A stretch of 64,000 nucleotides of DNA, taken from contig NC_135549.1 of NCBI RefSeq assembly GCF_964340395.1, forward strand, positions 16,531,842-16,595,841. The letters run 5' to 3'. This stretch comes from Glandiceps talaboti (Eukaryota > Hemichordata > Enteropneusta > Spengelidae). Position 1 is the first letter of the stretch. Each line of letters begins with the position of its first letter. Position numbers and translations under genes: made by a program. The notes under the pieces are model-generated. The model had not been told where the DNA came from, ran no database searches, and worked only from the letters and a program-made list of their open reading frames with translations. This document shows, piece by piece, positions 1 to 64,000 of this stretch.

Positions 1-59
1 GATACATGTAATTACAAAATTGTGTGCACGAACTTTGATATTTATATATTGCGTTGTTC

Positions 60-360
60 AGTTGATGAAAATATGAAGGACCTAAGGGGCCTTGTTCCTT
101 CATGTCGAAGGTGAGAAGTGACAAAACCCTTACGTCACGAACATTTCTAGCTGTATGAAGAAAACTAATAGGAAACAGTATGATTACACCTGTGCTAGCA
201 AGTATAATTTACAAATAAAATAGGATGAGCAACGACAATTCACATTTAACATTTTGACTCATATTTCAAGCCCCTGATTTCAAACATCACAGAACAAATG
301 ACGTAGACACATGTTGTTGTGACATAGAATGACCTGGGTATATATCTAATATTTTATGTT
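60..360 (+). repeat. Dispersed repeat, copy 1 (second copy near 61270-61580)
   Basis: About 300 bases here match, with gaps, a stretch at 61270-61580 in the same orientation. Shared landmarks in order are CTAAGGGGCCTT, GTCACGA, TGAAGAAAA, TTTTGACTCATATTT, a TGTTGT(T/C)GTGACATAGA-like block and GAATGACC. Neither copy has a long open frame. The type of element is not recognised. Confidence 0.65.
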
Positions 361-1977
361 CCAGCATGTTCAACTTTGCTTGCATGAGGTATAATACAGA
401 TTGTCTGGAAGTTTGGGATCCATTTCCATATGCTTGCTTAGTCTGTGAATTTGTAATCTAGTACACTTCAGTTCCATTAACACTTGCAAAGTACACATTA
501 TATCAATTTACACAGCTTCAGTGAACATGACGTTTTTCAGAATCCTGAAAAACTCAACTGACTGTTCTCAAACGGGAGGAATTTTAATGAAAACAAATAC
601 TTGAAATAGGAGCTACTATTACTGTCAACCCTAACTAATTATTTTTAAATGGAGATATTTTTATTAAATATTTTCAATTTTCAGGAGATTGGCTAACATA
701 TAGCTTACAAGGCATCTCAATGAGTGTCACTATTTGTCTTTCTAAAATTAAAAGTCTTCAATATCATTCTTGCCTTGGCCTGTTTTGTGTTGAGGTTGTT
801 TAAGGAACACTTGAAATATTGGCAGCAAACAGTTAACTACTGCATATAATGTAAACATTCTATGTAATCATAATGGAAAATTATCACTACTTGTATGACA
901 AAAGTGTCATTTCATGGGGCCATGATGGTTGAATAGTTAGAATAGCCAGCCAAGATTCTGCAAGTGACTTGCAAACCTGGTGGTGCCATTTGTTTCTGAA
1001 TGAATTAAATCCTTGGGCAAAATACAAATCATGGCTGTACCCAGTCAGTCCAGCTGTATAATAGGGAACTTGCAAACCCGCCATGTTGAATGTTGCATCA
1101 TGGGAAATGTGAAAATAAATACTCATCAATTAGTATTGTAAACAATATCGTTACATTGTTTATAACCACGAATGATCAATTCATATTTAGCCTGACCAGT
1201 GTGGGAGGTTTATTTCATTGGTAATGCCAGATAAGATATTACGATAACCACAGACAATCCCATAGTCCTTTGCATATGAGCATGCTCAGTCTGGATTGCA
1301 AGTTCCCTACTGTAGACCTGGTAGGATAGTAGTTGATATGATATGCTTTAATCATCTGCACTTATAGAGGCTGTGCAATGTATGCTCCCTAGGGGAGTTG
1401 AGGAAACATTATGGGTCATTGTGCCATTATAGGAGGAGCCAGGAGTAATAACTGTAAAGCATTTCGAGCACAGAAAAATTAGCATTACAAAAAGAATTTG
1501 TTACATTCTTGCCTTGGCCTGTTTTGTGTTGAAATTGTGAATGGAAAGGTGGACATGACAAGCATATAATGATATATTAACTGAATGAATGGTATATGGT
1601 ATATTTATATACCAGAGTACCATGGCCCAGACTATATCCAGTTTTTACTACCACTTTGGTTCAGTTTTACTACTACTACTACTTTTTATATATGCAAGCA
1701 TATCATGTGCACCTGTATTATTCTTTCATTTTATGTCAATATTTTTATAAATATGGAAATCTATAACCTAATGGAATACAATTGTATCACTAGAGTTACA
1801 TCAAACAAGAGATTCTATACAAGCCAGTTCATTAACTAAACACATTTCACTACACCTTATATTTGAACTTAGTGGTGTCAAGTTTGATGAATTTGATTGT
1901 CATCATTGGCTTTTATCTGGTTTAATCTGCCTGCATTGCATACACTTCATTCACCTTGTCACCATTCACAACTATTC

Positions 1978-2115
1978 ATGCACAAGTTCTCTTTTTCCAC
2001 TTTGATTGAGAGACAGACATGTTTCGAACAAATCACTTGTCCTTCTTCAGTGTCCAACTGGATTTGCTTAAAACAGGTCTGTTTCTCAATCAAAAGTAGA
2101 AGAGAACTTGTGTAT
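1978..2115. repeat. Foldback element with arms of about 47 bases
   Basis: The left arm, with CACAAGTTCTCT and TTTGATTGAGA, is the imperfect reverse complement of the right arm, with TCTCAATCAAAA and AGAGAACTTGTG. The loop carries GTTTCGAACAAATCACTTG followed by CTTCTTCAGTG. Such a loop recalls the terminal repeats of Penelope-like elements, but that is a resemblance only. No reverse transcriptase frame is nearby. Confidence 0.6.
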
Positions 2116-4084
2116 GAATTGTAGTGCTGCCATGATGAGTATACATAGTATTATTCAGAACTATGCTAAGACCACCTTAGAGTTAAAGCTGGACATGACA
2201 CTCAGGCTAATGAATGATATATAGCGTATATTTATACTACAGTACCATGGCCCAGACTATATCCAGTTTTACTACCACTAAATTACTTGACAGAACAACA
2301 AGTATTATTTATTGTTGTTATTTGTCCTTGACTTCACTTTCACTCCAACTTTCTTTTCATATCCTTAATGAAGGTTCCTTGACACTATGGTGTGTGTCCT
2401 TTCAATGACCTCTCATATGTAATGCTGGTAGCATGGGTTGGCAGAAAATTGGGGAGATTTTATGAAAATTACTGTAATTGTGATTATATACCCCTTCCCT
2501 TCCCTTCCCCATCTGATGTAAACTATAATGTTAGAATACAGCTATTTCCTCTACTTGTTCGACACACTGCATTTTTTTTTTAAATCTGTCATTCTCAGCA
2601 TATCCGATTTTAATCAGATTGAAGAACCCCTTTATATCAATGCATGACAATTGATTCGTTGTACAATTTCAGTCCACCATCTTCTTTTTTTGACACGATA
2701 GTGCAAGGAAAATGGTAGCATTTGAAGGGGTCAATGAGTCTATATGATATTCATTCCAATGACGTATCATTCAGACCATCTGTTCCATGTATGTTCTGTC
2801 CCTGATTTGTATGTAGTTTATACAAAGTACACAAAATATGTGTTCACTTTTGTGCTGCCATAAGTGTTACATTACAATAGACAACTTAAATACACAATTA
2901 CAGCATTTGTCAATTTATACTTTATTTTCCTTTCACATGTTCCACAATTTTTTTCAGTGCTCATCTTCTTTTTGTCATTGGTTGTTTTTGTTTCTTTCCT
3001 CCACTGTGAACCTTACAAATGGTGATATCTACAACCTTTATCTCTAATAGTATACAGAAAGCCACTTCTACAGGAGCTATAATTGAATAGCAAATATTTG
3101 CTGTAATGATTTTTATGCATTATTCCTGCAAATATATACACACCTTGACTACCAGAATGAATCAATACATCTATTCTCACATTGCCATATATACTCCCAC
3201 TTAATCCATTACACAGGTTTACAACTTTACTACTCTGGGACAAAACTTGTTCCTGTCAGTCTCTGGACAGTACTACACAGAAGTATTCACACTTGTTTCT
3301 TTTGTCCTGGTTTAAATTTTTCCACTGTTTGACCAGTTTCAAAGCACAAGTCTTTTAAATAAGCACCTATAGTTATATACTAATTACTGACTTCAATACT
3401 TCACTATCCCCAGAATGCATTCATTGTGATGCCTACGTAGTGGCATGTAATATTTCTTACAAAGTTGTCTACATGCAGAGTACCTACCCCTACCCCTAGC
3501 ACATAATTCATATTCCAAGGATGTGTTGAAGATTAATGTATCCTGTGATAATGGTGCAAGTACACAACTGCTCAGCAATCACAAGGAAATACGTACGTAA
3601 TGTAGTAATGCAAGTGTCTTTCCTTAGACGAGAAAATGAAGTGACTGCTTGTTAGAATTTGGTAGGTGGTTGCCAACTACATTGAACAATATTGACAATA
3701 ATATAATGTTCACGGCTCAGTTCAGATTAGAATTAAAATTGAAGTACGAAAAACAGTAATCTGGCAGAGAAAATAAAAAAAGTTGGTCCTGAACGATTTA
3801 ACAATATCGGTGAAAATATTTCATTTCTAAATTTTCTGAAAGCCCAAGGTATCTTTCCCTTTTTCATCCAAAACTATTCTAGGTTTATTTTTGCTGTGTT
3901 CTGTTCTGTTATCTATGAATTCATGCATGGTTTCAGTCCCAGGTTCTCACATTTATAGTATCTTATCAATTGAGTCTGGGGATTACATAGAATTAGTCTT
4001 TTCTTCTGGACTACATATTTTTATATAACTGTGCCAGACAACTGTTTCTCACACTTCAAGTTTATTCCTAATCCAAACTGGGTC

Positions 4085-4447
4085 TTTAAAGTGGCCATAT
4101 GGATGAGGATTGGGTATTTATTTCAGATTTTTTATTTATAAAACAATTTTATCATGACTTCCTACTTGAAAAAAATCAATGTGAAACAACAGAGAGACGA
4201 AGTCTGTGTTTGTACCTCAATACATTGAAAAAAAAAAGCTAATAAATGTGTAAAAAGTTTGTTATTGTACATACAACAACAAACATTTTATACATTTATT
4301 AATCTTCTGCAATTTATTGTGTTACAAATAAGGACTTGGCATATGTTGTTTTACATTGATTTTTCAAGTAGGACATATGGTAAAATTGTTTTAGACATTA
4401 AAAATCCAAAATAAATACCCCATCCTCATCCATATGGCCACTTTAAA
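4085..4447. mobile_element. MITE-like element with inverted repeats of about 105 bases
   Basis: The element opens with TTTAAAGTGGCCATATGGAT and closes with its reverse complement. Complementarity continues inward for roughly 105 bases with a few mismatches. The core is AT-rich and includes smaller palindromes near 4260-4285. The outermost TTTAAA is self-complementary, so a TTAA- or TTTAAA-type target duplication cannot be told apart from the terminus. There is no transposase frame, so it would be non-autonomous. Confidence 0.75.
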
Positions 4448-5053
4448 ACTGTACACATGTTTACCTTCTCAGCCACCTTTTACAATGATTTAATAAATGG
4501 CATCTGTATGTCTACAAATATCTATATTAATAACAGGTCTCTGTGGTCATAATATTTTCATTATTTCATGATTTCTTGATTGGGATTTACTGTCAAAATC
4601 ATACCAAGGTCTGAATGATGTAATTTGTCTTTTGCAATGATTGACAGACTGTATACCCTACTTACAGCTGTATTATGCTTCATATTTTGAGAGAGTGGGA
4701 TTTAAATTTAGAAATTTTGTGGTCTGTCTCTGATTATATGTTTCTTGTCTGGCTATTTGAATATTTGATTTACCATTTTAATTAATTCTTCATTTCAATG
4801 AGTTCTCCTAATCAATCTTAGTTTGTTTAATTAAAATTAATTAATCATTGAGTCGGCTGGCTTGTCAATTATACCATGAAGACAATACTTTGGAAAATAA
4901 GTATTTCAGGTACATGTAACTTCTTTTTGTTAAATACACTATGCTATTACTTGATATGTGTACTCACAAGACTTTTTAAAACCCATTGTTAAATGGAGGT
5001 GAAGTGGAAATTTTCTAGAAACCTTCTCATACCTGCAGCCATTTTAAAAGCTT

Positions 5054-5423
5054 AGGCCTCAAAAAATAATATTGTTAGGTTCCGGTTACCCGACCCCACC
5101 TAGTTTTTCACGCTGATCCTAAACTTTTTTTTTACGTATTCAAGAAAAAAAAAAAATTGCAAAAATTGTGAAGACTCGTGAGAAATAGTGGATGCGAAAA
5201 CTGACATCAACTTAAAAAGAAAATATAAAACTGTTCTTCCAATCTGTAATGGCTGTACATCTGATGGGAAGAAACCAATGACACAGAGACCATATGGAAA
5301 ACATAATTACCTGAACAAGACACTCACATATGAAAAAAAAATATTTAAAAAATAAAAATAAAAAATCTATCTACCTTAAAATTGAGCATAATCGGAACCA
5401 CATAATTTTTTTGTTAGGCCTTA
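5054..5423 (+). mobile_element. Non-autonomous repeat of about 370 bases, copy 1
   Basis: This copy matches 44844-45220 along its length. Shared landmarks are GGTT(C)C(C/T)GGTTACCC, CCTAGTTTTTCA, TTGCAAAAATTGTGAAG, AATCTGTAATGGCTGTACAT and a closing AATCGGAACC. Ends of the type TAGGCCT and GGTTCC are inverted relative to each other, as expected for a transposon with terminal inverted repeats. It has no coding capacity. Confidence 0.7.
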
Positions 5424-8332
5424 CTAAAATAGTAAACATGTTTAGTGTACGATGTAGTCATATAATATTTTGTTCAGGACAGCCTCTAAATCCTCTTTTG
5501 AGGTTTTCTGTGGAAAAAACTGTTTCAACACTAAGTTACTTGTTTGAGCTTGCTAAATAAAATACACTTTATACTAAATAATAAATAAGTAAAATTTATA
5601 TTTATTCCATACAGTATTTTGGAATATCATAAATTCCTTCTGACATCACTTGACAAAATGGAAATCATAACCCTGAATTTGACCTTTGACATTTGAATAA
5701 GGTACTGGTTCATGTAATATTTAAGACAAACTTCCTGCCCTAATGGAAATTGGATGAAGTGATTTGTAAGCCTCAAATTAGCCAATACTGGCAACATTCA
5801 ATTTATTCAACTTGAGACAGTGTTGGCATTTTCTAATTTGTGCTTTCGTTCGAGGATTACATAAAGTAGATAAAAAAATCTACCTATTCCCAAGCTGTTT
5901 AACCTCGTTCAAATTTATGAATTATTTTCATATCAGGGAAAGTTTTACCAGATTCCAAAACCAAGATCCTCTATTTTTACTCTGTTTCTACGGTTGGGAA
6001 TAAAAATTTCTTTAAAAAGCGTAGAATGTAACATATCTTCCTGACCTACATATAAAATTACAAATGTGTGGAAAATGTTAAAAATTCACTTCTACACCAT
6101 GGACTTTGAGTTCTGACACAGTTCACCTTTTCATTCATTCAGCTCATGATTTATTTTTATGTAACTGAATCTATTGATTCTAGAATTCACTTAACTTATT
6201 AATGAGGCCAGAAGAGTTAAGGAATGTGGGTGGATCAGCAGTGGGGTACATCATGAACACATAATTATTGTCATCATCACCATAATATGTATTGCTTTTA
6301 AAATTACAAATCAATCCAACTATATCATATTTCAAAATAATTTATATCGTAAGTGGTCAAATGAATGCCATTCTTCAGATTTTACTTTTTTAATATCACA
6401 ACCAGTTATACGTCTGCTACCATTTATCTCAAACTGTGAAAACCCAACATGGGCCATAAAATTATCAATAATTTTCACAGTCCATTCCCTCTATTACGTT
6501 TCTTAGTTCATGAAAATTGTATTACGACAGCGTTTGCTGTATTGATTCTAATCACATAGAGGTTTCAGCTGACACTCCGATGAATCCATACTTTTAACTT
6601 CAGTATTCATAGCACACTACAGTATATAGCATCTTAGGATAAATTCTTTCACATTATCATATTCTATTTCTATCTTCACACAGCTTACATGTTCCCTTCC
6701 TTATTCTAGGATCCATGTCTTTTATATATTTTGTTGTAAATGTATAAAATTGCACTTTCTTCACAAATTACTCTGATTTCTAATGTCACTGTGTTTTGAA
6801 ATAAAATTATATGTAACAGAGTTGGTATTTCAGCCACACATTTATTTTTATAAATTTCACTGATGTCATCAAAATTATGACTATCACTATGTTTTGAAAT
6901 AAAATTATGTAAACTCAGTGAGTTGGCATTATTATATTATTTTGGCTGCACGTTAATTTTATTAAAATTGCACTGTTGTCACCCAAATTATCAATTTTAC
7001 TGTTATAAAATAAAACTATCTTCAACTGAGTGAACTGATGAATGTATTACAGTCACATATATTTATTCCCTTAATATCCTGATTTCTAATTTTATATTTT
7101 AAACAATTCTGATTTTGTTCAATAATCAGATTTTATTCTCCTTCACAAATCTCTACCTTTCAAAATTATTTATAGATCTAAAAATAAGTGAAAGCCCTGC
7201 TAGTCTCTCTAAAATGGTGCCAGCTGTTGTTTGACCTTTATAGCCAATTTTAAAAGCTGACGTTTTATCTGCTGAGTTTTCCCATACTTACATCAGGATA
7301 TATCAGAAGAAAAATTAAAAAGATTGCGAGGAAACGTTGGGTGGGATAAGGAGAAGCCTAGTACCTTATCACAGTATCTTTTAATGGCTTGTATTACATT
7401 TTGATATAAAACTGGTATGGATTGAAAAGAGTATAATATGATGTAAAGGTATAATGACCTCTCCATCTCAGACATAAAATTCAAACATCCTGTACATGTG
7501 CACGTAGGACTAGGAGCTCACTTGGAATTGTAAATCTCAAAATTATTTCCTGTGTTTTAATTTTCACTCCGGAAGACGTCTAACAATCAAATCTAGACTA
7601 CCTAAATATGTTAATCTTTTATGTGAGTTACACTTCACAAAAAAGAAAACTCAATGTGATAAAAAAAAAACCATCCTGTAAATTTTACAGGTAATTAAAC
7701 TAACTATTATCTCTTCTTTCACTGAATTTTGACGGAAAAAATTTAAATTTTAGAATCTGTTTGTAAATGAACTTTTTTAGGATCATTGTTTATTATTATT
7801 ATTCATTCGATTTCTTCGGTGTGGTTTTAGGCTAACACAAATCTGCAAAATCAAGGAAATAAAATAAACCACTGTATAAATTGCAGATGACATTCAGTTG
7901 AAATCCCACATTTATTCGTAGTATACCTAATAAAAGGGCAAATGTACAAAAGAATCTATCAACTTTCCAAATTTACCATCTCTACTTTCATTTTATCTTT
8001 GTTGTTTCTTTCTTTCTTTCTTTTCAGCAAACTCTATAAAAAAAATTAGGGGGTCTTGCAAACTTCTTTTTCAGGTAATCATGAACAATCAATTCAACAT
8101 CTTTCAAGGTGTTTTGACCAACTATTTGTCAAATGAAATTTGTTGACACAGAGAGAATAATAGTATTTTTTTAAAAGATACAAATTTTTAGGAACTTTTC
8201 AATATTAATACTGCTAGAGTATCAAAGTATGATAACTTGGGGGAGGATGCAGGGGGAATGTATGTAGGTATGTATATGTGTGTGCTTGAATAATTTTTAA
8301 CTTCTTAAAATATATAACTACTTCATACCAAC

Positions 8333-9118
8333 CTGACAGGCATTATACAAAAGTTGATGTTCGAACTTTTTCACTCCAAGAATGTTCTGAAACATTTCAT
8401 ATAATTGCTCTTTGCTTAGAATAAGCTCAGATGCAGCTGTGGCTGCCAGCCTTTGGGGCTGTTTTCTTGGATCCTCTTCACCTCTATAAATAGCATCAAA
8501 CTTTGCCATCCAAGAACTCAGAACGGTCTCCTTGCTGAGGCCATCTATCTCCGGCAAACTTCTCACCCTCTTTTCGATGTTATTTTTAAAGACCTCCCTA
8601 AAATCATTGGAGGAGCAACCCCCACTCTGAACCATCATAGCCACGCGGTCACTTTTCAAGAATACTTCGAAATAACTCTGCACGGCATTACAAAATGCTT
8701 CGTCTGCTACTATTTGTGTTTCCCCGTTGATGAAAGCACGGAATCTCTCTTTGATCGTCTCGAGTTGCTGTTTAGTAACTTTTGTCTGTCGCCTGGCCAT
8801 GTCTGTCGGCTGCTTGGCGTTGAATGGATACGCAACACATCTTGCAACGAACACATACAATTGCAATCGTTTCTTTCTGTCTTCTTCTTCTCTTTCAAGT
8901 CGTTCAGCCTCTTCTCTTTCCTTTTCGCTGATGACCGACGGGCTTGGACTGGCCGGACGGGCAATACTCTGACCCCGGGTTTGTGCTTGTAAGGAGTCAT
9001 TGCTCGACGCACTAGTACGAATGGTACCTGTCTGGCTGGGTACAGACAAAGTGTCTGTTGTTTCGTCTTCCAGTGTCTCATTCTCCGAATCCTCTTCGCT
9101 CGACGATGGATCTAACAT
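8333..9118 (-). CDS. CADPS: CADPS (CAPS) first coding exon, partial gene
   Basis: This exon encodes residues 1-262 of calcium-dependent secretion activator, a priming factor for dense-core vesicle exocytosis. I recognise the conserved start MLDPSSSEE, the RPSPSPSV-like segment before a charged helix, [59 protein letters not shown] and [10 protein letters not shown]. All are nearly identical to vertebrate CAPS. The start at 9118 is chosen over an in-frame ATG eight codons upstream because MLDPSSSEE is the family N-terminus. The exon ends after CAG at 8333 with donor GTTGGT, where the family sequence continues on another exon. The C2, PH and MUN domains would lie outside the window. The serine- and glutamate-rich N-terminal 30 residues resemble the casein-kinase-2-type acidic patch of mammalian CAPS. 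Confidence 0.96.
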
Positions 9119-12100
9119 GGTTCTTCCTTTTGGGCCCAACAATCGTGCGTGGTTACGCCTGTTATCTTAAATTCTCCAATTTTTTTCCACTAAACAACCT
9201 GCCGATACTGTCAAAAACCCAGAACAATATTTTGAAACCAACTGAGCATGCGTTGAGCAAAATTACTTTGAATCTCGGGAAAAGTGGGAGGGCCAACAAG
9301 GTAGTTCACGTGTACATAGGATACGCAGTTTTAGAAAACTACTTCTTTTTTCTCAGTCCTATATCAACATATATAGCCAGCAAAAACCGATAAAACGTCT
9401 ACTTTACCCATCTGTTTTTGTTCACTTATGTATCTCCCGTGCCTGCCAGTCGCCCGGCCAACCGTGAATCCTTTCATTTCAGATAGAAAAATCACAGAAC
9501 TTTAACGTTTGACACATTTCCAGGTGTTTGTTAACTTTTAATTTATCTATTCAAACAGTTGGTCTGTCAGACTATTTCTTTATTTCCACGTTGCAAAGTT
9601 TCGCAGACTAAATGTGGTTTCGTCCCTCGCATTTTGTATTTGTATTCTTCGTGTTGCCAGTGTGCCGCTGGAACTTGGAGGGAAAGCGAAAGAAAGTTAA
9701 ACAATTAGTCAGCAGCTAGTCAAATATCTTTCCACTGTTGACAGCGTCAGCGTGCTTGAATTGCGAGAGTAAAAAAATTTGCAGTATAAGCCCAACTGTA
9801 CATCTGTGAACTTCAGACCTAATCATTTGTTGCTATTTTCAAACGAAACAATCTTTGTGACAGAAAAGTTTATAAGCTTACATGTAATTGTAATAAACTA
9901 TGTTCCGTCCCGAGGCTACGGTGCCACTGAGTCGGTGGTCACGGAAAAAAGGTTAAATTTCTAGTTCTGGCCTACAAAGTCAGCCCGAGTGTCATTTATA
10001 GACCTTACCTTTATGACCAACACGTTTGTGCTGTGTATATATTCTCACGGGTGCCTATTTCATTCGTTTAAAATCTATACAATAATAGTTTTAAAATATT
10101 CCGTGTAGCTGCATTCACTTCTATAACATGATAGATTTCAACTCAAGTCAGCGAATAATTAAAGAAGTAAAGAATCAATACTACAAGAAAACTTTACTAT
10201 AGCTCGTAAAAAAATTACGGCGACGTACCGAACTCGTTTCCCTACCTACCTCAAATACAAATAAAAGTATAGTAAATATATTATACATGCGACAAATATT
10301 CGAAAACAAATAATCCACACATAACAGATGATTCATAAATGCCATCTAATTAAATATTGATAAAAGAACTCTGTAGAAGCTACGGAAATGCATGCATGCC
10401 ATAAGCTTACAGACTTATTTCAAATTTGACAATAGTATTTACTAGATGTGGACTTCACATATTATTCTTGTTTAATGTTACTTTACCAAATACGCCCATT
10501 TCGCGAAGGTCATTGTAATATCAAGGTAACGTCAAACTTTTGCTTTAATCGACCACTGTAGAAAATATATATAGCATTGTGGTCTGAGCTTTACATGTAA
10601 TACACAGACTCAATCGATAAGGTTTAGGCCCTCCTGTTTACTCATGGGAACTTTATATCCACTGTAGGCTTAATTACTCATTTTGTTGCAAATGCCTGCA
10701 ATCTTTCCGGTATGACGTAAGGTAAAGTGTGTGTCTTGCCACTTATTTCAAATAAATTAAATAAACTGAGTATATTCACATTTACACAATGACGTATATT
10801 GATATTTGAATACCTGAGTTCATGAGGTATATGTTATGGTTTTGTCTGTATCAGTGTGTGCATGTGCGTATGTATGTATGTGTGTGTATGTATGTATGTG
10901 TGTGTGCGTGTCATTCTGTCTCAAAAAATCACTGGCTCAAATGAGATGGCATAGATATACTTTACAGCAATTGCTGTAATTAACATATGATCAATAATAA
11001 TGATAATAATCTAACCAAGTGAATATAATGGGACATTTGTCATGCATTTACAATTTGCACATTACCGACTACTTTGCATAATTAATAACATTTGCAAATT
11101 GGGTTATTTTAGAATTTCATCAAACATGGTGGATATATTGGGTCTATGAAGGCACAGTGGTTTTCAAATTTACTAATTTGCATAATTAAAACTGATATTT
11201 ACCAATATGGGAGATATACTATTTATGGTAGCTATATAAGAATGTCATCAAATGTCACTGATCCTGTTGTGGTACCATGATATGGCAGTATGTATCTTAG
11301 ATATCACAGGGGTACATATTATTGCTCAGATTGCCGGTTTCTTAGGAAAATATCGTACGAATCCTGCTGCTACAAATGCATCAATCTCTGTTTTCTCCTT
11401 AAAGGTAGGAGTATATAGTCAAAAGGTTGTTATATTTAGTATGTAGGCCTGGAAAGCAACAATCTATGAAATATTACATTCCCCTATGTTAGGTATGATG
11501 CGTGTGACTTGCATTTTACAGGCTATTTTGCATAAGCAAATATATTTGCCATTATTAAAGCTATATATATAAGAATGTCATCAAATGTCATGGATCTTGT
11601 TGTGGTACCATGATATGTATATATCTTAGATATGATGACCGTGGTTCGCATTTTACTGATTGATTTGCATAATCAATTAAATTTACCATGATAGTAGCTA
11701 CGAATGTCGTAGACATTCTGAATATACGTACGTATTATAGATATGGTGCTTTTTTTTCTTTTAGAATATTACAACTTACAAGTATTAATTTGATCAATTT
11801 GGTGACACACCCTGAAATAAAGTTTTGTTTACGAGAAGCATCTCAGACAAGTTCCCATGTCAGTTGTAACTGTAGGGAGGAGGATTCGTGATCGGTGTTT
11901 TCTTTCTTTTTCTACATTTGTGGTTTATTAGCATAATTATTTGTGTGAATCGTGTGTAAGGAATACCTGGAGCTGTGGATAGTGAAATTTCATTGCTGCG
12001 ACTATGAAACGTGCCTTTTATTTTTCATGTGTCTGGTAAGGCTCTGTGGGTGATCAATGTTCTTATTTTCTGCTCAGACCACCGTAGTGGTGTGGGTTTT

Positions 12101-15100
12101 TTTTTGTCATTATCTGCAAATGTTTCATGGAAATCGAGAGGGGGTAATTCTATTTCCCCTGATCTCTGAACTTGGCCGAGTTGAAAATTAAATATGTCGA
12201 GAATTTGTGTAAACTAATAGAATTCTATTCTCCTGTAGCTTTTCGTATACAACTTTGTAAAATTACTAAAATTGTAATATTCAGACGATTAAATTCACTT
12301 AGATGAGTGAAAGAACTTTTGTATAAATCACAGAATGGGTACAAAAAAATTAATTAACTATGGTTACGAAAAGATGGACATAAAAATATGATTTGTGTAA
12401 CGTAACAAAATGTTTTATAATTATGCTCATAAGTTGATGTAACACGATTTGAACTTTCCTCTGTATATGTACTCCGTGTTTATTTTGATACCCAAGTACG
12501 CGTTTTGTGTTTACTAATAATAACACAGACATCTCCATAAACGGATAGTGACTGGCTGCATTACCATATGACGGCAGATGTGTTTGTATGAAACAATAAA
12601 ACATATAAACTGAAATACGTCTCTCTCTCCACCCCTCTCTCTCTCCTCAACTTGAAGAATCGCACTTTACATGTAAATATACGAAAGCGCAACGTTGTAT
12701 ATATCATTACGTGTGCATTATAATATTTGCTCTGAAGAGGTGATAGGTGAAAGTTTAAACGTCGGGTGAGCAGTTCCAAGCCACTTAATCATTTACAACT
12801 ACTGTGTGACTGAAAATGTACGAGAAAGATGCAATGCTCTATCTGTTTCATCCTTTCGCGCATTTTCCCCGTTGTACTCTACCGTTTTCAGATATACCAA
12901 TCCATAGAATACTTGGATGTGTGTATAATCTGAGGGGTGTCTGTAAAACAAGGACATACCAGTACTTAACGACCTTATGAGTGCATACGTGTTGTTTATT
13001 TTGTTATTAATGGATGGGGATAACTCTGCTGTACCTTTGGTATAATTATCCTAGTGCTTAGTTGCGTACGGGCAGAATGTAGTCCCACAAGGCACAATAT
13101 ATAAACATTCGGACGACATGAATTATTATTCGTACAGTAAACTATAAATGTACCTTTGACTGCTAAAACGTCAGAATACGACTTTTAAAAATGCCATTGA
13201 ACATATATGCATCGACATCGAATAACCAGGGACTTCACCCAAGCAAATGATTATTCAGTTTCCTGTTCTATGTGCACTGTTCGTGGTATCATTCGGGTCT
13301 GTTGTCTTTTGAAATACAGTCTAATGGACGGAGACCAAGAGACTTGATGGCCCTACGACCACATTTGTCTTGCTTTGTGCAGTTGTCATTGGTAATGGTT
13401 GTTATTGGGTCATTTATTTGTCTTGCTTTAATGCTGTTGTTATTGATCATGGCTAGCCCGTCAGATGAGAGAGGTCGTTTCCCTGGCCTGCCTAGAAATT
13501 GTTGCGTCAGTCTTGAAAAATTCGTTTTCTCAGACCTTTTTAATAATCTCTGCAGTGATATTTCATGACCAAGACATTCGTCATATAAAATTTGAAATTG
13601 TAACACCGCTTATTGATTTGATTTACATGTAATCATTCCAACTCTTGCCGTGGGATGATGGGAAGCCACTGGATCACGTTTGTTAGTTATGTTCGTGTTT
13701 ACCCCACCATGAGCTACATATGATCTAGTCTGTAAGATACGACATTCGTGCCACGCTGTGGGCATGGTAAAGCTGAACAACACGACGTATATTAGTCCAC
13801 TATGATCATACTTGGGTTATTTGTGAGACGCCCTAATAATATGACAAACTACTCTTGAATGATGTCATTATATTCTATTATAGTGAATATTAATATAAAT
13901 TTGGTACGTGTTATTATATTTTCTCCACACCTGTAACAATAATGTTGGTCAAAAGTGTTGCTCTGGATGGTCATGCTTGCTATGATACTTCAATAGTTTC
14001 TGCTTTTTGTGAATGTATACGCTACGTGGTTCGACACCTCGGAGGGGAGAAGACATGTCGAGACGACGTTGCGTATACATCCAGAGCTACTTTTTGGAAT
14101 GACTGTACCCACCTCCTGAACATTTAATTCATAGATCTTCATGACACATGAGACATACGGTATGTGGTGGTGAGCTTATACATTTAGACTAGTACTAAAT
14201 TTGCTGAACATGGGTCGCATTCACCGTACGTTTAGACACACTATAGGAACGTTCCCTCCAAATATCAAGCCACACCCCTCTCAGTTTTAGTGTGTACGGT
14301 ATGTGACAAATAACAAACCAAATTCGAGCATCTGTGGTGTAATAATTATAAAAGTTGGAATATTCCATATCTGGTTGTTTCACGGCAACTATATAACATC
14401 ATAACACCACAAGATAGCATAAAGTGCAGATTAAGAACACTGACAAACAAACAAACACACACACACACACTTACAATTTTATGTATGGCTACATTTGATT
14501 TTGATTTAGATACACATCAGCTTTTGAGATTTAGATACACATCAGCTTTTGAGATAGAATATAGAACGAAGTTCTAAACTGCATCAAGTTCAATCATTTC
14601 TTTCATTATAGGGCATGGTATCGGATTTCGCCTGAAAGAGCACACTGATGGGATGGATTGCATTCAGTCTGTGTTCCCATGCATCAGACCATGAATGAAA
14701 TTGATGACATCGACAGTGTATGAGTACATCCGGGAGTACATGTGCATGGTAGTACGTATTTTGGCAACTCTTCACGAAATATGAGCTTTCATTCCTTTAT
14801 TCTGCGAAAAAAACAGCCCTTGTTGACGACTGTGTCCTTTCTATAATGTTTCATGTCGCTATATATATTTGTAGAACTACACCTTATATACCTCAGCTAG
14901 CACTGCAGCTGTTGACGAGTTGTCAACGCCTCCTTTCGACAATCGAACTTGGGCGTAGCCTAGCTACATGTACTGTAGCTCATGCAAACCATGTCACTGC
15001 TGCATCATTACATCAGCCAGTGCATTAACAAATACCCCGACAATTTCTGACAAATGTAGTTATTCTGTCACGGGGTTGGAATACGTAAATATCAATGAAA

Positions 15101-15849
15101 GTGGCATCGATTGTGATATTGTTTATCACACCATTTGGTCATTCACCACTACCTGAACATTTGAAGAACAACAAAACACCACCACACGTCGTGCGTCACT
15201 GCCACCTAAATCGATCAACACCTAAATCATTGACAATATTTATGACTAAAACAATATATCTAACACGAAATATTAAGAACAAAACATATGAAGACAGTTC
15301 ACCTCACATGTTTCCATTAATTCGAAATTCTGCAAAGTCTACACAAATTGCTTATCAGGCGCATATACCGCCTACGAGTGACACTGCACGTACGTACGTA
15401 TCACAAACGTTGTACACTCGTACGAGTCGTAGTGTTCAACTGCACTACGGAATGACTAAACAAAATTGTATTTGCGCCACATAATTTTACGATATTTCCA
15501 TTGGCATTGTCTTTCAAATTTCGACAAATTACTATTTTCCATAACACTGAAATACTAAAGCATTTCCATTAAAGAAAGCAACCTTCCTACCAAACATGAA
15601 TTTCACATTGACATTTTGTTGGTGGGAAGAGCTCGCAATATTTTCCAACCGGTCGCCATTTTGTTTTACACCAAAAACATCTTTCAAACACATTCTACGG
15701 CAAATCAAGAATTGATAGTGATTTTAAAGTAGTAGGAAACGATTCAGAGCAGTCAAATATGATCTGACAAATTGCTTCCATCACTAACACAGTCCAAGAG
15801 ACGATATTTCCCGAATTTTATACTCCATGGCCAGGTCTGCGCATCTGGT
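9119..15849. other. Intergenic region between CADPS and the KMT2E-like gene
   Basis: No coding exon could be supported here. The first few hundred bases should contain the CADPS promoter and 5' UTR on the minus strand. A TG/TGTA simple repeat lies near 10858-10912, an AC run near 14456-14471, and a 27-base tandem duplication near 14500-14560. Imperfect direct repeats sharing AAGAATGTCATCAAATGTCA and TTGTGGTACCATGATATG lie at about 11230-11300 and 11570-11640, flanking a foldback element at 11305-11486. Confidence 0.5.
11305..11486 (+). mobile_element. Short foldback element, copy A
   Basis: The unit begins CACAGGGG and ends with ATGAAATATTACATTCCCCT. Its interior carries CTTAGGAAAATATCGTACGA, TGCTGCTACAAATG and CAAAAGGTTGTTATATTTAG. 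All of these recur in order in the reverse complement of 59616-59820. The ends of that second copy are clear inverted repeats. In this copy the left end has decayed. Confidence 0.65.
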
Positions 15850-16500
15850 ACTTCTCCCGTTGTCGCAGCCTGTTAATCAATTACGTCATGTAGAGCGCGT
15901 GCGCAGATTGTTTATAGTCCATTGGATACAGGTTTTGAAACCCCGTGTGTTAGGAATTCTATGGCCGCCATTACTACCGAGTGTAGTGTAAAGTTGAACC
16001 TCGCGTAGACTACGGATGCAGTTGCTCAGACGAAGAGATGGTTATAGTATAATTACTGTACCACCATAATTTTAGTACGGATTGAATCTGCAGAAAGCGC
16101 CTGAAAGACACGTTTCTTTATTTAGCTTCTAGTGGTGTGTTCCTATACATATAGAAGCAATTTATATCGTGGCCGTTGGTACAATTTTCGTTCTCGCTGT
16201 ACTTTTTCGCTCCAACGCCGAGAGAGGGATTTCTAGCAGGTAAGGTTCGGTTCAAAGGCAAACATTGTCGCAGGTGCCAATATTTTTGTAGTGAAATTCT
16301 ACGAGGACACATGTGATTGATGAAACGTTGGTTTAACGCATATTACGTGGAATTACAGTCTAATGTTTGAGCGTTTACCACCATCGAGGGCACCCGGGCC
16401 TTCGTGTACACCGTCTATCTGATGTTGACAGTTACGTTACCGTGTTCCCGAGTTCGAAGTTGTTCACCCTAGAAATGTTGCAGAGCCTGGGTGAGATACC
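15850..16500 (+). promoter_or_regulatory. Candidate promoter and 5' noncoding exon of the KMT2E-like gene
   Basis: This stretch is richer in CpG than its surroundings. It carries an ATF/CREB-type site TTACGTCA (15881-15888), an NRF1-like GCGCGTGCGCAG (15895-15906), an inverted CCAAT box near 15923 and a YY1-type GCCGCCATT (15964-15972). No other plus-strand gene lies between here and the coding start at 23761. A noncoding first exon spliced across a long 5' intron is the simplest reading. A possible donor is GTGAGA near 16491. The start site and orientation are inferred. Confidence 0.45.
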
Positions 16501-19500
16501 TTTTGTGATAAAACAAAATGACGGAGTATCTACAGATTCATCTGCTGTCTGCAGAGCGAATAATGTGTATGAAAGCTCCGTACAATCGTATATTGATGAG
16601 TATGACTTGCCGTAATGGTTTTGTCAGAAGACGTTGTTGTAATGTTGAGGACACTCCCAGTACTACTACTAGCTGTTTTGATGTCTTTAGCTAAAGCTGG
16701 GGGTATATCTGCGTGGAATATAGTGTAATACCATCTGTCGCAGATATACAATTTAACGATACGAGTTTAGTTTTTGACGTATAGGGCTTGTTTTTCTGTG
16801 TTAGGAAGGTTTGAGTGTTCACAAAATTACTTGTTGAGCGGCCCAACCCACTTCGGTAGTTGATGCACTGTTTGAATCGAAATAGTTGTAAGTGGCAGGT
16901 TTTGTTCAAAATGTCAGTTGAGTTTGAAGTCTTTCGGAGCTCGATGATAGCGTTGTTGTGAACGACGTTCTGTCCGATCACCTCACTCGCTTGTAGTTCT
17001 AACTGATATTGAATACCGTGTTTTATTCACCATAATATCCAAATGGTAATGTGAATTCGTGGTTAGAATTTGACAATAGTGTGAGGTGTGTTTTCATTCA
17101 GAAGTAGAATGTTTTATCACAATCTTTTGTGTCAATGTTCAAAGTACAGACACAAAGTTTTAACTTATCAGTAACTGATTTGTCGCTGTGCCGTTGGTTC
17201 ATACGTGAAGTTCCATTGAAACATTGGAGATGTAGCTCTACATCCTAGCACCAGCTTTGCTGTTATATACTAATCATATGTAGATACGCAACAACACAAC
17301 ATTTTCTGAGTAATTCGTAGTGATGCAATGTTGTCGCCTTTAGTACTGTATATAGATAGAAGGGTACGTTGCATGTTATAGCATGGTAGTAATAACAACA
17401 CTCCTTTGACCCTTTCCTGTGGATGTGGTCACTGTCAGTATGATAATGAAAGCAACCAGGAAATATAATGAATTCACTCTTCACTCATTTGTTAAAACAT
17501 GTATGTAGTTACATTTCAGAATTTTAGAAACCATCATTCTATCAAGAAGTATTCTGTATATAATGTTCCAGTTCATTTTCATGCATTGTAACTGTTGACG
17601 TAATCAGACTAAACTAACAATTCCTTTAATATTCTCTCGGCTAGATTTCCATTTAGTACAGTGAAGCTAAGTATTTGTGTAATAATAGGACATGTAATGA
17701 GAAAGTGTGATGAAGGAATAGTAATCAGCTCACAAATAATTAGATACTAATTCTGGTTTTGATATTAGAAATTCGCTGTGAATGCCTTTGGGAGGTGCAA
17801 CTTGTCAAATACATAGGAATACAACACAGTAAGATGTACAATTACGTATTTTGTTAATAGATAGCGTACTCGTGTAACATCTTTTATGATGAAAATATTA
17901 CCAGACTGGTAGTGTCGCTTGTCAAATTTTTGACCTATAAAAAGGACATATCCTTTCAGGTAGTAGTAGGTGGATACTGTCGCTTTCATCAACCCCCGAT
18001 AAGACTAAGGTATAAGAAGTAAACCCAGTGCAGATTTTGTAGTTGTATTTCAGGTGCAGCCTCTATATGATGAATTGTATATTCAAAGGGTATTTCTCTG
18101 TTTTTATGTACGAGTACGATTTGCTGAATTCACAATTAATTACACATCATTGCCACATGTGTATGTTTCAAATTTTAAGGCCAGTATGTTAAGAATTATC
18201 CCAGATACTATATGGTGCTCTTGGGATAGCTATAACTTGCATAATGACTGTGCTGTTTGTTGAATAGGATCGTTTTAAAATGGTCTGTCATGTACAAGTT
18301 TATGCTAGTGAAAACAGAATGATTCAGAGGAGCTAGAAAACATTGGGGGAGTGGTGTTATGTCTTTGAATTATTTATGTTGTCCACACATTCAAAAACTT
18401 TAAAACTTAAAGGGATTGTTGTATGAATGACACAGATAGTAATGATCCTTGCATTGAAAAGCTCCTAGAATGTTGTTTTCCCTGTAGTGTATTGTTACAC
18501 GTACTAGTAACATAAATTATCTAGCATTATGTTAAGGTGATATTAGAATTTTTCTCTGAAATATATAAGCTCTCTGTCATTGAAATGAATGTATGTGTTC
18601 TGCTGTTAGCTACTCATTGTTTCATCTAGAAACGTAGCATTGATCGAATCATTCAAACAGGCATTTTTTTGTATAGATTTCCCATTATCAAAGAGGTTGC
18701 TGTGGCTGCATTATTAATAAGCCACAGCTCGCTTTGTTCCTATTTATTTGTGATGGATTACATTTTGAATACGATCTGTTCTACTCGAGGAAAACAAATT
18801 TGCATATGAAAAGTAACTGGCTGACGAAATATGCAGCATACCTTCTACTTAAAGTTGCTATCAGTAGTTTGCTGAGCCAGTTTGAGGAAAGAAGAAATGA
18901 CAACAAGGCAGCTTGAATTTCCTATGAACACGAATTGAAGCTAAATTTGGACAAAGAATACTTAGTCATCTCTGTCTCCTTGACAACCTGTGCTCATATG
19001 AAATTTGATTGTGTTCACTTATTCTTATTCAGTTAATTGGAACATGTTCAACATACATGTAGTAAAGGTCTCCAGAGCTAGTATATTTCTGTGACTGCTC
19101 TGCTCTGCTCTGCTCTGCTGATAAATATTAAAACATACACATAAATTAAAGATGTGAATTATTCTTTACAAAAGAATGTTTATCTAAAAGGGGAAAAGTG
19201 GTTCAGTTCCTAAATTGACAACAAGATGGTAGTGTAAAAGTAGTCATGTGATATATCGTATATCTAATTTGGAGACTATCATTACTTGGCTGAGGGACAA
19301 CCTACGCTACTCAGTTGTGTAATTGGTTTGAATTTTTTTAAAGATGGGAACATGTTTACATTCATCATGGAAATCAGGGGTTTCCAAAGAGATAAGTAGT
19401 CAACAGCGTAGCATCTAAATCATTATTTCAGTGTACAGAAAGCATAAGCCACCATGTTTTGTTGGTAGATGTCAATATTACAAAAAAACTATGCTCAATT

Positions 19501-22500
19501 TTTTTATCAGTTGGTAGTCCCTGTAAATTTTTTTCTTCACATTTCCTATTTCGTGTAACATTACATAACAAACTTATCATTTTCCTTGTACAAACCTTAC
19601 TGCTAGTGTATTTAGTGGAAGTAAATTTTCGTTTGGTAAGAGACGTTGAGTTTGTGTGTGTGGATTATCTGCTTGAAAGGGTTAAAATGGCGACCATGCT
19701 TATTGTTGTGTGAATCATGTGACTAGGGCTATAGAGTTCACTGCATTTGCTGGAACATTTTCTTTGATGAAGGCACAATGGTTGACAGGGTCATGTGACC
19801 ATATTGTGTGTGTATAGGGGTTTTGTTTGGAAGTATAGATTAGATTTATCCCTCTGTGTATTTGTTTCTCAGTGAATGCAATAACGCTTGTCAGAATAGT
19901 TCTATGGGTGTTTCCTGGCGTTTGATCAAGGAAGCCTCCATACTGAAGGAGACCATTGTTTAGTAGATCAACTGAAATGAGAGAGATATTGCTATAATTT
20001 ACATTTCATTCTGCTTTGTGATTCGGATTGCACCATTCTTGTGTACTGTACTATACTGTAGATAGTTTGATTGGTGATTGTGTTATTGTGTTGTGTTATT
20101 CTATGTACGTGTAATATAGGCATTTTTCTCAAAAGTGGATCAGTTATCATTTTGAGACAAACTTTTTACAAGGTAGAAATATTTCACGTTCAATCTTTGA
20201 ACCATTATGAAGTTATTATTTCCACGTGGCATGACTATAGAGCCATTTCACATTACCCCCACAAATGATTCAAGATTATCTCAACCATGTAGTTTCTTTT
20301 TTGTATAAAAATTGGTCTTGTAAACAGAGTTCAACGTGAATGGTACAAATGTTTTTAATTTTTTTCACCCTGCATAGAAGAGATGCGTGGATGCTCATTT
20401 TAGCAGTGCACATTTAGAATATAAATGAATTATGAAAGTGAATGAGGTCTTGATTTAGTCTTGTAGTATTTCAGTGCATATTTCACTTCTTAGCAATTGT
20501 ATGGTGTCTTTCCTTTCCTTTGTTTCATTTGTAATGTTGTTACCATTCCGTATGCATGTATTTACAAAATGGTGAGTTTGTAGGTGTTTGTGCTTGACTT
20601 TTTTTTTTACTTCTGCAGACTTAAATATACCAGATATAAGAAATGGGGTGACAGTAATCTAATGTAAATATATGTTTATTTGTACTATCAGAGAATGTTG
20701 AAAGAACTCTTTTTAAAAAGCATTTATTTGAATTGAAAGTCAACATATCTCACAGTATACCTGAATTCTTGTTTTTAGAGGAAGTCATTTTCATTATAAT
20801 TTAAGGTGGAAATTTATTCAATGTTGGCAGCTAAAGCTAATTACCAATAATGGCATACCAGTAAGTGTTTAATTACTCCAGACATAACTGACAAGTGTTG
20901 ATAATAGTTCTGTTTGTTGTTCTTGTCATCATTTTAGACTAATAAGAAAACTATTGAAAGGGATTCCTATTTTAAGGAAAATATAGGATGCCAGCTTAGT
21001 TGATGATAACGTTTATAGTTTAAGGATGTGTATGACATGTTGAGGCCACCATGTGCTTTCCATGTTATTGTTTTCACTATAAAAAATATTCTGTAATTTA
21101 CTGTGTCAAAATGCTGGTCACAACAGAACATGTTGGATGATTGCCAAATGATAACAAGCAAATACCCTGGAATACATTATTTCTCATTTCTGATTCTGTA
21201 TGTGGCACGCTATTACTTTTACTAGTCACACTAGCATTATCGATTACAGCCTGCGTGTTCATTATAAATGGGATTTACGAGTGAAGCTAGTGATCAATTT
21301 CTGTTGGCTTTTTAGTGTATCCGGAGTATCAAAATTGGATGAACTTGGGCTATGTGTAATGTGTGAATGTATCTGAGAATAACAACGTCCCCACATTGAA
21401 AAGATTAACCAGAAAGGTCGCAAAGTCTATGTGGTTAACATAGTCGAATCAAATTCAGTCTAGTGAGTGTAGTGTATAGCTAGTGGTTTGTTGATATTTG
21501 AGATGCGGGGTCGTTCATTATAATGAATGAAGAAGAAAGAAATACAGCAGCAGCTGCATGGCTGCATAATGAGTTGTCGCCTCAATACATGCACAGTATT
21601 CGGGCCTATTAGCCAGCATTAATGGGAACCATAAAATTGTGCAGTTTTCACTCATAACTTTAAGACCTCTATAGTACACCTATTTACAGAATAGGTCATT
21701 ATGGACACAAGTTCTCCCAATGTGGCTGCAGAATGGTTTATTTTCCCCATACAAATACTGTCTGCATAAAATGCACCTCATTCTGTAGGGAAATAGTCCG
21801 ATTATGATTTAGGTCTAATGATACATTTTCAATAAATAGTCCACAGAGTAAAAAAATTTCCATAGAAAGTAGACTACATCGCAGTTGTTAAGTGTAAAGT
21901 TGGCTAAATTTTGTACAACATGTTGTGCATAACCTCTAAAGATACCGTTTGAATTACTGTTCAAACCTTTGTAGTGGAAATTACTGTTTGGGTGCCCTTC
22001 AGATTTGGTGTACAGACATAGCCTACCACACAGTGAGGAACCCCTTTGCTAGAACTTAGTAGAAGTGTTTATTTTCATGTCTGAAAGAGGCACTTTATGA
22101 AGGGAGTGTAAAGCTGCTATTATGACATTGTCTAGACAGATTCTAAAGCTACTGAGAAGTAAAAAAAATGATAACCGATTACAGAAAAACGATAACATAT
22201 CTGTCTTTTGTCCTAGATTCTCACCGTTATTAATTTTCAGGCACAATAATGACCCCGCAAGTAGAAATAAATATGGAAAAATGTCATACAGAGTAATAAG
22301 TTTAAGGAAATAAGCTGAATGTTGTTCCGTATTTGATATCATAAAATTATAAACAATATGATAAAGATAATTAAATTTTTGTAGAAGTAGTCAGAATTTT
22401 AATCCTGTTGTATACTGGAAAATGGTAGTTCAGTCACCATGTTTATATTGCTTTTTGTAATATTTCAATGTGAAGAAAGAATGGTAGGCAATTATTTGAA

Positions 22501-23652
22501 ACAGTAGTAGTATTTGTTATTGTAATAATTTCCTGCTTTTGTTTCCATCAAGTCAGTCAGGAAACCTGTCTATGTCAGGAAACCTGTCTATTATCATTAC
22601 ACAAGATGCATAGTAATTGTAATTGCTTTATTAACAATTTTGTTTTTTTTGTGAATTGTTGATTTAAAGTGAAAATGGTTGTTTGTACATGTATACTGGG
22701 TGCTTAAAATTGAAATGTACTCGTTATGCCATTGCCAAGATGGCGGCTGTTTGGATTACATTTGTACTATGAAAATGTCTAATGTGTTGGTCGTTATTGT
22801 TGTAGATCAATTGAGTCCCAAAGGATAATGACGTCAGCCTTTGTGAGACTGTGATTCAAAGGCTCCCAATAAAGCTTTCCAGAAAGGCTTTAATGCATCT
22901 AGCCCAAGATAGAATATCAGTAAATGGGAGCTTGTTAGTCCCTTTCAAGTACTGATTAGCATTTCAGTGAACCATGTACTCGGGCATGCTGGGTAGGTCC
23001 CCATTGGTCACATACACAGTGCAGTGGAAACATAGTCCATAAAGTGTTGCCTACAGGCAAGCAACATGGTGACAGCTGCAATAGACATAGCAGAAGGAAT
23101 TCAGTGGGATAAAAAGAGAGAGAGAAATGATAGAGGATTTCTCAGATTCAGATTATTATAGTCATTCCAACTTTTTTAATTATTATAGAATATAACTGGA
23201 GATGACCAGATATAAAAGGTCTATAATGAAATATATTTATGAAATATTAATGAGAACATCTTGTAGTATAATGATTACTATATGCGTTTTTTGGTACTGG
23301 CACTGGCACAGTTAGAAAAGTGAGGATAGTCATATGTTGATTTGTGCAGTCAGGACTGTTTTATCAATGCCAATTTTGTATGGAAATGCATATTTAGAAA
23401 AAAATGTGAATAGATTGACAATATCTTGAAGTGTGAAAATGCTGAGGTGTCTGCCATACAATGTATTTGCTGAAAATGTCGATGTTAATGAATCTTGGTA
23501 TGTTGATTATGTTTTCTTGTTTGGAAAAGAACATGGTACAATGTATGTAGGTGATGGCATGGAAGATGGGGAGTTGGCAAATTTAGCCCAGTATATATGT
23601 GGAAGTGTTTTGTGTTTGACTGTACTGATTGGTTGTTCCCTTGCAATTACAG
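16501..23652 (+). other. Probable 5' UTR intron(s) of the KMT2E-like gene
   Basis: I see no supportable coding exon. The stretch links the candidate promoter to an exon whose acceptor, TTACAG, lies immediately before 23653. Small features are a CTCTG tandem repeat near 19098 and a duplicated CAGGAAACCTGTCTAT near 22557-22592. Confidence 0.45.
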
Positions 23653-23671
23653 GACTGACAGAGTTATTGCA

Positions 23672-23764
23672 ATGAGTGCGTGCCTTGGGGCCAAGTGGTT
23701 ATCCTGTGGCCCACATGCGTCACCTACGTCGATGTGGATTCGGTTTCCGATGAAAGCGAGATGA
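23672..23764 (+). promoter_or_regulatory. Upstream ORF overlapping the KMT2E-like start codon (ATGA)
   Basis: A 30-codon ORF starts at 23672, inside the same exon as the main start. Its TGA stop at 23762-23764 shares bases with the main ATG at 23761, forming ATGA. Any ribosome using it would end exactly on the main start, so it could repress translation or allow re-initiation. The peptide resembles nothing I know. Confidence 0.6.
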
Positions 23765-26124
23765 GTATCATATTCAATGTTGCTCCTGCAACCAGAAAAG
23801 AAGACGCATTCATTGTCATGGCTGCTGGGTCTGAGTAAGTGTCTTTGTGTGATTGTCTTGGTTGTTTTATTACCAAAATCATTTTTCATTGTTCAACAAC
23901 TGTAGTTGCATTGAGCAGTTTGGCAAAGCACATGAGAAGCTGCACATCACATAATTCAAACATTATATTCAGCCCTATGAAACAACTTCACAGCATACAA
24001 TTTCATTAAACCAGAAACAATTTAGTTGAAGTTAAAATCATGATATTCGCAAACCTGTATTGAGTTATGTGTTGAGTTGTTCTAAATCTGTCTGTTCATA
24101 TCTCATTGTAAAACTAGCCGATGCAAGCAGCAAAGCTGGTAGTATTTGTCAGGATAACCCGAACTAAAATCCTAATATGATTAAACAGTGATGGCAGCAC
24201 ACAGAACTGATTCTCTTAACTTATTTACATATACAGATCTATATCTAAAGATTGAAATAAAACCTAAGTGCCCTCTGCCCTCTTTTGGATTTGTACTATT
24301 ATGGCATCGAAAGAATAATTTATTTTACTGCCTAGAAGTGTAGTCTGTTTTGCTTGGTACCTGGAAATTTTAAGCAGCTTCTTTCTAGAACTTTAATATT
24401 AAGAGTAGTTTGTGTTTTGCACAGTTGCATTTCAAAATTTGTAGCTTTATGACATCCTTAAGATATACAATGGGACTGACTTTGGTATGCTTGATATACA
24501 AATTTGAGTGATGTAGTTGTTCTTTGAGTGTGTCATATAAAAAAACATATCTGTATGAAATGACAAAAGAACTGACAGTTACCTTCTGATCTGTTTCAGC
24601 CCAGAATCCAACGAAGAACCTGTTGCTACCGGAGATGCTAATTACCATCAACAACCAACAACAACACTAATAACGACTACAAATACCCATCATCACCATC
24701 ATCATCCTCATCATCATCATCATAACCATCACCATCCCAATTATCATCATAACCACTATCTAGGACTGCCGTATCAGGTATGCTATCTACATCTTCCAAA
24801 TGTGAAATTCAGTCGTAATATTGAAAGTATGCTAATTTGGTTTCCATGCCTTGCGCTTGTATGTGTGTTGAATCCTGAGAGTATTCATTCATTGAATGCA
24901 GAGAAAAATGTTGAGAGCGTAGTCATTAGCAATAGCTATCAGAATATCCTGTATCCATACAATCATTTCGGAGTAAGAAGAAAGTGTTCATTCTCTGAAT
25001 ACATGAATAGGTGTGAATGTTACAGCCACAAATGAATGTCAGTACGTTCAAATTCTGATCTCTATATTATCTTCCTCAATTAGAAAGGAGTGTTAATGAT
25101 GTAGGAGATTTCAAAGGCTTGTTTTAATGTGCATTCGTATGAGCTGTATAAACCATTAGAATGAAATGTGTTTTTTTTTGTGAACATGTCTTGAAAAATA
25201 AGCTATACTAAGGAACCTAGGATAAAAGTAAATGTACTTTATTTTTCAACCCAATTGGCTTCTGAACAAGATTGCAATTGTGTAAAATTAAACCTATACT
25301 GCTCCAATCATTCTCATATCACAACACAACCATTGAGATTGTCCTGTATGGTCAACAAAATTTCCTGAATTTTGCCAGTGGGGGAGTGAAAAATTTGAAC
25401 TAATGAAAGTAATGTGATAATTTATGTGTATATGTTACAAAGTTGAATTGTGAATAGCAAAGCAGAATTCACTCTCTCTTAAATTTATCAAGTCCAAAAT
25501 TACAGTCTGTGACAATTGGTATGTCGGATGATTAGATACATGCCAGAACATTATAGACTCACTATCAATTATTTCCTTCAAATTTAACAAAACTATTGTA
25601 GTATGGTTTTCTCTCTATTCTCTTTTGTTTATATATGTATACTCAGGAAATACTTCTCTCTCATCTGACAAAGCTTTCAGTAAGTTCCTTTCAGATAATA
25701 AACAACAAAAGTGTATGGGTGTGATATGAGAATTGATGGTAGATTTCATAGTTATTTGTTTTGAAAGGCTGTTTGACTGCATTTACTTTGTTTGAAGTTG
25801 TACATGTACTTACTGTTTGTTTTCTTTGACTGTTAGGACCATAATTACGGAGCACCACCTCCACCAACTCCTCCTCAGTCACCCCCACTCCCAAAAATAA
25901 ACGGTTTCATTGAAGAGATATCAAATACCAGTAATCAAAGTACCACAGAAACTGCTGATGAAAATGAAAACGAAGAGAGCAGTATCACAAGATGTATATG
26001 GTGAGTCAGCTGGAATCATTTTAATGATACATGAATAACTTAAGTGGTGACCAAGTAAGAGTATCAATCATAGGACTGTCAAGAGTGAAAGAGACAGACG
26101 GTGTGTTGTATGTATGTATGTATG

Positions 26125-26155
<31 letters not shown>

Positions 26156-29100
26156 GTAAGTATGTATGTATGTATGTATGTATGTATGGAAGTGGCTCAT
26201 AGGACTGTCAAGAGAGACAGGCAGTGTGTTTGTACAAATGTGTGTATGGAAGTGGCTCATAGGACTGTCAAGAGAGACAGGCAGTGTGTTTGTACAAATG
26301 TGTGTATGGAAGTGGCTCATAGGACTGTCAAGAGAGACAGGCAGTGTGTTTGTACAAATGTGTGTATGGAAGTGGCTCATAGGACTGTCAAGAGAGAAAA
26401 AGACAGTGTTTGTGCAAGTTTATGTATGAAAGTGGCTCATAGGACTGTCAAGAGAGACAGACTGTTTGTGCAAGTGTATGTATGAAAGTGGCTCATAGGA
26501 CTGTCGAGAGAGAAAGACAGTGTTTATGTATGAAAGTGGCAATTCAGTTTCACAGTTTGCTGTGGTGTGTGTGTGTGTGTTTGTATGTGTATGTGTGTGT
26601 TTGCAAGTATGAATGAATGTATGGGGATATCAGGGTCAAAAATCTGGATTGTAGCTGTAGTATGAATGTATGTTATTGGTAGGTATGTATATATGAATGA
26701 AGGGTAGGGAAATGGGGTCTTTCCACAGTAGTTTTATAGTTAAAACCAATTCTATCAGGTTCACAATGTTATTACTTTTGTACTTGATTTCTAGGTCAGT
26801 CTTAGGGATAGTAGTCTTTGAAAACAAAAACCTGTACAAACTCAGTAGGGTTATTTTCAATTATCTGTACCTGTTTTGAGTATAGCACAACTAGCACAAG
26901 TAATCAAATCATTATTACTCACCAATCTACTCATCACTAATGTTAGAAGTGGTAGTTTCAGGAAGTCGAATACTGAATAACATAACGTCCACCTACCAGA
27001 TCTTGTTAAAGTTAGGTTGTTTAAACAACTAACAAGCTCCTAGGTCCAAAGTGACTCTTCAAAATCAAAAACCTTGTTTGTTGGAAGATTATAACATATT
27101 GCATGCTAGTTTTTGCTCTATATAAACAGTGCCTACAGGCTGCACTATGCGATAAGTTTACAGTTATTAAATATTCATGTTTCGCTGTATGTCATATTGA
27201 GGAAGACAAGATAAGCCTGATGTGACTATGAGTCATTTCTGACAGGGTGTAACATGTATTATGTATAATGCGTGCCATTTGAAGTTGTACACTGTCCAGG
27301 GTTGTGCTCAAACACAGGCCTGGCCAGTAATAGAACTTTCAATTACCGAACTCACTAGAGACCTGACTGTGTTGCTGATTACATTAATCCACTCCAATTT
27401 AGTTAGGCTTTCATTGTCAACATGGGATGCATTCTATATGCTATCAGAGTCAAAGTAGTGTCTTGAACTTCAAGATAATGTGTACGAGCTGTTGTTATAC
27501 AATTTGAATATTTGTTGTAGTTTGAAGTACTGCTGTACTATACAGTATGTTTACCCACATTTTATTTCTTCTGTCTTTCAGTGGCTTTGATCATGATGAT
27601 GGCTATATGATTTGTTGTGATCAGTGTTCAGTTTGGCAACACGTTGAGTGTATGAGTATAGACAAAGCAAACATCCCTGACATATATTTTTGTGAGCGGT
27701 GTCAACCCCGTCAAGTAGATAAACAAAAAGCAGTCTCATTGCAGTCAAAGAAGAAAGAAGAAATGACAGGTAAATAAATTTAGAAGTGACGTATGAGAAA
27801 TGATAAATCGATTTACTAACATATATTTTAGAAAGAGACCAAAAAATAAAACATGATTGATTTGGCAATAATTTTTAGTGAAGCAGCCAAAATTTATTGC
27901 ATACATATATTGGACCATAGAAGTACAAAAATGATATTTCATTTCTATAATGTTGATGCGGCATTTTGTTATAATATAGATAATTCTATTATTACCAGAT
28001 CTATTTTTATGTATGAAAATCTATTCCCACACTAAGCAAACACTTTCATACTCCACAGGGTGTATAATTTACACCTATTGTATCATGACTTGTTCACACC
28101 ATAAAGCATGTAGTGTCATTGAAATACAATTTCTATTTTCCTTTGCGAAAATACAGGACTATAACAATGAGATAAACTGTGCTGTATTACTTAACTGTGC
28201 TTCTTTCAAAGGGTTATAACAAAATTGTTGTATAATTTGTCAGTAAGTTCAAATAATGTGAAAGCAAACTGTTTTTCATGTCGTTGATGCAGGTGTCTGA
28301 TAACTATTCACATGCCCTGGGCAAAATCATGACAATGTGAATGTATTTCTTGAAATAGATACAAGTGCAACAGACAGTTGTGAAGAGGTGACAACAACAT
28401 ACACAGCCGTGTCTAACTCTCCGACCAGCTTGACTCTTACAACACTCAAGAGTAAGAAACTGAAGAAGAAGAGGCGACGGAGGGAGAAAGACGACCAGAA
28501 AGAAGACAAAGGCATTAAGAAGAAGTTCAGGGTAGGTTATTGTCTCAGTTAATGAATAACGAACGGTTTTGAAATGAGTTCAACTTCCCTGTCTGTTCCC
28601 ATTATACTATAGAGACTTTTGGGTTGAATTATGAATTTGAGAGATGGGAAGTAATGCACATGGAATTAGTCATCGGATCATTCACAATTCTACCTCACCA
28701 TTCAGCCTGATAGGAAAAGTGATTCAAAAGATCGAGGGCAGTCATCTTATTTCACACATTGAATTACCAGAGGAAAAGGTTTTCTGAATACAAGCTTAAA
28801 AAGTAAGGCCTTGTGCTGTCTTGTTTAAAAAAAACCCACATGAATTCATGATGTATTCAAAATCAAATGGTTTGCCAATAGGTGTGACTGTTGCCATTGT
28901 TACAGGTACCAAGAAGACAAAGTCGTTGTATGTGAAGTGAAGAAGTCAGTTCCTTAGATACAGTTTCTATGTGGTATTCATTGAACAAGAAAAGTCACTT
29001 CATACCTTAACAAAACAATGTCCCTTAAATTTCAGAGTAAGCATGATAGTGGACAGAAGATCAAAGTGAAATCTGAATTTGTTGAATTTGATGTCAATGA

Positions 29101-31710
29101 AGATACCATGGACCCATGGGATAGCAGCATGGGGTGAGTTCCCTGTCAATGTCCTTGCTCAGTAATAGACAGTCAATATCCTAATTTTCATGCATACTAT
29201 CGGAACTGTGTGCAGTATTCTCCCCACTATAGGGAAAGCATGGTGCAAACACCATTCTTGCCATCTAGGCTACCATGCTCAGCAGGTTTCTACCGTGCTT
29301 CAAAAGTATTCTACCATCCTTGAGCTTTAGCAATCTTTGAATTACAAAATCATAATAATACTTGCACATGAAGAGAAATGGCTGATCCTCAATGTACATG
29401 AGTGTATGTGTTAAAATGAACATGACAGTGTTCCAGTGTTGAAGACATGCATATTACATGCTGATCACTTTGCAAACCAATATGCAAATTACTATGCTAT
29501 TTATATGTAAATTAATATGCAAATAAGCCACCATCCTTGCCATCTATCCTGTGGAGAGAACACTGTGTGTGGCTGTTAGAATTGACCTTTCAAGTTTTCA
29601 ATGATTATAGTATTATCTATTTAGTATTAGTCTAATCAGTATTGTTATTATTTACTGTAAAAATGTGCTTCATAAATTCATTTAACTGGCTACGTATTCA
29701 ATGTTATATTATTCTATTCTGTAATGAAACATTAACAGAAGTTGAGAGTTTATGTCACTGTAACTGTATATACAAAGATACATATTAATATTAATGGTTT
29801 ATGTAAGTATAATGTCGATGGTTTGTGTAAGGTTCCAAAAAGTTGGCTGTTCATGGTTTCAAAAATATTACTGTTTATGGTTTATGTAACTTGTAAGTAT
29901 AATAGTTATGGTTTGTGTAAGGTTCCAGAAATTGAGTAATTACTGTCATAAAACTGTTATGTTTTCTGAATTCAACATCATCACTGTTATTTTTCTTTAC
30001 TTGTACAGGACATGGTTAGAAAACTATGAAAAAGCAGAGATAAATCAGTATAGTGCTGATATTCAACATGTGTTGGCATCACATAAACAGAGCACCACGG
30101 ATGGATTGTTTGTGCTGAATGGGCAGCTTCCAGCCCAGCTAGCCATTGCTGCTACCATAAACAAGAACTGGAAAGGTCTGCAGACCATTCAGAATGTCAA
30201 GGAAAATGAACCAATCATAGAGTACAAAGGAAAGATAATGCTCAAGGAACAGTTTGATGTTCAGGATCCATTCTTCAGAAGGTTTGTACTTGTGAAGGTT
30301 CTCTTGTTATCAAAGCTTTTACAGCGAGTGTGCTGTGACAAAATCTATTTTAGGTAGTCGGGTACTATGTACATAATACACCAGATATAGACTTGTATAG
30401 ATGTGATTTTATGGCATGGTGTGGAATTCTTCATGTGCTATGCTGTGATTTATAAGGCAATTTATCTGACAAAATAGCTATTTTATTGTCCTGACCACAT
30501 GAGGCAGATAACATTGTGTAAGTCTGAGACATGAGGTACTTGACATGCTATAAATCATTAGTTATATGGTAGATGACTGAAATAACTGTTGACGTTGCTA
30601 AATGTTCGCAATTTGTTTTCTCTACTCAGGCCATACCCATTTGTGTTATTTTACAACAACTTCAGTAATGTTGAAATGTGTATAGATGCCCAGTCATACG
30701 GTAACGATGCCAGGTTTGTGAGGAGGTCTTGCAGTCCCAATGCCAGGGTAAGTCAAGCTGTGACATTTATCTGAGTTGCATTTTGTTTTTCCGTGTTCTG
30801 TATTTCTGGTCATCATGCTGTATGGTATCATGTGTGTGCTGTAACCACGACTGCAAGATTATTGTTTACTTCAGTAATGTATAGCATAGCTACCATGTAC
30901 CTGTTTATTTAGTTGGCCAGTTATCTTTGTAGTTCAATTTGATCTGCCTATCGTGTCCAAAAAACGTGAAGCCATTTAGATAATGAGTAAAATGAAGAAA
31001 AAAATGAGAGAAATGAAGTGATGAGTCTTTTCCTTATTATCCACATGAGACTTGGTATTAAACATGATGAATGGTGTCAAACAGACTAGCCTTTACCATG
31101 TAAAAGGAAATTCATTCTGTCAAGTATAATCAATTGCAGTAATATGTGGGAGGGAGATTTATCATCATTTAGCATGTGACGTATAATGTTGTTGCCACCA
31201 CTGTAATTTGTTGTTTCCTTGTATTTTGTGTGATTCTAGATTCAACATGTTGTTATTGATGGTAACATACACCTGTATGTTTGTGCCAGCATAGAAATTG
31301 TCAAAGGTGCAGAGGTGACTATTGGGTTTGATTACAACTTCAAAGACTGGTAAGTTCTCATAATTTCTCTTTCCTGCCATGGTGATATCATCCATTTTTC
31401 TGCTATGATGGGGTTGAGTGGGTTTCTTGGAACACAGGAAATCTACTTTGGAATTTCCAGTTTGCACAACAATGAACAACAACCTTCAATGGGTGTTTGA
31501 TTGTGATTCATTGCCTCCTGTCTTGGATGTTCAAATATTTCATTTCCTCTTTGTAATTAGGAGCAGAATTATCAACAGTACACGATATATAGAGAAATGG
31601 TACTTTCAAAGATCAAGTCATTTTCAGATTATTATATTTTTAACAGTCTATCCTGGATTTGACATATTTTAAACTTGTTCATTCGACATGTTTGTATTAC
31701 ACACATACGC

Positions 31711-31764
<54 letters not shown>

Positions 31765-34700
31765 ACACACACACACACATCCCTGACTGACTAATTGGTT
31801 TATTGGTTTATTTACAGTGACTACCCAGTAGACTGTGCATGCTCACATCAGGACTGTCCTGTGGCTGAACATAATAGCAAATGTTTCAAGAATATTGCAC
31901 ATGATAGCAGGAAGAAAAAAATAAACCATAACAACCACATCCTTCTCGGAGAGGAAGAGCTTTCCAATCCTACAAGTGTTGCCAGTACTGTATCAAGTAA
32001 AAACAGAAAGGTGTCTCCTCTGAGGGTGTCCATTTCCAACCACAGCAATCAGGTAAAAGAGAATGTTAGTAGCTTAATATGTTAGTAGCTTATGGAAATA
32101 CATACAAACAGTTGATAGCCAAGGGTAGATACAGTCTTAGTACAACTACATATTGCTTGTAAAAAAGCCTAAACTAATATTAAAAGGTCTTTTCAAACAA
32201 CAGACTTTGTCAATTTTGGTAAGGTGGTAAGAGCACTTGAAAGAACTACATAGTCTTTTCATGAACACATTTGATAAAATAATGTTCTTGCTTTTTATCA
32301 GTTTTAGAAATATATGTTTTCAGTCTTAGATGTGACACCATTGTTCATATGACCATTGTTCAGATGTGTCATTATGATTTAGAAGGAAGATGAATGCGGA
32401 TGTCATGTTTTCAGGTGGTTTCAGAAAATTTGTGGAAATTGGGTGCAAACTTTGCTGGAATGTTGATCACACCAATGTAACAAATTGGTTAGACTATCTG
32501 GTTGATACTTACTGGGTTATATAGTCATATGATTTTTGCTTAATTCATCGCTAAAGAGTATATTCACCATCAGAATGATGTTCGTTGATGCATAACCAAG
32601 TTCCTTTTATTCATGTCTATGGTTTCAGCAACGTCACACTTGCCTTCCTCAGGACATAGAGATGATGATTACTCATTACCACCACAGATGGCAGTGTGAT
32701 AGAACAGTTTGTCCCAGATGTGGATATCATGCCTTTAACCAGTAAAATGTTATGATTTTATCATTAGACGCCACAGACTGGCAAAGAACCAGTGGAAAGT
32801 TCAACACCTGTTGTTGATCAGCAGCCAGAGAATGAAGCAACAAAGGAACAGAAAGCACCAGAAATTAAAGAAGAACCAGGACCAGAACAGGAACAAGAAC
32901 AAGATAATGAACATGAACAGGAACAGGAACATGAACATGAACATGAACATGAACATGAACATGAGCATGAACATGAGCAGAAGAAGATGACGAGAGAAGA
33001 AAGAAAGATGCAGGCCATCATGGATGTTTTCAAGAGGATGGAAAGGACAGAGAAAAGGAGACAGCAGGCACTTGAGAGGATTGCACAAGCCAAAGAAGCC
33101 AAGGCAGCTAAGGCAGAAGAGGGTGTTGGGAATGAAAACAAAGAAGAGGAAAAGGAAGGAGAGCAGGTAGGCATTTAGTTTCCAAAATGCCAATATATTT
33201 GATATTAAATGAGAAGTGTACATTCTATTGTGACATGGACAGACTTCTATCAAAAATATCCATCCAATATAGACTATTAAATATCATATCTAGACTACAA
33301 AGGTGGTCTGTTAGACCAATGGAAATCAGTGACAGAAATTAGATGGAACAATTTACTTGGCTAAATTGGACTACAAAAGGCATAAGGTAAAGCCGAGTTA
33401 CGCTTGGGTCAAAAGGGATGGTTACATTTCTGTTGCCACTAAATCTATTTGGTGAAGTAGATCTAGTATTGAACAAATATGATGCCATTGTATGTCATAG
33501 TAAGTTAACGATCATTCCCATTTATGTCAATACAGAATGGCAATGGTTTGGAAAGCAAGCCTGTTCCAGTCCCCCAGTCATTGAAACCAAGAACAAAGGG
33601 TAGACATTCCAGGAGAAGATCAGCAAAGAGGCAAGTGAAATTGATCTATGTCTGTTTAAATGAGAGAGTTTGCTTTCATGTTTCATGGATAGAAACTGAA
33701 CTTTGCACTTTAAATACAAAGAAAAGTGTATTTATTTCAAATGCTGTTATTTGAATTATTACCAACAATTTGTTTACATGGTGTGATGTCTTATTAACCA
33801 CACATTGTGATTATGAGAGCATTGTAAAGTTTGAATTGTTGAAAGTTTGTGAAAATAATGTGTATATACAATTGTTTACATGAAAAAGCACCATGATTAT
33901 CCAAAATTACAATGTTTGCATAAAAGGTGATAATATTTGAACACCTTGATGTAACTCATTGTTGTGATTGTCACTGATTTCAGGAGGCGTGTGAACAGTA
34001 CAGCTTCATCAATAGCAGAACCATCATCACCTGAACAGAGTACATGTTCAACACCCATCAATTCAGTTCCACCACCAAGTTTCAGTGACAATAGTAATTC
34101 AGGACTGGCTTCACCTACATCGCTGACCAAAACATTCAAGTTTCCAACAAAGAAGGTAACATATTCAAGCAGTATTTAAAAAACTCTTTGAGAGAATTCC
34201 CTAGTAAAGCTTCATTGTAGATGCATCTGTGATGTATTTTATGAGTATGTGGTATGTGTGGTAATAAACTTCTTAGATTGTGTGTACATACAAGTGTATA
34301 TTAGACAAGTGAACACACCTAAATGAACATATGTGTAGTAAATGTTTTGATTTTTTAAATTTAAAATTGAGAAGTGTGTGAGAGAAAACCTTATTTATGG
34401 TTATGTTATCGGTTATGTATTCTTGATGCTATTGAGAAGCAGGTACTTAGTTTGAATACTGTATATAAACAAGTCATTTGTCAGTAAAACATTTGATTTG
34501 TAGGCTGTGACATCAAGACCACAGACAGGGAACAGAGTCTTTGTAGAAGAGAATAGGAGAGAAAGAATAGTTGCCAGTAGTGAGATATGGATAGACACAA
34601 GGATCTCACAGATTGTTCGCAGTAATGAAGGAGAGAAAGGCACTAGCAGTTTACAGATTGACATCAAATTCATAGGCAGCAGAGTTAGTTGTAGGGATTA

Positions 34701-37700
34701 TACCACACAGCACTGGAAAAAGGTAGACTAAAGACAGGTTGATGAAATTAGTGCAGGGCCATGTTATCTAACAAAAGTAGGAAATTAACTTGGAATAAAT
34801 TACAGCTATTGTAATAGAATGCTTGAATTGAACTTATTTGTATTTTTAACTTCTTGGATGGATACTTTCCTTGCAAGTGTAGCTGTAGCTTATAGGTAGC
34901 TGAAGACAAATATGTTATCAAAATCATGTTCACTTTTGTAGGGGTTTTCTGAAGAGAGGAATATGTATGTCCACTAGGTTACCGCAAGTGAACTCGTCAG
35001 ACAAGTATAGACAGGTTGCCTCTATACTATAGTCACAGACGGTAACATCGCTACATATTTTGATTAGTTTGGTGAATGACATATGTTTAATACTGATTTG
35101 TTTATGTTATTTCAGTTTTTAATCAATGAGTGGTTGAATGATAAAGCCCAAGAGACATCGACTAACAAGCCACTGACCATCAAAACAGAACCTATTGATC
35201 TTCAACTGTCGACATCACATTCCTCATCTGGTACACCAGTGTGGAAAGCAGCAGTGGCCAATGTTCTTGACAAAAGTGTTAATGGCGGTCTAGGCACCAG
35301 TATGGGGTCAGCGAAAAAGGTTGGTGTAAATCCCCTATTACGTTTTATCCATTTTAGAGTATTTCATAGCCATTCATGTTTCTCGTGGAGTCAGGAAGGT
35401 TTCTTGAAATAATGAGTACATATTTGTATGTTTCTATTATAACAGCGTTGGTTGAGGCAGGCTATGAGTGAATCTGCGAGTACATCGCCCACAAAAGTTG
35501 GTGCTGCAGAATGTTTATCTCCTGTGTGTAATGGTGGTACACTGAGTCCAACAGTCAACAGTAATGCTACAAGTAGTCCTGCGGTATCACCGACAAGTTC
35601 ATCTATCAATGGTAAGAGTTAGATTACAAGAAGATAGATCAATACACAGAAGTAACTATGATACAAAGTCGAAACCAGTCTACTTTGTTTTCTCAGAGGT
35701 TAATTTATGTGTAATATTTTAGTAATGGGGCCAGTATTTACATAAATTTGTGTGTTTTATACATATTGCCAACAAAGATATGTTGGTTGATACACTTCAA
35801 GAACTTTGTATTGATTGCCAAGTAAAAAATGATCATGTCAATCATAGTTCAAGAGAGCCAAATTAAGCTAACAGCTTTCTGAATAGTCAGTAATGCAAAT
35901 GATTGAGAAGGGACTGTAGTGTTGGACATCACTGGCAATGTATGCAACAGTTTTCTGTATTACACCTATGCTGAACATTTTGGGTGTTGACTTTTGCAGA
36001 TTTTATGACGCCACTCAAAAAGCGCAGGCTTCGTGCATCAATTGCTGAAGAGACTGTGACAACAGTAACTGTCACAACAACAGCGGCTCCACCACCACCA
36101 CCACCAGCACCAGTAACAGCAAGCACCCCGCCACCTCCACTAGTATCTTCAAGTGATATGGAAAACATTCTGAGAACGCCATCACCCAGGCCTAAAATGT
36201 CAGTGGACGAGTCAGCAAGGAATGGATATAAACCGTTGTTGTCACCAATAACTCCTGTTACACCAGTTGCACAAATATGTAGATATGAGGTAAGCTCAGT
36301 GTTTAGACTTATAGTTCAATCCCAATGACATTTTACATGGATTTTACATAGGAATGAATATGTTAGATTATTTATGTACCTCTGCTTGTAGCTGATTAAC
36401 TTCTAGTCATGATGACAATGTTTCATTTGTGGAGCTCGTTTTCTCTGTGTTGAGATGTTGACATATCCTTGCCTTTCTTTATTTTGTTGTGTGTAGCCTA
36501 TATCCTCTCCTGACACTACGCCAGAAGTCAGCAAGTACCAGTCTCCATTTCCATTTCCTCCACCTTTGAAGAAGGTTAGCAGTTTGCTCAATTCTTCATT
36601 GCTTAATGCAGCTGTATATGTTTGTCTAGTGTTCAAAAGTCCAAATGAGCTTTACTTTTACTGTTGGCATATTGTGTCATCACTGCCATCCTCTTTTTTT
36701 TGTTGCTAGCATATATGTAACTAACCACAAAGATTCATCAATACTAATTCTTGTTGTACTCTCCTATCAATCTAATGTCTTGTACAGTGTTGTATTTCGT
36801 CTATCATCATGTAACAGTTAATGTTTTGTGTATTTGTTTAGGAGTTGGCAAAGCAGATATCAGCCGACAGTGGATTCTCTGGCACACCAACAGACTGCAA
36901 ATTGTCACCGATTACACCTTCTGTGACAATAGCTGATTGTAGTAGTAGCTTAGCACATCTAACCCCTATCATTACCCAAGGAAGATTGCTGGATCTTACA
37001 GACTCATCAAAAACTGAAATAACACCACAAACAATTGAAATTGGAGATAGTGACTCAAGTAGTAATATTCTTATTGAAACTAATGTGGTGCATGAAGCCG
37101 TTCTTTCTCATGAAACACCTAAATCAGAGATTATTATCTCGACTTCATCTGACGATAAACAGGATAAACATGAACCTGAACCTGTTAAATGTGAGCCATG
37201 TATTTTGGACTCAAATAAACACAATGCTGTCACACCGGTTAAGTGTGAACCAAACATTTATGAAACTGAAATTGAAACTGGAATTAAACAGCCGATAAAG
37301 GAAAATGTTTCTTTGCTTAAGGACCCAAGGACGTCTGCATCAAGAGTGCAAAATCCAGGCGGTTCACTTCTTCGTGTGAGTTGTTCCAGTGACGCAGATT
37401 TGCCTAGATGTCTGCAAAAGAAGGGTGAGGTATTAAAGCGAAGCGAGTCAGCCAATGAGCTGAACAAAGTGACTACAGAGGTAAAGGTACCTCAGAGTAC
37501 TTCACCAAAAGTTGACAGGTATCAGTTGGATTCAAGCAGAGCAAATAGCAGTCATGTGTTTAGGACAAAGGATCCAAGACATCTTGATATGTTGTCCACA
37601 AACTACAGGAGCCGAAGGAACTCTGGGCCAGCAGATAATAGGACACATTACAGTCTTCATTCATATAACCCGTTTGCTGAAGATCATGTGAAATATAACG

Positions 37701-40700
37701 AGTCTGGTCTATATACATCATTTACATCACCCAGGAAGCTTTTTGTTGTGTCTCCTGATACACGGAATAGCTGTCATGTTGGACCAGTAACAAACAGTAG
37801 TAAGACAAGTGTTGTTGATACACCGCCACCGCCGCCACCCATAAGTTCGTCGACGGAAGTTTCGCTGAAGCCTGTTGTTGTGAGCAATGCTAAAGTAGAG
37901 GAAGACAATGTTGTTGTTAGTAACAGTGGTATTGATGATAGCAAAGAAGTATCTGTTTCATGTGTGTCATCAGTTGAGAGTACAAGTGCAAGTAGCCCTG
38001 CTTCAAGTAGCCCAGTGTCAAGCAGCCCAGTTTCAACGTCCAGTTCCCCTGTGAATGTATCCAGCAGCGTAACCTGCAGCAGTGAAGTTACATCCGTATC
38101 ATTGCAAACAGTGTCGTCAACATCGGTGGCACCTGTGGTGGCATCACCCGTATGTCCATCACCATCAAGTACATCTCCGTCTACCAGTATGCCACCTCCA
38201 GGGTCTAACACAACAAGTGCATCACCAGCCACTACCCCAGTAAAAAGAAAGGTAACTACTGTGTTAGTTTATTTACTGAAACCCAAAGTCGTCAAATTCC
38301 TGAGTGCTCATATCATAGCATGCAGGGCCAATTCTTTGGGAAATCAAATAGGTTTCTTACCAAAAGGGCATTGTTACTTCTCAATAACATTGCTATTGAT
38401 AGGAAATAACTAACAGAACTTACTCAATAAACTTTGCTATTCAGTTGTATTCATGAAATGATAAGAATGAGTACTTGCAATTTAGTTACAAATAAAAACT
38501 GTCCAAATATCAGTTATTGTTCGTGGATTGAATTTGTCACTATGAAGTGGCACAAATTGTAATTGTCCTGAGTTGATTCATACTTAGTGACTTTGCATCC
38601 GTTACATTGTATATTGTGTATTTTAACTCTAAACTATGTATTTATTATAAGTTAGTACACATTGACTGGCCTGATTATGATCTGTTAACAGGGCACAAGC
38701 TAGTGAGAACTTTTGGAAATCCTTTAAACTGAACTCTGTTGAGACCATCCAGTTTTACACTGTAGTCAACAATTATATATCAGCCAAAGAAAGTGACCTA
38801 AAATGTGGTATTTGCACTAAAATTTGTATGCACCAAAATAAATCAATTCACAGTATGTGTAAGAGTTATGACAGTAGATTATGACAGTGGATTATTAGAA
38901 ATGTCTCCTCTTTGCATTCCTAGAATAACTTCTCTATTCTATTTTTTCAGGTTTCACTTCTTGAATATAGAAAGCGTATGACAAGTAGGAAAGAGAAGAG
39001 TCAGACCCCAAGTTCAACGGCTGTAAGTACATCATTGGTCACAGCAACATCGACAACAGCTGCACCAAGCACAACATCAAGCAAGTCAGCAGACAACCCT
39101 GACATCACCAAGTCACAGGCCAAACCCATCCCAACATTGGCTCCATTACCTTTGTTTGAACCCATCAGCCCTGCAGAGGACAAACTGGACAACAAAGTAC
39201 CACTGCCACTGCCAATCAAGAAAATTATATCCCAAGGCAGCCCTTTACTTGTGAAACAGAAAGAAAAGAAAGAGGAATCAGAAGTGCAATGGTGAGTAAA
39301 ACAACCTTGGTTAGATTAGTTTAAATGTTGACGTTTGAAAGATACTAGGGAGTGAAATGTGTGACAGACACACTAACATTGCCACTAATTTGTCATGTAC
39401 TTGATCAGTCGTTCAATATTATCATAGTGTATTGCATGTTAGTAGTATTCATGACTGTTAGGTGGAAGAAAGAAGTACTTTACAGTGAGAGAAAGAAGTA
39501 TGGTCAAATTTTACATTTAGTTCTTAACATTTGTTCAATCGATCTACATGTTCAACCCTGTTAAAAAAGAAACCATTAAAATGGTCTTTAATCTTCTTTG
39601 AAGTAACTGTGTCAATCATGAGATAGGGCGTGATCAAATAACTAAACATTATATACGCTTGGGATTATGTTGCAGGAAACCAAGTACACCAGAGAGGAGC
39701 AGAGAAGATCCTTTGGAAAAGATACGAAGGGATGTTGATATAACAAACAGACAAAGAGAAAGGAGAGATTCTGGTAGTCTAAGACAGAAAGAAGAACTTG
39801 TTTGCTCACCACTTAAAAGGCCGGGATCTCCTCCACTACCACCACCACCACCTCCTGTGAAAATAAAGAAAGTGAATCCTGCATTGAAGCTGCAAATGCC
39901 ACCTCCTCCACCTCCTAAAAATGGACTTGATAGAATACAAAGTAAGTCTTTTTAACATTTCTGTTGTGCAGTTGCACTTGGAAGAAATCAAAGTGGGTCA
40001 CTGTTTTGAAATTAATTGACTGCATTGATTTCTATTAGATGAGAGAACGAATGAACATTTTCAAAACCCTCCTTTATATTAAGATGGATTGAAAAAAAAA
40101 ATCAATGTTGGTTACCGTTACTGTTTTAAATTTATTGTCAAAGTCAGTTTCCATAGATAGGAGAGTAAATTGGATATTTTCCATATGTCTTGTGCACTGA
40201 GATGAGGTAACCTGAAAGGCTTTGTTATGCATACCAGTGTGTGCTTGCACTGGTGCAAGCACATACTATTGGTATTTGTAATGCAATGCAATATCCCAAA
40301 ATATTGCATATTGTATGTAAATGAGGGTGTAGTCTTTTCCTTACACATGAAATCAAGTGATAACACAGTCTTATTTTTACTGAAGTTTGCAGTATTGGAT
40401 AAACATGTGTAATAATAACAGAATCCTGTGATGTGTGAGTGCCAGTATTTGGTACCCATGGGTATTTTCACTCTTACTTGCAGTGTTTTTTGCTGCTTGT
40501 GAAAGTACAGCCACAGGGACCAACACAAGCATTGTTGCAAATACCCCAAATTCACCACACTGGCACTCATGTTACATGGGATTCTGTCATATTATCGTGT
40601 ATTTCTGTGTTACTAGAATTAGATGTAATAACTGTTATACTCATGATGACTTGTTCTGTATTGTCCCAAAGATGATGTGCTGGTAGAACCAGAAGTCAAT

Positions 40701-41321
40701 GGAAATGGTAAACATACTGTAGGACGAGGACATGGCTTTCAACAGGTGAGCATACCTCAGAGACCAAGAACAACACATTGTTGTAGATTGTAGTTTTCAA
40801 GAATTTTTCCCCAACAAGAACAAAGATAAATTCCACAAAATGTTCATTCTAACCTGCAATCCACAATCATGTGTTTTAGTCCCTGTATTTGTCTGCATGA
40901 AAAATATGGTGTGAATAATTCCAAGCACAAAAATGTTTAAAAAGGAAATAAAATTGAAATCCAGTGTTGTTTGTTTGGAAAACTTACCAGGGTCACATTA
41001 TCCAAGGTATGTAGTCTTGGTTGGTTTTTAATTCAGTGACTAATTGTAAAACTTACCAGGGTCACATTATCCAAGGTATGTCGTCTTGGTTGGTTTTTAA
41101 TTCAGTGACTGATTGTAATATCTTGTTATTTGTGTATTTCATACAGCCTCCACCACCACCCCCTAGGCAACCCCCTTCTCAACATCAGCCTCACCAGCAA
41201 GCGTCACAACAACCTCAGCTTCAGCAGCAATACCAACAACCATACCAGCAGCAAACCCAATCATACCAGTATCCACAACAGTACCAACAACAGCAACAAC
41301 AGCAGTATCCACAGCAGCAGC

Positions 41322-41352
<31 letters not shown>

Positions 41353-41773
41353 GCAGTATCCACAGCAACAGCAGCAGCAACAACCGTATAACTTCAATAG
41401 TTACGGACAAGGCTACGGGGACCAAAAAGTGCAGCAGCAGCAGCAGCAACATTACCATCCACAGACACAGCAATACCAACAGCCAGCAGCAACAACAACA
41501 GCATATCAGCAGCAACAGTATCCTCAGCAGCAACCTCAGCTTCCGTATCAACAGCAGCAATCCCAACAACAACAACAACAACAACAACAGCAGCAGCCAC
41601 AACAACAACAACATCACTCGTATCAACAGCAAAAACAACAACTGCAGCAGCAACAGCCACAACAACAACAACAACAACAACAACAGCAGCAGCAACAACA
41701 ACAACACTATCAGGGCTATGGACAGCAACATTATACTTCATATTCACAAAATGGTGGATTTTACCAACAGTAA
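23761..41773 (+). CDS. KMT2E: KMT2E/SETD5-type PHD-SET chromatin regulator, complete, 23 coding exons
   Basis: This is the single counterpart of vertebrate KMT2E (MLL5) and SETD5, and of fly UpSET: nuclear proteins acting at active promoters, with a PHD finger binding methylated H3K4 and a divergent SET domain. Exons: 23761-23834, 24600-24777, 25837-26000, 27582-27769, 28359-28531, 29036-29133, 30009-30281, 30630-30747, 31240-31349, 31818-32052, 32768-33166, 33536-33630, 33984-34155, 34504-34722, 35116-35319, 35446-35611, 36000-36289, 36497-36574, 36842-38251, 38951-39291, 39676-39941, 40672-40745, 41147-41773. The sum is 5,952 bases, 1,983 residues plus stop, and every phase closes. KMT2E is about 1,858 residues. 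Order: MSI start, His-rich stretch, PHD (about 136-180), basic linker, SET (about 323-475), [10 protein letters not shown] helix, proline/serine-rich tail with VSLLEYRKR, and a Gln-rich end. The N-terminus and PPPTPP segment favour KMT2E over SETD5. Confidence 0.93.
24600..24777 (+). CDS. KMT2E: KMT2E-like exon 2, histidine-rich N-terminus
   Basis: This exon encodes residues 25-84. It begins with the PES motif that follows MAAGSE in vertebrate KMT2E and ends with LGLPYQ, equivalent to IGLPYA. Between them a CAT/CAC-rich stretch encodes runs of His broken by Pro and Asn. Human KMT2E has a shorter SHHSHS here. The acceptor is TTTCAG and the donor GTATGC. The next exon begins [13 protein letters not shown], matching the human DHNYGARPPPTPP. 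Confidence 0.9.
26188..26540 (+). repeat. 60-base minisatellite in KMT2E-like intron 3
   Basis: Three consecutive units with an exact 60-base period are nearly identical, and two or three more diverged or shortened copies follow. Each has AAGTGGCTCATAGGACTGTC followed by AGAGAGA. A degenerate unit at about 26065-26105 lies upstream, separated by a (TGTA)n run at 26107-26187. The array translates as repetitive peptides in several frames, but it is intronic and flanked by the splice sites of exons 3 and 4. Confidence 0.9.
27582..27769 (+). CDS. KMT2E: KMT2E-like exon 4, PHD finger
   Basis: Together with RCIC at the end of exon 3 this exon gives a C4HC3 PHD finger: Cys137, Cys139, Cys151, Cys154, His159, Cys162, Cys176 and Cys179. 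The DDGYMICCD and CSVWQHVEC segments match human KMT2E almost exactly. Asp144 and Trp157 align with the residues I recall as contacting trimethylated H3K4 in human MLL5 (Asp128, Trp141), so histone reading is probably retained. The exon ends in phase 1 with donor GTAAAT. Confidence 0.95.
30009..31349 (+). CDS. KMT2E: KMT2E-like exons 7-9, SET domain
   Basis: Exons 30009-30281, 30630-30747 and 31240-31349 encode the SET core: [50 protein letters not shown] and [10 protein letters not shown]. The cysteines [11 protein letters not shown] follow in exon 10. Active SET enzymes have an NHSC-x-PN motif; here, as in KMT2E and SETD5, it is RRSCSPN. The upstream GxG cofactor motif is also not recognisable. 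The domain is therefore probably weakly active or inactive and may serve as a scaffold. Confidence 0.93.
31705..31780 (+). repeat. (AC)n microsatellite in KMT2E-like intron 9
   Basis: A dinucleotide AC run with a few interruptions ends about 40 bases before the exon 10 acceptor at 31817. It is probably length-variable. Confidence 0.9.
32768..33166 (+). CDS. KMT2E: KMT2E-like exon 11, Glu/His repeat and basic helix
   Basis: The exon encodes residues 538-670. The first half contains an acidic EQ/EH dipeptide repeat encoded by GAACAT hexamers (about 32907-32982), a coding microsatellite absent from the vertebrate proteins I remember. The second half has [20 protein letters not shown] and [10 protein letters not shown], matching the conserved [14 protein letters not shown] helix of KMT2E. 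It is in phase 0 at both ends. Confidence 0.92.
33536..33630 (+). CDS. KMT2E: KMT2E-like exon 12, followed by a GC-AG intron
   Basis: The exon encodes [10 protein letters not shown] to RRRSAKR, part of the basic segment of KMT2E. Its donor is AAAGAG followed by GCAAGT. Only the GC donor gives phase 2, which is needed to join the next exon at 33984 in the frame reading [18 protein letters not shown]. The nearby GT option reaches a stop in the next exon. The intron is thus GC-AG with an otherwise perfect donor consensus. Confidence 0.85.
34504..34722 (+). CDS. KMT2E: KMT2E-like exon 14, in-frame cassette with no known counterpart
   Basis: A 219-base open exon, phase 0 on both sides, sits between PTKK (exon 13) and [10 protein letters not shown] (exon 15). 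In vertebrate KMT2E those segments are contiguous (PKTKKHLVNEWL). The cassette encodes 73 residues including [13 protein letters not shown] and [10 protein letters not shown]. Splice sites are good (TTTGTAG acceptor, GTAGAC donor). Skipping it keeps the frame, so it may be alternatively spliced. I recognise no domain. Confidence 0.7.
36842..38251 (+). CDS. KMT2E: KMT2E-like exon 19, large low-complexity exon
   Basis: This 470-codon exon is rich in Ser, Thr, Pro and Val and has no recognisable domain. It spans the disordered middle of KMT2E/SETD5 between the SSPD/SSPES segment and VSLLEYRKR. Notable stretches are two near-repeats of VKCEP (residues about 1197 and 1213 by exon count) and a Ser-Pro repeat field near 37990-38090. 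It ends PVKRK before donor GTAACT, just like the PQKKK that precedes VSLLEYRKR in human KMT2E. Confidence 0.9.
40981..41118 (+). repeat. 69-base tandem duplication in KMT2E-like intron 22
   Basis: Two nearly identical 69-base units (AACTTACCAGGGTCACATTA onward) lie back to back, ending about 28 bases before the final exon acceptor at 41146. The second copy may hold the branch-point region. Confidence 0.9.
41147..41773 (+). CDS. KMT2E: KMT2E-like final exon, glutamine-rich C-terminus
   Basis: The exon encodes 208 residues to the stop TAA, beginning [10 protein letters not shown] and dominated by CAA/CAG-encoded Gln with Tyr, Pro and His, ending NGGFYQQ. Human KMT2E has a Pro-, Gln- and His-rich disordered C-terminus here but not such Gln runs. 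The codon mix of CAA and CAG argues for an old, partly stabilised tract. The antisense and shifted frames give long low-complexity ORFs that are artefacts. Confidence 0.92.
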
Positions 41774-43515
41774 AAGCAATGTAAATAGTTGAGAAGAAAA
41801 GGGTAATGGAGAATCTTGTACGAAGAGGAACAAAAAGAAGAAAAAAACAAACAAAAAGAATACAGTGAATATGCTGTGAAATTCAGCCTATATTGATTAT
41901 TACTCTATAGAAAATCACTAACTGTGATTGATCTCAATGTGTTGTAAATGTCATCCACTGAGGTCAAACTTCAAAGGCCATTGTGTGGGCCAAGTCAGAA
42001 CAACAAGGTGTAGTGAGTCTGACAAACTTGTACAGTAGCAGATATTATGTACCAGAGATATCTAAGCGAAAGCTATATAACATAGTGTGCACTTTATCAT
42101 TAGTCTCGTAGATAAGTAGGCAGTGTTAGATTTTTCTGTGATAGCCTAAGTTGATGTAGTGATTAGTTGTAGTGTTTTTGTTTTGTTTTTTTGCACTTGT
42201 ATATATGCACCATGTTGTAAGATACTTTATCCCATTTTGTATTGGGAACTTGTTTGTAATTGTCCCTTTAAAACAGTAACCAAAAAGAAGACTATATAGT
42301 GGTTTTATATAGTACCTGTACATTATATCTTTATAAAATACTTTATTAAAAAAAAAATCATGGTTTGGCCATCGTAATAGAAAAAGAAGAGTTTCTGGTT
42401 ATACACTAGGTCTGTTGTGCAGGCTCACAAAGCAGAAAAAGTTGTAGACATTTTAAACCAAAAAAAAATATATGTGGACACCTACAAAAATCAGTTGATT
42501 GCATTCCAAAATTCACCAATTTGATATGTTTTGTTAGACGTGAATGAAACCGATAGAAACCTGGAGCATTATGTCATAAAAATGAATATTTCCTTCTTTT
42601 TTCTCTTGAGGAATACATGCTCGGGTCCCAAAGTGTTTTGAAATGAAAGTGAATTGAAATAAAGCTGACATAAACAAGGAGAAAACATAGTAATCAAACA
42701 AAATTATTTGGTATTCTAGTGAGAAGCCAGAGACTCTTCTTTTTCTGTTCGCCTAGAATGTTCATTAAATTTGAATGTTATATTTTCATTGTTATTCATC
42801 TCTATTCAGAAGTTGTAGATTTTTGTTTTTTTTGTTGTTTTTTTTGTTTTGTTTTTAAAATTTGTTCTGTTTGTTCTCAGATCATTATTCTCACCGAATT
42901 CATTCATTCATTCATATTCATTCATTCATATGCTTCTGCTTCCGGGTCAGTTTCTTGACTACAGTTCTGTACAGTGCCCAATCTTACAGCTTCCTATAGT
43001 GCATGAGATTTTCAGGTTACGAGGACAAAGACTTCTGTAATGTACTGTTAGTTTCAGTGATGCCATGCCATGCCAGGAAAACAACATTGATAGTGATATT
43101 ATGTTGTGGTTTTATCGTAGAGCTAGAGATGCTCATGTGACTTGCATTACGATGTCCAAGGAGTGCTTGAGTGATGCATTATTTCATGTAGGAGTTTTAA
43201 AAAAAAAAGAGAGATCTTGTCTTGGCTCAGGACATAACAGAAAAAAATAGGCTTACTCAAGAGTTTTCATTGTATCTCGTTCTGAGGAGGTAGTGAAACT
43301 TTAAAAAAAAAAAAGAAAACGATTTTTAATCATGCTTGTGTACAGAAACAGGAGATTTCCTTTTCCTAGTTGTCCTTTTTACCATTGATTGCAGAATGTA
43401 CAGATTGTAGTTGTCTTTAAAAATTGCTCACATCCAGGGTGAAGGGCTCTTCTTTTTAGTGTTTTTTGCCCTTGTCACTTTTGCATGGTCAATAAAACCT
43501 TACAAAAGCGTTGTG
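41774..43515 (+). other. KMT2E-like 3' UTR with polyadenylation signals
   Basis: After the stop come AT-rich sequence, an ATTC microsatellite near 42899-42930 and candidate AATAAA signals at 42658-42663 and 43491-43496; another is at about 44072. The 43491 signal is followed by TTACAAAAGCG and a GT-rich stretch, so cleavage near 43515 is reasonable. No coding exon is supported. Confidence 0.5.
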
Positions 43516-46172
43516 ATAGTGTCAGGATACTTACAAGGTTCCTATATCTGATCCTGTACAAAAGTTCACTGCTGTTATTCAATTATATTGTGACAGAACA
43601 AGTCTAGAGGTCTAACTTTTGATAAAATAACTAATTGCCAGCATGCTCGGCCACTGTGTTGGAGAGATTTAATGATTTTTTTTTCATTTGCTGTTTGATT
43701 AATTTCTGTCACTTCAATGTTCCTCTGATGATTAATTCCGCTAGTTGTTGAATTTATTGTCACCCATCCCATCCTCTCATCATTTCATTTCACTTTATTT
43801 GTCCATCATTGACTATTGGCATGGGTCCCCTAGGTAAGTTTTAGCTTGTTGCTTTGCTCCTATATCTGTGAACATCACTGGTTGTTCATATCATCAGTAT
43901 GTGTTGTTATTGTTAGTCAAGTTAAGGGGTATCTGTCAAGCTTATGCCGCCTAGTTCTCTTAATGTAATCCTACTATCCTGTAAATGTACTTGCTTTACA
44001 TCTATTCAAAAAGATATATGTGTTACATACACCCAGCTAAGACCATACCGTGGAGATGATATTTTGTGTACAATAAAAGATGGTCGACAGACTGGCAAAA
44101 GTAAGAGAATTGTGTGACTGAGTCATTGCAAATATCAGGTTGGTTGTGTTCTCATGTTAAAGAAGTGTGGAAACAGAGACAAGATATATTGTTTTATTTG
44201 CTGTAAACCGTACCATAGCTGTGGTAATTTCAATCAGGAAGTCTCAATTTATAGTTAAAGTTCAAAAACAAAGGTGCACAGTGATAATAAAATCCCATAC
44301 CTCAGTGGGCTCAGATGGAATATCTTGCACAAGTTTTGCTTCATTTGAGCCGCATGCAAGTATGAGTCAAAATTTGCAGTGAATTAAATATAAGCAAGGT
44401 CAATGGCCTAGAGGAGCTAGTATAGGGATGATGTATGTCGTCGCGTCTCCCCCCCCCCCCCCCAGTCCCAGTGTGCTTCAGTCCTAACAGCTACAAATCT
44501 TGGCCACCTGTGACTTACTTTAACCAAACTTGGCTCAAATGTCAGACAATGTAGGGGTTTAACTTTACATATTCATGTCATTAAATTTTGCGACCTTGAC
44601 CATGGTAAAATAACACCCATATTTGTCATAGAAGTACACATTTATCCCTCCTACCTCAAAATGTTTAATGCATACAGATGGTAAACAAAGCATCTAACCC
44701 CACATGACATGATTATTATTACATTAACCATCATATTCATTGGCAATTAGCAGAAAATTTCTCAAATATTCAGAAAACCAAACTAAAATGAATATACAAT
44801 ACTGTATAATATCCTTTCATTTGTATGACATGTATTTTATAATAAGGCCTTGTTTGGTTCTGGTTACCCAACCCCTCCTAGTTTTTCATTGCCAATCTTA
44901 AATTTTTTTAATACGAATTTGAGAAAAAAATTATAAAATTGCAAAAATTGTGAAGTCTTGCAAGAAATAGTGGATGCCGAAACTGACATCGACTTCAAAG
45001 ACCATATTAAACTGTTTTTTCAATCTGTAATGGCTGTACATCTGATGAGAAGAAACCAATAACACGGCAACCATATGGAAAACAGCAGAAAACATAACTA
45101 ACCTGAACTAGAAACTCACACATGAAAAAAAAATGTAAAAAAAAAATAAGATAAAAAATCTACCTACCCCCACCTATTGGGAGCGTAAATCGGAACCTTT
45201 CAATTTTGTTATTAGGCCTAATGTACCCAACACATCTGAAAAATAAGACATGGGTGTTATTTCATGGTGATTTCGCATTTTGTGCCATCACCATCACCAT
45301 TACCACCACGGTGCACCACCACCACCACAACCTACCAGAAAGCCATACCCAAAAGAATTTACTGATTATTTATATAAACATTAATTTTGTCAGGGATAGG
45401 ACAAACTCTGAAGTCGGTGACGTCCGTCAAGCACCGATCCTTCGGATTCTTGTAGATTTGCATAATTAAAGCCAATTTTCGAGTTTTTTGATAACTTTTT
45501 TTTAAAAAAGTAACTCGTGATTTAAATTTATGGGATATGAATAATAGGTAATACTCGATCGTTTATATGAAATTTAATTTACATTTTAATGTCGCTTTCA
45601 ACAACTAGGGAAAACACCGAGTTGGAGTAATCATTATATACGTATACGTGTATAAACGTGTATAAATTACTATAAAGAAAGGGGTACAAAGGGTTCAAGA
45701 TTTACCAGTATACATCTGCAATGTTGACGGTACAAAACGCGAAAGCCAGAAGTTAAGTTTATCGCAACGGAAGCAATATCGAGACACGAAATTTACATGT
45801 ATTAACAATCAGTTACATGTAATATCCCTACTTACCTATATTATTTTATTGTAAAAGCGTTGTGTACGCCTACGGTGGAAGGGAGTTTTGAGGGGAAGTC
45901 CCTTCCTATTGACGTGGTAATAATTTATTCGTGTTTTACCACCCTGTCCTTTAGATAGCAGTTGAACTATGACACGGCATATTAGTGACAGCCAGATATT
46001 AGAATATAAGCAGGGATATAAGATAGAATGGAAATTGGAGCAAGTGTAACTTGGTAAGAAGCTTTCGGGTACGGTGGATTTCCAGGAATTGGTTCTTTCT
46101 CGGAAATCAGCACACACTTCACTCCCAGCCTGAGGATACCATCTTGCTAGCTTCGGGTACGGTTACTACGAA
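43516..46172. other. Intergenic region with a poly-C run and a transposon copy
   Basis: No gene is supported. The stretch holds a C run of about 14 bases near 44451-44464, the second copy of the TAGGCCT/GGTTCC element at 44844-45220, and a CAC/CAT-rich patch near 45280-45340. The last few hundred bases probably include the promoter of the CARD-DD gene. GCTTTCGGGTACGG or GCTTCGGGTACGG appears twice, near 46060 and 46150. Confidence 0.5.
44844..45220 (+). mobile_element. Non-autonomous repeat of about 370 bases, copy 2
   Basis: Second copy of the 5054-5423 element, in the same orientation. Its right end is better preserved (ATCTACCTACCCCCACCTAT then AATCGGAACC and TTATTAGGCCT). Its left end has AAGGCCTTGTTTGGTTC. 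The inverted AGGCCT and GGTTCC termini mark it as a terminal-inverted-repeat element without a transposase. Confidence 0.7.
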
Positions 46173-46208
46173 ATGTTCACACTACCAACTCGAGACATTT
46201 GCATGTAA
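46173..46208 (+). promoter_or_regulatory. Upstream ORF before the CARD-DD gene, ending ATG-TAA
   Basis: An 11-codon ORF starts at 46173 and ends at TAA 46206-46208. Its last sense codon is itself an ATG, so the leader also holds a minimal start-stop element. The main start at 46253 is 44 bases further on, in a different frame. Confidence 0.45.
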
Positions 46209-46252
46209 AAGTTCAACCACCTGAAGAATGGACCAGGTTCTATTACAAAGAT

Positions 46253-47627
46253 ATGGAGGAGAAACACAAGAAAGCTTTAACTAGTAAATGGGTAGATTTA
46301 ATATCACACATTGAGGTCAAATATTTATTACCACAACTGCAACAAGATGGTATTCTCACAACGTCGATGGCGGAAGATATTCTTGCTGCCACCACATCGA
46401 GGGAGAGGGCTCGTAATTTGCTTCACATGTTACCTACTCGAGGTCCAAATGCGTTCAGTTCGTTTGTGATTGCTCTAGGAAAGTACTATCCGTGGCTGAA
46501 AAACGAACTTGTCGCTGAATGCGGCGACGTAGGGTCACAGGTTGGAAGGGTTGTCGAAAAGTTGCCAACCCCAATAAAATGTACAGGTAAATGAAATCTT
46601 GCTCCTCATTGGTGAAACGCTCAGGATGAACTTGACAAGAACAAATACACGTACTATGGAAGTGGTGATAGATAACTTTGCTAAATGTCAAAAGAATGAT
46701 CTAATACATTTAAACAACAAAAATGAAGCTAGACCCGACACCCCTTGACTTGGAAGTGTTTGCAGGTCTTGTACTTCCGTGTTATAAATTACATGCATGC
46801 ATGACAATTTTCATTTTGTTCGAAGGCACCACTAGTCGGTCTACAGAAAAATAAATAAAAGAACAATAAATTCAGGATACTTAAAATTAAAGAATTATAA
46901 TGTTTTTAAATTTTGATTTTTGTTCATCATCTTGTCAGAGTGCAAACTTTCCACGTACTGAATTTGACTAGTGTACTGTTTACACGCTGACCTTCGACCC
47001 CAACCATGTATATGTGCCATGCACATGGTGCTACCGTTACCTAGCGAGGTGTACAAAGTACTATAGTTGTTACTAGGTAATTGACAAAGCTTCTGTACCA
47101 CTGTATGTAATCGTTACACAGCTGTGAAATAATACGTTCAAACAATTAGTATATTGCATGTACTTGAAAGTTGTGAAATTAAAATATTTTTGTATCACTT
47201 TTCAGACGAAAGTGATGCATCCGAGGGAGATGGAGCTGCATCAGACAGGGAAAGTCTTATTACAGTATCAGGCGCAGCCGCGTCAGCGAACAGCAGTTCT
47301 GGGATTGATTCTCATCTAGGAGGTATAACTTCTCGTTTGAGCCAACTTAGCATGACCCAGGGAATAGATAGAAGAGTCACGGAACAAAATCTACTGACAG
47401 TTGCTGAAAAGATGGGCGAAGAGTGGGAAGGAGTGGCAATAAAATTGGGATTTCAGAGCAACGACGTTTTTAGATTTAAGGAAGAAAATAGTACAGTTAA
47501 TGGGAAAATTTTCGCAATGCTTTTGAAGTGGAAGCGGAGAAGGGGTCACGATGCCACTGCTGAGAATCTTTGTAAGGAACTTAAAGATGCTGATGTAGAT
47601 TTAGATGTATATAAACATTTATGGTAA
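46253..47627 (+). CDS. CRADD: CRADD/RAIDD-like adaptor, CARD plus death domain
   Basis: Two exons, 46253-46586 and 47206-47627, encode 251 residues (human CRADD has 199). Residues 1-87 form a CARD: YLLPQLQQDGILT, a LLHMLPTRGPNAF motif (human LLDILPSRGPKAF) and YYPWLKNEL (human EFPWVREKL). A Ser-rich acidic linker follows, then a death domain at about 169-250 with MGEEWEGVAIKLGF (human LGPEWEPMVLSLGL) and AMLLKWKRR. CRADD joins caspase-2 through its CARD to PIDD1 through its death domain. The ATG at 46253 is the first in frame after an upstream stop. The intron is phase 1 (GTAAAT donor, TTTCAG acceptor). AATAAA at 47764 may end the transcript. Orthology versus an independent CARD-DD gene is unproven. 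Confidence 0.85.
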
Positions 47628-47641
47628 CGATGACGTTAATG

Positions 47642-47642
47642 C

Positions 47643-47685
<43 letters not shown>
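47642..47685 (+). repeat. (CAA)n microsatellite in the CARD-DD 3' UTR
   Basis: A pure CAA trinucleotide run of about 14 units lies 15 bases past the CARD-DD stop codon, inside the predicted 3' UTR. In other frames it gives homopolymer peptides, which are not real. Confidence 0.9.
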
Positions 47686-47771
47686 GTGCAAATGTAATGA
47701 TACATTGAACATTTCTTCGACTAGTCTGAAATATCGAGACGTTAGTCCACTTAATATGTAACCAATAAAAG

Positions 47772-47895
47772 GAATGAATGAATGAATGAATGAATGAATG
47801 AATGAATGGATGGATGAATGAATGAATGAATGAATGAATGAATGAATGAATGAATGAATGAATGAATGAATGAATGAATGAATGAATGAATGAAT
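47772..47895 (+). repeat. (TGAA)n microsatellite after the CARD-DD polyadenylation signal
   Basis: About 30 tetranucleotide units with one GGAT interruption follow directly after AATAAAAGG at 47764-47772. Long open frames across it on the minus strand are repeat artefacts. Confidence 0.9.
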
Positions 47896-48003
47896 AAACA
47901 ACACAATTAATCAATAACAAACATTATAGTTAGAATGAAAACTATCCTGAGACAGAAATAACGACTGTTCAAATTATTATTGAATGTAGGGGTTCTGAAC
48001 AAC

Positions 48004-48223
48004 CTGATTAAAATCTGATGTTAGATAGGCTGGTATTCCTGTATTTACCTTTATTCCATCGTTATTGCGTCTTTTACGTGAGTTTTTTTTTCCTGGTCGA
48101 ACGCCTTTCCAGTGGTTGGAAAGGCGTTCGACCAGGAAAAAAAACTCACGTAAAAGACGCAATAACGATGGAATAAAGGTAAATACAGGAATACCAGCCT
48201 ATCTAACATCAGATTTTAATCAG
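48004..48223. mobile_element. Near-perfect foldback element, arms of about 107 bases, 5-base loop
   Basis: From CTGATTAAAATCTGATG to the matching CATCAGATTTTAATCAG the two halves are reverse complements, with one length difference in a T9/A8 run and a GTGGT loop near 48112-48116. GGGTTCTGAA occurs on both sides in the same orientation (about 47990 and 48228), a plausible target-site duplication set four bases outside the arms. The near identity of the arms suggests recent insertion or gene-conversion maintenance. It has no coding capacity. Confidence 0.85.
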
Positions 48224-48481
48224 ATTTGGGTTCTGAATGTATTCCCCGTTTTAGTATAGTTCACGTGGCATGTCTATAAATGTCTGTAAATAAAATATGT
48301 AGCTGTAGTCTTTATTGCATAGATCCGTGTTTCAAGAAAGTGGTACGTTCCTTGGTCTTGATACATACATACATACATATGTAACGATATGTAAATTTTC
48401 TAAATCTAAATGTCTAAGCTTATTACTTGAAATGTATACGTCTCACACTCTTTGTCATAAAACCTGTTAGCATTTGGGTGT

Positions 48482-48770
48482 TTGAGACACACACAATTCT
48501 TGTTCGAAACACACACAATCCTTGTTCGAAACACACACAATCCTGGTCATAAGAGCTTAGCATTTGCCGTTTTGTGCAACAATTTACTCTAAAACAGGAC
48601 ACATCAAAAGATGCGTCAGTTCCAGGCGACAAAACAAGCACTCCAGTCGAAACCACACGCCAACTTGTGTCTGTATCAACTCTCATTGGCGGAACCCTTG
48701 ATGTCTTCTGTTTTAGAGTAAATTGTTGCAGAAAACAACAAAATGCTAAGCTCTTATGACCAGAATTGTA
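48482..48770. repeat. Foldback element with tandem 22- to 23-base units at its left edge
   Basis: Arms of about 70 bases (48538-48608 and about 48700-48770) are imperfect reverse complements sharing GGTCATAAGAGCTTAGCATT and CAACAATTTACTCTAAAACA. Immediately left, 48483-48545 carries two to three tandem units of ACACACACAA(T)TC(C/T)TTGTTCGAA. No protein-coding signal is present. Confidence 0.75.
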
Positions 48771-50144
48771 ATATGAATACCAAAATACCAGTATAATTTC
48801 TATTTTGAACAATATTGTAATCTTAAGCAAGTTTATTCGCTCAGAAACCCTTTATGCAGTGAACATTATTTTTTGAAACACCTCTGTGTGTGAACCCTTT
48901 AAAGTTGTTACTGAAATGTAAGGTTCCTCGTGTGCTCTGATGTACCGCCAAATAATATCAAAATGTATTTCGTTCGTTCTTCACTTTAAACTAACACTAT
49001 AATAGATTTTTAAAGGTCTTCAATTAATTTAAATGAACACTGGTGATGTGACAGAATTGTTGTGAAGGAGCTTTCAAATATCTACACAAATAAAGAAATC
49101 CTGATGATAGATTCTGAGAACGCTACATTGAATCAACTGCACTTACACGTGTAAAATACTTACTTTAATAACGTTGCGTTGCTCCAAGTTGAAACAGGAA
49201 AAAAACCGTTTAGTAATAAATATATAGAAATATATGTGAAACATGAAACGTAAGACCCAAGCTCTTTTTATAGAAATAGTTGGCCCTGAATAAACGAATG
49301 ATCCCATGTAATCCATATGATCGACTGATAAGATAATACTAATACAAGAGAGGGGGTTGAAACCCTATATCATCTATATAGAGTAGCGTGTTTATGGCGC
49401 TGTCGAGATACATCGGAGATAATTACCATGATTACGAGGGCTAGGAGGTACAACCAACTAACGATATATCTTGGCTGCGCCGTAAATAGGCTAATGGTAG
49501 AGGTAGTGTACTATACAACACTAAAGCAGGGCTACCTAGTATAATACAATATACCTTGGCGTCATATTCATTTTCTGCAAAATATATTTCACTTTCGATC
49601 TTTCGCCAACTTTTTGACGAATGGAACTCGTAACTTTTTAGGCTAAAATACTATTCAAAGTTGGTATTGCTATATCGAAATCAAAACAAAATCGCTAGTA
49701 CAAAGTTAATATCAATACATATACTAGTACTAAAGTTGATAAAGTTGTCATAATGATCAACCCTTTGATATTGTCGCGGTGTGCTCTCGTGACATTGCCT
49801 TCTAACTTCAAGATCTTCTGAACAAAGTTCCGGGTCAATGATTGTGACAATGTCCATATCCTATGATCTCAGGACAGTAACATTCTTTTGGTGGTCTGAA
49901 CTACTTTTTCCTTAGAGGCTGCCACGCATCGATTCTTTGGAAAGTTGGACCGGAAGTAGCAGAGGACAACTTTTTTACGACGATTGATGTCCTTATTGAC
50001 CTGAAATTACCTCTATTCAATAATTTGCATATTCATGAGTTTCGTCCGGCCAGATTTGTGTCACTTGAGTGGGGTAATGGTATGTGGCGGCAAGGCGTAT
50101 CACAGGGCAAAGTTCCTATACAAACACACCTTGTAAACATCATC
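48771..50144. other. Intergenic region upstream of the RING-DD gene
   Basis: I see no coding exon or structural RNA. The last 250 bases before 50145 should contain the promoter of the RING-DD gene. They include a GC-richer stretch around 49915-50060, but no motif strong enough to name. Confidence 0.4.
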
Positions 50145-50162
50145 ATGGACAGCCATGGCTGA
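50145..50162 (+). promoter_or_regulatory. Five-codon upstream ORF overlapping the RING-DD start
   Basis: ATGGACAGCCATGGCTGA starts ten bases before the main ATG (50155) in another frame and stops just inside the coding sequence. The main start has a strong context, AGCCATGG, so it probably wins. The uORF could still tune translation. Confidence 0.5.
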
Positions 50163-52357
50163 TGGTGCGTCAAAGTTTTTGGACGAAATCGACGAAGATT
50201 TTCTCGTATGTGCTATTTGTATGGAACAATACAGGAATGCAAAACTTCTTCCGTGTCTCCATACCTATTGTGAATCGTGTATAATTCCATTAATACGAGA
50301 AAGCGGTAAAATCAAGTGCCCTCTGTGTTCCCGGAAACATAACGTCCCACCTGGTGGAGTAAAGGAGTTTTCGACTTTTTTCTTCCTTAACCAACTTGTT
50401 GAACGTTTCCGAGACAGAGACAGAGTGTCTAAAAGTGACACGCCTGAAACAAAACGTACTTGCGAAAAGCCCGAAACACACCAAAGTGTACGCCCGAAAC
50501 GGGGTAACTGTGTTGATGTTGACGAACGAAACTTGGCGGACTTACCCAATCGTAATCCAAAGGTTGACGCGTTCGAGTCATTTATGAGAAAGCTTGAGGA
50601 ACTTTACCCAGGGTTAACTAGAGAAGAACTTATCACAAAAGTGAACAAAAGGGAAGAACTCCGGAGCAAGCATCTTATTCCCGAAGTCGGTTCCAAAGAG
50701 GAGAACCTGTCAACTCCGGTTACGTGTACAGGTAAAATGACAATTGTTGATAAACTTATAAATAGAATAGAAAGAGGAACGACATTACTAAAATAAAATG
50801 GAATATCTGTATGTAGTGTAGTTTATTTATTGCGGAAATAGGAAACTAAAAAGTAGAATACTTATAGATAATGTCGCGCTCTAGTTCTAGGTATGGGAGT
50901 AGATCGTTGTACAAATCAACTATGATGAATACTAATTAAAAGCTGATTTCTGAGTCAACAAGAGTGACTTCTCAGCTCAGTTCAGTGTAAGTGAATAAAA
51001 GCTAAACATGAATGTAAGCACAGACAAGTCTGTAATCATGTAAGTCGCATTTCTAGGTGTACTAAATATAGCTCGAGCAGCACAACTGTGACACTACTTG
51101 CAATTAATTCCATTTGCAGTTCCTGGTCTAGTATAGTGGGTTAATGCATCTGCAGTGTCACAATCAAGTTGCTAAGTGACATGTAAATATGTCTGTTAGC
51201 GGTTTGCAAGTTGCAAATGTAAATGCCCTGTTATCTATGGTAAATGCACCTTATGGGCTGGGCCATAAATAAACACTGTCAATGATCCAAAATTAATCTT
51301 AACAATTTTACATTATAACAAGAAATGATTGTTTACCAACAACTTGACTATATTCTATAGTGATCACATGGTGTATATTAATGTTGCACTAGCTGGAATG
51401 TTTGTAAATATATTTTTGTTAAATATAAAGTTGCTCATAATATTGTATACCCTGCAAAGTATTGAATCACATATAGGTAAAACATATTTGTGTAGCAGTA
51501 CACACAGTATGGAGCAATATATCCAATCAAGTTGATTTTTTTGTTGATTTACACTCCCAATGAATCACTGTTTCAAGATATGTCTATACTACAGTCCTAT
51601 AGATAAATTAGACTTCTAATTGACAAGTACAATGTTTAATTATTGGTATTTTAACAAATTTCCAGTGAACGTATATTGTTGCTTGTCTGATTAAAAAATA
51701 CTACCCCAGTTACCCCTAGAGCAGGTTTATGAGATTCAAAATATGTGAAATCATCTATCTGTGTGTGTTGAATTTTGGGAGAAATATTATACTGTTTACT
51801 ATAACAACTTCTTGAAAATACACTATGATCTGGTTCAGCACAAACATCTATGAATAATAGATATTGAGATTACATCTAGAAAACAATTTACAAAACATAA
51901 CTTGTACTCTGTTGGATGACTATACTATATGCATGTACAATTATTCCTGTAATCTGACCCTTTCTTTGTTTTCTGTCAATACCATGCAGACATAAGCGTT
52001 GGTTCTTCGCATGCTGCACACACCAATAGTGATTCTGACCTAGGAAGATTGACATCTCTATTAGGTCACCTAAGCATGAATCCAGCAAATGAGAGAAGAG
52101 TCACTGAACAAGATCTGTTATCAGTTGCTGACAAGATGGGAGAAGATTGGGAGTCTGTTGGAATAAAATTGGGATTTAAGAATCACGAGATTTACAGATT
52201 TAAGGAGCAACATAGAGGAGAGACTCAGAAGATTTTTGCGATGCTCATGAAGTGGAAGAAGAAGAAGGGTGCCCAAGCTACTGTTAAAAATCTGTGCCAA
52301 GAACTTTGTACGGCTGGAGTTGATCTAGACAGCTATAACCATTTAGTGAAGAAATAA
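50155..52357 (+). CDS. RING finger plus death-domain protein with a CARD-like half domain
   Basis: Two exons, 50155-50731 and 51990-52357, encode 314 residues. Residues 19-58 form a TRIM-type C3HC4 RING: Cys19, Cys22, Cys34, His36, Cys39, Cys42, Cys55, Cys58. GGVKEF and FFFLNQLVERF follow, as in TRIM proteins, but no B-box. Residues 126-160 (NLADLPNRNP, DAFESFMRKLEELYPGLTRE) resemble the second half of the neighbouring CARD. The death domain (about 230-312) is about 61% identical to that of the upstream CARD-DD gene by hand count. Both genes splice at TGTACA-G with a phase-1 intron, so the second exons are duplicates. The RING suggests E3 ubiquitin ligase activity on death-domain partners; this is inferred. 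I know no vertebrate gene with this architecture. AATAAA at 52450 may end the transcript. Confidence 0.9.
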
Positions 52358-52782
52358 TTTCAGCTAGAACAGATGCGTGTTTATGAAATTATGTAGAAGG
52401 AAAGTTACAGTGCCAGAGAAATTGATTTCACAACACACCCAAAATATGGTAATAAATAATGTAAATATTGGGGCATTTTGCATATTGGTCAAATAATTAG
52501 CCAAACTTAAACTGTAGGTATGGCTGTACATTTCAGCTTTAATCTTTAACATTTACTTTCCCAAAATATGATAATTGTCTAACAGTGCAGTTAAAAGTGA
52601 AAACAACATACAAACAGAAACTGAGAACGAGACACACAAAAGTCTCAAAGGTGTATGACAAGAGACTGTGAAGTATTCTGGTGGCTCAGTGATGGTATAA
52701 AGCTCTAGTTGTAGTACCAAAACTTGCAGCAATATCTACACTAAGATAGACACATTTCAAGAAGTATGTCATGGGTAGTTTC

Positions 52783-53088
52783 AATCTGATGTGGTGAAAG
52801 CAAGTAGATGTCTTCGTTATTTACCTCTATTTCCATCGATTTGTGTCGTTTGTTTTGTTCCGGGGTGATCACCGCCTTCCCACAATCTGTGCTGACACAA
52901 ACTACCACAATCTGGTTAATATCTGATGTGGTGAAAGTGGGTCTTTATTTACCTCTATTTCCATCAGGTGACCATTCGAAACAAAACAAACGACACAAAA
53001 TGATGGAAATAGAGGAAAATAAAGACATCTAGCTGCTTTCACATCAAATTTTCATCAGATTGTGGTAGTTTGTGTCAGCACAGATTGC
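52783..53088. mobile_element. Compound foldback element related to the 48 kb element
   Basis: The block around 52889-52970, with CAATCTGTGCTGACACAAAC and TTTACCTCTATTTCCATC, is mirrored by 52970-53088. A further partial copy of one arm lies at 52783-52870 (TCTGATGTGGTGAAAG, TTTACCTCTATTTCCATC, TGTGTCGTTTGTTTTGTT). The core TTTACC(T/C)TATT(T)CCATCG also occurs in the arm of 48004-48223, so the two are probably the same family. It has no coding capacity. Confidence 0.7.
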
Positions 53089-54589
53089 GAGTGATTTATT
53101 CCATGTTGTGTGATCAATATGGTCCGAGAGTCTCCTACATTCCTCACCTCACACCACACCATACAAGAAACTACACTACAACAAAATTCTAATCAATACA
53201 GGATTGATTTACAACCACAACTCAATTTGTGAGGTCACAGAAATAACAACTGTATGCATGTAGTGTTAAGTATGTATCTTTATTACCTGCTTTTCCACCA
53301 TATTTCAATAACCTTTGACGATAATTCTCATTTTCTGACATCAAATGAATATCAAAATCGAACAGAAGTAATTTTATTTCTTCTCTTACAGTGCTGGTTA
53401 TTACAACAGATCTGCATAAAACATTTATTTTTATGACACAGTCAGTGTGTGTACATTGTAGCATAGGTTGGCGGAGTCAAAGACCACTTTATCAAACTCT
53501 AACTGACATTTAGACATCAACTTTGGTTGATTAGATTATTGACAGTGTCAAAATTGTCATCGAGGGTCTCACAAAATAGTTTGATATGCAAAAGTGTTGC
53601 CAACATGAATTGTAAGCATGTCAGTACGTATGGGGAGAGGGCAGAACCTAAGCTCTCAATAAAATGTTTTCTTAAAACAATGAGCTAGAAAGATTTCTAT
53701 TGGTTGATACATCGAGGTCAACAGACGTCGACCCCTAATTATTATCAATGTCATTTTTGATCATCACACTTTTGACTTTTTCTTCTCACAATGTATGAAA
53801 AATATATGCCTCATAATATATATTATTCCTTGTAAGGAATATACCTAAGATGACAGAATCTGGGTCTGAAAATAAAGGAAAACAAAGAAAAAGTTAAGTT
53901 ACTCACAATTACCTTGTTGACATGATAATATATAAACTAACGATTATCACACTAAAAGTGGAATTTAGCAAAAAAATGTGAAAAAAATGTTTGTCAGGAT
54001 AATGAACTGTAAATAATTCTTTTTTATTACATTTGATGAGTAAACTGTCTTGATACAGATATTTAGACTGTATAGTATTATTCCACTCTCATTATCCTTC
54101 TTTGTACGAGAATCGGTAGTAGTGGCTGATAATGTGACAACATTGCCACCCATGAAGAGTTAGTTTTTTTGTAGTCACCTTGTACCATGACTTAGCGATA
54201 CTTTTACTGATATTGCTGACCTGATGACACTGTTAACGAGGCAAAAATTAATCAGCTTTTGAGTTGAGTTTTGTTTAGCTTGTAAGGTATGCTGTGGTGG
54301 GGTGCCCTCACACATTGCAGGATGGTGAGGGTGGAGTAGTGTGACATATTATAGTTTTGTTGAGACCATCAAGTTATCATATATGTTTTTACCAGTAATG
54401 TATTTCAAGAAAGATAAAGATAAAGTTTTAGCTACAGAAATGTGAACTATTGTAGTGATAAAGTGATTAAAATAATTAAAAAAAGAAGTAAATTATAAGT
54501 TTTACACTGTTAGTGCATTCATTTCGGATCCACTTGAAAGGTGATTCAGGCAAAAAAAAATAATTGTGTGTTTCTGATAACATGGCCTC

Positions 54590-54870
54590 AGAGAATAGGG
54601 TAGGTAGGTCGGAATTTTGTTTTATTTTTAATGTATCTTTTTTTATTGTTTTTATTTTTGATAAATATTGCTTCGACCCAAAACAAAACAAAATGTCCGT
54701 CAGAATACCCCCCTATGTGATAGTTTAATGAAATATGTACAGGCATCACTGGGGAAAGAAAACAGACATGCATTAAGGTCAAGAATACAAAGAATTCATC
54801 TTTTTTTTTTATATTTAAAAACGTTTAGAGTTGGCGGCTTATACTAGGGTCGGTTGGGTTATTGGAAACA
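54590..54870 (-). mobile_element. Diverged third copy of the TAGGCCT/GGTTCC element
   Basis: In reverse orientation this stretch resembles the ends of the 5054 and 44844 copies: GGTAGGTAGGTCGGAA at one end and TAGGGTCGGTTGGGTTATTG at the other, with an A/T-rich core between. The similarity is weak and judged by eye. Confidence 0.35.
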
Positions 54871-54879
54871 CACAATATT

Positions 54880-54885
54880 TTTATT
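54880..54885 (-). terminator. HEMK1 polyadenylation signal
   Basis: TTTATT on the plus strand reads AATAAA on the minus strand, about 39 bases past the HEMK1 stop codon. Its position supports 54924 as the real end of the coding sequence. Confidence 0.6.
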
Positions 54886-54923
54886 TTGTCTCACACAGTA
54901 CAATAACGAGAAAAATAAAATCT

Positions 54924-57900
54924 TCACCTGTTTGTGAAATCTTTATGAACATTAACTAGTTTGATTTGTGTGTGTGGATTATCTGTAAGCCAAGCTTGGA
55001 TCATAGCAGGGTGTCTCAGATCACCCTCCAACCAAATTGATCCTTTTGGTTTCAGTAATTGTCTTGCCAGTTCAATGATTCTTTGTGTTACCTCTAAACC
55101 ATCATTTCCTCCTTCCAATGCCCTGTGATCTTCATACCTGGACAACAACAAGGTTTGTGTAAACATGGAGAGGTCATTTTGAGATGAACAGTCTCATAGC
55201 TAGCATTCACACTTCTGCATGAGATAAATTAATAAAACACTGCAGATATAAAGGCCAGTACTTTATAATGTATAAGATTTCATGCATCTAATATTAAAGG
55301 CCAGCATTTCAATTAAGGTTCTTGTATTCATGTTATGTTATCAGTGGAGCCAATAGGCATACATAGCACCCTTCATATGTTCTGAACAACCTGTACCAGA
55401 CAACTATTTTTCACATGAAAGTTTGAATTTAAAAGTAAAATATGGTTTACCTGATAACCTCTGGTGCCAATTCTTGCATATCTTCTTTAAAGATGTATGG
55501 TGGATTACTAACAATGACATCATAAGATCCAGATATACTGTCTGGTACACTGTTTGTATCTGTCAACTCACATCGGTGAATGGACAGTCTATCAAATACA
55601 CCTAATCTGTAGTGTACATGTATTAAAGGGGAAAAAGTTGAAGTTTGGTCTCTTTTTTATGATATTTATTGTTGTTCCTTATCAATAAATAGTTGTTTGT
55701 ATGATAGAAATATACTTTAAATGCCAAAGGTATTCATTTTTTGGCAGTTAAACATATACTGTATCACAAGATTATTTAGTTTGGCCACTAGGGACATTTG
55801 TTCAGTGGCAGCCTTTTGACCAGAAGTAAGGGCCATGACAGTTGAGTACTATGGCCTCCTTTGACAAAAATTCATCATTTCCTAGTGTTTCACTGGAATA
55901 TTACTGGCATTCTCAACCTGTTGAAAAAAATCTGAAAACTTTGTTTCATACCACATATAATATTCAGGATATCAAAGAGTTCTTTAATCCAGATATTGGT
56001 GTACTGTCGTGTGATTTTAGCCCCATGAAAGAATTTTTAAAAATGACTGCAAGGCTGGTAAATAGAAAATGGTATATCAATGATGACTATCTTTCTGCAG
56101 ATACAAGGATGGTGAGCTGAATGATATCAGAAATCTCTACTCTGGCATGATAAAATCACAACTTCAAACTACCAAATCAATTTGCCTTGTGAGCAAGTGA
56201 ATTGGTTGAACCATACTAGGCAGACAAAACAAAACACTGCTGTCAAAATAAAGAAAGTGTTAATCTTACCTTTTTGCATTTAAGGTGGTGAGTTCAACTG
56301 CTTCAATACTTTGATCTATGGCTACTCCTGTACTCTGTCATGAAAATTGAGAAAAAAGTGTAGAGTCAACTAATAATCGGAGTATATATAACAACATTAA
56401 GTTCTATCTCTGGATCATCCACGTGTGATTTTATTTCAATACGTGATACATATCAGATTACTTATAGTAGGTTTAACACCATCAGACTGTGACAAATTCT
56501 ACCATCATTAGAGGGCATGTAGTAGAGAGCATATACCTCTACCAATGGCGCATTCTCCTAATTAGCCAGTTAGACAATTCAAAAACCAAAGAAGGGTGCC
56601 CTCTAGAGTTGAAGCTCGATGGCTGATTTGGCACATCCCATCCATTTGAATTCAGAACCAGAATCAAATCTCAACTACTCTTTAAAGAAGTGTCATCCTT
56701 GCTTCAAGGCAATCTTTTCATGAATTTACATCTGAACTCATTCATAATTTGTTGAGGTATCTCGTATATCCTGCTACTCGCCATCAGACAAACCAAACAG
56801 GATTATAAACATTACCTCTGTCCATATACCACCACAACCACCACCACCAGCAGCAGCAGAAGTAACAACAAACTAAGTATTCTGAGTTATGGGTAGCTTT
56901 TGAAATATCCTCTACTCATTCTAGTCAACAAAATTTTTCATTTGTCCTTTCCGAGCGTCAACATGTGAGTGCATGATATAATGATGTACATACCTGTGGA
57001 AGTTCATCAAGTAGAGACAATGATATTGCACCACTACCACAACCAACCTCCAGAAAGTGAATCTGTGGTTTCTTACTGTGGAACTTTAGAATAAAACCAA
57101 CCAATTCCTGACACACACAAAAAAAATTATACAAAATGAAATTGTTCTACTTCTATCTATCAACAAAATAAAACAAACAATTGATATTTTGGGATGAATA
57201 GTTTATCGTTGGTTTGTGTAGACACCACGAATATTAAAAGTTTGAAATTTGACTGTTTTTCTGTTTTACTACATGTTTGTTTCAGTCTTATACTGACCTG
57301 ATCATGCCCTGTTAACGAACAGCACAAAAGCTAGTCAGAACTTTACAAAACCCTTTATTAAGTTGAATTTTGTTAGCACCATCCAGTTTTCATCTGTGTC
57401 ACAGTTATTTCAGTCAAAATTGTTCCCTTGATAAAATTCTCACCTCAGTTTCTGGTCTAGGTATAAATACAGGTGGTTTCATACTGAGAGTTAGATTTCT
57501 AAAATCCCATTCACCAAGTATGTACTGCACTGGCATCCTACAAAATATTCAATAACGTCAACAAATTGTGTTTGTCTTCTATATGGTAAACATGCAGCTG
57601 AACATTGTAGAAACTATAATGAAGCCAATTACAATTTTGACTGGTATTAACTGCCTCCTGTGTTGTAGAAAATCTAAGTTGTTTTTTCAAAGGGGGGGGG
57701 GGGGGGGAGGGGACCTTGCTAGAGATATATTTGGGCATCTATTCATCAAGACAGTATTGTAATAGTTTAATGAGTTCATATTCATATTACAAATTTGAGT
57801 AAAATATATCATTTGGATGGCATAGATTGATAGAGCAAACATGTGAGGTATTTTTTCACTAATATTGAGAATTAGACAATGAACTCAAAGCACATTAAGG

Positions 57901-59119
57901 TTGTGACACCTTTTTTACATAATTCTACACTGCTATGTGCATACACTTCATTATTACACTTGTAATACCATACAGAGATGATAGTAATATTGTACTGACA
58001 GGGATAATGCACTCACACTGAGGTCCTACCTACCTCTGCAATCTCTTCTCACATAGCTCTTTTATTCTATTCATTTGGATTTCAGTTAACACTTTTGTAA
58101 AGTTGGCTGTATATTTATTTAAAACCTAAAAGAAACATAATTATAATAACAAAGATGTCTTTCAATCACTGCATTTTGTTTATGGGTAGTGTATTTGTAG
58201 GAAGATGTCTGCCAATGGATAATGAAGGGATAATGAATGCATGTTAACTGCTGTTCAAATGAAAAGACACATGCAGTTTTATGGTAGCCTGGAATCCTAG
58301 TCTAGTCCCTCTCACTTATTATAAGGGGAATTGTTACGATTTACACCTCCACTCATATTAGTGGTAAAATTAGAGACCATACTACCTGGAATCTATGCGA
58401 AGGGGGGTTTGAATTTGAAATCAAAATTCAAAATCCCCAATCTTCTGGATTCTAGGCTAGTACTATGGGTACTTTTGGTATCCATATGAATAATATATTA
58501 CAGCAGTGATATTCCAAATTTATACTGATATGAAAGTATAGTATTTTGTTATATAAAACAAAAGAAAAAATCCATCAATATTTTTTGTTTGAAATAAAAA
58601 GACATGCATTCAAAACTTTCCAGCTTTTCAATACTAAGCAGTTTGATGGTATGTGTACAAAAACACCAAATGTCCGCGGAGGGGGTTAAATGACAGCTAA
58701 CTTTTTATTTAAAAAAAAAGAAAAAAGATAAACACTAAAATTAGAATGATACTCAGTCCCTCTATCATTGGCTATCTCAGCATTCTGAGAATTACCTGTT
58801 TTTCTCCAATAGCATGGGATATGATGTATTTAGCTGACCAATCAGGTTCTGGTATTTGATTACGCTTAAAACTTCTTGTCCAATACGATAATGCAGCTTT
58901 CACAGTGTTCATTCTAGAATTGTTACTTTCATGTTTAATGGTATTGGTACTAATTGTGGTATAAGATCTTGATGCACTGCAGTTTTTGCAGAAATTAGCA
59001 ACACTTGAAATTCTTGATTTTTCATTTAAGTTGTTCACCAAGATGCTTTCATACTGACTTCTCAAATAAAGTTTCAGCAGTTGGTGACAGGATTGTTGTT
59101 GGAGACTGACTCTTATCAT
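54924..59119 (-). CDS. HEMK1: HEMK1, mitochondrial release-factor glutamine methyltransferase
   Basis: Seven exons on the minus strand: 59119-58796, 58125-58034, 57537-57444, 57107-56994, 56334-56270, 55606-55451, 55137-54924. They encode 352 residues (human 338). The protein methylates the glutamine of the GGQ motif in mitochondrial release factors. The N-terminus is basic and Ser/Asn-rich, fitting a transit peptide. Landmarks are [39 protein letters not shown], the SAM-binding EVGCGSG (190-196), the catalytic NPPY (264-267), [19 protein letters not shown] and [11 protein letters not shown]. The start is the first in-frame ATG after an upstream TAA. The protein ends KDFTNR, about a dozen residues before the family's usual RFLHIRR-type tail. 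The stop TGA overlaps a donor-like AG|GTGAAG. All phases agree. Confidence 0.95.
57691..57708 (+). repeat. Poly-G run in HEMK1 intron 2
   Basis: About 16 consecutive G residues, then AGGGG, lie between exons 2 and 3 of HEMK1. A similar C run is near 59240-59253 in the 5' region. They could affect replication or assembly, and no function is implied. Confidence 0.8.
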
Positions 59120-59136
59120 GGCCAACGATTTGACAT
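59116..59136 (-). promoter_or_regulatory. Six-codon upstream ORF overlapping the HEMK1 start (ATGA)
   Basis: On the minus strand an ATG at 59136-59134 opens a six-codon frame whose TGA (59118-59116) overlaps the main ATG at 59119-59117. A TTTCAG acceptor just upstream (exon edge about 59165) suggests the start codon lies in a spliced second exon. Confidence 0.5.
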
Positions 59137-59615
59137 TAAAAAGAAGTTAATGTTGTTATTTACACCTGAAATGTTAGAAAAATGAGAAAAATTGTTATCA
59201 GCAAAAATCTGGACTTAAATACGATATTTCCATAATATACCCCCCCCCCCCCCATTCAATCGTGGTAGCAACTCTAAAGTACTACTGCTAGACAACCATC
59301 TTCATTCCATCAGGGCTGAAGATAATTGTAACATACCTCAAGTCCTCATACAGCATATCCACTAAGAACTATAGCTTAATTTGCCAATGAAACATTAAAA
59401 ATCTTGCCATCCTTTCCTCTTAAGCTTCTGTTGTAACAGTATCGATGAGAAATGGGGAATAAGTTGGAATGATTGAGGTACATATATATCTTGTGGAATA
59501 TTAGACTACATGTCTGTAACCCTAGTCCTTCTTGCAGACGGTGCACTGGTCTAGATTACTGACATGACCCAGGAAGGGACGACTTACTCCGTATGCAAGC
59601 AGGACTACTGAAACC

Positions 59616-59820
59616 CACAGGGGCGTGTAATATTTCATAGATTGTTGTTTTCCAGGTCTACAGACTAAATATAACAACCTTTTGATTAATATATATTCCT
59701 ACATGTAAAGGGAAGAGACTATTTCTTAGTAGTATAGAGATTGATACATTTGTAGCAGCAAGATTCGTACAATATTTTCCTAAGAAAACGGCATTCTATG
59801 AAATATTACACGCCCCTGTG
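59616..59820 (-). mobile_element. Short foldback element, copy B
   Basis: CACAGGGGCGTGTAATATTT at the left edge is inverted at the right edge (TGAAATATTACACGCCCCTG). The interior matches, in reverse complement, the element at 11305-11486. It sits between HEMK1 and the shared promoter region. It is about 205 bases long with no coding capacity. Confidence 0.8.
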
Positions 59821-60039
59821 CTACGTAACCCAAGTCTGTAACCTGAACTAGCCTAGAATAGTCATGTGGGGACATTTAGCTATATATAGCTACATAAACT
59901 ATACCTCTAATGTAAAACTACTATATCATAAGAGAAACAGCTTTGGGTCACTACAAACAGTATTATTGAAATAGTACTATATATAATAAATGGTAACTGT
60001 ATCATATACCTACAGCTGCAATATTTGATACAGGCATGG

Positions 60040-60400
60040 AGTTTATTCTTGTCGCCAGAGGGTGCTATAATTATTGAACTTCAATTACGCATGCGCACAA
60101 CTTACGCCTGCGCTGACGAACTAATATGGCGAACTTCACTGGTAGTGTGTTGATTGTAGTGAAATACTTCAAAATATAAAAGAAAATTGAAAAAGTCTCT
60201 ACCGAAAGTAGAGGAGGAGTATAATTTTTTTTCAAGAGACTGTAAATAAGTGAGCAACCTCTGAAAATGATCTCATAATCAGGATACATGTGAAACTATT
60301 TGACGAACACGGTAAGGGACTTGATTCTTGAAGTTGAACGAACGACCAGAGTCAGGTACAGACTAGTCGCCATTCATTCATTCCGTGAGTTACTTGCGAT
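60040..60400. promoter_or_regulatory. Candidate bidirectional promoter of HEMK1 and C3orf18
   Basis: The stretch has an NRF1-like site TACGCATGCGCA (60086-60097, 11 of 12 to the consensus as I recall it), a further GCCTGCGCTG, and a YY1-type AATATGGCG (60123-60131), within locally CpG-rich sequence. It lies between divergent genes whose first coding exons begin at 59119 (minus) and 61898 (plus). NRF1 control would suit a mitochondrial protein such as HEMK1. Start sites are not resolved. Confidence 0.6.
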
Positions 60401-61897
60401 GTTGATGATGTTATTGTTAGATTATTTATGAAATTCCTTTCTGAATTCCATAAGAGTGTTTTTAGTGTATTCAACCCCCGGGATTCAGTCATGTTGTCAT
60501 CTTTTCTTGTTTAACATTTACATTATTTTGGCTATGCGTAATAATGCCAACTTGTGCAATAGCCAATATTGAATACAAGGGACTGAACAGTGAACGAACA
60601 TGGGGGAGGAAACGGATGAAACTGCTACATGTATTCACAGACAAGTACTTGTTTGTGATGTATTAAACGTGTCCATGATGCATATATAGATTTTCAAATT
60701 TTGGGTAAACTCCACTTGAGCTAATTTGTTAGTCTTGCTGGTATATTGATTCAACTATAATTTTATTTTTCAATCTGTTAGTCATAGCTAAAAATTGTTC
60801 ATAAAAACATTCCATAAATAAATCATTGCCTTTTTGGGTACTTGGGAAAGAATAAATTCGGATTTCTTGTGAAGAGTTACTTTCGATGTATATATTTTTT
60901 TCACGTTTGGATAAGCAGAAGACCAAGTTCCTTGAAAATTAATTACAGCATAAATTTAATGATATGAATGTTTATATTTAGTCATACATTTGTGTTTTTG
61001 TTGGTATCCCCATGTATTGCTAATTCATTAATTTATTCAAAAATTGCAACAAAGAGATATACAAGAATTGATTTTTTAATGAACAGTATAAAATTCAGCA
61101 TATCAAATCACATCCAGTGTGTTGGTTGACTTGTACATAAGTTATTTTCCCCTACCAGTTCTCCATATTCAGATCAAAACATATTCCTTGTTGGATTAAA
61201 AGATAAATTATGGTCAGTGTAGTGATATTCATGTCCAGCTGAATCTATCATTCTTTGTGTAATTAGATATTATTCCCAAATATTTTTCTTCGTTCAACCA
61301 AGGAAAATACAAGTGATCTAAGGGGCCTTATTAACAACTCTTAGGTCACGAGTATTTTCTGGCTGAATGAAGAAAAATATTGAAGAATAACATAATTATA
61401 CCAAAGCCAAAAAATCTGCAAAAGCAATGGTAATTTTGAACGTTTTGACTCATATTTTGAACACAGCAGAACCAATGATGTAAACACGTGTTGTCGTGAC
61501 ATAGACATGTGTTGTCATGATGTAGAATGACCAGAGTATATATTCCATGTTTTTTGTTGGCTTGAGCATGGTATAATAAAAACAAAACAACTGAGAACTG
61601 TTCTTGATTTGACTTTTTACAGGCTGAATATACTGCTCATCATTGAAGGACACCTCCTGTTATGTTGAGATGAGTCAGAGGAACAAAGTGAGTCAGATTA
61701 CATCATACTTATAATGTTATCTTGTTCTCATCTACTGGATCACAAAGAATGTAAAACTAGTGACATCACAGTCTGGATGAAAACTTCATCTCTAATTTAT
61801 ATGCAAATTGTAAAATTGAATCGGGAAGATAAATTTGGAACTTGATTATTTTGGGATTCTCGGCAAATAGATATCATTGAAAGGCAAGAGAGTGACA
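60401..61897 (+). other. 5' noncoding region of the C3orf18 homolog
   Basis: No coding exon is supported. It probably contains a 5' UTR exon and intron. A TTTTTACAG acceptor-like site lies at about 61614-61622, after which transcribed leader could run to the start codon. A dispersed repeat occupies 61270-61580. Confidence 0.4.
61270..61580 (+). repeat. Dispersed repeat, copy 2 (first copy near 60-360)
   Basis: Same landmarks and orientation as the stretch at 60-360: CTAAGGGGCCTT, GGTCACGA, TGAAGAAAAA, TTTTGACTCATATTT and TGTAGAATGACC. Here the GTGTTGTC-type block is duplicated in tandem (61488-61525). No coding capacity. Confidence 0.65.
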
Positions 61898-63226
61898 ATG
61901 GTGTTGCTTCGACTACAAGTTTGTGTTGTAATTTGGATACTTGGAGTCATTTCTATATTTTGTGTAAGTGCTGGAAGTACAGACACGTCATTGTCATCAA
62001 CGTCGGAAAATTCTGATAATCGTTCAAGTGTAAATGATGCTGCTGAAAATACAGAAAGCATGACGCAACATGCAACCACTATTAAACCTACAAGGAGTAC
62101 TGTACTTACACGTAAATCAACCACAAAGATGCTTCCCAGTATTACAACACAGAAAACCACCACGCTGTCTGTGTTGGTTAAACAATCTACTAAAACTGTC
62201 ACCCAGCAAATTATAACCCATAGTACAGCTAATCAATCAGATATCATACCAACACCAACAAATCAGCCACCACATCACACGTCGCCTGCCAGGACTGATA
62301 ACAGGTATAAGAACCTGAACAGAGCCATGGTTATTGTGTTTACACCGCTTGGTGCTGTAGTGGTTCTTGGTATATTCCTTGGAATTGGAGTTTACCTTCG
62401 GAAAAAAATCAGGTTAGTTATGCTAATAGGAAGTTTAAGATTTGCCTAGTTATTCATCTATATAGTTTTTGGATGGCCTGTAACTTGTAAGATATGTCAT
62501 TGCATGGTTCCACCCACATTGGCTTTCTTTGTCCATTGTTCTTTTGAGAGGCGTAGGCCAATGCTGTGTGAGGACGCCCCAATATGACATATCTTTTAGT
62601 GGTTAGAAGGGTGTCACAGTAAAGTCATTCACGTTACCTGTACTTCTCTATTGATATTATTCACAAAAAGTTAAGAAGCATTGTGTCCTAATTAGCTCAA
62701 ATTTGGTAGATAAAAGCTCAATTTTGCATCACATTCTTGAGTCACTAAAACAGTTGGAGTTTGTAAAATGTTGACAGAGAGAGAATTAGCCAACTTGAAA
62801 TATCTGATAATGCTCTTTAGGAAAGTGGCTAACCCAAGGATTATAAGGTTCTTGATGGAAATGACCAACCCAGACTTAAGTTATACTGTATGCATGTACG
62901 TACCTTCACAGGAATGTGTTCTGTAAACAATTACTCTAACTATTTCAGCTCCCTCTAATTTAATTGATGTAAGTGTTATTTGAAAGTTAGCGATGGTAAA
63001 TTAGTGTAATTCAGTACATCTTGTGCATACATTAGTACTGTATAAATCAACCGGAGGTGTGCTTCACTGTTTGTTCACTGTGTGTATTTTCATTTTAACT
63101 TGAAGACTTGACAAGCTTCGTCATCAGTTGATGCCACTGTACAGCTTTGATCCTGCTGCTGAGGACTGGGAGACTGAACTACTGACTGAACAAAGAGATA
63201 TCAATCAAGTTACAACAGAGATAAAG
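61898..63226 (+). CDS. C3orf18: C3orf18 homolog, single-pass membrane protein, 3' end outside window
   Basis: Two exons are seen, 61898-62412 and 63106-63226, encoding 212 residues and continuing past the window. The start ATG has context GACAATGG. Residues 1-25 look like a signal peptide (VVIWILGVISIF). Residues 26-140 are Ser/Thr-rich and mucin-like. A transmembrane segment at about 143-166 (VVVLGIFLGIGVYL) is followed by RKKIRLDKLRHQLMPLYSFD. The last part matches human C3orf18 (KKRLEKLRHQLMPMYNFDP) closely, followed by an acidic EDWETELLTE like human DELEQELLE. The junction AG|A is in frame, and the second donor GTAAAA is phase 0. The function of the human protein is unknown to me. The longer ectodomain is a difference from the human protein. 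Confidence 0.88.
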
Positions 63227-64000
63227 GTAAAATGATTTTACATTGTGCTCTTGCATAGGAATGGTCATTGGGGATGGCAGAACCATAGACTGTAAGATAT
63301 GTTGTGTCATATTCTCATCAGCCCTCTGATTACAACTATAGCTGCTGATAGGGAGGCATGACACACCTTATCGTACAGACTAGGAGAATCTGAGTGTATG
63401 GAGCTACTCAAGAGCCCAAGTAGTATAGGTCAGTGAGTTGGGTTCATTTAGTGAACAAACCTTAGGTAGGGTAGGGGATATTTGTGATGAAATAGTATAC
63501 CGTATATACTCTACAGATTGGTATGCCCTCTATTACAGTCAATTTGACATGCCATGTACTGACACACAACATATTTCTTGGGTGCACCACAATTTTATTT
63601 TCCCCTATCCCTGAGAATTTGGTAACTCAAAAGAAATCCCACTTTGTATCTTTTTTGACCAACAAGGAGAGATTGTATCTTTCATTATAGGGCACACTGC
63701 TATACAGTTGACAAAAGGGATTACATGTAATTAGATCAATTACTAGAGACAATGAATCATGAATATAACTGTACACAATGGTTCATTGTATCACCCATTA
63801 AATATGTAAATAGTGTGGCAAGGGAGACTTCATGGTACAGTGTGGAGTCTTATTCTAGTTTTCCTCGATTTCCCCTTTTAGTTGAACAGGGTTCTCCAAC
63901 CTTTGCAAAATAGTAGGTGATAAAGTAAAAATAGGGTGTGAATGTCTTAACAAGTTTCACACATAAGTAACCTTTTTTAAAGGAAATTTATATTTAAATG
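63227..64000 (+). other. Intron of the C3orf18 homolog, running off the window
   Basis: It follows the phase-0 donor at 63227. I see no exon matching the C-terminal part of C3orf18 (human QRPSRLVFTDV region) before the window ends. Confidence 0.5.

Follow-up and report, generated by a model that had tools for sequence, protein, structure and literature searches.

A TRIM-type RING seems to have displaced the first part of the CARD in a tandem copy of a CRADD-like gene of Glandiceps talaboti

Introduction

cIAP1/2 carry a CARD together with a RING. Molluscan IAPs that combine a death domain (DD) with a RING have been described (PMC8917759), and CRADD (RAIDD) is the CARD-DD adaptor of the PIDDosome (PMC7290664).

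The window analyzed here is a 64,000-nucleotide stretch of contig NC_135549.1 from the hemichordate Glandiceps talaboti; positions are counted from its first letter. It contains a CARD-DD gene (46253-47627, + strand, two exons, 251 aa) and, in tandem with it, a RING-DD gene (50155-52357, + strand, two exons, 314 aa). A preliminary description had proposed that a CRADD-like gene was duplicated in tandem and that a RING took over the N-terminus of one copy. What is new in this analysis is a resemblance, read from the sequence, between the remainder of the RING exon and the final part of the CARD exon, which extends as far as the splice donor.

The explanation that we favor, with modest confidence when origin and mechanism are taken together, is the following. 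Very probably, the locus arose by tandem duplication of a CRADD-like CARD-DD gene, with a substitution in the downstream copy: an intronless TRIM gene supplied a start codon, a RING, and its flanking helices in place of the 5' portion of the CARD exon. The 3' end of that exon with its splice donor, the intron in phase 1, and the DD exon would have been kept. The mechanism is more tentative. The RING-DD protein would have lost CARD-mediated recruitment and retained the CRADD death domain, and for that reason should enter the DD assemblies of its neighbor, most likely on PIDD-like ZU5-DD proteins as the platform. Clustering on the platform would gather the RINGs and activate the ubiquitination of complex members, with the result that CRADD-type signaling would be capped, or diverted to a ubiquitin-based (NF-kB-like) output.

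Results

Structure of the two genes

The two-exon structure, phase-1 introns, and TGTACA-G donors of both genes were re-read and found to be as first described. The features are listed below.

46253 to 46586, + strand: CARD-DD exon 1, Met1-Thr111 plus one base; donor ..TGTACAG/GTAAAT
46271 to 46507, + strand: CARD (aa 7-85) in CARD-DD exon 1; the linker after it ends LPTPIKCT
46587 to 47205, + strand: CARD-DD intron, 619 bases, phase 1, GTAAAT...TTTTCAG
47206 to 47627, + strand: CARD-DD exon 2 including the stop; acceptor TTTTCAG/AC; Ser/Gly-rich linker, then death domain
47388 to 47594, + strand: death domain of CARD-DD (Pfam)
50155 to 50731, + strand: RING-DD exon 1, Met1-Thr192 plus one base; donor ..TGTACAG/GTAAAA
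50732 to 51989, + strand: RING-DD intron, 1258 bases, phase 1, GTAAAA...CATGCAG
51990 to 52357, + strand: RING-DD exon 2 including the stop; acceptor CATGCAG/AC; linker, then death domain
52109 to 52318, + strand: death domain of RING-DD (Pfam)

In both genes the frame stays open across the exon join. Pfam matched CARD (7.5e-17) and Death (1.4e-9) in the CARD-DD protein, and zf-C3HC4 (1.4e-10) and Death (3.3e-13) in the RING-DD protein, all passing the curated cut-offs. These matches agree with the earlier reading of different first-exon modules, a CARD and a TRIM-type RING, joined to like second exons. When 150 RING matches (from 343 candidates) were compared with 148 death-domain matches, the window locus alone had one of each kind no more than 50 kb apart.

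The CARD-DD gene as a CRADD candidate

CRADD/RAIDD ranked first among solved structures for both domains of the CARD-DD protein: the RAIDD CARD (3crd, E 5.4e-10) for its CARD, and the CRADD death domain (2of5, E 4.2e-8) for its death domain. The RAIDD CARD scored 135 against the CARD of CARD-DD; none of 21 further CARD-like rows from the same genome gave it more than 95. Conversely, the best partner of the CARD-DD CARD was RAIDD (135; next 128), making the two reciprocal best matches among the rows recovered, which represent part of the 26 Pfam CARD matches. The branching of a 19-row CARD tree, from which four rows of fewer than 80 residues were left out, was not resolved. The N-terminal CARD and C-terminal death domain stand in the CRADD/RAIDD order, and we consider the gene, by its sequence, a good CRADD candidate, as had been proposed.

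Relationships of the death domains

The death domains of the two genes were identical at 51 of 84 aligned residues, or 61%, the value reached approximately by an earlier hand count; at the DNA level 226 of 317 bases were identical. The background for death domains of this genome was far lower, with a median of 22% and a 95th percentile of 32% (5253 pairs, 103 domains); 46 of the 5253 pairs were at least 50% identical, a single tandem array contributing many of these. Exon 2 gave a dN of 0.30 and a dS of 1.04, and purifying selection appears to act on both gene copies.

A third close death domain lies outside the window, on another chromosome (C13), where an MLKL-type domain (MLKL_N, Pfam 2.9e-18) precedes it and the join has the same phase. 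At least 148 death-domain matches occur in the genome, and 103 of the 148 entered a 107-row tree; three identical death domains, and fetched loci without a death-domain match 60 or more residues long, were left out. A small tree contained 24 of the 107 rows. In the large tree, whose bootstrap had not settled, CARD-DD and RING-DD were sisters (98/88), the C13 copy joined them (100/93), and this trio grouped with human CRADD (84/84). The corresponding values in the small tree were 96/74 for the sisters and 86/86 for the trio with human CRADD.

AU tests on the 24 rows rejected none of seven alternative groupings (p 0.09-0.23). These included CARD-DD with the C13 copy (p 0.134), RING-DD with the C13 copy (p 0.143), human CRADD with any one of the trio (p 0.117-0.225), RING-DD with PIDD1 (p 0.099), and the trio with RIPK1 (p 0.094). 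With 107 rows, a tree in which CARD-DD was held with human CRADD gave p 0.454. The sister relationship that had been claimed is thus found in the best trees, but its alternatives were not rejected. The proposed tandem duplication is supported by the identity of the DD exons and by the sister grouping in the 107-row tree.

Candidate partners

Ten death domains of this genome grouped with that of human PIDD1 in the 107-row tree (83/64). ZU5-like exons preceded all three of the PIDD-like death domains inspected. Once joined, all three ZU5-like pieces matched Pfam ZU5 (E up to 0.5, best 1.7e-7), the first of them at 6.1e-6, above the cut-off; single-exon scans had given two weak matches under the cut-off. 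A joint ZU5-like profile matched ankyrin chains with an E of 4.2e-12. No LRRs were recognized on visual inspection of 6 kb of sequence, and a search for Peptidase_S68 (PIDD autoproteolysis) gave no match, the controls being equally silent. The PIDD-like partners suggested earlier are plausible from the large tree and the ZU5-like exons, but the PIDD1 group is absent from the 24-row tree, in which PIDD1 stood at an open fork apart from the ten domains.

The ZU5-DD layout is found in ankyrins too.

The preliminary description had also invoked caspase-2. None of at least 57 caspase-domain matches lay within 490 kb of any of at least 26 CARD matches, a search that diverged or intron-split CARDs could escape, which leaves the caspase-2 side of the PIDDosome interpretation unsupported.

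A CARD exon on C24 (12.73 Mb), considered as a caspase, was dropped, there being no caspase match nearby.

RING-DD might instead work on other partners, in RIPK1-like, receptor, or IAP-like complexes that lead to NF-kB, and not on a PIDD-like platform; we regard this as somewhat unlikely. When the full RING-DD protein was the query, the RIPK1 death domain (E 1.2e-7) came slightly ahead of CRADD (1.7e-7), and three further points lean the same way: no CARD-caspase was found by the search above, the genome has many death-domain matches, and the PIDD1 grouping shifts between trees. The RING-DD death domain alone, however, ranked CRADD, its best relative among solved structures (4.4e-8) ahead of PIDD1 (3.8e-7) and RIPK1 (1e-6), and the trio adjoins CRADD in both trees, though its grouping with RIPK1 was not rejected.

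The RING and its TRIM source

Two features of RING-DD exon 1 bear on the origin of the RING.

50154 to 50409, + strand: TRIM-derived stretch; starts at 50153-50155 and ends at 50402-50409 in comparisons with TRIM genes L029-L032
50209 to 50328, + strand: C3HC4 RING, inside the TRIM-derived stretch with flanking helices

The RING was confirmed to be of the TRIM type, C3HC4. Its source family consists of intronless TRIM genes of the same genome, and the DNA likeness begins at the start codon. The TRIM-derived stretch has 72.6-74.0% DNA identity to the four nearest of these genes (L029-L032), and protein identity is 54-64% over the aligned stretches. DNA and protein comparisons both support the earlier view that a TRIM-type RING took over the N-terminus. 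The one relative scanned, L029, has two B-boxes and NHL repeats. The Pfam scan of RING-DD found no B-box, coiled coil, NHL repeat, or BIR repeat.

RING-DD could be an inert decoy: having neither CARD nor ligase activity, it would damp its neighbor by filling death-domain sites. The loss of most of the CARD would suit such a role, as would the Ser found where TRIM56 and TRIM2 have Arg after the last RING cysteine; in the relatives this residue is Leu or Ser (L029-L031) or Arg (L034, L036). Against a decoy, all eight zinc ligands (C19 C22 C34 H36 C39 C42 C55 C58) and the flanking helices are retained, and dN relative to the four TRIM relatives is low (0.18-0.25, with dS 1.27-1.89). We consider a decoy unlikely.

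A candidate CARD remnant in the RING exon

50527 to 50730, + strand: candidate CARD remnant plus linker in RING-DD exon 1, aa 125-192; collinear with CARD-DD aa 54-111

The likeness of this stretch to CARD-DD exon 1 reaches the shared splice donor. The pairwise score was 72, compared with a maximum of 47 in 5000 shuffles and of 45 among 1273 segments from loci without a CARD; the corresponding stretches of the four TRIM relatives scored 22-31 against the CARD exon. The alignment has 57 collinear residue pairs, with DNA identity at 92 of 171 bases. The human RAIDD CARD alone also matched the stretch (score 49, reached by 3 of 5000 shuffles). RING-DD gave no Pfam CARD match and has a remnant in place of a complete CARD. 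Generic CARD profiles gave the remnant an E of about 1, ranking it third and fourth of 2002 sequences with two profiles; because they miss it, the case for a remnant depends on its position and on the pairwise matches. Because the remainder of the RING exon resembles the end of the CARD exon, it seems that the RING was written over the first part of the CARD. The N-terminus was thus taken over as proposed, but not by a separate exon, since the RING shares its exon with the CARD remnant.

Plain exon shuffling would have joined a RING exon to a duplicated DD exon with no CARD ever present, the likeness of the tail being due to chance or to a later short conversion at the donor. The failure of the generic profile, the modest DNA identity of the tail, and the C13 copy, in which the same type of DD exon follows a quite different first exon, are consistent with it. 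The shuffle and CARD-free controls, the collinearity up to the shared donor, and the match to human RAIDD argue against it, and we judge it quite improbable. That the model is wrong or the locus decaying, with the RING exon and the 51990 exon in different transcripts or the gene silent, is very improbable: the intron is 1258 bases long and the models were read from genome sequence alone, but the frames are open, the phases agree, the splice signals and start codon context are good, and dN is far below dS in both halves of RING-DD.

Discussion

With a RING apparently written over most of the CARD in a copy of a CRADD-like gene, a known death-signaling hub may have gained a built-in ubiquitin arm. 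The replacement of the front of a CARD, as it seems to have occurred here, would be a route to a new death-signaling protein in which one domain is partly overwritten within a single exon and the partner-binding domain is kept.

A broader and rather unlikely reading takes in the C13 gene: one ancestral CRADD death-domain exon would serve three output arms in one animal, with a CARD for proteolysis, a TRIM RING for ubiquitin, and an MLKL-type four-helix domain for membrane killing, and a single expanded platform of PIDD-like ZU5-DD proteins would recruit all three. If true, the platform would be a switch among apoptosis, ubiquitin signaling, and RIPK3-free necroptosis-like death. The locus offers a testable question, whether a PIDD-type platform recruits ubiquitin ligases or membrane-killing domains through the death-domain surface of CRADD, and it bears on the origin of the adaptors common to apoptosis, NF-kB, and necroptosis in deuterostomes.

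No described counterpart of the RING-DD relative of CRADD or of the MLKL_N-DD gene was found in the literature surveyed, which left subscription journals mostly outside; no such gene is mentioned in the passages seen of PMC11476962, PMC3196919, PMC8917759, PMC8195603, PMC7290664, PMC7053062, PMC9334734, and PMC11507063.

The molluscan IAPs (PMC8917759) and cIAP1/2 resemble RING-DD in pairing a RING with a death-fold domain within a single protein linked to apoptosis; however, IAPs have BIR repeats and a C-terminal RING, whereas RING-DD has an N-terminal TRIM-type RING and a CRADD-type death domain. TRIM-NHL proteins, with their TRIM2/TRIM3/TRIM56-type RING, share the RING and flanking helices, but RING-DD lacks matches to their B-box, coiled coil, and NHL repeats. 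The C13 gene has the MLKL_N domain of MLKL (PMC11476962) and, as modeled, a CRADD-type death domain at its end in place of the pseudokinase. The CARD-DD gene resembles CRADD/RAIDD in domain order and in the top solved-structure match of both domains; the best trees also place its death domain with that of CRADD, though alternatives were not rejected. RING-DD has a death domain of the CRADD/RAIDD type and, it seems, the last part of the CARD exon, but it begins with a RING, the first part of the CARD having apparently been lost.

Gene models of CARD-DD and RING-DD

Two adjacent genes, the CRADD-like CARD-DD and its downstream neighbor RING-DD, were rebuilt from their exons in the window, C1:16531842–16595841 of an animal assembly of 590 Mb and 47 contigs:

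46253–46586 and 47206–47627, +, CARD-DD, 251 aa
50155–50731 and 51990–52357, +, RING-DD, 314 aa

Both introns interrupt a codon between its first and second bases. Pfam matches were CARD (7.5e-17) and Death (1.4e-9) for CARD-DD, and C3HC4 RING (1.4e-10) and Death (3.3e-13) for RING-DD. The death domains were identical at 51 of 84 residues and the exons joined in open frame, in agreement with the two-exon, phase-1 models and approximately 61% death-domain identity of the preliminary description. When the DNA at 46000–48300 was compared with that at 49500–53000, exon 2 aligned over 317 bases (71% identity), and the sole other match was a trivial one of 21 bases.

Inverted repeats at 48001–48226, 48563–48742, and 52814–53087 (99%, 82%, and 90–92% complementary) resemble fold-back mobile elements; they lie in the spacer separating the two genes and past RING-DD. 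A long GAAT tandem repeat, read by eye, lies directly past CARD-DD at approximately 47770–47895. Other exons, also judged by eye, presumably belong to CADPS (8318–9166, −), a SETD5/KMT2E-like SET-domain gene (approximately 29900–41800, +), and a HemK-type methyltransferase (54924–55193, −).

Relationship of CARD-DD to CRADD

The top solved-structure matches of CARD-DD were RAIDD for its CARD (5.4e-10) and CRADD for its death domain (4.2e-8). The human RAIDD CARD scored 135 against this CARD and at most 95 against 21 other CARD-like rows of the genome; RAIDD was in turn its best partner, the next scoring 128. This scoring covered all but six of the 26 CARD matches in Pfam searches, and a CARD tree of 19 rows did not resolve the branching. 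CARD and death-domain exons lie near each other at two further loci, with domains that are not CRADD-like:

C14:1718601–1720100 (L138), 747 bases between match starts
C8:13346001–13348100 (L139), 1442 bases between match starts

Because such matches adjoin elsewhere too, the CARD-DD architecture is not unique in this genome; judged by these scores, the gene is CRADD-like, and that likeness sets it apart from the other pairs.

Origin of the RING exon

The best solved relative of the RING in RING-DD was TRIM56 (4.2e-21), followed by TRIM2 and TRIM3. Its four nearest relatives in the genome, on contigs C20 and C22, have open frames of 502–781 codons, and the one scanned (L029) carries a RING, B-boxes, and NHL repeats. 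DNA likeness to the four begins at 50153–50155, at the position of the start codon, and ends at 50402–50409, with 72.6–74.0% identity. All eight zinc ligands are present. Serine replaces the arginine that follows the last RING cysteine of TRIM56 and TRIM2; among the TRIM-type relatives compared from this genome, that arginine is absent from L029–L031 and present in L034 and L036. These matches identify the RING as a TRIM RING, and the proposal of a TRIM-type RING at the N-terminus of a CRADD-like duplicate was supported. TRIM-type RING genes form a large family in the assembly, with at least 150 RING matches and many open frames of 700–840 codons.

Residues 125–192 of RING-DD aligned with residues 54–111 of CARD-DD, comprising the CARD end, the linker, and the CT/G splice junction; identity was 25 of 57 aligned residues in protein and 92 of 171 bases in DNA. 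The local score was 72, compared with top scores of 47 for 5000 shuffles of the stretch and 45 for 1273 segments from CARD-free loci; the corresponding stretches of four TRIM relatives scored 22–31 against the CARD exon. The human RAIDD CARD by itself matched the same stretch with a score of 49, reached by 3 of 5000 shuffles. A generic CARD profile gave no significant match to the RING-DD tail (E approximately 1), so the remnant is visible mainly through comparison with the neighboring gene. The remainder of the RING exon is recognizable by this alignment as a CARD remnant, and most simply, a duplicated CARD exon had its 5' part overwritten by the start of a TRIM gene.

For exon 2 of the two neighbors, dN was 0.30 and dS 1.04; for the RING against four TRIM relatives, dN was 0.18–0.25 and dS 1.27–1.89, the large dS figures being rough estimates. 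Both halves of RING-DD appear constrained, and intact frames at such distance argue against decay.

Death-domain phylogeny and a third copy

A third death domain of this type lies on another contig, C13:

C13:19959590–19959847, −, death domain
C13 approximately 19959587–19961884, MLKL_N-DD gene (L011, L051), MLKL_N exon joined in phase 1 to the CRADD-type death-domain exon

The top solved-structure match of this domain was CRADD (4.6e-10). Approximately 1.6 kb upstream is an exon matching Pfam MLKL_N above cut-off (2.9e-18), one of six such matches in the genome; its donor and the death-domain acceptor, both in phase 1, allow an in-frame join. The C13 copy gave dN 0.34 and dS 1.66 with RING-DD, and saturated dS with CARD-DD. 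As modeled, exons for three different domains (CARD, RING, and MLKL-type) thus join a single type of death domain in one phase. A second MLKL_N match begins approximately 3 kb from the start of a death domain outside this CRADD-like trio (C18:18783398–18786775; L134, L148), and its six-frame match holds one internal TGA. According to the parts of one report used here, MLKL N-terminal domains from some echinoderms, urochordates, and cephalochordates were lethal to human cells on expression, and a hemichordate was among the species assayed and not named there among the active ones (PMC11476962).

The large tree, whose bootstrap had not converged, contained 107 death domains, comprising four human pieces and 103 of the at least 148 matches in this genome. 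CARD-DD and RING-DD were sisters (98/88), joined by the C13 copy (100/93) and then human CRADD (84/84); the adjoining group held human PIDD1 and ten death domains of this genome (83/64). A 24-row tree recovered the trio and CRADD (96/74, 95/92, 86/86) and placed the ten PIDD-like domains together (98/98), with PIDD1 apart at an open fork. The predicted sisterhood thus stood in the best tree of both sets, but alternatives survived the AU tests, which rejected none of seven groupings with 24 rows: CARD-DD or RING-DD with the C13 copy (p 0.134 and 0.143; 0.153 and 0.152 without human CRADD), any one of the trio with CRADD (p 0.117–0.225), RING-DD with PIDD1 (p 0.099), and the trio with RIPK1 (p 0.094). 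With 107 rows, CARD-DD plus CRADD gave p 0.454. With 89 alignment columns, the order within the trio is favored, not proven; tandem position and the common exon-1 tail favor the sisterhood of CARD-DD and RING-DD independently.

A tandem array of highly similar death domains (82–99% identity) occupies C6:14933272–15102416 (L015–L020, L023), in open frames of 254–286 codons. The mitochondrial contig (C40; 51,222 bases) holds three cox1 copies, 15,435 bases apart, and is an assembly concatemer or multimer. Its cox1 uses TGA 13 times, ATA four times, and AAA, AGA, and AGG not at all. The ATA codons fall mostly at positions that are isoleucine in other animals. This codon use presumably fits an ambulacrarian code, and the lack of AAA probably points to an acorn worm.

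Possible partners and proposed function

The candidate partners are:

C5, C4, C26, C6, C10, C13 (L095, L106, L022, and seven others), ten death domains grouping with human PIDD1 in the large tree

PIDD1 has LRRs and ZU5 domains ahead of its death domain. In the 6 kb read upstream of three of the ten (L135–L137), joined exons matched Pfam ZU5 in all three at E of 0.5 or lower, with 6.1e-6 for the first and 1.7e-7 as the best value. A profile of these exons matched ankyrin chains (4.2e-12; 9.7e-12 for 4d8o, which also contains a death domain). No LRRs were seen by eye in those 6 kb and the ZU5-DD layout is common to ankyrins, so these genes are PIDD-like candidates, no more. Two of the three loci have a long upstream frame that looks coiled-coil-like by eye.

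The caspase-2 side of the suggested PIDDosome-like signaling found no support: across the assembly, none of at least 57 caspase-domain matches lay closer than 490 kb to any of at least 26 CARD matches, and none lay within 20 kb of the listed death domains. Caspases here may use other or diverged prodomains. Loss of CARD caspases would have precedent, since an amphioxus caspase-1/2 relative is described with a DED and a death domain instead of a CARD (PMC3196919).

RING-DD would join the death-domain assemblies of its CRADD-like neighbor, most likely on PIDD-like ZU5-DD proteins, where clustering would gather the RINGs and lead to ubiquitination of the complex. TRIM RINGs act as dimers via flanking helices, and RING-DD retains these helices. 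Ubiquitination may either damp or divert signaling. The structure, ancestry, and constraint of RING-DD were read from sequence.

RING-DD was the only locus with RING and death-domain matches at most 50 kb apart; the comparison took in at least 148 death-domain matches and, from 343 candidates, at least 150 RING matches. No described counterpart was found in the literature searched, with partial coverage. As far as sequence can tell, the locus is not an artifact; nor does it look like an ordinary CRADD, its features being those of a CRADD-derived adaptor in which a TRIM RING replaces most of the CARD.
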